From a virus, in the IMG/VR virus record IMGVR_UViG_3300021960_000226, positions 1 through 36,523 of that record: a stretch of 36,523 bases of DNA; one strand, written 5' to 3'. A program made the translations under genes and the position numbers. Shown here piece after piece: positions 1 through 36,523 of the stretch; the first letter of the stretch is position 1, and each line of letters opens with the position of its first letter. The notes under the pieces were generated by a model. It was not told the DNA's origin. It was given only the letters and a program-made list of their open reading frames with translations, and searched no databases.

Positions 1-792
1 ACCCATAGACGCTGAGTCAGTGGGTGAATACTCAAAGCGAGGCTGACCAGCAGTGGACACGCTTTTGAGTGTGGGGGAATACTCTCTGTGTATTTGCCCA
101 GAGGTTTCGTTGAGGACGGTCTCTCCCAACGTGCTCATATTGATGCCCCAGATTGCGAATGCGTCACCGTTTAGGCCGGTGTAGTCAGTGGTGACATTGT
201 CAGCCGATGCACCAGCGATGACGACATCCTCACTGGTCGTGTAAACACTGCTGACAGTTGCTGTGAGTTTGTAGTATCCGTTTCCGCTGGCAGCAATGGA
301 CCCTGTCATGCTGGTTTCCTCAGTGCCTTTCGTGCCGTTCTGGATGTCAAACCATACGTGCCTATATGTTCCACTACTGTCCCTAAGTCTGATGGAAACC
401 CACTGCCGACCTATGTATTTGACGTAGCAACTAACAGTCAGAGAAGCTGACGAATCCACCGCTGCGACGTAATAAATGCGATGCTGACTGTTAGCGGAGT
501 CCTCTGTCAGTTTGTAGGCATCTGTTCCCCCGTCTGGAGCTGCTTGCCCTCCAGTTTCTGTTACCCCGTTTTTGGTCCAAGCTGACTGACTGATGTCACT
601 GCTGTAGGTGATGAGGTTTTCCGAACTTAGGTGTTTCTCATTGGACCAGTAATGCACCGCCGATGGCGCAGCATAGGTGGGCGGCGTGTCTGGGCGACTG
701 AACGTGATTCGAGGGTCCAGCCTACCTCCGTTCGACGCAAAGTTACATTGCCACGTGGGCGAAACTGCTGGGAATGAATCGCTATACGACAT
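1..792 (-). CDS. Tail fibre / spike-like protein, C-terminus cut by the window edge
   Basis: An open frame runs from the ATG at 790-792 to base 1 without a stop (264 codons in the window). Residues about 59-175 begin NLITYSSDISQSAWTK and continue through a YVKYIGRQWVS segment. This pattern is typical of beta-sandwich modules in phage fibres and of proteins annotated as phage head spike fibre domain proteins. The likely role is receptor or surface-glycan binding. A GAGG lies about 8 bases upstream of the ATG, and the preceding gene stops 2 bases before it. If the window is circular, the frame continues for two codons into 36523-36518 and stops at TGA 36517-36515, giving 266 residues and a 4-base ATGA overlap with the next gene. 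The fold is inferred from sequence pattern only. Confidence 0.7.
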   Translation of the reverse strand, partial: MSYSDSFPAVSPTWQCNFASNGGRLDPRITFSRPDTPPTYAAPSAVHYWSNEKHLSSENLITYSSDISQSAWTKNGVTETGGQAAPDGGTDAYKLTEDSANSQHRIYYVAAVDSSASLTVSCYVKYIGRQWVSIRLRDSSGTYRHVWFDIQNGTKGTEETSMTGSIAASGNGYYKLTATVSSVYTTSEDVVIAGASADNVTTDYTGLNGDAFAIWGINMSTLGETVLNETSGQIHREYSPTLKSVSTAGQPRFEYSPTDSASMG

Positions 793-794
793 GC

Positions 795-1097
795 TTATGC
801 CTCGGTTGGGGTTTCGTCAGAGGCATCCACTGATGCTCCATCAGTTGCCAAAGCTGCGGCATCAGCGGCTTGCTTGTCAGCCCACTGCTGTTTCACCTCG
901 TCGGTGAAGACTGCATTGCAGATGGCTTGCACGTTGGCTTCAGCCTGACTCCAGTCAGAGTCTGGCTGCATTACGCAACGCTCAAACGAGGCAGCGAGTT
1001 CATTGCCGTCCTCAACGACACTGATGCGCTTGCGGCACTGAACGGCGAACGGTGGGACAAATTCGATTTTGTCGCACTTAGTAATTTTCTCAATCAT
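795..1097 (-). CDS. Small fibre-associated protein (100 aa), function unknown
   Basis: The 100-residue protein starts MIEKITKCDKIEFV. It has a beta-rich N-terminal half (residues 1-50) and a low-complexity Ala/Asp/Thr-rich acidic tail (residues 75-100). It sits between two fibre genes in the same operon, with only 2 bases before the next start, so a role in fibre assembly or as a minor virion protein is plausible. There is no Shine-Dalgarno: the leader before ATG 1097 is rich in A and C. No catalytic motif or transmembrane segment is visible. The function is not recognised. Confidence 0.6.
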   Translation of the reverse strand: MIEKITKCDKIEFVPPFAVQCRKRISVVEDGNELAASFERCVMQPDSDWSQAEANVQAICNAVFTDEVKQQWADKQAADAAALATDGASVDASDETPTEA

Positions 1098-1119
1098 AGT
1101 AGTTTTGGTGTAGGTCCGT

Positions 1120-1138
1120 CCCAGCTAGTCCGGCTGGG
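1120..1138 (-). terminator. Small hairpin in the intergenic gap between two fibre genes
   Basis: CCCAGC (1120-1125) pairs with GCTGGG (1133-1138) around a 7-base loop, in the 50-base gap after the 509-residue fibre gene. No run of T follows on either strand, so it is a weak attenuator, an mRNA-processing element, or chance. Confidence 0.3.
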
Positions 1139-1147
1139 GTAAATTGA

Positions 1148-2677
1148 TTAGGTTGAAGCGATGTAGGAAACCGTGAAAATTAGCTGATTTACGTTTGAGG
1201 ATGCTCCGTTTGTCACGTCGCTTGCAGAAATCGCTGTAATACCAGTCGTTCCAATACGTGTTAAACTCGCATAACTGGCGTTTGGATGCACATACCCAGC
1301 AGTTGGCGCATTGACCCATAACGAGCTGTACCCAACGCTCAGGTTCCCAGAATACGTGGTGGTTTCAGAAACAAACGGTAAACCCTGCACGGCTACTGTC
1401 CCAGTGGCTCCGGTCGTGTCGACGTTATCTGTCATGATATTTGCTTGGCAGAAAACATGACGTCCAACTTTGCAGTAGTGGGCAGCAATAACGTCCATAG
1501 TGAGGGCAGCAAAATTTGAGCCAGTCATCTCAAATCGAGGAACCCAAGAACCAAATTCGTAGTCGCTTAAAACGGAGCTTGCTGGCGTCCCAGTGGTTCC
1601 AGTGCCGTCTCCAGCGGAAGTAGACACAGACCCGAAATCAATTGCTGTCCCATTGGCGACTAGGTTGCCCGAACTGTCCACTTTCCACTTTTCAGCCCCA
1701 GATACTGCAAATGCAATTTCTCCGTTCGTCGACTGCGCGTTGAGGGTGTGTTTAGCCCCCACACTGCCAGCCGCGCTTGTTGAACTGGTGAAAATTAGCC
1801 CACGCGTTTCCGATCCTCCGCTAATTTTTAGAATGTCCCCAGCAGTTGATTTGCTGATTTCGGTTTGAGCGTCCGGCGAGGTTGTCCCGATGCCGACCAG
1901 CCCAGCGGCTGTGACTGTCGCACGGGTAGTGCCGTTAGTTTTAAGCGCCAACGGGTGATTGGTGTGAGTGCCAACAAAACCAGTTGTTGAATTGCTCTGT
2001 AGGTGGTTCACGACACCGCCGTCAGAAGTGGCAGCAATCCGGGCGTTTGAAGCTTGAACCTCAATCTCATAATTAGGGTCCGAAGTTCCCACGCCAATCT
2101 CATCAGCCGACACAGTACCAACTGACACTCCGTCAGATGACTGATAGGCCATTGTCCCAAGGTGTTGGTTCAGAGGGACTTGCGAAGGCCCGGTTCCGAC
2201 ATCTGGGATTTCAATTGCGGTCTTTGCGCCGTCAATAGTGCTGACACCATCGAGGATGTTGGCAACTGAATCGATCTTGAACCATACAGTGCCGTTGTAT
2301 TTGACAACGTCACCAACTGTGAAGGCGATGCTGCCAGAGCCCAGATCGGATGATCCAGCTACGGTTACATCGTAGTAGTCACCAGCAGTGCCAGAGCCGT
2401 CTGCCAGTGTTGGCGTGTTGGTGCTGGCATCCCAAGCACCTTTGGGTGTGTCACTGCTAGACGATAGGTAGACCGCATCAATCTTTCCTGTGCCACTGTT
2501 GAGGGGAGCTAGGTTGTAGGTCCCGGGAGCTGCCACAAAGGCGTCTGCAGTGTCTTGGCGGAAGTTGTCCCGAGAGATCTTCTGGGTTCCACCAGTGTTG
2601 CCGTCCAAGACAAGATTAGCGTCAGAATTGACGGTAGTTGCTGTCTTGCTGAGATCTTTAATGCGTGTTGTTGCCAT
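1148..2677 (-). CDS. Tail fibre protein (509 aa) with GIGTTSP-type repeats
   Basis: This 509-residue virion protein probably contacts the host surface. The N-terminus (MATTRIKDLSKTATT, residues 1-60) resembles the start of many fibres that dock on a tail or head connector. Residues about 190-340 carry GIGTTSP and KWKVDSSGNL elements, typical of fibres and host-specificity proteins rich in short beta repeats. The C-terminal domain (residues about 370-509) contains YCKVGRHVFCQANI, a common fibre-tip pattern. No S74 chaperone catalytic core was recognised. The start lies 2 bases after the stop of the 53-residue gene upstream, without a clear Shine-Dalgarno, suggesting coupled translation. It is one of several fibre-like products in the structural operon. 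Confidence 0.85.
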   Translation of the reverse strand: MATTRIKDLSKTATTVNSDANLVLDGNTGGTQKISRDNFRQDTADAFVAAPGTYNLAPLNSGTGKIDAVYLSSSSDTPKGAWDASTNTPTLADGSGTAGDYYDVTVAGSSDLGSGSIAFTVGDVVKYNGTVWFKIDSVANILDGVSTIDGAKTAIEIPDVGTGPSQVPLNQHLGTMAYQSSDGVSVGTVSADEIGVGTSDPNYEIEVQASNARIAATSDGGVVNHLQSNSTTGFVGTHTNHPLALKTNGTTRATVTAAGLVGIGTTSPDAQTEISKSTAGDILKISGGSETRGLIFTSSTSAAGSVGAKHTLNAQSTNGEIAFAVSGAEKWKVDSSGNLVANGTAIDFGSVSTSAGDGTGTTGTPASSVLSDYEFGSWVPRFEMTGSNFAALTMDVIAAHYCKVGRHVFCQANIMTDNVDTTGATGTVAVQGLPFVSETTTYSGNLSVGYSSLWVNAPTAGYVHPNASYASLTRIGTTGITAISASDVTNGASSNVNQLIFTVSYIAST

Positions 2678-2679
2678 CG

Positions 2680-2841
2680 TTATTCAGGGTCAGGTGCTTC
2701 AAATTGTAGGGTCAGGATGTATTCGTTGTCGTCTGTCAGCATGAAATCGTTGTCATCATTCACAAGGAATGTGGCCTCGATCACTTTGTCGCCCCCGGTG
2801 GAAGCGGCAACTGTTGGCAAACCTAGGCCAAAGCCGATCAT
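2680..2841 (-). CDS. Small acidic protein (53 aa) nested between structural genes
   Basis: A 53-codon gene that ordinary length cut-offs would miss. Its ATG at 2841-2839 overlaps the TGA of the upstream gene (2840-2838) in an ATGA arrangement, and its stop lies 2 bases before the start of the long fibre gene. The product begins MIGFGLGLPTVAAS and has a beta-rich, Asp/Asn-rich second half (LVNDDNDFMLTDDNEYI). No family is recognised. Tight packing in the structural operon is the main evidence that it is real, and a minor virion or fibre-adaptor role is only a guess. Confidence 0.6.
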   Translation of the reverse strand: MIGFGLGLPTVAASTGGDKVIEATFLVNDDNDFMLTDDNEYILTLQFEAPDPE

Positions 2842-3134
2842 ACATCGTAGGCAGTTATCTCACCAGAGGTGACAGTAATGGATGTGGCCCTGCAGCATCT
2901 CCAGTAGGAACCTGCTTGCAGGTTGACATTCGTGATGGTTCCCAGTCCTCCGCTGGCGACACTGCCTAGGACAGTTGCTGAGTGAGCAAAGATCCAACTG
3001 AAGTTACCAGTGATCGTTCCACCACCATTCTGGTAGGTTCCACTGTCTGACCCCAGAGTGCCGTCTTCGCCAACTCTGACTGTGCGATATTTGTCGTTCT
3101 GGTCTACGCCAGTGATGAGTGATGCTCTGCTCAT
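2838..3134 (-). CDS. Small beta-rich structural protein (98 aa)
   Basis: The 98-residue protein begins MSRASLITGVDQNDKYRTVRVG. It has a Gly/Thr/Ser-rich beta-strand pattern (ITGNFSWIFAHSATVLGSV, then LQAGSYWRCCRATSITV) like small head or fibre-base proteins encoded between connector and fibre genes. Its start is 1 base from the stop of the connector gene and its stop overlaps the next start (ATGA). Two adjacent Cys lie near residue 80. No enzyme motif is visible. A minor virion protein is inferred from context only. Confidence 0.6.
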   Translation of the reverse strand: MSRASLITGVDQNDKYRTVRVGEDGTLGSDSGTYQNGGGTITGNFSWIFAHSATVLGSVASGGLGTITNVNLQAGSYWRCCRATSITVTSGEITAYDV

Positions 3135-3135
3135 G

Positions 3136-3864
3136 TTAGTATCCAGCTACCTCTAGCCGGGTTGTCTGACCCTGCTGTGTGTGTAGCTTCAGTAGTTCGT
3201 GATCAAGCACGTCTCGGGCATCTGCCTCGGCTACCCTAGCCCTGTCCAGCTCACCATTGTGTCTCAGGTAATCGCTGTAAGTGCCTCGCACTAGGTAGTC
3301 GAAAAATATGTTGGGTATTGCTACCACATCCCAGTAACTGGGCTGTGCAGTAGGACTGTTGTTCCCTGCTGCCACAGACTGGTTGGCCTCGTAAAACTGA
3401 CCAGCCGTGTTGTCATAGACCTGATCCCCGGTGCTGTAAGCACTCGAGGAGCTGTAGAGAGCCCCAGTCAGTGTAGGAACTGTCTTCCTGAACCAGAGAT
3501 ACGCTGTGGTGTTGTTCTCAGCGATCTGGATGCCGTTCTCAGACAGATACCACGTTAGTGATATCTGATCCTGATTTGACTTTGGTGACTTGTTCCACAC
3601 AGCAAAGACCTCACCGATCTCTGTCTGTCCTGCCTGATTAAGGGCTATGTAATTTCCCTCGTCTCCGCCAGTCTGTGTAACGGTCCTGCTCTCAGTGACA
3701 GTTACCTCAGGCCATTTGGCAGCCTGCCAAGCGTATTTCAGACGCCTGCTGGACAAGTCTCTGAACAGGTTCCACTCCAGCGTTGGCAGAGTGGCCCTGT
3801 CTATGCCTGACAGGTTCAAGACCTGATTCAGGATCTGTCCATAGTTGGCTGGGCTAAGAGCCAT
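3136..3864 (-). CDS. Head-tail connector / adaptor protein with a carbohydrate-binding-like insert
   Basis: The 242-residue protein begins with a helical segment (NYGQILNQVLNLSGID) and ends with a helical YLRHNGELDRARVAEADA region. This is typical of podovirus adaptor proteins that dock under the portal (T7 gp11-like role). Residues about 139-183 form a separate module, AYSTGDQVYDNTAGQFYEA ... PSYWDVV. It matches the pattern of CBM5/12-like modules (Y..GD.V.. then YEA then W), placed between the sheet region and the C-terminal helices. It overlaps the upstream gene by 11 bases. The adaptor assignment rests on position and pattern, and the insert is analysed separately. Confidence 0.6.
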   Translation of the reverse strand: MALSPANYGQILNQVLNLSGIDRATLPTLEWNLFRDLSSRRLKYAWQAAKWPEVTVTESRTVTQTGGDEGNYIALNQAGQTEIGEVFAVWNKSPKSNQDQISLTWYLSENGIQIAENNTTAYLWFRKTVPTLTGALYSSSSAYSTGDQVYDNTAGQFYEANQSVAAGNNSPTAQPSYWDVVAIPNIFFDYLVRGTYSDYLRHNGELDRARVAEADARDVLDHELLKLHTQQGQTTRLEVAGY

Positions 3865-4165
3865 ATCCTACTTGTATCTTCCCCGTGCCTTCGCTTTTCA
3901 CTTTCAGCTCAGGGTTCTTCTCAGAAATGTATTTACGGAATTTGGGGTCTTTCCAGATCTCCTTGCCTTCCTTCTTGACCCACTCTTGATAGACCTTGCT
4001 ATCAACCTCCATTGTGGCTCGCCCTAGACCGTTCATGCTTTTACGGCCTTGGTTCTGTCGAGCGATCTCCTTCTGCCGCTCTGTTGCTCTCGCTAGACGC
4101 TCTTCGTATGACCCGTTGTATTGACGAGCCAGAGCCTCTTTCATTGCCTCGGTGTAGTCTGACAT
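3854..4165 (-). CDS. Conserved-looking basic helical protein (103 aa), unknown
   Basis: The 103-residue protein starts MSDYTEAMKEALARQYNGSY. It is charged and strongly helical through residue 45 (YEERLARATERQKEIARQNQG) and Lys-rich toward the C-terminus. There is no transmembrane segment or signal peptide. It lies between the small head protein and the connector gene. The start has an A-rich leader without Shine-Dalgarno, downstream of two tandem hairpins. Likely a head-completion or minor virion protein by location. The family is not recognised. Confidence 0.55.
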   Translation of the reverse strand: MSDYTEAMKEALARQYNGSYEERLARATERQKEIARQNQGRKSMNGLGRATMEVDSKVYQEWVKKEGKEIWKDPKFRKYISEKNPELKVKSEGTGKIQVGYGS

Positions 4166-4189
4166 ATTTGTGTTTTGTTAGCCCCGGTT

Positions 4190-4254
4190 GAGGGAGCCAC
4201 TTTCGTGACTCCCTCGGTCCCGAGGTGGTGCGAATTGCTGGTGCGAGCCAGCAA
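4190..4254 (-). terminator. Two tandem stem-loops after the small head gene (possible attenuator)
   Basis: In transcript sense, the first hairpin follows the small head gene stop: TTGCTGG/CCAGCAA (4235-4241 with 4248-4254, 6-base loop). The second is an 11-bp stem (4190-4200 with 4205-4215) containing one U-G wobble and capped by a GAAA tetraloop. No T-tract follows. The pair could lower read-through from capsid genes into connector and fibre genes, or protect the capsid mRNA 3-prime end. Confidence 0.5.
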
Positions 4255-4258
4255 AGTG

Positions 4259-4711
4259 TTAGCTCAACCGATCAAGCTCGACCAAGTTGAAGTAGTAGCG
4301 CAGCTTGCCAGCCGTGAAGTCTGACAAGTTGTCGCCCACTGCAGTGAACAAGATGTCAATGGTGTCCTGTCCAGTGTATGCCTTGCCGGTTCCAACTGCT
4401 GCAGCTCCAGTCCCCGGGGTTGGGGCCTTGTAGGTCACTTTGCCTACATTAGCTGCGTCAACCTGAGTTGATGTCATGAACAGGTCATCATCAGTATCAT
4501 CTCCAACCTCGTATACAAGGCTAGTGGAATCTGCACTGACAAACGCAGTGTCCATAATGTGGAAACCGCCCTTGACCCAGCTTCCGTTTGGAATGCTGAC
4601 AATCAGAGTTTGAGTTGTAGCCGCCGCTGTGAGGTCTTCATGAGTGATAACCAACTCATGAGTTGCTCCCAGTTGAGCCTGCGATTCGATGGGAAGTATG
4701 TTAATTTCCAT
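4259..4711 (-). CDS. Small head protein, possible capsid decoration protein (150 aa)
   Basis: The 150-residue, beta-rich, acidic protein is encoded directly after the major capsid gene, the usual place for a decoration or cement protein. It begins MEINILPIESQAQLGATHELV and ends KLRYYFNLVELDRLS. It has one of the best ribosome-binding sites in the window: AGGAGA about 9 bases before the ATG, consistent with high expression. No cysteines, signal peptide or membrane segment are seen. Two hairpins follow its stop codon. The decoration role is inferred from position, size and composition. Confidence 0.6.
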   Translation of the reverse strand: MEINILPIESQAQLGATHELVITHEDLTAAATTQTLIVSIPNGSWVKGGFHIMDTAFVSADSTSLVYEVGDDTDDDLFMTSTQVDAANVGKVTYKAPTPGTGAAAVGTGKAYTGQDTIDILFTAVGDNLSDFTAGKLRYYFNLVELDRLS

Positions 4712-4729
4712 ATCTGATATCTCCTATTT

Positions 4730-5734
4730 TTATGGTGCTGGGTCGAACTGAGCGAGCCCGATTGGGTTCAAGCACTGCAGGGAGGCACGGGATTCAATCA
4801 TGAATCGCTCGCCGCCGCCTTGGTCCTCGAAACGCTCTACCGTTGGATTCTTTGACATGCGGATCTGGAGCTTATCCATATCGAGCAAGTAGCCACGGCC
4901 AGCGGTCTGGCTAGTTCCAGCGGCATTGTATCCAATGAAGTTGTCAGCGATGATTTCAACCACACCAAAGTCACCTTCAAAGATGGTGGTGCTCATGCTC
5001 ACCTTGTTGGCGTCTCCAGCGAAATCGAAGTTCCGTGAGGAGTAACCAGCAGTGGCAACGGTGCGAGTGAAGTCAGTGAATGCACGGCGCAGGGTAGCGT
5101 CAGCAAACAGCTTGTAGTCGCCTACCATACCAGTTGCGTTCCAGATGCTCTGCAGGACGGCCTGAATGTCAGACTCAGTCAGAGAAGCAGTAGCAGTGGT
5201 GATATACTGGCCAGCAGCAGGGCGGTAGTCAGCAGGAACCTGATGGGTAACCTGAGCACCGATGTTGGCAGTATTGCGAATCCAAGTGCCGAGACCACGG
5301 AGGAGGTAAGGATTGGTCCCGTCATCAGCCTGATGCTCTTGATCGCTCAAGCAGGTGGACTCCATATCACGGAGAAGCTCGACGCCCTTCTTGGCGATGG
5401 CTTCTGCGACCTCGTCAGAGACGCCAGCAACATTGGAGACTTCCTGAGCCAGACGAGAAACCTTGGCCGTGCGGCGGAAGGTCTGCAGGTAGGAGCTAAG
5501 GAGTGCTCGGTTCTCTGCGTGGTTCTCGTAGGTGGCAACGTCAGTTCCATCAACAACTCCACCCAGAGCTGGGGCAGCGTAGATGTCTACGGGCCACTCG
5601 AGGTAGGTGTTCTGAGGGGTGCTTCCCTTGGAAACAAGGGACATAAACGGAGTGGCTTTCTCGTCCACTCGTGTCAAAAGGTCAAGCAAGTCTTCTCGCT
5701 TGGCAACCTGATTAATTTCAAATAATCCAGCCAT
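4730..5734 (-). CDS. Major capsid protein, SU10-like (DUF5309 / PF17236 type)
   Basis: The 334-residue protein forms the icosahedral head shell. Its N-terminus (MAGLFEINQVAKREDLLDLL, followed by a DEKATPFMSLVSKG segment) and TYLEWPVD at about residues 43-50 match the pattern of the SU10-like major capsid family, an HK97-fold group often annotated as DUF5309. The central region includes a helical spine with SRLAQEVSNVAGVSDEVAEA (residues about 93-112). The C-terminal part (KLQIRMSKNPTVERFEDQGG) is the expected P-domain strand region. It follows the scaffold gene by 9 bases and precedes the putative decoration gene by 18. A weak AGGA precedes the start. The family call is from recognisable pattern, not a search. 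Confidence 0.85.
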   Translation of the reverse strand: MAGLFEINQVAKREDLLDLLTRVDEKATPFMSLVSKGSTPQNTYLEWPVDIYAAPALGGVVDGTDVATYENHAENRALLSSYLQTFRRTAKVSRLAQEVSNVAGVSDEVAEAIAKKGVELLRDMESTCLSDQEHQADDGTNPYLLRGLGTWIRNTANIGAQVTHQVPADYRPAAGQYITTATASLTESDIQAVLQSIWNATGMVGDYKLFADATLRRAFTDFTRTVATAGYSSRNFDFAGDANKVSMSTTIFEGDFGVVEIIADNFIGYNAAGTSQTAGRGYLLDMDKLQIRMSKNPTVERFEDQGGGERFMIESRASLQCLNPIGLAQFDPAP

Positions 5735-5743
5735 ATCAATATC

Positions 5744-6730
5744 CTAATCTTTAGGTGTCATTGCAGCCTTGATGAAGTCTCTCAAGCCTGCCCTCGATCC
5801 ACTCTTATACACCTGAGCTTTTGCTCGCTCTGCCCTCTTGACTGCATCAGAGACTTCTGCCTTCTGTGCAGATGGCGCACCGGGTTGTGGTGTTGGGTCT
5901 GGCGTTTTTTGCGCTTTAACAGGCTTCTTCTGTGCCTGCTCTTGTTCTATGTAGAAACCAACCAGTGCTCTAGCTAAGTAGAGATCGACATCAGGTAAAT
6001 TCCTGATACCCGGGTTGCTTTCCTTGACCTGTTCTACCCACGCCCGTGCAGGGCTCTTACTGTCTCTCAGCCACGGATATTTCTGTGCTGCGAACTCAAA
6101 GCTGCGAGCGTTCTGCGTCAGTTGCTTTCGCCGTTTCGGGATATCACTCTCCCTACTCCATTCGGCATTTAGTGCTAGGTCCTCGAGCCACGCTTCAGGA
6201 TCTTCTGGGATGCTCTGAATGCGATTCTCAATTTCCCGTTCAACTTGATCAGGGTCTCGCCTGTATCTAGCTAGTGCTCGTTTCGCCCATCTTTCTGCCG
6301 ATAAGGCCTCGTCTTCCAGTTGATCCAACTCCTGTTCAGAGTTGGCCTGCATGACCAGTTCCGAGATGGTGCTCTCGCTGTCCGTTTGCTGAGTTTTCTT
6401 GGCCTCCAGCTTGAGTTGCTTTTGAGACTCCTCAAGTTGCTCCAGTCGTTCTTCCAGCTCCTTCTTCTGGGCTGTGAGGCGATTGATGCGCTTTTGGAAA
6501 CCAATGTGCTCAGATGGTTCCGAATCGTCCTGTTCTGATTCCTGCTCAGGCTGCTCCTCGAGCACGGCTTCAGGTTCAGGAACGGGCGGCTCCTCTACTA
6601 TTTCAGGGGCTTCTTCCGGTTGGGGACTCAAGCTATCCTTGAGTGCATTCCGCAAGGCTTCCATTCCGCCAACTACATTTTCTGCCTCCGAGGGCTGGCT
6701 GGCCTCGGCTGTGGATTCAGGATTTGACAT
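5744..6730 (-). CDS. Scaffolding protein
   Basis: The 328-residue protein is encoded immediately upstream of the major capsid gene. It has the typical scaffold make-up: a disordered, Glu/Pro-rich acidic N-terminus (residues 1-75), a coiled coil at about residues 78-115 (QKRINRLTAQKKELEERLEQ), more charged helices, a Pro/Gln/Ala linker near residues 270-290, and a short basic C-terminal helix (about residues 290-328) that could bind capsid subunits. No protease motif is visible, so processing would need another factor. Its start is the 5-prime end of the structural operon. The leader (GCAGCCGTAAAACAGC) lacks a Shine-Dalgarno. Confidence 0.75.
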   Translation of the reverse strand: MSNPESTAEASQPSEAENVVGGMEALRNALKDSLSPQPEEAPEIVEEPPVPEPEAVLEEQPEQESEQDDSEPSEHIGFQKRINRLTAQKKELEERLEQLEESQKQLKLEAKKTQQTDSESTISELVMQANSEQELDQLEDEALSAERWAKRALARYRRDPDQVEREIENRIQSIPEDPEAWLEDLALNAEWSRESDIPKRRKQLTQNARSFEFAAQKYPWLRDSKSPARAWVEQVKESNPGIRNLPDVDLYLARALVGFYIEQEQAQKKPVKAQKTPDPTPQPGAPSAQKAEVSDAVKRAERAKAQVYKSGSRAGLRDFIKAAMTPKD

Positions 6731-6881
6731 GCTGTTTTACGGCTGCAAGTGGCCGAGAATCAGGGCTTTTATCGTTCGCCCAGAGAACGGTTCTTGTTGG
6801 CCTCGGGAGCCTACGACACCAGATTCGCTCAGACGCAGGTGCAGGTCAATGATGGCAGGATAAAAAAGTTCACTTTAGGTG
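6731..6881. promoter_or_regulatory. Divergent intergenic region between scaffold and early block
   Basis: About 150 bases separate the scaffold start (minus) from the plus-strand promoter at 6882. The structural operon must start here or be read through from elsewhere. The best minus-strand match I find is a weak GATAAA without a convincing -35, so I do not call a specific promoter. Late transcription may need an activator. Short overlapping frames here look like chance. Confidence 0.35.
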
Positions 6882-6910
6882 TTGACTCAATACTCAGTCT
6901 AGCGTATGTT
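6882..6910 (+). promoter_or_regulatory. Sigma70-like promoter P1 of the first accessory cassette
   Basis: TTGACT (6882-6887), a 17-base spacer and TATGTT (6905-6910). Predicted transcription starts near 6917, about 48 bases before the first gene. CAATACT, TAGCGTAT and TGTGTCAGG are shared with promoter P2 at 8645-8673, suggesting common ancestry and a common regulator. Confidence 0.65.
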
Positions 6911-6964
6911 GCTTGTGTCAGGAGGGAATAAGCCCACTGATTGAAAAGCAAAAGGAAAAATACA

Positions 6965-7177
6965 ATGAACCAAAAACAAGTCGAAAAAATCATCAACGAA
7001 AAAATCAACATGAAGTATGCCACAGAGTGGGCAAACAGCAGTGAACAGCTTCTTGAGTTTGATTACGGGTTTAACTCAGATCACCTAGGGATTCAGATGT
7101 CAGAAAACGAAGATCTTTTCGACTGGGCGTTGAATTTCTTTGAGCGTAAATGCGAGGCCTTAATCGCAAAGGCGTAA
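6965..7177 (+). CDS. Small accessory protein (70 aa), first gene after P1
   Basis: A 70-residue protein starting MNQKQVEKIINEKINMKYAT, helical with an acidic middle (QMSENEDLFDWALNFFE). I chose ATG 6965 over the upstream in-frame TTG at 6941 because AAGGA lies about 9 bases upstream and translation from TTG would add a poor Lys-rich leader. It is followed 8 bases later by a strong GC hairpin with a T-tract. The arrangement promoter, small gene, terminator recurs at 8645-9046. No family is recognised. As an immediate, separately terminated early gene it could modify host functions, but nothing in the sequence proves this. Confidence 0.55.
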   Translation: MNQKQVEKIINEKINMKYATEWANSSEQLLEFDYGFNSDHLGIQMSENEDLFDWALNFFERKCEALIAKA

Positions 7178-7185
7178 CCCTAACC

Positions 7186-7214
7186 GGGGGGCGCAAGCCC
7201 CCCCCCTCTTTTTT
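7186..7214 (+). terminator. Intrinsic terminator with GCAA tetraloop
   Basis: GGGGGGC (7186-7192), GCAA loop, GCCCCCC (7197-7203), followed by CCCTCTTTTTT. A perfect 7-bp G-C stem plus T-run makes a good rho-independent terminator, probably partial because the next gene lacks an obvious promoter. The same hairpin type, followed by a similar ATCCAAC tract, occurs at 9029-9046. Confidence 0.8.
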
Positions 7215-7239
7215 ATCCAACGGCAAAGCAACACACGTA

Positions 7240-7692
7240 ATGAGCAAGACAACAGAAGACCAAGTCAGAAAGTTTAGCAGTCGAGACGCTATATACACGC
7301 CCATCGTTATGGATGCAATTGATAGATACAAACTAGGCCTAGACCAAGAGGATATAGCTGAGTTTGTTCGGGGCAAGATCGATAAAATCAAAGTGTCAAA
7401 GAAACACGAGATTGTTTATTGGGTGCTTATGCGAGCAAGGGCGTATTTGCGCTATGAGAAGGAAAGGCAGAGGCTGATGGATGCATGTCAAGACCTCTCA
7501 GACAACTGCTTAAACTCACTTCGCCTAGTCGAAGAAGGATCACGCTCAGATCTCAATCTGGTGTTCGAGGTGACTATGGCTGTTAAGCTTGAAAAGATAA
7601 GCGATGTTGTTAGGAGGGTTGCATCGCTTGATGGTGTGACAATTAAGACTGTGGAGCCCTGCAAGGCGATTAATAAAAAGAGCCCCCAATAG
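7240..7692 (+). CDS. Accessory protein (150 aa) with a C-terminal beta-alpha-beta segment shared with a nearby gene
   Basis: The start is placed at ATG 7240, after the terminator, because an upstream in-frame ATG (7150) would be translated through the hairpin. The 150-residue protein is mostly helical and charged (residues 1-105, for example IVYWVLMRARAYLRYEKERQ). Residues about 107-138 (FEVTMAVKLEKISDVV, then SLDGVTIKTVE) align without gaps to the N-terminus of the gene at 9084 (FKIEITADISKVSEVY, then LVEGVEIKVLD). About 9 of 32 positions are identical and many others conservative. The family and function are not recognised. Its stop codon sits in the loop of a hairpin (7679-7701). Confidence 0.6.
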   Translation: MSKTTEDQVRKFSSRDAIYTPIVMDAIDRYKLGLDQEDIAEFVRGKIDKIKVSKKHEIVYWVLMRARAYLRYEKERQRLMDACQDLSDNCLNSLRLVEEGSRSDLNLVFEVTMAVKLEKISDVVRRVASLDGVTIKTVEPCKAINKKSPQ

Positions 7693-7701
7693 GGGGGCTC
7701 T
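7679..7701 (-). terminator. GC-rich hairpin at the end of the accessory gene, terminator-like on the minus strand
   Basis: AGAGCCCCC (7679-7687) pairs with GGGGGCTCT (7693-7701) around AATAG. On the plus strand no T-run follows. On the minus strand the stem is followed by TTTTATTA, so it reads as an intrinsic terminator against antisense transcription. It may also stabilise the plus-strand message. Confidence 0.55.
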
Positions 7702-7736
7702 CCAAACCTAAGCATAACAAGAAATGACGCATCACT

Positions 7737-8636
7737 ATGAGTAAGAAAAAACACAAGACAGTGCAAGACATTATTTTGCACTACGAGAAAAATGTCACTC
7801 ACGTTAGACCAAACACAAAGAAACAGGTTCTGTATTGCAGCAAATATTTTGTCAGCAAGATCGGTTGTGATCTCTCAGATAACCCATCAAAGGTTTTCAC
7901 GCCAAAGAATGTCATCAAGTTCCAGAAGCTGATGCTCGGGTCGTCTCAGAACAGTGAGCGCACTAGGGCTGCTATATCTGCTAATTCATTCCTGAGGATG
8001 ACCAAAAGTCTGTTCTCTGAGCATGTCGTCCACATCTACAGGAATCTGCCAAAGGAGGTAGGCGAATTCAAAGCGTCCAAACCACTGCCAGCAAGGCAGG
8101 CTCAATACAGCGTGTCAGACAAGCGTGATGCAATGAGGCGAATCATTGAAAGATGCGAGAAGCTGAAGAACAAGAAGCCTGACGACTACCTGTGCTACTT
8201 CCTGATGATGCACTGTGGAATGAGGCGCAAGGAAGCAGCATTTGCTAGATGGAGCTGGATTGGTGACAACTGCATCACAGTCAGGGAGGAGGATGACTTC
8301 AGCACAAAGTCTGGCAGATCCAGAAACATCCCACTGTCAGATGCTCAGATTTCGTTTCTGAGAAGCAAGCAGAAGCACCGAGACCACATACTGCCCGGGG
8401 CCAAGACAAATCGATACAGGACCATCCCTGATCGCATAGCAAAGATCATCAGGAAGGAGGGCATAACCGGGTCGAAGTCTGCACACGAGCTGCGGAAATA
8501 CTACGGGGCAAATGTGGCTACCCAGCTCGGGCTCTTCGAGGCTCAGAAGTATCTAGGCCATAGCTCACCAAACATTACCAGCCAGTATTACGCTGACCTG
8601 ATCGAGGCAAAACCTGTGGAGGTAAAAATTCTTTAA
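7737..8636 (+). CDS. int: Tyrosine recombinase / integrase
   Basis: The 299-residue site-specific recombinase is expected to integrate and excise the phage genome through attP/attB recombination. Residues 5-115 form the core-binding (SAM-like) domain. The catalytic domain follows with the full active-site set: R163 in CGMRRKEAAFARW, K191 in the TKSGRSRNIPL beta hairpin, H250 and R253 in SAHELRKYYG, H275 in YLGHSSPNIT, and nucleophile Y284 nine residues after H275. Length is normal for the family and nothing is missing. It lies between the two promoter-hairpin cassettes. No tRNA gene or obvious attP core is visible nearby. The start ATG 7737 has a weak A-rich leader. Confidence 0.93.
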   Translation: MSKKKHKTVQDIILHYEKNVTHVRPNTKKQVLYCSKYFVSKIGCDLSDNPSKVFTPKNVIKFQKLMLGSSQNSERTRAAISANSFLRMTKSLFSEHVVHIYRNLPKEVGEFKASKPLPARQAQYSVSDKRDAMRRIIERCEKLKNKKPDDYLCYFLMMHCGMRRKEAAFARWSWIGDNCITVREEDDFSTKSGRSRNIPLSDAQISFLRSKQKHRDHILPGAKTNRYRTIPDRIAKIIRKEGITGSKSAHELRKYYGANVATQLGLFEAQKYLGHSSPNITSQYYADLIEAKPVEVKIL

Positions 8637-8644
8637 AATACTTG

Positions 8645-8673
8645 TTGCAATACTACTCACCATAGCGTATAAG
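8645..8673 (+). promoter_or_regulatory. Sigma70-like promoter P2 of the second accessory cassette
   Basis: TTGCAA (8645-8650), a 17-base spacer, TATAAG (8668-8673). It shares CAATACT, TAGCGTAT and TGTGTCAGG with P1 at 6882-6910. Predicted start is near 8680, so an in-frame ATG at 8677 would lie upstream of the transcript start. Confidence 0.65.
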
Positions 8674-8721
8674 TATATGTGTCAGGCAGGAATGGCCTCA
8701 AGACAAACCAGAAAAATTAAT

Positions 8722-9021
8722 ATGAAAACAGAAAAAACATACGAATGGGCTAACGAGTGGGTTTATGAGGACGGTGGTTGCGATGATCGAGTCTACTCAG
8801 ACAGCGTCAAAGATTTGGATTTACCGTCCTCTGTTAAAGATGAATACGGGAGAATCCGAGAGCTGGTTTTGGTGGTTGATGTCCGAGAGGACGATGAGCT
8901 TGTAGAGCAACAGTGGGCATATGTCAGGGGTAATAACCTTCCATCACGTTTTGAAGAAGGCCTGCTAGTTCCCAGCCGATTTCAAGCCGAGTTACACAGT
9001 TTTCTAGACGGTAAACTTTGA
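8722..9021 (+). CDS. Small acidic accessory protein (99 aa), first gene after P2
   Basis: A 99-residue protein with roughly twice as many Asp/Glu as Lys/Arg. It starts MKTEKTYEWANEWVYEDGG. I prefer ATG 8722, which has an A-rich leader like neighbouring genes. In-frame ATGs at 8677 (before the predicted transcript start) and 8692 (weak GCAGGA upstream) are alternatives. It is followed 7 bases after its stop by a GC hairpin, the same arrangement as the cassette at 6882-7214. Two phrases resemble the other cassette's small protein (YATEWAN and YEWANEW), but the rest does not align convincingly. Strong acidity is compatible with DNA mimicry or with an ordinary small early protein. No family is recognised. 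Confidence 0.6.
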   Translation: MKTEKTYEWANEWVYEDGGCDDRVYSDSVKDLDLPSSVKDEYGRIRELVLVVDVREDDELVEQQWAYVRGNNLPSRFEEGLLVPSRFQAELHSFLDGKL

Positions 9022-9028
9022 CTTAACA

Positions 9029-9046
9029 GGGGGCCGCAAGGCCCCC
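9029..9046 (+). terminator. GC hairpin with GCAA tetraloop, no T-tract
   Basis: GGGGGCC (9029-9035), GCAA, GGCCCCC (9040-9046). It has nearly the same stem and the same GNRA tetraloop as the terminator at 7186. It is followed by ATATCCAACAACAAC rather than a T-run, so it is more likely an attenuator or mRNA-stability element than a full terminator. Confidence 0.6.
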
Positions 9047-9083
9047 ATATCCAACAACAACAAACCAAAAGAAAGACAAACAC

Positions 9084-9455
9084 ATGAAAAAACATGAGTT
9101 CAAAATCGAAATAACAGCAGACATCTCGAAGGTGTCCGAGGTCTATGAGGCAGTCAGCCTTGTGGAGGGTGTAGAGATCAAGGTCCTAGACTGCATCGAG
9201 GTCAAAGAGGCAGTCAGGCCCAAGGTCACTGGTGCAAAACGTGGTCGCAAGAAGCAGAAATACAAGGTCGAGGAAGACCCTAATGCTGTGACCATCTACA
9301 AGAACGGCAAACACGTTCTCGATGTGGATGCTACCATCAAGAAGTTGGGCATCACCAAGGACTACCTCAAGAAGAACTCGTTCAAGCGAGATGCTCTTGA
9401 GTGTCGTCTCAAACATGCAATGGCAATCAAGGCTTCGAGATGGTCAAAGCACTGA
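9084..9455 (+). CDS. Accessory protein (123 aa): beta-alpha-beta N-terminus, basic linker, possible DNA-binding C-terminus
   Basis: The 123-residue protein has three parts. Residues 5-37 (FKIEITADISKVSEVYEAV and on) resemble the C-terminal segment of the gene at 7240. Residues 48-62 are a strongly basic linker (TGAKRGRKKQKYKV). Residues 75-123 contain IKKLGITKDYLKKNSFKRDAL, which could be a helix-turn-helix. Such a plan suits a nucleic-acid-binding regulator but no family is recognised. The start ATG 9084 follows a long A/C-rich leader without Shine-Dalgarno. Its end overlaps the start of the SleB lysin by 16 bases. Confidence 0.55.
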   Translation: MKKHEFKIEITADISKVSEVYEAVSLVEGVEIKVLDCIEVKEAVRPKVTGAKRGRKKQKYKVEEDPNAVTIYKNGKHVLDVDATIKKLGITKDYLKKNSFKRDALECRLKHAMAIKASRWSKH

Positions 9456-9844
9456 TACTACTGATCACCTGCTGCACTCTGTCTGCAGCGGATCACACCG
9501 TGGCTCTCACCATACTGGCGGAAGCCAGAGGTGAGGGCATACGGGGGATGGCAGCAGTCGCCTGCGTCATCTCCCAACGAGCCAAGGAGCGTGGCATCAC
9601 GCCCAAGGAAGTCTGCCTGCAGCGCAAGCAGTTTTCCTGCTGGGACTCAGGCAAGGACCTGAGCTACCTGCTAGACACTCCTCAGGCTGAACATGCGCTC
9701 TACTTCGAGAAGCACATCCACAGGATGAAGCAGGAAGTCACGGGTGGAGCTAATCATTACCACGCAACATACGTGAAACCATACTGGGCAGATGAGTCGA
9801 AGAAGACTGTTCAGATTGGCAACCACATATTCTACAAACTATGA
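9440..9844 (+). CDS. SleB-type cell wall hydrolase with N-terminal signal segment (endolysin candidate)
   Basis: The 134-residue protein belongs by pattern to the Hydrolase_2 / SleB family, which cleaves peptidoglycan and is used by phages as endolysin. Visible landmarks are the AEARGEG segment with E28 and E32 (E28 being the likely catalytic acid), GMAAVACVISQRA, FSCWD, TGGANHYHA (residues 101-109) and IGNHIFY at the C-terminus. Residues 1-16 (MVKALILLITCCTLSA) form a signal peptide or signal-anchor-release segment, so the enzyme probably reaches the periplasm by the Sec route. I chose ATG 9440 because it gives this signal; the open frame upstream gives none. The next gene starts inside its stop (ATGA). 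No holin is recognised nearby. Confidence 0.85.
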   Translation: MVKALILLITCCTLSAADHTVALTILAEARGEGIRGMAAVACVISQRAKERGITPKEVCLQRKQFSCWDSGKDLSYLLDTPQAEHALYFEKHIHRMKQEVTGGANHYHATYVKPYWADESKKTVQIGNHIFYKL

Positions 9845-10029
9845 AGAAACCGAAAATAATTCAGATCATCAAAGGCTATGAAAGCGAAGCGTGGCCTTTG
9901 ACCGTCCTAGGCCTTGCGGATGATGGGTGTATCTACTACATCCAAGGAGACGAGCCTGCTTGGAAACTATATCAAGGGCTACACTTTGCCCACGTAAACG
10001 GAAAATACTGCTATGAAAGTTACGATTGA
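9841..10029 (+). CDS. Small protein (62 aa), function unknown
   Basis: The 62-residue protein starts MKKPKIIQIIKGYESEAWPL, is rich in aromatic residues (Trp, Tyr) and looks beta-rich. It is translationally coupled to the lysin by a 4-base ATGA overlap and overlaps the next gene by 17 bases. It has no transmembrane segment, so it does not look like a holin despite its position. No family is recognised. Confidence 0.5.
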   Translation: MKKPKIIQIIKGYESEAWPLTVLGLADDGCIYYIQGDEPAWKLYQGLHFAHVNGKYCYESYD

Positions 10030-10204
10030 ATCACACTGGGACCCAGACGGGTCCATACCATCAGACGCAGATCCTCGAGAGGAGTATGAACTCTGGAGGG
10101 AATTTGCTAGGACACATCCTAAGGACTGGAATGGCTCTGAGTTCACACTGCAGGACTTCAGAGAGTATGTCAGGGGAGTTATTGAGTTCGGACGTTATGA
10201 CTGA
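10013..10204 (+). CDS. Small acidic protein (63 aa), function unknown
   Basis: The 63-residue protein starts MKVTIESHWDPDGSIPSDAD and is acidic. Its C-terminal half (FTLQDFREYVRGVIEFGRYD) is probably helical. It overlaps both neighbours (17 and 8 bases), which is the main support for it being a gene. It has no signal, membrane segment or known motif. Confidence 0.5.
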   Translation: MKVTIESHWDPDGSIPSDADPREEYELWREFARTHPKDWNGSEFTLQDFREYVRGVIEFGRYD

Positions 10205-10499
10205 TCTAGAAAATCTAAAGAGCGTATGTGTGGTCTTCAAGGAGTTGGACGATGATCGAGACGAGATTGTCTTCCAGCGAGGGACAGAGGAAGTATCATC
10301 CAAAGAAGTCGTGTCCCTAATTTGCGACACGTTGAACCTGACCACTAGGGAGTTTGCTGAATCCATCAAGGTCCCGGTCAGGACTGTGGAGGGCTGGCGT
10401 TCAGGCAAGCCTCCAGCAGCACTAGCCAAGATGCGAATTGGGAGATGGCTCGAGGGTGAGCTGATGAAACGGGAGGCAAAGAGCGATGCTCAAGGCTGA
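10197..10499 (+). CDS. Helix-turn-helix protein (100 aa), possible phage regulator
   Basis: A 100-residue protein starting MTDLENLKSVCVVF. Residues about 48-75 (LTTREFAESIKVPVRTVEGW followed by RSGKPP) match the XRE/YiaG-like helix-turn-helix pattern of phage and plasmid regulators and antitoxin-type repressors. The N-terminal half is acidic. It lies at the end of the accessory operon, overlapping the previous gene by 8 bases and the next by 14. It is the clearest small DNA-binding regulator in the window, so it is a candidate Cro/CI-like controller, although no separate repressor domain or cleavage site is visible. Confidence 0.65.
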   Translation: MTDLENLKSVCVVFKELDDDRDEIVFQRGTEEVSSKEVVSLICDTLNLTTREFAESIKVPVRTVEGWRSGKPPAALAKMRIGRWLEGELMKREAKSDAQG

Positions 10500-10797
10500 A
10501 GCTGTGGAGTATGGGCTCGATTTTGAGCCCATATGCGAGGGGTGCAATAAACGAGCCACTGAGATCGTCTACACTCACTATCCAATGGTCAGTAAGGACC
10601 CCACTTACTACGGCTGGTGCAGGCAGTGCGTTGAGCACCTAATAGTGGGTATGCTCAGGGACCTCACTGAAGTCATGTCTGAGCACGAGGTATCAGCGAT
10701 GATACCTCACATGCCTGATCAGTGGAAAGATCAGCTAGGGTTTAATGTAGTTACATTTCCCGGGCCTCACACTTCAGGGTCTAAGTCTGGTCCTTGA
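10486..10797 (+). CDS. CxxC zinc-binding-like protein (103 aa)
   Basis: The 103-residue protein has two Cys pairs: C17/C20 in ICEGCNKRA and C45/C48 in WCRQCVEH, spaced about 25 residues apart as in small treble-clef or zinc-ribbon folds. It could bind nucleic acid or a protein partner. It is coupled to the HTH gene by a 14-base overlap. Its 3-prime end overlaps the convergent gene ending at 10767 by 31 bases, so one strand's transcription may affect the other. A short hairpin (10792-10807) covers the stop codon. Function is not recognised. Confidence 0.55.
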   Translation: MLKAEAVEYGLDFEPICEGCNKRATEIVYTHYPMVSKDPTYYGWCRQCVEHLIVGMLRDLTEVMSEHEVSAMIPHMPDQWKDQLGFNVVTFPGPHTSGSKSGP

Positions 10798-11042
10798 TCT
10801 TTCAAGGCATCAGCGTAGAGGTTCTGAAATGCGAAGTAGAGATCCTGAACTGCTGCAAGTCTTCCTGCGAAGTAGTGCCTCTGTTCAGAAGTCAAGCCGG
10901 GTCCGGTTACATTACCGGACTCGGCCTTCATTATCTCATTCAGGATCGTGTCGATGCCACGCCTGACTGGATGTTCTTCCTGCATCGAGAATGCCTCGAG
11001 CAGCCACTGTTCGTAACCTTGGAACCTGTATTCGTTATGCAT
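10767..11042 (-). CDS. Small protein (91 aa) downstream of portal, unknown
   Basis: The 91-residue acidic, helical protein (MHNEYRFQGYEQWLLEAFSM at the N-terminus, then RHYFAGRLAAVQDLYFAFQN) is encoded directly after the portal gene with an 8-base overlap. Proteins in this position are often head-completion or packaging accessory factors. There is no membrane segment or motif. It is the last gene of the packaging operon and converges on the plus-strand accessory operon. Confidence 0.55.
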   Translation of the reverse strand: MHNEYRFQGYEQWLLEAFSMQEEHPVRRGIDTILNEIMKAESGNVTGPGLTSEQRHYFAGRLAAVQDLYFAFQNLYADALKDQGPDLDPEV

Positions 11043-13122
11043 TTGGATTCACACCTATCCTGCCTATCTGAGCGTTCTGCTGTTGCGTCACGCTCATCTG
11101 CAGGTTCTGAGCAAACGTCTGGACAAGCTGTGCGAACTGCTCGTCCTGCTGCATCTGCTGCTGATATTTCGGGTTGTTCTGAATGATCTGCTGGATGAAC
11201 TGCATCTTGATGCCTGCAGACGGATCGTTCTCAACAAACTTGGGCTGATTACCCAGAGACATCAGGGCTACCTGATTGTTCATGTCATCGAACATCTGCT
11301 GTGATGCTTCTGCCTGCTCGATCACAAGCTCGTCTGCCAGTGTTGGGTCGATGACCTGCAGCTTCTTCCTAATCAACTTAGTCCTGTCAACGATACCCAT
11401 CGTGTCCTCTGGTAGGACAAATTGGCTGATCGCCTGCAGCTTCTTCTGGACAAACTCATTGTCGAGTTCCCTGACATCGAAGTGCAATGTGAAGTTGTAT
11501 TTCTTAGGGTCTCGAGGCAGTGGCATGTTAGTGCCAGTCACCAGAGCAAAGCGGTCGTCCGTGTCGAAGACCTGCGTCAGGTCCCAGACCCTGCCAATGA
11601 CAGAACTCATGTGTCTGAGCCAGCGATGCACGTAGGCCTGCTGCCTGAGCTGTGTCTCTACAGGAGGTATGGCCGCATTGGGTCTGCCAAAGTAACGGTC
11701 TGTCCTGAGCTGGATGTGATCCATCAGGGTGAAGGCTAGGTCTGCGCCTCTGCGAGGTGCTTCCATCCAGCCAATGTCACCGGGCCTCTGTTCTGACACC
11801 TGCACACCGGGTCCAACTTTAATACGCTGGCCATAGCGCAAGGGAACCTTGAGTGGAGGAAGCGTGTCAAAGCTGGAGCGGTCGAATACCATATCGGCTT
11901 GTGCCTTGTATTCAGCCTGCCACGTGCGAACAATTTCTGATACACCACGGGATTCGATTGGGCTGCGCCGTGTCTTCTCACGGGTGAAGGTCTCGAATGG
12001 GTAAGTGTCCCCAGCCTCTGTCACGAGCCTGTGCTCTGCGAACATCTCCTTGCCGCTGGAGTTCTTCTCCATATACGGGGAGAAGACTGTCATGTAGATC
12101 CCGGGGTTCCCGTTCTCTGTCACCCTGCGGCTGTAGGCATGAATGACCTCGATCAAGTTGGTCTTGTCGTCCAGTCGTTCAGTGCTACCCAGAACAGGGC
12201 TCAGGCCTTGGTCCCATACCTGAGAACTCTGGCCTGCAGTCTTCTTGACTTCTTCAGCCCACTGCTTGTCCCACTCACCACTTGCTGCCTTCGCCTCTAG
12301 CTCGGCCAGTGTGTAATACTCACGGCGGAAGATCGCACGGGCTCTCTGCAGGTCAGTTGTCTCGGGCGGAAACAAGATCTCGTGATAGGGTCTGAGTGCC
12401 ACGATGCGAGCCTGATTCTTTACCATATCAGGCAGCTCAAATGTGGTCTCACCCTTCTCCACAATCTCTCTGATGTGCTTCAGTGCCTTGGTCCTTGTCA
12501 GGCCTTCGTTGCTGGCCACAAGCAGGTCAGCGATGTATTCCTGCTCGTCTTGCAGCGCAGCGGTTAGAGCGTCGAGTTGTTGTGGGGCATTGACTCCTAA
12601 GAAGCCGGAGAGGGTCTGGAGGTTTATTGTTCGAGGGGTCTGGGCATAGGATCTATCCCAGATCACGTGAAGGACACTCCAACCATACTGCGCTGCGTAT
12701 TCTGCATGTAACTCCAGCTCTTCTTCCCAGCCGGGTTGCATGAGAGTCGATAGCATCCACCTCAAATACAGACCTACAGCAGATGCTGCCTTGTGGTCTG
12801 AAGCCTCGATGCCAGCTACATTCAAGGCAGCCCTGCTGATGGCAGAGGTGCTCAGGTTCACCATAAACGAGCACACCTCGTCAGCCAGCCTGATCCTAGT
12901 GTCACTGGCTCCTTCCCAAGGGAACGGTTGTCTCCCTAGGTCCTTGGCGTGTTTCTTCCCGTCTCGGCTCTGCCCGGTCCACGTAGCAAATCGAGTTTCG
13001 TCAGACTCCCTGACACGGTAAGTTATCCTGTCATCAGAAAATGCCCTGCGGTATTCAGTGCAGAGCTGATTGATGTTGGGGTCTGTGTTGACCTGTAAGC
13101 GGTCGTCTTTGCTCGTGTTCAT
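11035..13122 (-). CDS. Portal protein
   Basis: The 695-residue protein is expected to form the dodecameric portal at the packaging vertex through which DNA enters and leaves the head. It follows TerL, its start overlapping the TerL stop as TAATG. An early ATWTGQSRDGKKH segment and FPWEGASDTRIRLADE at residues 67-82 are typical of large podovirus portals. Length fits the P22-like size class. The C-terminal 60 residues are Gln-rich (QQQMQQDEQFAQLVQTF), consistent with a helical barrel or crown. No protease or fusion domain is seen. The assignment rests on pattern, size and the TerL-portal order. Confidence 0.85.
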   Translation of the reverse strand: MNTSKDDRLQVNTDPNINQLCTEYRRAFSDDRITYRVRESDETRFATWTGQSRDGKKHAKDLGRQPFPWEGASDTRIRLADEVCSFMVNLSTSAISRAALNVAGIEASDHKAASAVGLYLRWMLSTLMQPGWEEELELHAEYAAQYGWSVLHVIWDRSYAQTPRTINLQTLSGFLGVNAPQQLDALTAALQDEQEYIADLLVASNEGLTRTKALKHIREIVEKGETTFELPDMVKNQARIVALRPYHEILFPPETTDLQRARAIFRREYYTLAELEAKAASGEWDKQWAEEVKKTAGQSSQVWDQGLSPVLGSTERLDDKTNLIEVIHAYSRRVTENGNPGIYMTVFSPYMEKNSSGKEMFAEHRLVTEAGDTYPFETFTREKTRRSPIESRGVSEIVRTWQAEYKAQADMVFDRSSFDTLPPLKVPLRYGQRIKVGPGVQVSEQRPGDIGWMEAPRRGADLAFTLMDHIQLRTDRYFGRPNAAIPPVETQLRQQAYVHRWLRHMSSVIGRVWDLTQVFDTDDRFALVTGTNMPLPRDPKKYNFTLHFDVRELDNEFVQKKLQAISQFVLPEDTMGIVDRTKLIRKKLQVIDPTLADELVIEQAEASQQMFDDMNNQVALMSLGNQPKFVENDPSAGIKMQFIQQIIQNNPKYQQQMQQDEQFAQLVQTFAQNLQMSVTQQQNAQIGRIGVNPNA

Positions 13123-14789
13123 TAGTAGCTCAAAGTCTCAGTTGTGTATTGGGCCTGCCTCGAGACATAAATAGGGTCCATCAAAATCAAATATCTCAGA
13201 GCATCCACACAGTCCTTGGATGCTCCCTTATCACCATCGTTGCCAGTCCAAGTCTTCAGACTGTAGATCAGGTTCTGGCATTCATTGGACACATACAGCC
13301 TAGGCTCATTCAGGATGCTCACCTCTCTGCTCATGTCATAGGCGAACAGGTTGTTGACCAGAGCGCAGCTCTCGTCAATGTGCGCCATCGCTGAAGGCAC
13401 AAACAGAAGACCATCCTTTACAATCTCTCCGCCTGCACCCCTGTCAGGATTGGCAAGCAAGTCAATCAGGCTCTGGTTGTGCTCCTTCTGGCCTATCACC
13501 GCAGTCCTGCCAGCTCTAGGATCGATGTATCTCTCGTGTATCCCTCCATCAGAGATCTCTAGCTCCCTGATGAGCTGTTTATACTGCTGAATATTTCTCC
13601 CACAGTCAGCCGTCTGTGCTGGTCCTTTCTTGCCGTCAAGCTTCTCGCTCGGAACTGCCCACTCGCCGTAGTTGGCCCTGTCTGGCCACTCCCTATAAAT
13701 AAAAATCCTGCCCAGATCATCCACCCTAGCCCAGAGCATATACCAGTTGCGGTCGCCCGGTGTAGGATCGACAACCATATAGTTGGTCCCGTCCTTGGGG
13801 ATCTGGTCCTTCGCAATAATATTGCGGTCAGTGAACCTCGGGAACTTGCCCACTACAGGGTTGCTCACATACCCGTAGGCCCTGATCTCTCGCTCTTCCC
13901 TAGTCCTGCCCCTGAGCGTCTGCTCCATTCGATCAAACGGGCTGTATGGATTCCACTCCGAGAAGAACCAGAAGATCTTCCCTGATCCACTGCGTGTTCT
14001 GCCCTTATACGGCATGTGTCCCTTGGGGACTCCATCAATCGAACTCTCATCCCCGATCAACTTAGCCTCTCGAGTCTCCTCGATGATGGCCCCGTCCATA
14101 GCATCCTTCACGGTGCTGGTGAACCCCTCAATTGGAGTGAAGGTCACGACCATTTTGCCCTTACGTGAGATTAGACGATATTTGAGCGTCTGAATCCACG
14201 CCATAGGGACCAGCTCATCACACCAGATCAAGTCCAGCTCTGTTCCCTCCATCGAGCTGAGTTCCTGAGAATAATTCTTGAACCAGCACTGGCTCCCATT
14301 AGGAGCCACAAAGGTCTTGTTAGAGAATCCGTTCTTCTGGCTAAAGCCTATGTTCACAACAGACCTCTGCCCTGTCCTCTGCTCCTTCCAAGGCAGCGGC
14401 AGATACTCATGCACATACGGCTGCTGAACCTGCACCGAGCTATCGTGTGTGCTATGACAACACCACACAGCACTCCTGTGCTTGTTAGCCAGAGTCCTGA
14501 CTACCCTCGAGGCCATATACCGTGACTTGCCGCCACGATTGCCCCCGAAAATGTAGACCAGATCAACCTTGGGATCTTCCAGAGCCTCATCAGCATCTTT
14601 CCAGTGCCTGAACAGGCCCGTGGTATTATGCCAGTCAGAGCCGTAGTTGAAGGGGTCAGCCTTCTCGAGCCTGATCAACTCCTCCCTCTTCAGGTAGTAG
14701 TCCTGCAGCACCCCTTCAGCGGCCATAGCCTCTGCTTCCTCCCTGCTGGGGACCGGATATACTGGGTGCTGTGTCCAGTTCATCCCCAA
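13122..14789 (-). CDS. terL: Terminase large subunit
   Basis: The 555-residue packaging motor combines an ATPase and a nuclease. Walker A is GGNRGGKS (residues 82-89), Walker B is LDLIWCDE (D191, E192), and the coupling motif is TFTPIEG (217-222). The nuclease domain carries acidic residues at D341 (YMVVDPTPGD), in RYIDPRAG, and near the C-terminus in KDCVDALRYL. It binds the portal and a small subunit and cuts concatemeric DNA. It overlaps the preceding basic protein by 10 bases and runs directly into portal. The motif set is complete. Confidence 0.94.
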   Translation of the reverse strand: MGMNWTQHPVYPVPSREEAEAMAAEGVLQDYYLKREELIRLEKADPFNYGSDWHNTTGLFRHWKDADEALEDPKVDLVYIFGGNRGGKSRYMASRVVRTLANKHRSAVWCCHSTHDSSVQVQQPYVHEYLPLPWKEQRTGQRSVVNIGFSQKNGFSNKTFVAPNGSQCWFKNYSQELSSMEGTELDLIWCDELVPMAWIQTLKYRLISRKGKMVVTFTPIEGFTSTVKDAMDGAIIEETREAKLIGDESSIDGVPKGHMPYKGRTRSGSGKIFWFFSEWNPYSPFDRMEQTLRGRTREEREIRAYGYVSNPVVGKFPRFTDRNIIAKDQIPKDGTNYMVVDPTPGDRNWYMLWARVDDLGRIFIYREWPDRANYGEWAVPSEKLDGKKGPAQTADCGRNIQQYKQLIRELEISDGGIHERYIDPRAGRTAVIGQKEHNQSLIDLLANPDRGAGGEIVKDGLLFVPSAMAHIDESCALVNNLFAYDMSREVSILNEPRLYVSNECQNLIYSLKTWTGNDGDKGASKDCVDALRYLILMDPIYVSRQAQYTTETLSY

Positions 14790-15073
14790 CGATCCAACTG
14801 CTTTGGAGACCCCACACAGACAAGCTTCCCTGTCCCCTGCTCCACCCAGACAGGGATCTTCAGCCCCTTCTGGAAGTCCCTGTTGTCTGACACCCTCACT
14901 AGCCCTAGATCTGTCTCCAGAAGCCGCATGTTAAAGGGCCTACCCTTCACAGTAGCCTGCTTGGGCTCCCTGCCAGCTTTCCAGCGGAGATCCGCTGTAT
15001 CCAGCCCGGTTCGCCTCTTAGCCCTCTTGCCACGCTTCCTAGGGCTCTTCTTCGCACCTTCAGCCTCGCTCAT
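14780..15073 (-). CDS. Basic protein (97 aa) upstream of TerL
   Basis: The 97-residue protein has a very basic N-terminus (KKSPRKRGKRAKRRTG at residues 8-23) and a compact remainder (RPFNMRLLETDLGLVRVSDN, then KIPVWVEQGTGKLV). The basic tail suggests nucleic-acid contact. Encoded between the small 127-residue gene and TerL with overlaps at both ends, it may be a packaging accessory protein. No family is recognised. Confidence 0.55.
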   Translation of the reverse strand: MSEAEGAKKSPRKRGKRAKRRTGLDTADLRWKAGREPKQATVKGRPFNMRLLETDLGLVRVSDNRDFQKGLKIPVWVEQGTGKLVCVGSPKQLDRWG

Positions 15074-15453
15074 AAATCATCAATAGCGTTGTAACTGTCA
15101 ATCGACCAGTCTACCTGCAGCCAGCCTCCCCTGTCCCTGATCACCCAGTTCTCCACCCGGTGCTCCAAGCTCATGTCCAGCTTATCCCGTAGCTCCCTCA
15201 CAAAGGCCTCCAGATAGCCTCTCAGACGCTCTTTAAGCACATCTGGGCTCTCCGGTAGGGTCATGTAGCTATACGGTGTCATATCGGCCATATACCAGCT
15301 CCTGAAACGCCATATGCGCTCGAAATCGATCCCATCAAGAAGCATCCTGATCTGGGCCTCCATAGAGGGGGCCTTGCCGAAATAGCCTGTGTTAGGCTCG
15401 ATTAGTGTAGGCCCAGTAGGGGCATCGCTCTTCTGCGTATACATGTTGCTCAT
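15070..15453 (-). CDS. First gene of packaging operon (127 aa), unknown
   Basis: The 127-residue protein starts MSNMYTQKSDAPTGPTLIEP. It has an aromatic, Met-rich middle (RIWRFRSWYMADMTPYSYMT) and a helical C-terminal half (KERLRGYLEAFVRELRDKLD). It is the first gene after the promoter at 15541-15569, with about an 80-base leader. Position alone makes it a candidate packaging or head-assembly factor, and even a terminase small subunit cannot be excluded, but no HTH is visible. Confidence 0.55.
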   Translation of the reverse strand: MSNMYTQKSDAPTGPTLIEPNTGYFGKAPSMEAQIRMLLDGIDFERIWRFRSWYMADMTPYSYMTLPESPDVLKERLRGYLEAFVRELRDKLDMSLEHRVENWVIRDRGGWLQVDWSIDSYNAIDDL

Positions 15454-15540
15454 CTATTTTACGAGGGGAGATCCGCAACGATATCGCTATATTTCGCCAG
15501 CGTCTGACCCCCTCCCCCCATCTAGCCCGTGGATTTTCGC

Positions 15541-15569
15541 ACAATATGTGTTATGTTTATAAGTGTCAA
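15541..15569 (-). promoter_or_regulatory. Strong sigma70-like promoter for the packaging operon
   Basis: On the minus strand, TTGACA (15569-15564), a 17-base AT-rich spacer and TATTGT (15546-15541). The -35 is a perfect consensus and overlaps the last codons and stop of the upstream TerS-like gene. The transcript would start near 15534 and has a leader of about 80 bases before the 127-residue gene. Confidence 0.7.
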
Positions 15570-16057
15570 TGTGTCTCACCGGCACTAACCACCTCTGCTT
15601 CAATCACTTGCTTTGGCTTGCAGTTCTTAATCAGCTTGGTGAGCACCTCTTCTGACAGATTCACAGTCTCGTGTCTAATAGTTGTCGAGGGTTTGCCGAG
15701 CAGGGTCTCAACTTTGTCGATGAGTATCCCTACTGTGACGGGTAACGTCTGCGGCTTCAGCTCACCTGACTTCAGGGCATCTCCAAGCTTCTCCAGAGCA
15801 GTGTCTCTTGTCTTCACAAGCTCCTGTAGGAAAGCCTCTTGAGCCTTGGGGTCTCTCTCAGCTTTCTCGACCATAGTCACGGCTAATTCCCGTGATATGC
15901 CGAACACTTCCTGCAGTGTCTCTATGCCGAATCCCTTCTTGGCAGCCTTGAGTATACTCTCGTATCTCTCAGGGTCCTGCTTCTTTAATCCAGTGCCAGT
16001 GTATCGTCTGATACCACTGGCTTCTAAGTCAGGATTCCACTTCGTTTTAACTCCCAT
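15566..16057 (-). CDS. Putative terminase small subunit / HTH DNA-binding protein
   Basis: The 163-residue protein starts at ATG 16057, chosen because an extension upstream would run through a structured hairpin. Residues about 36-66 (FGIETLQEVFGISRELAVTM) look like a helix-turn-helix. A helical region follows (residues 75-105) and a TVGILIDKVETLLGKPS segment (about 115-131), resembling proteins annotated as small terminase or gpNu1-like. It lies near the packaging genes but in the replication transcript. If it is TerS, it would recognise the packaging site and load TerL. The alternative is a transcription regulator of the late promoter that overlaps its 3-prime end. Confidence 0.55.
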   Translation of the reverse strand: MGVKTKWNPDLEASGIRRYTGTGLKKQDPERYESILKAAKKGFGIETLQEVFGISRELAVTMVEKAERDPKAQEAFLQELVKTRDTALEKLGDALKSGELKPQTLPVTVGILIDKVETLLGKPSTTIRHETVNLSEEVLTKLIKNCKPKQVIEAEVVSAGETH

Positions 16058-16065
16058 AATGAGAT

Positions 16066-16112
16066 GGATGGGAGCTGGATAAATGTGTATACATTCTGCC
16101 AGCCGCCCATCC
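16066..16112 (-). promoter_or_regulatory. Long interrupted hairpin just upstream of the TerS-like start
   Basis: Three nested arms pair: GGATGGG (16066-16072) with CCCATCC (16106-16112); GCTGG (16074-16078) with CCAGC (16099-16103); AATGT (16082-16086) with ACATT (16091-16095) around GTAT. There are 17 base pairs in 47 bases, starting 8 bases before the ATG at 16057. No T-run follows on either strand. Possible roles are translational control or a DNA site for the TerS-like protein, such as pac or an operator. Confidence 0.6.
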
Positions 16113-16151
16113 AATTATATGTGGCCTAGGGCGTAAAGCAAGCCTTTTCGA

Positions 16152-16460
16152 CTACTGGTCATATACTGTCCCAGACCAGCCTGCTTTGACTGCTGCTACA
16201 CCCTCTCCATTGAGCTTGATAAACAGCTCTGAGGAGGCCGTAGAGGCAGCCTGAAAGACTGGGTAGTCCTGTGGGCTTATCTGGGTCAGTATCTTGCCGT
16301 CTACCAGCCTTGAGAACGGTCCTCTGAACTGGTCTAGCTGCCATCTACCGTCACCGTCTGCGTCTCGGTATATGGCTATGATCTGCATGTCTGAGGCTGG
16401 GTGTTCCCAGCTTGCGAATACGTATTTGTCCCCTATTTCGAGGAGGTTAGTTTCTTTCAT
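16152..16460 (-). CDS. Small protein (102 aa), function unknown
   Basis: The 102-residue protein starts MKETNLLEIGDKYVFASWEH and is beta-rich, with a GDKYVFASW / MQIIAIYRDADGDGRW pattern and an acidic DADGDG turn that could bind a metal. It overlaps the preceding gene by 4 bases. No family is recognised. It sits between the PD-(D/E)XK-like gene and the TerS-like gene in the replication transcript. Confidence 0.5.
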   Translation of the reverse strand: MKETNLLEIGDKYVFASWEHPASDMQIIAIYRDADGDGRWQLDQFRGPFSRLVDGKILTQISPQDYPVFQAASTASSELFIKLNGEGVAAVKAGWSGTVYDQ

Positions 16461-16894
16461 GTTTGTAGTGGGTCTTTGTGGATGGTGAAGTGCTCGATGG
16501 GGATATGGATCACCACTCCCATATCCTGAGAGTCTCCTCTGTCTGATCTGCCGCCCATTCTCCAGTCATTGAATGGCTGGAACATGTCGATGCTGCCTAG
16601 GGCGTCTGTCCACTGCACCCACAGTGTGGCCTGCAGGAACTCATTGATCTGGCAGTAGGTGAAAGCGTTGTGGAACTTCTCGAGGCACAGCATGAATGTG
16701 GGGTATTCATTCAGAGGGTTTGTCCTGCACTTGACCTCGATCATGTGTGTGATCTCTCCCTGTCTGGTTGCAGCGTAGTCAAAGGAGTGCCTAGGAGGAA
16801 GCTCATGCAGTGGCTGCTGCATGATCATCTCGATCTTGGTCTTGACTAGCTCCTGATTGGCTCTGTCTTCATGTGTCTCGTATGTTGGCCTCAT
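16457..16894 (-). CDS. Putative PD-(D/E)XK-fold protein (145 aa)
   Basis: The 145-residue protein starts MRPTYETHEDRANQELV. It contains HSFDYAATRQGEITHMIEVKCR (residues about 36-57 in outline): an Asp (D39) followed by E-x-K (E53, K55), the typical order of a PD-(D/E)XK nuclease or structurally related protein. An N-terminal Glu (E14) could be the accessory acid. It could process replication or recombination intermediates. It overlaps the kinase gene by 26 bases and the next gene by 4. The nuclease activity is an inference from the motif spacing. Confidence 0.5.
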   Translation of the reverse strand: MRPTYETHEDRANQELVKTKIEMIMQQPLHELPPRHSFDYAATRQGEITHMIEVKCRTNPLNEYPTFMLCLEKFHNAFTYCQINEFLQATLWVQWTDALGSIDMFQPFNDWRMGGRSDRGDSQDMGVVIHIPIEHFTIHKDPLQT

Positions 16895-17393
16895 AATGCT
16901 TCACTGCTGCTAGGATGTTGCCCCTGAACTCGTAGATGCTGCCATCGTTGCAGACTGTGTAGTCTGGGATGATGTCATCCACACTGGTCTCAGATGTGTG
17001 CGTGTCTGAGGTATCTGTTCTGGGACTGTTAATCCCTATGACAAATCCCCCAAGAGACCTGATCCAGTCTGCCTCGAACGGAAACCTGATGTCGTCGCAG
17101 ATCATGCTGCTGTAGTGATTGCAGAGCACGTTCCATCGTCGTGTGGCTGCCTCTACCCAGTATTCCCTGCCGTAGAGCTGCTTCATCGCTTCCCCGTATG
17201 CCTGCAGCACTGGCCGCAGGATCTCCTTGTCCTGCTTGCAGCAGGCTCCTGTGACTGACTGCACGGTCTCCTTGATTGGGCCTGCTAGGCTGATGACTGT
17301 GGCATCGTCCTCGAGATGCCTGACAATGGCTTCTGCTGCCGTTGATTTCCCTGAGTGCTTCCTGCCGCACAGGCCTATGATTAGTCTACTCAT
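16869..17393 (-). CDS. Deoxynucleoside monophosphate kinase-like P-loop protein
   Basis: The 174-residue protein begins MSRLIIGLCGRKHSGKST, a Walker A P-loop at residues 10-18. It continues with a pattern seen in phage dNMP kinases: a LAGPIKE segment after the second strand and a YGREYWVEAATRRW segment (residues about 74-87) for substrate binding. Such enzymes phosphorylate dNMPs to dNDPs to raise nucleotide supply for phage DNA synthesis, acting in the cytoplasm. Length is slightly short for the family but the fold signature is clear. It overlaps the preceding small gene by 8 bases. Confidence 0.75.
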   Translation of the reverse strand: MSRLIIGLCGRKHSGKSTAAEAIVRHLEDDATVISLAGPIKETVQSVTGACCKQDKEILRPVLQAYGEAMKQLYGREYWVEAATRRWNVLCNHYSSMICDDIRFPFEADWIRSLGGFVIGINSPRTDTSDTHTSETSVDDIIPDYTVCNDGSIYEFRGNILAAVKHYEANIRDT

Positions 17394-17553
17394 CGTCTTC
17401 CTCCTCGATTCCCTGATTGAAGTGCATGTCGTCGTCGCTGATTAGTGCTAGAGTCTTCATGATACCACCAAGAGCCAGCAGGTCAGCTACCTGCATCTCG
17501 AGTGATACTAGGGCCTCACTGGCCTTGCTGGTGTAGTGGATCTGAATGAGCAT
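17386..17553 (-). CDS. Small acidic protein (55 aa) between helicase and kinase
   Basis: The 55-residue protein starts MLIQIHYTSKASEALVSLEM and ends in an acidic tail (DDDMHFNQGIEEEDDE). I chose ATG 17553 because it lies 4 bases after the helicase stop; an upstream in-frame extension would sit inside the helicase gene. Its stop overlaps the kinase start. Helical, no known motif. Confidence 0.5.
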   Translation of the reverse strand: MLIQIHYTSKASEALVSLEMQVADLLALGGIMKTLALISDDDMHFNQGIEEEDDE

Positions 17554-17557
17554 ATGT

Positions 17558-18841
17558 TTAGAGCGGTGATGTGGTTGTGAGTTCCTTGGAGCGATCAACA
17601 GCACTGAATCTACCGTTCCATTTCGTCCACTCAAGCTCAACCTTGCCTGTCCTGCCGTGTCTGTTCTTCCTGACTATGATATCCACCCTGCTATCGTTGG
17701 CCTTGTCTGGCTGGTGAAGGAAGCTGACAGTGTCTGAGTCCTGCTCGATTGCTCCTGACTCACGGAGATCTGACAGGGAGGGCTCTCGCTCTGACATGTC
17801 GATCTGCCTGTTCATCTGACTGAGGCACAGGACAGGCACTCCTGTCTCCATTGCCAGCATCTTGATGGTCCTACTGTAGTCTGACACCTTCTCAACATTG
17901 CTGTTGTATCTGTGGCTTGCTGTGATGATCTGCAGGTAGTCGATGATGAACAGCTTGACGTTCTTCTCTCTGGCCATCCTGCGAGCCATAGACCTGACCC
18001 TGTTCAGGGGCAGTGTCTTGTCCTCGATTGTGATTGGTAACCGGGTGCAGGCTGACGCTGAAGTGGCGATCTTGTTAATGTCACCTAGGCCAGTCCGCTT
18101 GAAGTGCTGAACATCTTCTCCACTCACATTGGCAAGCAGCCTGCCAGCGATCTGGTCAAACCCCATCTCATAGGACCAGTAGACCACACGCTCGTCTCGC
18201 TCTGCTGCTGACTTCATTACCTGAATGGCAAAGGCAGTCTTACCACAGCCCGGTCTGGCTGCGATGGTGTTCATAGAACTAGGCTCAAAACCTCCGAGGA
18301 TGGCGTCTAAGGCCCCAATGCCCGTCTTCAGGGTGTAGTCAGGCAGACCGCCCTTGCAAGCGTCCTCAAGCTGCCCTAGGAGGCGTTTCCAGCCATCCTT
18401 CTGGTCTGTTGACCCTGAGTTGGCCTTGGTGACCTCGTAGAAGTCATTCTCAAGCCTCTGAAGCAGGTCCTTGGCTGACATGTCGTGGCTGAAATGCTCG
18501 AGGGCATTGTAGTAGCGCAGGAACACGGACCGCTTGAGCCGGGTCTCCTCCAGCTTTGGCACGTAGTAACCCAGCATCGATGGGCTGTAGCCCTGATCCA
18601 GAAGCTCATTGAGGAGCATGCCGCATCCCTCGGTGGAATCCTTCACGGTCATGATGTTCACCGGGCTGCCTGCGTCTGCCAGCTTCGCTGCAGCATTCCA
18701 GATCTTCTTGTGGATCTGGCCGTGGAAATGATCAGGGCCTACACCCATATCGAGGGCTTCTTCAAAGCCTCCATCGAGGGATGCTCCTAGCACTGCTGAC
18801 TCATGCTGGCTCGAGTGAGGGATCTTCCAGTCTGACTTCAC
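17558..18841 (-). CDS. Replicative DNA helicase, DnaB-like
   Basis: The 427-residue ring helicase is expected to unwind DNA at the phage fork. The N-terminal domain (residues about 10-115) follows the DnaB pattern (HFHGQIHKKIWNAA, DAGSPVNIMTV). The RecA-like domain has Walker A ARPGCGKT (195-202), the H2-type YWSYEMG segment (221-227), Walker B KLFIIDYLQII (D301), LSQMNRQIDMS and the arginine-finger region KNRHGRTGKVEL (392-403). It directly follows the O-like initiator with a 4-base overlap, the classic initiator-helicase pairing. No separate helicase loader was recognised, so loading may be by the initiator or host DnaC-type protein. Confidence 0.94.
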   Translation of the reverse strand: MKSDWKIPHSSQHESAVLGASLDGGFEEALDMGVGPDHFHGQIHKKIWNAAAKLADAGSPVNIMTVKDSTEGCGMLLNELLDQGYSPSMLGYYVPKLEETRLKRSVFLRYYNALEHFSHDMSAKDLLQRLENDFYEVTKANSGSTDQKDGWKRLLGQLEDACKGGLPDYTLKTGIGALDAILGGFEPSSMNTIAARPGCGKTAFAIQVMKSAAERDERVVYWSYEMGFDQIAGRLLANVSGEDVQHFKRTGLGDINKIATSASACTRLPITIEDKTLPLNRVRSMARRMAREKNVKLFIIDYLQIITASHRYNSNVEKVSDYSRTIKMLAMETGVPVLCLSQMNRQIDMSEREPSLSDLRESGAIEQDSDTVSFLHQPDKANDSRVDIIVRKNRHGRTGKVELEWTKWNGRFSAVDRSKELTTTSPL

Positions 18842-19284
18842 TGAGAACCTCCTCTCAAAGCAGAGCCCACGAGGTAGCTTGCGACAAAGGCAGCATCCCT
18901 TCCTGCTCTTAATACAGTATCTTCTACAGTATTAACTATAGTATTATTAGTTACTGTCCCTATTTTGGGACACGTTCCCTGTTTCGTGTCCTCATTTTGC
19001 GACACGTTATCAGAACGTGTCCCTGATTTGAGACACGTCCCAGACAGGGATGCAGTGAGGCAGGACTTCTTGCCCTGCTTCTCAGCAGTCACCCAGCCAG
19101 ACTCAATTAAATCCTTCTGGGTCTTGAAAAATGTGTTCTTACTCATATGCAGTCTAGCTGAGATGCTGCGCTTATCCTCGAAGCACTGGCCTCTCATGCG
19201 AACATACAAGTATACGGAGAGATGAGCTGGGGTCCAGCCCTGATCAAATAGCCACTCTGGGGCAACTGGTTGTATTGGTTTCAT
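18838..19284 (-). CDS. Lambda O-like replication initiator with origin inside the gene
   Basis: The 148-residue protein has a winged-helix-type N-terminal DNA-binding region (residues 1-80; FEDKRSISARLHMSKNTFFK contains the HTH). A low-complexity linker (residues about 80-125) follows, whose coding DNA holds repeats, then a short C-terminal tail that could contact the helicase. It pairs with the DnaB-like gene by a 4-base overlap. This matches lambdoid O proteins, which bind iterons in their own gene to start replication. It is shorter than lambda O. Its own promoter (19301-19328) is divergent from the right operon. The linker reads as short repeats of S/K-G-T-C/R type because the DNA beneath is repetitive. 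Confidence 0.75.
   Translation of the reverse strand: MKPIQPVAPEWLFDQGWTPAHLSVYLYVRMRGQCFEDKRSISARLHMSKNTFFKTQKDLIESGWVTAEKQGKKSCLTASLSGTCLKSGTRSDNVSQNEDTKQGTCPKIGTVTNNTIVNTVEDTVLRAGRDAAFVASYLVGSALRGGSQ
18913..19040. other. Predicted replication origin: iterons plus AT-rich 12-mers
   Basis: Within the initiator gene lie three AT-rich direct 12-mers, TACAGTATCTTC, TACAGTATTAAC and TATAGTATTATT (18913-18948). Beside them are interrupted palindromes. The first is GGACACG (18968-18974) with CGTGTCC (18985-18991); the second is GACACGTT (19001-19008) with AACGTGTC (19014-19021); a third half-site GACACGT lies at 19032-19038. Left arms repeat at 31-32 bases, about three helical turns. Iterons beside an unwinding element is the arrangement of lambda ori. 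Confidence 0.75.
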
Positions 19285-19300
19285 AAGATACGCAGGAACC

Positions 19301-19328
19301 AGTATAACAGATCAGACCACGCAATCAA
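19301..19328 (-). promoter_or_regulatory. Leftward promoter for the replication operon
   Basis: On the minus strand, TTGATT (19328-19323), a 16-base spacer, TATACT (19306-19301). Predicted start near 19294, about 10 bases before the initiator ATG, so the leader would be very short. Confidence 0.6.
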
Positions 19329-19342
19329 GCGAAAAATAATTC

Positions 19343-19371
19343 TTGTCAATCCTGTCATGATGTGTTTAACT
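19343..19371 (+). promoter_or_regulatory. Rightward promoter, possibly giving a leaderless message
   Basis: TTGTCA (19343-19348), a 17-base spacer, TTAACT (19366-19371; a weak -10). The ATG of the next gene is at 19379, about 7 bases after the -10, so transcription would begin at or next to the start codon. The -10 is poor and the site may need an activator. Confidence 0.45.
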
Positions 19372-19378
19372 GTAATCA

Positions 19379-19906
19379 ATGAACGAGATCACATCGAAGG
19401 TCTCTGAGGTCACGGGTGCAAGAGGGATTGATTCAGCCTGCCTGACACGGAGGTTGACTCACTGGATGCTTAGGCAGGTTACTGGGAACAGTTTTCCTGC
19501 AATAGGCAAAGTGACAGGGATTCCAGATCATGTCGTAAGGAGTGATTACATCAATATTAATTCCTACGACAACCAGCCAGTCTGGGAATGGGTGAAAAGG
19601 GTTGAGGACTGGGTCATTGGGGTATCTGAACAGATGCCCGAGATGATGACCGAGCTACCTGAGCGGAGCTACCCTCCAGAGCTGGACTGTCTGGTCACTG
19701 ACTGGCTGCCTGACACGATGGATGTCTGGGAGTCGAGCTACGGCAAGGTCACGAATAGGCAGTGGGTGTTGAAGGAAGCAGACAGGATCTGCGGCACTCA
19801 TAAGATCAAGCAGTTTCACACTGTGGCCTGCTTGGGATACGTGGCTCTGGCTAAGTCTGGGCTGGGTGACCTCAAGGACAGTGGGTGTTATCCATTCGAT
19901 CAATAG
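19379..19906 (+). CDS. Protein with a DnaA domain IV-like helix-turn-helix
   Basis: The 175-residue protein has at residues about 24-60 RRLTHWMLRQVTGNSFPAIG then KVTGIPDHVVRSDY. This follows the DnaA C-terminal domain IV pattern (R-x-x-x-x-L-x-x-x-T-x-x-S-x-x-x-I-G, then D-H, then V). That domain binds DnaA boxes, but here no AAA+ ATPase domain is present. The remainder (residues 65-175) is Trp-rich and unlike DnaA. It is the first gene of the right operon. It may mark the phage origin, compete with host DnaA, or act as a transcription factor. Confidence 0.6.
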   Translation: MNEITSKVSEVTGARGIDSACLTRRLTHWMLRQVTGNSFPAIGKVTGIPDHVVRSDYININSYDNQPVWEWVKRVEDWVIGVSEQMPEMMTELPERSYPPELDCLVTDWLPDTMDVWESSYGKVTNRQWVLKEADRICGTHKIKQFHTVACLGYVALAKSGLGDLKDSGCYPFDQ

Positions 19907-19933
19907 AATTGCTAGTGGAATTGAATATGCCGC

Positions 19934-20302
19934 ATGAACAGTAAGGACAAAGGCAAACGTGGTGAGCGCATGTGGGTTTCAGTGTTGAAGTTCTTTGGCT
20001 TCGATGCGAAGCGCACCTGGTTCCACCAGAGCCAGCAGGGGCATGATGCGCCTGATGTGACTTGCCACGATTTGCCTGTCCACTGGGAGGTCAAGAATAC
20101 AGAGAAAGCATTGCTCAGGGATTGGCTGGCACAGGCCCAAGGAGACGCCAAGCCCTACCAGATACCCTGTGTGGTCTGGAAGAAGAACCACGGAAAGTGG
20201 ATTGCGATTTTGCAGGCAGAGCACCTGCTGAAAATTTTCCAGTGCTGCGACATAAAGGCACTGGAGGAACTGATACAAACAAAACAGAAAGAAGAAAAAT
20301 GA
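19934..20302 (+). CDS. Holliday junction resolvase-like PD-(D/E)XK nuclease
   Basis: The 122-residue protein starts MNSKDKGKRGERMWVSVLKF. The KGKRGER segment with E11, then HDAPDVTC (D41) and VHWEVKN (E52, K54) give the E...D...E-x-K order of Hjc-like and related phage resolvases or VRR-type nucleases. Such enzymes resolve four-way junctions or trim branched DNA before packaging. The Gln-rich segment (AQAQGDAKPYQIP) and WKKNHGKWIAILQ strand match the same fold. It overlaps the next gene by 4 bases (ATGA). Confidence 0.7.
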   Translation: MNSKDKGKRGERMWVSVLKFFGFDAKRTWFHQSQQGHDAPDVTCHDLPVHWEVKNTEKALLRDWLAQAQGDAKPYQIPCVVWKKNHGKWIAILQAEHLLKIFQCCDIKALEELIQTKQKEEK

Positions 20303-20898
20303 AGTTAGAGTTCAACGAAGGAACGAAGAGAGAAAGAAAAATGGTCCCAGAAGGTTCACATGTTTCACGCCTGTATGGCTGCATTGATCTGGGGACTCAG
20401 GAGACTTACTACGGCCCCAAGAAGCAGCTTGCACTGCTGTTTGAGTTCCCTGACCACTTGCATACCTTCCGAGAGGAAGATGGTCCACAACCACTGGGCA
20501 GGACCAAGATCGTGACCGCTTCCCTGAATGAGAAGTCGATCCTCCTGAAGATCCTTCAGGGAGTGAATGGGAAGGCATTCACTGAGAAGGACAAGAGAGA
20601 CGGGATCAGCATTGACTCGATGATCGGCAAGGCCTGCCTAATTAGTGTCAGCCACAATAAGGGCAAGGACGGTAACATGTATGACAACATCGAGGGAGTC
20701 ACTGCTTTGCCTGCTGGGCTCCCAGTCAAGGATCAGGTCAATGAGTCGTTCGTCTATGAGATCAGTGCTGGCAACAAGCACTGGGACAGGGTTCCTGAAT
20801 GGATGAAGGAGAAGATCAAGTCCAGCCCTGAATACATCTCAATCAACGGAGGCTCTAATGAAACTGTCGATTACGAAGCAACAGAATCTCCGTTCTAA
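20299..20898 (+). CDS. Putative single-stranded DNA-binding protein
   Basis: The 199-residue protein starts at ATG 20299, overlapping the previous stop (ATGA); a longer reading frame upstream belongs to shadow sequence over the resolvase gene. The N-terminal MVPEGSHVSRLYGCIDLGTQ segment (residues about 15-34), followed by LALLFEFPDH, resembles an OB-fold-like phage protein often encoded with a RecB-like exonuclease. The acidic C-terminus (ETVDYEATESPF) ends in Phe preceded by Pro, like SSB tails that recruit partners. The exonuclease start lies inside its 3-prime end (41-base overlap). A recombination or replication ssDNA-binding role is inferred. Confidence 0.6.
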   Translation: MKLEFNEGTKRERKMVPEGSHVSRLYGCIDLGTQETYYGPKKQLALLFEFPDHLHTFREEDGPQPLGRTKIVTASLNEKSILLKILQGVNGKAFTEKDKRDGISIDSMIGKACLISVSHNKGKDGNMYDNIEGVTALPAGLPVKDQVNESFVYEISAGNKHWDRVPEWMKEKIKSSPEYISINGGSNETVDYEATESPF

Positions 20899-21697
20899 GT
20901 TCGACACGGGGGCCTTCTACGGTCTAGCTGAGTCAGTCTACCGGGCTGACTCAGCCTTATCCACCAGTGACCTGAAGCTGATAGACAATCCCTATCACTT
21001 CCACCAGAAGATCACCGGGAAAGCACCAGCCATCGACAGTCCAGCAATGGCTTTCGGCAGGCTGGCCCACAGTTACATCCTCGAGCGTGATGAGTTCGAT
21101 AAGATCTACTCAGTCTGCCCAGAGGACAAGCAGGACCGCAGGCTCAAGGCCAACCGAGAGTGGTGGTCAGAGCAGGCGGAAGCAGGCAAGAATGTGATTA
21201 AGCAATCCGAGCTGGATTCAGTGAAAGCGATTGCAGATCGATTCTGGAAGCTGCCAGTAGTGCGAGACATCAAGGACTTTCATCCCGAGGTCAGTGTGTT
21301 TGCGAAAGACTACCGTGGCATCTGCGATGTGAAGTGCAGGATCGACATGAAGGCAGGCCCTGTTGTGGTTGACCTGAAGACCACTCGAGGTGGAGGAGCT
21401 GATCCTCGTCAGTTTGTTAGGACTGCTAGGTCGCTCAAGTATCTGTGGCAGCAATGTAACTACACAGACATGTGCAAGGCTGCAGGGATTGAGATCGCTC
21501 AGTGGTATTGGGCTGTAGTCGAGACTGAGTGGCCCTACAGAAGCTCTCTGCTGCAGTTCACTGAGTTCGACCTAGAGTCAGCCAGAAGGGAGCTTGACGA
21601 GGCATACGATAGCCTCAAGAGCTGCCTGACACTGAAGGCGTGGCCCGATTACACGCCTGATGAACCACTAACGGTATCGGCTTACGGGTTTGTCTGA
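20858..21697 (+). CDS. RecB-like / PDDEXK exonuclease (DUF3799-type)
   Basis: The 279-residue protein matches the phage PDDEXK exonuclease pattern: FGRLAHSYILE (G67, H71, E76), HPEVSVF (E144), YRGICDVKCRID (D157), VVVDLKTTR (D172, K174) and YLWQQCNYTDM (Q199, Y202). Such enzymes digest dsDNA ends to make ssDNA for annealing or strand exchange and act with a ssDNA-binding or annealing protein, encoded just upstream. No RecT, Erf or Beta was recognised. It overlaps the upstream gene by 41 bases and the next start by 1 base. Confidence 0.88.
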   Translation: MKLSITKQQNLRSKFDTGAFYGLAESVYRADSALSTSDLKLIDNPYHFHQKITGKAPAIDSPAMAFGRLAHSYILERDEFDKIYSVCPEDKQDRRLKANREWWSEQAEAGKNVIKQSELDSVKAIADRFWKLPVVRDIKDFHPEVSVFAKDYRGICDVKCRIDMKAGPVVVDLKTTRGGGADPRQFVRTARSLKYLWQQCNYTDMCKAAGIEIAQWYWAVVETEWPYRSSLLQFTEFDLESARRELDEAYDSLKSCLTLKAWPDYTPDEPLTVSAYGFV

Positions 21698-21987
21698 TGC
21701 CAGTTCTCAGGAGAGACTGTTACCACAAGCTCCCTGAGATAGTTCAGGAGGCAGTGCGTATGTTCAGTGCTAAGTCAATTAGCTGGCCTGACGGCCCATA
21801 CGTGCTGCCTCCTGCAATGCCTAGTGTTGAGGCTATGGATGATATCCCTGACTACATAGCCTACTGCAAGCGAATGCTGAAGAGCAAGAAACTGGACAGG
21901 CATCAGGCTAGGTCCTTGATGGAGGGACTGAAGTCTTGTGGGGATGAAGGGAAAGTAATGATTGAGAAGCTGAAGAAAGTGAAATGA
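21697..21987 (+). CDS. Small protein (96 aa), function unknown
   Basis: The 96-residue protein starts MPVLRRDCYHKLPEIVQEAV. It has a Pro-rich middle (YVLPPAMPSVEAMDDIPD) and a basic helical C-terminus (KSKKLDRHQARSLMEGLKSC). Coupled to the exonuclease (TGATG) and to the first glycosyltransferase (ATGA). It could be an accessory factor for the recombination nuclease or the glycosyltransferases. No family is recognised. Confidence 0.5.
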   Translation: MPVLRRDCYHKLPEIVQEAVRMFSAKSISWPDGPYVLPPAMPSVEAMDDIPDYIAYCKRMLKSKKLDRHQARSLMEGLKSCGDEGKVMIEKLKKVK

Positions 21988-22820
21988 AGACTGCTATTGC
22001 GGTGCAGGCATACAATAGACCTGATGAATTAAAGATCACGCTTGATAGCCTCAAAGCCAACAAGTCGAAGCACGATGTCTGGATATGGGTTGATGGGCCA
22101 AACCTAAAAGCAAATGAAGAGACCATATCCAGAGTCAGCAAGACCTTTGATGTAGCTCGCAAATACAGGGGGGCCTCAGTGTCGGCTGGTATGGTAAACA
22201 ACGGGGCCAACACATCACTCCTGATGCAGATGGACTACCTGTTCAACGTCAGGAAATACGATGCAGTGATCCAGCTTTGCGACGACCTGATGCTCTCCCC
22301 TAACTACATAGCAAATGTAGATAAAATGCTCAGGATGTTTGAGGGGGATCAGCGTGTAGGAATGGTTTCAGCTATGGGCGCAAGAAAGAAAGATGAGCAT
22401 GATCCATATCTGCACTGCCTGACATCGATATCATATCAGATTGGAATCGCCACTTGGGCAGACAGATGGGCAAGATGGAGAAGGCATGTTCAGGTGTTCG
22501 TTGAGAAAAGCTCTCGTGATGACTATGATGGTATGGGTGATGTGGTTAAGAAATTTGGAGCGAACACTTCAGTGACTGGAGTTTCATGTGATGCATTGCT
22601 GTATGCGATCATGCTATGGGAAGATTCGATCCCTGTCAGCACTGTTGCTAACTGTTTGAAAAACATTGGCCCGGTAGGTGCATTTAGCAATGAAGATACA
22701 TACAAGGATCAGGGCTGGAATGAAATGCCATTCTACCAAGACATCATCAAAGTGGATTATCCTGAGGACAAGTTCTTTTCTGAAGCACTTGAAACACTCA
22801 GGACAAACAGGAACAGATGA
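21984..22820 (+). CDS. Glycosyltransferase, GT-A fold
   Basis: The 278-residue protein starts MKTAIAVQAYNRPDELKITL, the first strand and nucleotide-binding loop of GT-A glycosyltransferases (family 2 / GNT-I-like). AVIQLCDDLMLSPNYI (D100, D101) supplies the metal-binding Asp pair for a nucleotide sugar. The C-terminal half contains WADRWARWRRHVQVF and CDALLYAIMLWEDSI. Substrate is unknown: phage DNA bases, host surface glycan or virion proteins are possible. It is coupled by ATGA to both neighbours. Confidence 0.8.
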   Translation: MKTAIAVQAYNRPDELKITLDSLKANKSKHDVWIWVDGPNLKANEETISRVSKTFDVARKYRGASVSAGMVNNGANTSLLMQMDYLFNVRKYDAVIQLCDDLMLSPNYIANVDKMLRMFEGDQRVGMVSAMGARKKDEHDPYLHCLTSISYQIGIATWADRWARWRRHVQVFVEKSSRDDYDGMGDVVKKFGANTSVTGVSCDALLYAIMLWEDSIPVSTVANCLKNIGPVGAFSNEDTYKDQGWNEMPFYQDIIKVDYPEDKFFSEALETLRTNRNR

Positions 22821-23527
22821 ATAACTGTTACTTCATATACGGCGAGCAAGAGTCTAAGCCAATGCCCAGAGGATGGGCAAAGAACATCTCGGATTTCTCT
22901 AGGCTGAATTCGTCTCAGTTCAACACGAGACTGGTAACTCTGAAGACATGTAGAGATGAACACGGAGATCTTTTTAGGTTGAGCAAAATCTTTTGGGCTC
23001 AGGTCATGAGGTTCCAGTTCATCTATGAGAACGGAGGTCTTTACTCTGATTGCGACATAGAGTTTTACGGTCCAGTTCCAGATGTTTCTGAGTGTGATTA
23101 CGTGTTTGCTACCGAGATTCACGGTCATGTCAGTGATGCATTTTTCTACGCAAAACCGGGCAGCAGCATAATCAAGAAAGCCTTGGACCTTAGCCTCGAC
23201 TGGTGCTACGGGATTTTAAACAGCAAAGTCTCAAGTGTAACTACATTGGAGTTTTTGGAGAGGGCTGGTGTTGGCATGTTCAGCAAACTGGTAAGGCGTG
23301 AGACACCTCATGACTTTACGGGCAACAAGCAGGTTCACATGTCTCAAGCGGAGTTTGCTGGGAGGTTTCACCCTGAAGATGGTGTCGGCATTGTCCCTTT
23401 TGAGGCACTTTGCAGGCATAGCCGACATAACTGGATTGGCTGGCATCAGTGCAACGGGACTTGGAGGCCTAGGTCTGAGGACAAGGTTGATATGAATATC
23501 AACTCTCTAATTAAACTTAACAGGTAA
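22817..23527 (+). CDS. Glycosyltransferase with DXD motif (Gly_transf_sug / OCH1-like)
   Basis: The 236-residue protein has the pattern AQVMRFQFIYENGGLYSDCD (residues 61-80), the signature of the DXD sugar-binding (Gly_transf_sug) family. D78 and D80 form the DXD, and R65 precedes the helix that packs on the active site. It carries several extra Cys and His toward the C-terminus (CRHSRHNWIGWHQC). It is the last gene of the right operon, before a terminator at 23675-23716. Paired with the preceding GT, it may add a second sugar to the same acceptor. Confidence 0.8.
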   Translation: MNNCYFIYGEQESKPMPRGWAKNISDFSRLNSSQFNTRLVTLKTCRDEHGDLFRLSKIFWAQVMRFQFIYENGGLYSDCDIEFYGPVPDVSECDYVFATEIHGHVSDAFFYAKPGSSIIKKALDLSLDWCYGILNSKVSSVTTLEFLERAGVGMFSKLVRRETPHDFTGNKQVHMSQAEFAGRFHPEDGVGIVPFEALCRHSRHNWIGWHQCNGTWRPRSEDKVDMNINSLIKLNR

Positions 23528-23674
23528 TTCGCTATCAAAAACGCATTGACATGCAAGCACCCGTAAGCAAGACTACACATGCCTGCCCGACGACACGTTG
23601 TCCTCGGGGTGACAGGTAAATTTGTTGTGCGAAGGGACGCTTGACCCCCGGCATACGACATAACGATACGACTG
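23528..23674. promoter_or_regulatory. Non-coding gap with a perfect -35 and a long hairpin
   Basis: No convincing gene is present. TTGACA at 23546-23551 has no good -10 at normal spacing. A hairpin is formed by CCCGA (23586-23590) with TCGGG (23604-23608), and GACA (23592-23595) with TGTC (23599-23602), closed by one C-C mismatch. Outer CCTG (23582-23585) and CAGG (23613-23616) can extend it. It may be a small RNA or an attachment-region remnant; nothing proves either. Confidence 0.35.
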
Positions 23675-23716
23675 AACTGCCGCAGTGTTGTTGGATACGC
23701 TGCGGCAGTTTTGTGT
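23675..23716 (+). terminator. Terminator between convergent operons
   Basis: AACTGCCGCAG (23675-23685) pairs with CTGCGGCAGTT (23700-23710), an 11-bp perfect stem, followed by TTGTGT, so the plus-strand T-tract is TTTTGTGT. It sits after the last glycosyltransferase and before the 3-prime end of the polyvalent gene, so it likely ends the right operon and may also slow the opposing one. Confidence 0.75.
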
Positions 23717-26700
23717 CTACTTGTTCAAGAACCTCTCAGCCTCCTCTACAGAGCCGAATACAGGGCCTATGCGGCGTCCTGTAGGGCCGTAGACCCTCAC
23801 ACCTGCCCTGCTAGAGGTCTGGACCGCTCTGTGGCCTTCAGCGGTCGTATAGACGGCTCCACCACGATTGTTGAGGGATCGCTGAGGGGAGAACTTGTTG
23901 GCTTCCTCTCTCGCCGTCTTCATTTCCTGAACCCTAGCCTTACCTATGGAGCTACCATACTTCTGAGTTACTGGTTTCTCGTAGGTCCTAGGATCAAGTG
24001 CTCCCGGCTTGATTTCTGGTTGCAAGCTAGGATCAGTCAGACTTCTCATGCTGACTGCCCTGAACGTCGATGGGACTACGTCCCCCTTCTTGGATACACG
24101 ATCTCCCAACTCAGCTCTTAGCAAATCATACATACTCAGGCGGCCCCTGATGTTTGATACAGACTTACCTAGAACGCCATACCTATATGACGGGTGAACG
24201 GGCAGGCCCATATCTTGTGGGTCAACGATTGATGTGGGACCTGATTTGTCGAACTTAATGACTTTGACAATGTCGCCAGTCCGGTATCCATCTTTGTCCT
24301 TATAGGCAGACATGTCTGCAGCAACATCCTTCCAGAATATGCCGCCATACTTGTTCTTGTAGGACTCTGATGCAAGTTTCTGCCACACCAGCTTCCTGAC
24401 CTCAAAAGGCATAGTGGGAAACATGCCCTCAAGATCCTTCAGGCTTGTTATCTCAATCGACTCCCATTTCTTTGGCTTTGGCGCAGTGAATTTCTTGCCT
24501 TGCTTTTGTGCTTTCTTCTTATCTCTGGCCTCTTTACTGAGTCTATTTTTCTTAAATGTTTTTTGGATTTCAGCAGAGAGAGCCCCAAGCAGCTTCTTGA
24601 GGTCCTTCTTGATTGCAGGATTGTTCTTCAGATCATACCTCAACTCCTCCATCATAATTTCCGAGTAGTCCTTGTTGGAGGCAAGGGCAAGTTCATCCTG
24701 CAATGCGACAAGCCCATAACCATCAGTCGATCTGATAGCCTTATCAAGTCGAGCCCCTACCGGACCGCCCTCTACGGCCCAAGCAAGCTTACCTTGGTTG
24801 TCAGCTAGATCTGGATGATCTGGGCCGCCCCTTAGATTGAATACCCTACCGGATCGTGTCACGTATTCACCAACCATCATCCGGTCAGCAAACATGATGA
24901 ATGCTTTCTTCCCATTTAGCTGATCGAGGTTCACTCCCGGGTCATTGACCGCAGGTGAGAATCTGGCGATGACATCTGGAGTTAGTGTGAGCACTCCGTT
25001 GGCAGGAGTTCCAGATTCTATGGGCTCCTGCATCTGCCGCCTTACCTCAGGTATGGTGTCTGGCTCAGGAGAGAACCTGATGTCATCAGTAGTGTCCTTG
25101 AATCGCTCAGACAGAGGGATGATGCTGCCGTCATCATTGTAGGTGATAGGGTCAGCAGATTTGATGCGCTCAGGGTCCCTGACTGCTATGGTGTTCGATG
25201 GGCCTCCAGAGTCTTCTTGAATCCTGATGGCGTCATAGTTTTTAAAGATCTCATCGATGATTCTGGAGGGCTCCCACACCATATAGTTGCCCTCATTCAG
25301 CCTCTTTAAAATCCGAGGGTCTAATTCGTTGATGCTGGAAACTCCAAAGTGATTGGAAACTATGTCCGCAAACTCTCCCCAACCGTCCCTAGGATCAAAT
25401 ACCCTGTCAGCCTTGAGGTAAGCGTCAACAACTCTGATGCCCATCCTAGACAAAGCTTCACTGGCTGTCATGCCGTCAAGCTGTGATTTTTCATAGTCGT
25501 GGGATCGTTTGAATGCAGCGTCTGACTCGCTATCAGGAATGTCTTTTTCAGAGCCGTATTTTTCCACGAGAGCATTGATGTCGTCCCTGAACATTTGCCT
25601 TGAGACGGCCCGAGCTTTTTCAATTCTCTCTGCTACATCAGGCTCTGGGTTTCTGTGGCCGCCAAACCCTCGTGCATATTCTTTGGAGAACTGCTGATCA
25701 AATGAGAAATACACTAGGTTGTTGGGGTCACGAGGAGACCTGAACTGGTTGAATCGCCGCTTGGTCCCGTGATAGACAGGACCAATGGTATATCCCTCGT
25801 CTGCAGCAGCCTGCTTCACCATCTGGTTCAGCTTATCGTAATTCTTAGCCTTGGCTGCCTTCAGGTAATCTTGATCAGCTTTGCTGCGGCCCGTGCCGGG
25901 AGAGAACCGTGCGTCACCGGGAGCCTTAGGGTTCCACCCAAACTCAAAGATGCTGTTGCCCTCGGAGTAGACCTCCTTGGCCTTGACCTTCTTCTCGAGA
26001 ATGTCAGCACCAGTCTCATCGAAATACTTCGCATGAAGCTCTGCATACTTGCGAGAAGGTGTCACCCAGTCTCCCGGGTTAATCACACCAGAAACTCCTT
26101 TGGGGACTGCCCTGTAGATTGTCAGCTCTGCCTCAGGCTTGCCACGCAGGCTCCTAAAAAGCTGGATAGTCTTCCTGCTCTCGAAGTCGTCGTTGCCATA
26201 ATACCTAGCACCGTTGGAGCTGTAGATATCGTCTGGGTAGACTGTGTCCATCTTGTCGATGGAGCCCTCGCCGTAAGTGCCATCAGGAGCCCTGTGAGCC
26301 ATCCTGTAGCCATACTGGTCTACGTCAGGCATGAAGTGTGTCTGCCCCCTCTGGTAGGCAGCTTCAGAGAAGGACATGATGGGTCTGCCCTCACGCTGCC
26401 TCATTGAGACAATGCGATCCAGACGGAAGCTGCGCCAAGGGAAGTCCTTGCCTCCCTCAAATTTTCTGCGCTGTGCGGCAGTCAGGGGAACATCAGGTAT
26501 CTCTGGGTTACCCTTGACGTTTCTGATGCTAAGGATCTTGTTTAGGAAATCACTCTTGCGTTGGCTGCCTAGAACTTCTGCTGTGCGCTTCTCGCCAGCA
26601 GTCAGTGCATTGATGTAGGTGTGCAGGTCAGCAAACATGTTAGCCTCTGACCCAAACAGCTTCTGCATCTCGCCACTCTCCCTGTAAAGCCTTCTTGCCT

Positions 26701-29350
26701 TGGTCTCCAGCAGAGACATATCCAGAATGCGACCAGAGATTGTCCCCGTTCTAGGGCTCACAATGATGTCATACATCAGGCCATCACGATTGCTGATGGG
26801 TAAGTTCCTGTAGCGAGTCTTGCCCAGCTTTGTCTTCATCGTGGCTGCAGCGTATGTCCAGTTGGCATACTGATCGCCAGTGGCAATCTTCTGCAATTCC
26901 TGTAGAGCCTTCTTGACTGTGTCAGGGATGTCAGGTGAATCCATCAGGGCCTGATACTGCTCATCACTCAGACTGCTTCCTTCCCAGTCACCGTTGGGTT
27001 GCTTGGTGAGCCCGGGTTTTCTCTTGCGATCCTGCTTTGGCTTTTCTTCCCTCTTTGGCTTCTCTTCCTTCTTGGGCTTCTCCTTCTTGCCTTTCGGAGC
27101 CTTCTTGTCATCGACTTCAATGTCTTCTTCCTTGGGAACTCGCTCCTGCTTAGGTGCTGCACCTTCAGACTCAGAGAGAACCTTATCAATAGCAGCAGCT
27201 CGCTCCTTAGCCACACGCTTCTGCTCGGCATCCCCCATCATGACTCTACGGCCACGATTGTCAGTCTTGGCGATGCCCATACCTACCATAGCCTCAAAAG
27301 CTTGATCGTCTGACAAGTCAGCATCGCTGTAGGTCTTGATAGGTTGATCAAATGATGCCTCAACTTCACGGCCAGCCCTACGTCGAGCCTTGACCATATC
27401 ATTCATCATGCCGTCTAGCTGACGAGACTGCTTGATCCTGCTTTGAAATATAGGAGAACTGAATGTGTCGTAGACACGGTCCAGCTTGCCCTTAGTAAAT
27501 CGAGCAAACATCCCACGCAAACCCTCTGTGAATGAGTTGCCCGAGAAGATGTAGTCACTGTTCTTGCCCTTGATGAAGTTGACGAAATATTCTGCAGCAA
27601 GCTCCTCTAGGATGTAGTCAGCTTTTGCTTCAGCCGATCCGTTGAATCGCTTGACCTGCTCGCCAGTCAATGGGATCTCTCTGGTTAGCTTTTCCTCATA
27701 CTGCCTGATGAAGTCATTCAGCTCAGTCTGAGAATACATCCGCTTGGCAGTGTTCTTGATGTTTGAGATAAGAACATCGAATCCGTCCAACTTAGCTAGA
27801 GAGTGCAGCGTCTCGTGAAGCATTGTCCTGCCGTCTGCCTGTGTGTTCAGGTAGATGATAGGCTTCTCACCTTCTGTAGTGTAAAACCCAGCAGCAGTCC
27901 CAAGAGTGTTGCCAGCTTCATCGACCACAAAGTCTGGGTCCACATGCCTGACCTCTGCATTAACTGGTAGCAGGATCTGCTCTGCATCCATACGTGCGAT
28001 CCTGTCCTCTCTGGATAGGCCCTCGAGCCTAGCTCTATCCTCTGGGCTCTTGCTTTCTATCCATCTCCCAAAGTCTGCATCCTGAGCGTTCCTGAGTGCT
28101 GATCCAGTCAGACCCTCCACGGCTCTGCCTAGGCCTCCACCAGCAGCACCCAGCACACCACCAGAACCAACACCAGCAGCAAGGCCCTCGAGGCCACCTG
28201 TGGCTAGGCCTATGCCACCACCAATGCCTGCACCTATGGCAGCACCTCCTGCAGCCCGGCCAGCATACTCAATTGGAGTGTCTAGGAACTTCAGCCTGCC
28301 AGCCATCTTGCCAGCAATCGTGTCTGGCTGATGTAATGCCAGACGGCCAAGACCACCCAGCCTTGTGGGTGTATGAGCCATAGCCTCGCCAAAGCCAGTC
28401 AGAAGGCCTCCAGCAACGTCCAGCATCGTTGGTGCGGCAACTACAGCTCCTAGAGTCTGTGCAGTGCCTGCTCCCACTAATCCGCTCGCTACAGCAGCCC
28501 CTACGCCGCCGGGGACGACTACATTGCCTAAGCCGCCAGTGGCCTCATCGACCACTTCAGTAGCCCCTTTTACGACATTCTTGCCTCTTTCGATGACATC
28601 ACGACCAAACTCAGCAGCAATACCTGCTCCCTTTCCTGCCATCCTGACAGGCTTAGAGGCTGCCCGAGCCATAGCCCTAGAAGCTGCTCCGCCAATCTTA
28701 CCTGCAGGGATCAGCAGTGTAGGGTCAATGAACTCACCAGTGATCTCTGCTGCCCTCTGGTCAACTTTTGCTAGGTCAATCTTTGCAGCATCGAGCCCAG
28801 CAAACTCTGCATACTCATTCCAAGCTCCTTGCTCTCCACGCTCAATAGCTCCACGGACATTCTGAAGCTCTTTGATGCCAAGGAATCGCCTGAACTCCTC
28901 GTCCATCTCGTTTTCTGATGTGCCACCAAAGGACGCCAGCTTGGTCCTAAGGTAGTTGTTACCCATCTTGACGAGGGTCTCAGTGTCATACATGCCACGA
29001 GCAGCACCCTCCATAAACGTGCGAGCAGATGTCCCGGGCTCAAACACGTTGGCATAGGTAGCAATCGCAGAAGGCAAGTTCTCGATAATCCTGCTGGCAG
29101 TCATTACAGCCGCATCCACAGCAATACCGGGTAGGTCTGATAGACCTATCTCAGGCTTCGCAGCTTTATAACGAGAAAAGTCCTCCCGAGTTAGGGAGGA
29201 CGCTGGTGTGTCTGGGTTCTCGAATCGAGCTACCAGCTTCTCATCTGGTTCAGGGTAGTCACGCTGAATGATTTCCATAATGCGGTCCTCAGACATCTCG
29301 TCTGGGAACTGCAAGTTGACATCATAGTCTTCGAGATAGAGTTCTTGCAT
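23717..29350 (-). CDS. Giant polyvalent virion protein: HExxH protease-like, two ADP-ribosyltransferase-like domains
   Basis: The 1877-residue last gene of the structural operon is likely packaged and ejected. Residues 270-410 are Gly/Ala-rich hydrophobic stretches, as in ejection proteins. H512-E513-T-L-H516 forms an HExxH metal-protease motif, with an acidic EELAAEYF near 582-589 that could complete the zinc site. Residues about 741-778 are a Lys/Glu/Pro-rich linker. Residues about 1075-1140 (TIYRAVPK with R1080, GDWVTPSRKYAELHA, FEFGW with E1136) look like an ADP-ribosyltransferase. Residues about 1190-1415 (VYHGTKRRF with H1194, LVYFSF, then IKSADPITYNDDGS) match the ART-PolyVal pattern. 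RFSP-type motifs occur at 1148, 1425, 1463 and 1819. Start ATG 29350 sits in a tandem 8-base repeat. Confidence 0.85.
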   Translation of the reverse strand: MQELYLEDYDVNLQFPDEMSEDRIMEIIQRDYPEPDEKLVARFENPDTPASSLTREDFSRYKAAKPEIGLSDLPGIAVDAAVMTASRIIENLPSAIATYANVFEPGTSARTFMEGAARGMYDTETLVKMGNNYLRTKLASFGGTSENEMDEEFRRFLGIKELQNVRGAIERGEQGAWNEYAEFAGLDAAKIDLAKVDQRAAEITGEFIDPTLLIPAGKIGGAASRAMARAASKPVRMAGKGAGIAAEFGRDVIERGKNVVKGATEVVDEATGGLGNVVVPGGVGAAVASGLVGAGTAQTLGAVVAAPTMLDVAGGLLTGFGEAMAHTPTRLGGLGRLALHQPDTIAGKMAGRLKFLDTPIEYAGRAAGGAAIGAGIGGGIGLATGGLEGLAAGVGSGGVLGAAGGGLGRAVEGLTGSALRNAQDADFGRWIESKSPEDRARLEGLSREDRIARMDAEQILLPVNAEVRHVDPDFVVDEAGNTLGTAAGFYTTEGEKPIIYLNTQADGRTMLHETLHSLAKLDGFDVLISNIKNTAKRMYSQTELNDFIRQYEEKLTREIPLTGEQVKRFNGSAEAKADYILEELAAEYFVNFIKGKNSDYIFSGNSFTEGLRGMFARFTKGKLDRVYDTFSSPIFQSRIKQSRQLDGMMNDMVKARRRAGREVEASFDQPIKTYSDADLSDDQAFEAMVGMGIAKTDNRGRRVMMGDAEQKRVAKERAAAIDKVLSESEGAAPKQERVPKEEDIEVDDKKAPKGKKEKPKKEEKPKREEKPKQDRKRKPGLTKQPNGDWEGSSLSDEQYQALMDSPDIPDTVKKALQELQKIATGDQYANWTYAAATMKTKLGKTRYRNLPISNRDGLMYDIIVSPRTGTISGRILDMSLLETKARRLYRESGEMQKLFGSEANMFADLHTYINALTAGEKRTAEVLGSQRKSDFLNKILSIRNVKGNPEIPDVPLTAAQRRKFEGGKDFPWRSFRLDRIVSMRQREGRPIMSFSEAAYQRGQTHFMPDVDQYGYRMAHRAPDGTYGEGSIDKMDTVYPDDIYSSNGARYYGNDDFESRKTIQLFRSLRGKPEAELTIYRAVPKGVSGVINPGDWVTPSRKYAELHAKYFDETGADILEKKVKAKEVYSEGNSIFEFGWNPKAPGDARFSPGTGRSKADQDYLKAAKAKNYDKLNQMVKQAAADEGYTIGPVYHGTKRRFNQFRSPRDPNNLVYFSFDQQFSKEYARGFGGHRNPEPDVAERIEKARAVSRQMFRDDINALVEKYGSEKDIPDSESDAAFKRSHDYEKSQLDGMTASEALSRMGIRVVDAYLKADRVFDPRDGWGEFADIVSNHFGVSSINELDPRILKRLNEGNYMVWEPSRIIDEIFKNYDAIRIQEDSGGPSNTIAVRDPERIKSADPITYNDDGSIIPLSERFKDTTDDIRFSPEPDTIPEVRRQMQEPIESGTPANGVLTLTPDVIARFSPAVNDPGVNLDQLNGKKAFIMFADRMMVGEYVTRSGRVFNLRGGPDHPDLADNQGKLAWAVEGGPVGARLDKAIRSTDGYGLVALQDELALASNKDYSEIMMEELRYDLKNNPAIKKDLKKLLGALSAEIQKTFKKNRLSKEARDKKKAQKQGKKFTAPKPKKWESIEITSLKDLEGMFPTMPFEVRKLVWQKLASESYKNKYGGIFWKDVAADMSAYKDKDGYRTGDIVKVIKFDKSGPTSIVDPQDMGLPVHPSYRYGVLGKSVSNIRGRLSMYDLLRAELGDRVSKKGDVVPSTFRAVSMRSLTDPSLQPEIKPGALDPRTYEKPVTQKYGSSIGKARVQEMKTAREEANKFSPQRSLNNRGGAVYTTAEGHRAVQTSSRAGVRVYGPTGRRIGPVFGSVEEAERFLNK

Positions 29351-29371
29351 TACTGTATTACTGCATTACTG
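29348..29371. repeat. Three tandem 8-base units over a stop/start junction
   Basis: CATTACTG, TATTACTG, CATTACTG (29348-29371) span the stop of the 501-residue gene (29358-29360) and the ATG of the polyvalent gene (29350). Slippage here would shift stop and start positions. Confidence 0.55.
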
Positions 29372-30863
29372 GCTTGCCTGACATTCCATAGGACACGGTC
29401 CTACCCATAGGACGCTGTGCCTGCCCTGTTGTTCCTTGCAGGGGAGCCCAGCTAATTGCATTGGCTCTGTTTTTCAGTTTACCCTTGAGGTCACTCTGAA
29501 GTTCCTTGAGAACTTTGATGTTCACATCGCTGAATGACATGATCTTTGTGACATCAGGTATGACGGATGCCAGTATCTGCCACTCACCCTCTGAAACAGC
29601 TCCAGCCCCAACAATTTGTTCTTTGAGTTCGCCCATAAGGCGTTTCTGGATGCTTGTTGCTCTGTTCCTGTTTTCGGGACTGAGCTTCCCTACAAAGCCC
29701 TGCTTTGCAATATCAATAAGCTCTTGGATCTTTTCAATGCCCTCCTGTGTTGGGATGGCAAACTCGCGGAAGTCCTGAGCGATCTGCACAGATGGTGCTA
29801 CACCATAACCAGCAACTTCGCTGGCCTGAACTTCACGCTGCAGCTTCATCATTGCGATCTGCTCTGATGGAGTCAGCTTGTCTTGCTTAGGATAAAGCAT
29901 CTCATACAGGTTCTTGGCTTGCGTTGGGTATTTCTGAGCAAGCTCAGGGATATTCTCAGAGACACGCCTCATTACTTCCTGACTGGTCTCAAGTCTTGTA
30001 TCACCCTCTGCTGCCTGAATCCTGATGGCTTCCAAGTCTCTGGCTGCTTGCTGGACTTCAGGGGATGGCTCGAGTGCTGGCTCTGGCCCCATAGGTTGTG
30101 CTGGAGCTGATGGTTGAGGTGCTGCAAGCCTTTGAGGTGCAGGCTGAGGTGGAGCGAAGGTTTTATCGAAAGCCCCAGCTCTCCTCATTGCCTGCATCTC
30201 TTCCCTGCCGGGGATATCACTAACAAATCCGCCAGCAGGTTTTGACGCTTGAGGTGACCTAGGCAGAAGACCAGCACCTAGTCCACCTGATATTCCTTCA
30301 AATCTAGGAGCGTTATATCCACTTGCCAGAGACTGAACAAAACCACCAAGCTTATCTGCCACACCGGGTTGACCATAAAACTTACTGAAATCGGGTGGAG
30401 GTGGTTCTTCACTGGGTTTCGGAAACGTGAACTCAGGCCTGAATCCTGCTCGCTCTGCTTCTTGCAGCCTTCTTTCTGCAGCACTGATCTGTGGACCAAA
30501 GTCCCTCTCAACTTGCTGCGGCTGGTATGCTGTTAGCAAGTCAGAGTAAAAACCCTGAGCTTCCTCACGTTCACGTTGAGCAGCTATCTCTGGATACATT
30601 TGTGCATAGGCAGCAAGCTCTGATGCCTCCATACCCTTCAGCAAGTCTGCGTCAGCACCTAAGGCAGTCAAAGCAGTGATAGTCCCTTTCTTGAACTGCT
30701 CACGCTTCTTCATCTCCTCCTTGCGCTCCGCAAACTTCTCGATGCCCCTCCCGATGGATTGCCCTAGCCCTGCAAGTCCTGCACCAAGAAACTCGCCTAC
30801 ACGAGATCTCTCGGTAGGCTGAACGATTCCCTGTCCTGTGTATGTCTGTTGTGAAAATGGCAT
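29358..30863 (-). CDS. Internal virion / ejection-type protein (501 aa)
   Basis: The 501-residue protein begins MPFSQQTYTGQGIVQPTERS, then a Gly-rich segment (LGAGLAGLGQSIGRGIEKFA, residues about 27-46) and a basic helix. Residues 180-275 are Pro/Ala/Gln-rich and probably disordered, and residues 275-470 are helical. This is the composition of podovirus internal core or ejection proteins. It lies directly upstream of the polyvalent gene, 7 bases apart, and both are probably carried in the virion. No enzyme motif is seen. The role is inferred from location and composition. Confidence 0.6.
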   Translation of the reverse strand: MPFSQQTYTGQGIVQPTERSRVGEFLGAGLAGLGQSIGRGIEKFAERKEEMKKREQFKKGTITALTALGADADLLKGMEASELAAYAQMYPEIAAQREREEAQGFYSDLLTAYQPQQVERDFGPQISAAERRLQEAERAGFRPEFTFPKPSEEPPPPDFSKFYGQPGVADKLGGFVQSLASGYNAPRFEGISGGLGAGLLPRSPQASKPAGGFVSDIPGREEMQAMRRAGAFDKTFAPPQPAPQRLAAPQPSAPAQPMGPEPALEPSPEVQQAARDLEAIRIQAAEGDTRLETSQEVMRRVSENIPELAQKYPTQAKNLYEMLYPKQDKLTPSEQIAMMKLQREVQASEVAGYGVAPSVQIAQDFREFAIPTQEGIEKIQELIDIAKQGFVGKLSPENRNRATSIQKRLMGELKEQIVGAGAVSEGEWQILASVIPDVTKIMSFSDVNIKVLKELQSDLKGKLKNRANAISWAPLQGTTGQAQRPMGRTVSYGMSGKPVMQ

Positions 30864-30867
30864 AGTG

Positions 30868-31920
30868 TTATGCGAGCAGTTTCTTGATGCGTGAGTCCAT
30901 CCACTTCCTGATGGACGGCTTCAGCCATTCATTCTTAGATAGCCATCCAGCGAATCGCTGGCCGTATTTGACGTAGAGATCGTGGAACCAGACTGGCGAT
31001 TCTGTTTCAAGCCAGCTCCTGAACAGTAACCACATTGGATTGTTTGCCCCGTAAACTTCTCGTGCTACCCAACATTTGGTCGCAAGACCTCCTCCGATTG
31101 AGCCAAGTCCTTGCATCAGTCCTGCGCCAACTGCAGCTCGAGCATTGGCCGATGCGATGTTTGCGTTCAGTGCCGCATTGTAGTTACTGGCAGCAAGACT
31201 GCCTGCGTAGGCTGACTCTGGATTGAAGACCTGTTGCGGAGCCATACCCTGACCCTGCATAGCCACTCCCTGACCAGCTTGTATACCCACACCGGGCCTA
31301 CCGAGAATAGCCATAAACGGATCAGCGGCAGTGGCAGCGTTCAAGCCTACCATCTGCTGTGCAAATGCCTGACGCCTGCGCTGTAGCTGTTCAGCCTGCA
31401 GCCCCTTGACTAGGGCCTCCTGACCTATGTCAGCCATACCAAAGCCCATACCACGGGCAGCCTGAGCCCCACGGACCTGCTGCTCGAGTTCTCGAGACAG
31501 GGCTGGTGGTAGTGCTGCCCCTGAGGCCAGTTCTTCCTGCGCCTGCCTGTTCAGCTCTGCCATCAGTGCAGCCTGCTCAGGATTGGCCTGCCTGAAGGCC
31601 TCAGTGGCTCTCTGACCGAGTCTCTCGACTGCAGCGATGTCTCCCTCTCGAGACACATCAAGGCCAGCCACATCAGCTCTAGCGAGCCCGGGCATGATGT
31701 CTCGCTCATAGAGTTCCAGCAGACCGGGCTGACCGTCAGTGCCTCGCATCAGGTCACGCAAGACCTGCAAGTTGAGGCGAGCCTCTGCTGGCCTGCCGTA
31801 TTCCTGACTGGCTTCAGCAGCAAACAGCTCTGGAGCCAGATCAATTTGTGCCTGAAGTGTGTCCCGTGTCTCCTTGGCGTAGTCCCTAGGAGGAGGGGCG
31901 TCTGCGCTATACATTCCCAT
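30868..31920 (-). CDS. Virion protein with Ala/Gln-rich helical body and conserved-looking C-terminal tail (350 aa)
   Basis: The 350-residue protein starts MGMYSADAPPPRDYAKETRD. Residues 20-190 are helical and rich in Ala, Glu, Gln and Arg. Residues about 200-275 are Gly/Ala/Gln-rich. The C-terminal 65 residues form a compact aromatic segment beginning CWVAREVYGANNPMW and ending in a basic helix (KPSIRKWMDSRIKK), a tail type I associate with phage internal or tail-associated proteins. It is encoded between the 145-residue and 501-residue virion genes. Likely an internal core or ejection component. Confidence 0.6.
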   Translation of the reverse strand: MGMYSADAPPPRDYAKETRDTLQAQIDLAPELFAAEASQEYGRPAEARLNLQVLRDLMRGTDGQPGLLELYERDIMPGLARADVAGLDVSREGDIAAVERLGQRATEAFRQANPEQAALMAELNRQAQEELASGAALPPALSRELEQQVRGAQAARGMGFGMADIGQEALVKGLQAEQLQRRRQAFAQQMVGLNAATAADPFMAILGRPGVGIQAGQGVAMQGQGMAPQQVFNPESAYAGSLAASNYNAALNANIASANARAAVGAGLMQGLGSIGGGLATKCWVAREVYGANNPMWLLFRSWLETESPVWFHDLYVKYGQRFAGWLSKNEWLKPSIRKWMDSRIKKLLA

Positions 31921-32344
31921 AATTGTCTGTCTGGTATTCTCGGTGTAGCTGTGTGAATTCTCTCATCGCATTCCAGCCGCCACACAGGTATACGACTGCA
32001 AATATCACCTCGTGATAAAATGATTTCAGGACATCAGAGTGGACTCTCTTGACCTCCATCTCTGACTTCTCCCATTTGTTGGCATCGAGCCACGCATTGC
32101 AGCTCATGACCAAAATCGGCATTAGGAAGCTGCCGTGAGTCTGGTAGAATGAGTTAGTGCTCAGGGCCAGCATCCAGTTGAGTTCAGCCTGAATCAGCTC
32201 CTCATCGCTCATGACCTTGTTGTCGTCGATCATGTCGTCCAGATCGTGAGCCCGTCTGGCAAACAACTCCACAAACTGCCACGCCTTCTCATTGTTATGA
32301 GTCAGGCGCATGAAGTCTGGTTTGATGGAGGTGTCGAAATGCAT
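31907..32344 (-). CDS. Helical protein (145 aa), conserved-looking, unknown
   Basis: The 145-residue, mostly helical protein contains FARRAHDLDDMIDDN (residues about 28-42), STNSFYQTHGSFLMPILVMS and FHEV-like helices ending YLCGGWNAMREFTQ. The DDMIDD cluster could bind metal but no enzyme family is certain. It overlaps the next gene by 14 bases and starts within the stop of the fibre gene upstream (TAATG). A minor virion or assembly protein is inferred. Confidence 0.55.
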   Translation of the reverse strand: MHFDTSIKPDFMRLTHNNEKAWQFVELFARRAHDLDDMIDDNKVMSDEELIQAELNWMLALSTNSFYQTHGSFLMPILVMSCNAWLDANKWEKSEMEVKRVHSDVLKSFYHEVIFAVVYLCGGWNAMREFTQLHREYQTDNYGNV

Positions 32345-33240
32345 TAGTTGGCTATCATTACGTTGAAGATAGGATCTGTGATTGAACCTCTTGCAATTAA
32401 CACGATAGCGGAAGTGTTCCTAGAATTGGTCTCAACTAACGCAAGCTCAAGTTCACCTGATGATCCGTATTCACATCTCACCCAGATAGGCAAATCTGTG
32501 CTTACTGAGTTACTGAAGTTTATTGTCAACTCACTGTAGCTGGAAGCTCCTGTAACTTTGTTATATGTCGCTGAAGCAATGTTGGTATCCCCCGTGTAGC
32601 TGACTGACGATGTCCCAGAGCAAGCAAACCTACCCTTAGCCGCAAAGGCAGATGTTGAAACAGTTTCCCAACTTGGCGTTGCCCCGTTGCTCTGAAGAAT
32701 TGTTCCGCTTGCTCCAAGGCCGAGCACAACCCAAGACGAACCATCAAAATAAGCAACGGACCCACTTGGAGCTATCGATGGCAGTAGGCCTATGCTTGAT
32801 TGCCATTGAATAGTTCCGCTTCCGTCTGTTGAAATCAGTTTATTGGCTCCATCAGTGTTAAGCTGGCTTATGTTGATTGACCCAGTCCCATCCTGAGCCG
32901 ACCACTCTGGGTTAGCTCCAGCACCTTTGGTCTTCAGGAACTGGCCATCAGATCCCGGTGCTAGTTTCACAAGATCACCATCAGCATTGTAATACAGGAT
33001 CTGACCCTGAGTGCCTGCCTCGAGCTTTGTCAGATTCAGGTTGTGGTCATCGATCTTGCTGTTGATGTTGATTCCCTGCTCGAGCTTGCTTGTCACCACA
33101 GAACCATCAGACAACTGGGCAGATGAAAGCTCCCCAGAGAACTGAACAGAAGGAGACCCAAGCAAGTTCAGCTTGGGGTAGGTGACCTTCTCACCGTCAG
33201 AGAAGTTGTATGATGGAGTTACAATAACTGAGAGTGGCAT
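32344..33240 (-). CDS. Fibre-like structural protein (298 aa)
   Basis: The 298-residue protein starts MPLSVIVTPSYNFSDGEKVT. It has repeats typical of trimeric fibres (SVVTSKLEQGININSKIDD, GTQGQILYYNADGDL, GSDGQFLKTKG) and a Ser/Thr/Gly-rich beta C-terminus. It is probably a fibre or appendage protein. It is adjacent to a second fibre-like gene (33245-34273), 4 bases upstream. No chaperone or enzyme domain is seen. Confidence 0.7.
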   Translation of the reverse strand: MPLSVIVTPSYNFSDGEKVTYPKLNLLGSPSVQFSGELSSAQLSDGSVVTSKLEQGININSKIDDHNLNLTKLEAGTQGQILYYNADGDLVKLAPGSDGQFLKTKGAGANPEWSAQDGTGSINISQLNTDGANKLISTDGSGTIQWQSSIGLLPSIAPSGSVAYFDGSSWVVLGLGASGTILQSNGATPSWETVSTSAFAAKGRFACSGTSSVSYTGDTNIASATYNKVTGASSYSELTINFSNSVSTDLPIWVRCEYGSSGELELALVETNSRNTSAIVLIARGSITDPIFNVMIAN

Positions 33241-33244
33241 GATC

Positions 33245-34273
33245 TTATGCTGTTATGATTCTGTGGCCTGAGGCGGACATATAGAATTTCAATGGTGTGT
33301 AGTTCACTGTGGCAACTGATGTGACAGACTGCTTGACGGCAACATATATGTAATCGTCTGTGTCCAGTTCAACATGCCCTATCAGTGAAATGTTTTTATT
33401 GTTTCCAGATGTCGGGTGATGATGGACCTGCTCGGTCTGAGAAATCTGAGAGCTGGTAGCTGCTAAACTGTCATATTTAAACAAGCTTGCTGCCACAGTA
33501 ACATTTGATCCATCAGTTGATCCAGACAGTGATACTTGCACCTCCGCATCGATTGGGATGTCGCCCGTGTATTTCAACTGACCGTTAGCTGGCATTGTGA
33601 AATCAGTCATGTTTGAGTGAGTCGCCGTTGTTAGGGACAAGGCTGTGTAGGCTCCTCCATTATTGATTGCGACAGAAGCTGCTGCTGATGCGTAAATAGC
33701 CCCAAACGGATTAACATCGTGTTCAGTGACATGCTGTGGATACCACTTGCCAGCAGTGTTGCTGACAATGGTCAGTGTCTCCCCCTCGCTCACCCTTACA
33801 TCCCCAAGACCAGCAGGCCCCCAGTCAGGGCTTGTGATCGTGATGAAACTGGAGGTGGCGTTAATGATATTCTTGACCGTGATATACCCAGTCTCAGGCG
33901 CAGACAGTGTAAATGATGCGCCACTGCTGATGATGTTATACAGCTTCGTGTCGCTGACAGTGTTGCTGCTGGTATCATTGTAGGTCTGACGAAACGTGTG
34001 AGGAGCATTGAGCGAGATCTCAGGGTCGCCTGTGCCGTTGCCGTTGGAGACTGTTAAGCCAGTAGCCCCAGTGATCGTCCTGACATTGGCAGCTCCGCTC
34101 CCGTCCAGCGCAACCAGACCAGCAGTTCCGCTGAGTTCGTCTATGGACCGAATGTTGCCCTCGGCATAGTTGAGTTGCTGCAGTGTTGTGATGAAGTCAT
34201 TCCGAGTTACTGTCTGGGCATTGACTGGCCCGTTAACCGCATCGACTACGAAGTTATTTGTGCTATCTGGCAT
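33245..34273 (-). CDS. Fibre-like structural protein (342 aa)
   Basis: The 342-residue protein starts MPDSTNNFVVDAVNGPVNAQ, with a docking-type N-terminus (residues 1-50). A mid region (TGATGLTVSNGNGTGDPEIS) is typical of fibre spacers, and residues 90-342 are beta-rich, including a HHHPTSGNNK loop. It follows the nozzle-like gene by 1 base. A receptor-binding or decoration role is likely from composition and position. Confidence 0.7.
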   Translation of the reverse strand: MPDSTNNFVVDAVNGPVNAQTVTRNDFITTLQQLNYAEGNIRSIDELSGTAGLVALDGSGAANVRTITGATGLTVSNGNGTGDPEISLNAPHTFRQTYNDTSSNTVSDTKLYNIISSGASFTLSAPETGYITVKNIINATSSFITITSPDWGPAGLGDVRVSEGETLTIVSNTAGKWYPQHVTEHDVNPFGAIYASAAASVAINNGGAYTALSLTTATHSNMTDFTMPANGQLKYTGDIPIDAEVQVSLSGSTDGSNVTVAASLFKYDSLAATSSQISQTEQVHHHPTSGNNKNISLIGHVELDTDDYIYVAVKQSVTSVATVNYTPLKFYMSASGHRIITA

Positions 34274-34274
34274 A

Positions 34275-36518
34275 TTACCAAAGTCCTGAGTGTTGTCCTT
34301 CTCGTTTCTGTCCTGTTGTCGATCCAGAGGTCACGCTGTGCAGTCTAATCCTGCCATCGATGCCCTCTATCTTGACCTGAAAGTAAGCTCCCCTCCTGTC
34401 CACCCTCATCTTGTGGGTCCAGTATTGATACAGGTCCAACTGAGTTCCAGTGGAGCCCAGAACAGTGCCGGGGTCAGCACTGTCAGTATCAAGAATGACA
34501 GAGTAATCCTCTCTGCCGGGAGTCTCGTGGGTGTCATCCAGATTCTGGATATCCCAGTCCTCCATCCCAAAGGTCATGTATTTTGTGCGATTAGGGAACG
34601 TGAAGCTGGCATTGTCCACAATGACTGACTCCTCCTTCACGCCATCCACAATTCCAGTCACCTTGTATTCTGGGTCCCACGTTGAGACGTAGATCTGAGC
34701 CTGCTGGAACCTCCTGCGGTTCCCTGCTTCAAACCCATAGCCACGAGTCTTAATCATGAAGCTGATGGGCCTGTCCTCTACCTCGATGGTGTCAGAGCAA
34801 ATGACCTGCAGGTATGGATCAACATTCCCAAACTGATCCCTGACGCTGACTAGAATGGGTGATGTGCTCTCGAAACGCACACCACATCCGTTGTCGCTTT
34901 CTGTGGTTTCTCCAGAGAGCCAGCCGTCTTCCGTAAACCCTGTGAACAGGTTCGCCCCAGCTATCTCGCAGTGATCTGCGTTGTTCTCTGAGCCAACTCC
35001 CCATAACCATCCATCTTCTGGGTCATTTACATTGCCCTCAGTAGACTCGATAATCGGAAGACTCCCATCAGTGATCTCTGAGTCAGCGTCATCAATGATC
35101 TCTCGGCTTCTGGTCGCAGTGATCACTGTCCCGTTATTGACCTGAACAGTAGTGCCTTCACTGACATGACCCTTGACCATCAGGTCGCATGTATAGGTTC
35201 CTTGAACGATGGGACGGCCCTCTAGGTCAGAGTATTCGTAGAGCCCAATTGTGCCATCATAGTCTACGTAGTAGAGATGCTCAGAGCCTTGGAAGTCTGC
35301 CACAAACAGATACTTGATCTTGATGGCCTCTCCAGTGTCGTAGCCTGACCAAGCTCCGTTAATAAAGTCATAGACGAGCACAGCACTGTTCTGCTGGCCT
35401 CCATCAATCGGGACGCTCAGGTAATACCTGTTCCTCCAGTAAGCTGCACAGGCCGTCTCCTTGGCCGCATTGAAGTCGATCCTGTCGATCAGTGGTTGGA
35501 TCGGTGTGCTTGCTGGTTCTGAGATCCCTTGCAGCTTGTTCTGCTCTGTCAGCCGCAGTGATACCACGCCTCTCTGGCTCAGGAACCACAGGTCGTTGCC
35601 TGCGCTGGCGACAGACCTTGTTCCCACGAGACCGTATTCTGTGGTCACCTGATCCAGCACAGCGTTGTTTCCCCAGTCTCCCACGAGATTGCTGACTGTG
35701 TAGATGCTTGTGTCCTTGAATACTACTACGGTCTGATCGTTCCACTTGTAGAGTCTGCGAATGCCGTCGGAGTCACCCTGATTGATCTTGAAGTTGTTGT
35801 AGACCGCATCGTAGTTGGTGTAGCTCAGGATGTCACTGACTGCCACGTGATCTGACTTGTAGCCTCCAGACGGCTTGTGAGGGACAAGAATGCGGTTCTG
35901 GAAGAACAGGGTTGTGTCAGAGTTGGGTATCGGATTGGTTCCGTTGTCAGAAGCAGGAGCTTCAATAAAGCCTTCAGCGAGCGAAGACATGACAAGCTGA
36001 CTTTCGTCAGGACCTCGAGAGAGTATCACTTTGTCGAAGGCCTGAGTGAACCAGTATTTGCTGACCGTGTTATTGCTGGTGAATCTGGTAGAAGGAACGG
36101 TCAGACCAACGCTGCAGGGTATGGGCTCAATGCTGTTGCCGTATCGAGCCCTGTAGAGGTTCATAGTGACCCCATCGAGGCTGGCAGCAATCAAGATCCA
36201 GTCAGCTCCATTAGGGTCATTCCACACACCCACTCCATAAACCTGACCTAGGGCAGTTGTGATCTGCCTCTTCCAGTTAATGTCACCGTTGTTCCACTCG
36301 ATAGGCCACGTAAAGCCGTATCTGTTGAACCACGTGAGAGGCATTACGCCCTTTCGGGGCTCTGCTACACCAAACCTGAACCTAGCATTGACTGCCTCAG
36401 AGACCATACCGGGAGCCAGCATGTGAGGCTGCTGCCTCATGTCTACACCCACAAATCCATTGTCGCCTGCTGTGATAGGCGCATCATCGTTGATGGTGTA
36501 GTTCCTGTGCTCCCTCAT
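34275..36518 (-). CDS. Tail tubular / nozzle-like protein (747 aa)
   Basis: The 747-residue protein resembles podovirus nozzle or tail tubular B-type proteins. Its N-terminal region has GFVGVDMRQQPHMLAPGMVS then EAVNARFRFGVAEPRKG (residues about 21-60), the pattern that opens beta-propeller nozzle proteins, followed by repeated WFLSQRGVVSL / YYLSVPIDGG / IYTVSNLVGDWG blades to about residue 420. The C-terminal third is beta-rich and could form an added platform. Its ATG overlaps the stop of the fibre gene that crosses the window junction (TGA at 36517-36515). It would close the tail tube beneath the adaptor. Confidence 0.75.
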   Translation of the reverse strand: MREHRNYTINDDAPITAGDNGFVGVDMRQQPHMLAPGMVSEAVNARFRFGVAEPRKGVMPLTWFNRYGFTWPIEWNNGDINWKRQITTALGQVYGVGVWNDPNGADWILIAASLDGVTMNLYRARYGNSIEPIPCSVGLTVPSTRFTSNNTVSKYWFTQAFDKVILSRGPDESQLVMSSLAEGFIEAPASDNGTNPIPNSDTTLFFQNRILVPHKPSGGYKSDHVAVSDILSYTNYDAVYNNFKINQGDSDGIRRLYKWNDQTVVVFKDTSIYTVSNLVGDWGNNAVLDQVTTEYGLVGTRSVASAGNDLWFLSQRGVVSLRLTEQNKLQGISEPASTPIQPLIDRIDFNAAKETACAAYWRNRYYLSVPIDGGQQNSAVLVYDFINGAWSGYDTGEAIKIKYLFVADFQGSEHLYYVDYDGTIGLYEYSDLEGRPIVQGTYTCDLMVKGHVSEGTTVQVNNGTVITATRSREIIDDADSEITDGSLPIIESTEGNVNDPEDGWLWGVGSENNADHCEIAGANLFTGFTEDGWLSGETTESDNGCGVRFESTSPILVSVRDQFGNVDPYLQVICSDTIEVEDRPISFMIKTRGYGFEAGNRRRFQQAQIYVSTWDPEYKVTGIVDGVKEESVIVDNASFTFPNRTKYMTFGMEDWDIQNLDDTHETPGREDYSVILDTDSADPGTVLGSTGTQLDLYQYWTHKMRVDRRGAYFQVKIEGIDGRIRLHSVTSGSTTGQKREGQHSGLW

Positions 36519-36523
36519 GTGTA

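Follow-up and report, generated by a model that had tools for sequence, protein, structure and literature searches.

A single gene of the window (the whole 36,523-base IMG/VR virus record IMGVR_UViG_3300021960_000226) raises the question of how several unlike enzymatic domains are held together in one phage protein and what becomes of the chain that joins them. An earlier note had read this gene as one reading frame combining a protease-like site with two ADP-ribosyltransferase (ART)-like domains. It is indeed a single 1,877-aa ORF, located on the minus strand (the strand was absent from that note), and each landmark quoted for its product, hereafter P0001, is present at the residue given: HETLH, YRAV with R1080, YHGT with H1194, IKSADP at 1396, TYNDDGS at 1403, FADRMMVGEY at 1487, NLRGGPDHPD at 1505 and AWAVEGGP at 1523. 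The features of the locus are collected in Table 1.

Table 1. Features of P0001 and of the genes upstream, with positions in the window.
Feature	Residues	Positions	Strand	Basis or remark
P0001, whole ORF, putative polyvalent cargo protein	1-1877	23717..29350	-	ATG start, stop included
N-terminal start motif FPDxxSxxxI	1-40	29231..29350	-	also opens FMP-cohort proteins
Conserved N-terminal framework	1-1004	26339..29350	-	alignment with cassette-swapped relatives stops at its border
Gly/Ala-rich, moderately hydrophobic stretch	275-412	28115..28528	-	Kyte-Doolittle maximum
Likely zincin-like metallopeptidase core	465-595	27566..27958	-	alignment, model, PDB neighbours
HETLH	512-516	27803..27817	-	conserved in relatives
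Glu pair E583/E587, candidate third zinc ligand	583-587	27590..27604	-	conserved
Lys/Glu-rich insert	735-779	27014..27148	-	missing from most relatives
Delimiter 1, HFMP, framework/cassette border	1005-1008	26327..26338	-	alignment, breakpoints
Cassette 1, likely ART-like (R1080, T1097, E1136)	1009-1147	25910..26326	-	PHROG 2579 match, homologue alignment
Delimiter 2, RFSP	1148-1151	25898..25909	-	motif count
Cassette 2, ART-PolyVal (H1194, D1373) and IKSADP...DIRFSP end	1152-1424	25079..25897	-	PF18760, alignment
Delimiter 3, RFSP	1425-1428	25067..25078	-	motif count, ART-end alignment
34-aa spacer cassette	1429-1462	24965..25066	-	cassette clustering (cluster 8)
Delimiter 4, RFSP	1463-1466	24953..24964	-	motif count
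Cassette 3, function not assigned	1467-1818	23897..24952	-	largely helical (model); cluster 3, common to FMP-cohort phages
Delimiter 5, KFSP; cassette slot in relatives	1819-1822	23885..23896	-	relatives' insertions
Conserved C-terminal tail, 55 aa	1823-1877	23720..23884	-	tail scans
Two upstream genes (501 and 350 aa)		29358..31920	-	synteny kept in relatives

The source phage is a P22-like tailed phage with a SU10 capsid (capsid protein, SU10_MCP; terminase related to that of phage C75C1). In reading order, P0001 is preceded by a P22 gp10-like tail/head-closure gene, whose product weakly resembles head closure or stabilization proteins, then by a pair of putative fibre-like genes, a gene for a 145-aa protein (PHROG 21390) and the 350-aa and 501-aa genes, the last two probably encoding companion internal virion proteins. 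With the 501-aa gene as bait we recovered ten loci, in which a relative of P0001 comes next wherever the downstream gene is present (all but L011). The place of an internal virion protein proposed for P0001 is thus well supported by synteny, kept in the window and in L006-L014, and P0001 is probably carried in the virus particle. It occupies the same position as gp16 of T7 and of P22, being the last large gene in a series that starts with the P22 gp10-like gene and includes two smaller genes, putatively for ejection proteins, but no sequence similarity to these internal virion proteins was detected and, unlike them, P0001 carries enzyme cassettes. No useful match was obtained when segments covering the peptidase, the second ART and the C-terminus were compared by tblastn with 50,697 named phages, and phmmer with the whole protein against PDB sequences gave nothing significant.

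The hydrophobic segments of ejection type that had been read in the framework are borne out only by one marginal 19-residue Kyte-Doolittle window (maximum 1.65, residue 286); the surrounding Gly/Ala-rich stretch is not clearly membrane-spanning. The protease-like site fared better, since HETLH is conserved, together with the downstream Glu pair, across an alignment of 23 relatives with identities down to about 16-25%. H512, E513, E583 and E587 are invariant and H516 is kept in at least 90%, so that both the HExxH motif and the downstream Glu ligand of zincins are found (H512, E513, H516, E583/E587), with HExxE in L054 and L060. An AlphaFold model built on this alignment (mean pLDDT 66) contains a small sheet, a HExxH helix and a long helix bearing E583 and E587. 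Zincins make up its top seven PDB neighbours, yet these matches are weak (best E 0.022, probability 0.72), and the peptidase profile found nothing significant among PDB sequences. Taken together, the region is likely to be a zincin and a putative peptidase.

The first cassette corresponds to a likely ART-like domain of the R-[S/T]-E type. Residues 1013-1142 match PHROG 2579, annotated as 'ParB C-terminal domain' (E=1.2e-30), and are about 38-41% identical to mycobacteriophage proteins in which R, [S/T] and E are kept. One of these homologues, Pumpkin gp129, is a 129-aa stand-alone gene, whereas in P0001 the same module is a cassette within a virion-type protein. Both R1080 and E1136, on which the domain had been proposed, are invariant in eight homologues, which come from four groups of unrelated phages and have either S or T at position 1097; the triad of R-S-E ADP-ribosyltransferases is therefore present as R1080, T1097 and E1136. 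The profile of this domain detected no solved relative among PDB sequences. Structure prediction, to which the earlier note had looked for the folds, gave the weak zincin matches for the peptidase and nothing informative for the ARTs: a Foldseek search with a model of residues 1000-1877, covering both, returned no informative match (Tankyrase 1, an ART, appears at only E=3.4).

The second ART, announced from H1194, is by its sequence an ART-PolyVal domain of the H-Y-D type. H1194 (strand 1) and D1373 (strand 5) are invariant across the whole set of such domains that we aligned; the Tyr of the triad is not. The match of residues 1191-1400 of P0001 to PF18760 remains below the cut-off (26.3 against 31.2 bits) and P0001 carries an insert of about 70 residues relative to the family, but orthologues pass the cut-off (80.0 bits in L006, 59.4 bits in L013). 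The profile of the domain against PDB sequences gave nothing significant. Scanning with it led to 17 genome loci and 80 viral loci, in which the end of the ART reads IKSADP...IPLSxRF...DIR[FY]xx, with last letters that vary between phages and agree within a protein. IKSADP and TYNDDGS, taken previously as the ending of the catalytic domain, actually belong to a shared cassette end leading into the DIRFSP delimiter. The further domain suspected at 1478-1600 proved to be part of a bounded cassette, cassette 3.

By its domain content and context P0001 belongs among the polyvalent proteins as defined by Iyer et al. (2017), because it combines a zincin-like site, an ART-PolyVal domain and an R-[S/T]-E ART-like domain; both the unlike enzymatic domains in one chain and the late/virion gene context of that class are found here, which agrees with the concept invoked in the earlier note. 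In the available text of that study (Iyer, Burroughs, Anand, de Souza and Aravind, 2017; PMC5512222), polyvalent proteins of phages and conjugative elements are described as assemblies of many unlike domains with a zincin-like MPTase hub, for which self-processing by the MPTase was proposed, and no cleavage sequence is named there. P0001 resembles them in its MPTase hub, its Tox-ART-HYD2 ART and its position adjoining virion genes; lineage-specific delimiters, a shared tail and the R-[S/T]-E ART-like cassette go beyond the description in that text (PMC5512222).

These delimiters, which the earlier note did not mention, are copies of a [RKH]-F-[SM]-P peptide repeated at each domain border of P0001. 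The form [RK][FYW]SP occurs four times in the protein against 0.07 expected, a count reached by none of 20,000 shuffles, and has no occurrence in the other 8,742 aa checked of the window. In order to follow the peptide in relatives, two cohorts were chosen by the C-terminal tail alone, leaving the delimiter out, the two tail types being scanned separately. The 11 nonredundant proteins of the FSP cohort contain 39 FSP (1.0 in shuffles) and two FMP, the latter only as HFMP at the first border; the 19 nonredundant proteins of the FMP cohort contain 65 FMP (0.8 in shuffles) and 11 FSP, all in recurrent non-delimiter contexts, chiefly the framework sequence GRFSPEQLSA. Delimiters in the cohorts read [RK]-F-S-P or R-[FYW]-M-P, corresponding to a consensus of R/K, F/Y/W, S/M and P, then often A or S. 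Among 61 nonredundant polyvalent proteins, a protein's own tetrapeptide is matched 61 times away from its ART ends, against 6.1 for the tetrapeptides of other phages. Copies within one protein agree with identities of 0.83-0.99 at the four motif positions and 0.62 at the next one, then fall to background within a few residues. The model of P0001, which is of low quality as a whole (mean pLDDT 55), places delimiters 2-5 within stretches of pLDDT<50 or at their margins. Searches of a literature collection with few subscription papers, aimed at the motif strings and at cleavage of polyproteins, brought up no mention of the delimiter, the novelty of which is therefore provisional.

The same peptides mark the points at which relatives differ. 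The alignments indicate that P0001 is made of a conserved framework and a conserved tail enclosing exchangeable cassettes parted by short delimiters: relatives keep residues 1-1008 and about 1424-1877 and replace the middle, and the breakpoints in P0001 fall at HFMP 1005, RFSP 1148, RFSP 1425, RFSP 1463 and KFSP 1819. In the middle, the first ART-like cassette is retained by two relatives (L009 and L013), and three (L006, L010 and L012) have ART-PolyVal domains different from that of P0001. The slot at 1819 is left empty in some relatives and filled in others by a methyltransferase (L009, L010, L016), a L5 gp82-like domain (L013) or a further ART (L016, L018). Of the homology breakpoints, 34% and 29% come no further than 8 aa from a delimiter, where random placement would give 7% and 6% (about 4.5-fold; related pairs are not independent). 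Splitting the proteins at delimiters gave 369 cassettes, which fall into 30 clusters and 4 singletons and form 70 different strings in 97 proteins, some of them truncated. Nine clusters are common to the two cohorts, among them those of the tail, ART-PolyVal, the R-[S/T]-E ART-like cassette and cassette 3; GNAT domains make up at least one more of the shared clusters. Cassettes common to both cohorts carry the local delimiter spelling. The local letter is found at 325 of the 335 delimiters flanking shared cassettes, a count that we do not use as evidence because the FMP proteins had been split beforehand at that letter; the FSP and FMP counts in the tail-selected cohorts are free of this bias. 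Layout, cassette exchange and lineage-specific conservation of the delimiter at the amino-acid level are demonstrated by these comparisons, as far as sequences go, and show phages swapping putative injected effectors as cassettes.

Some contigs bear two different proteins with the same tail, one near each end. Such pairs are L149 and L189 on contig IMGVR_UViG_3300044984_001713, L148/L163 and L217/L224. Both members of the first pair have framework sequence and may thus be paralogous cargo proteins in tandem; several of the proteins are cut by contig ends.

We favour, with a probability of about 50%, the reading of P0001 as a modular cargo polyprotein whose delimiters would be processing sites, the embedded zincin being the leading candidate for the cut. 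The chain would be packaged via its ends, the common C-terminal tail possibly serving as a packaging label, and ejected along with the DNA; cutting at the delimiters would take place either before this step or after it, and the ARTs freed by the cut would then act separately on host targets. More tentatively, and at somewhat less than even odds, each lineage may have a private four-residue mark of processing (R-F-S-P, R-[FY]-M-P, R-F-A-L, G-Y-S-I and others) that acquired cassettes come to carry; if so, effectors could be exchanged while processing is kept. A lineage-specific border peptide makes the self-processing predicted in 2017 directly testable, and it provides a criterion by which giant phage proteins that are hard to read in any other way can be divided into functional units.

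Part of the evidence against this reading concerns the enzyme. In all near-complete proteins listed from the two cohorts, a HExxH or HExxE lies ahead of the first delimiter, but HEVGE replaces HExxH in the framework peptidases of L054, L060 and the FSP proteins L125-L128, whose delimiters are still present, and HExxH is missing altogether from several polyvalent proteins that have recurrent tetrapeptides. A dependence of delimiter spelling on peptidase lineage found no support: on the MPTase tree, which has long branches flagged, FSP and FMP need two changes each, and HELFH- and HEILH-type enzymes both occur with FMP. These points count against the zincin, and its identification as the cutter is doubtful when taken separately. 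It is quite possible instead, in partial overlap with the other readings, that the zincin-like domain is inactive or has host proteins as its substrates, and that the chain is left to a different protease, of the virus or of the host, or to none. In giant phages the processing of ejected proteins is the task of a separate prohead protease (PMC10052503). On the other hand, Pfam recognised no peptidase besides the zincin-like domain in the window genes scanned, many structural genes there being unassigned.

The codons bear on whether the delimiters are rather recombination joints or inherited linker ends, cassettes being swapped by recombination close to short linkers that they share, each lineage's spelling being homogenised by copying, and no processing taking place. 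At repeated motifs of 22 proteins, codons agree in 242 of 401 comparisons against 135 predicted from codon usage, an excess from which it follows that recent copying contributes in some phages; repeated motifs have the same codons in L096, L111, L103 and L098. The clustering of breakpoints at delimiters and a spelling that tracks tail type, not peptidase type, point in the same direction. In L048, L108, L037, L030 and L050, however, agreement at equal motifs is that predicted from codon usage or slightly above, and across the cohorts the delimiter Ser uses six codons and Pro four, with F, Y and W interchanging. Since all Ser and Pro codons occur, conservation is at the protein level. Moreover, the similarity between copies is limited to about five residues, short for homologous recombination, and the local spelling on shared cassettes argues against simple joints; we consider this explanation unlikely. 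Still less probable is that the peptide, without being cleaved, serves as a signal for binding or threading (in packaging, towards a chaperone or when the chain unfolds on ejection), which would fit its occurrence directly before the tail in 11/11 FSP and 19/19 FMP proteins, its poorly structured surroundings and, again, the link of spelling to tail type. One copy would be enough for packaging, yet copies stand between all cassettes, and their basic-aromatic core seems to resemble a protease site. That the delimiter is merely the structural end of the ART-PolyVal domain might be thought from the D-I-R-[FY] located about 25 residues past the ART in most of 84 proteins; this extremely improbable reading was discarded, because the same peptide also borders the tail and GNAT, methyltransferase, L5 gp82-like and unassigned cassettes where no ART is next to it, and because it differs from phage to phage without being needed by the ART.

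The Alt protein of phage T4 is trimmed by a phage-encoded prohead protease and later ejected. The same is described for proteins of the giant phage SPN3US (PMC10052503). In both cases the protease is a separate gene, whereas the sole recognised peptidase here lies inside the cargo chain. The virion RNA polymerase (vRNAP) of N4 is, like P0001, a large ejected protein with a zincin-type HExxH domain (PMC12633501, PMC5512222), P0001 differing from it by having no RNA polymerase. According to PMC5512222, this HExxH-bearing protein is packaged uncut, which counts against the processing reading of P0001.

Two other proteins extend the range of delimiters. The 3,214-aa polyvalent protein L108 has five GYSI delimiters (residues 1022, 1212, 1572, 1820 and 2110) with differing codons and no recognised peptidase, and offers a clean test case for the identity of the delimiter-cutting enzyme. 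The 4,190-aa fragment L113 presents nine [RK]FALD delimiters (1751-4044) around ART-PolyVal and a C5 DNA methylase.

Elsewhere in the window, the protein encoded at 7737-8636 (plus strand) ends with a HELRKYYGA...LGHSSPNITSQYY pattern typical of tyrosine recombinases, which suggests a temperate phage. A cell wall hydrolase (PF07486, E=1.2e-16) at 9401-9844 (plus strand) is a candidate lysis enzyme. Two adjacent glycosyltransferase-like genes are present at 21984-23527 (plus strand), one of them matching Gly_transf_sug (PF04488, E=3e-5). On the minus strand, a deoxynucleotide monophosphate kinase gene (PF21448; 16869-17393) adjoins a PDDEXK endonuclease gene (PF24579; 16457-16894), the two jointly spanning 16457-17393.
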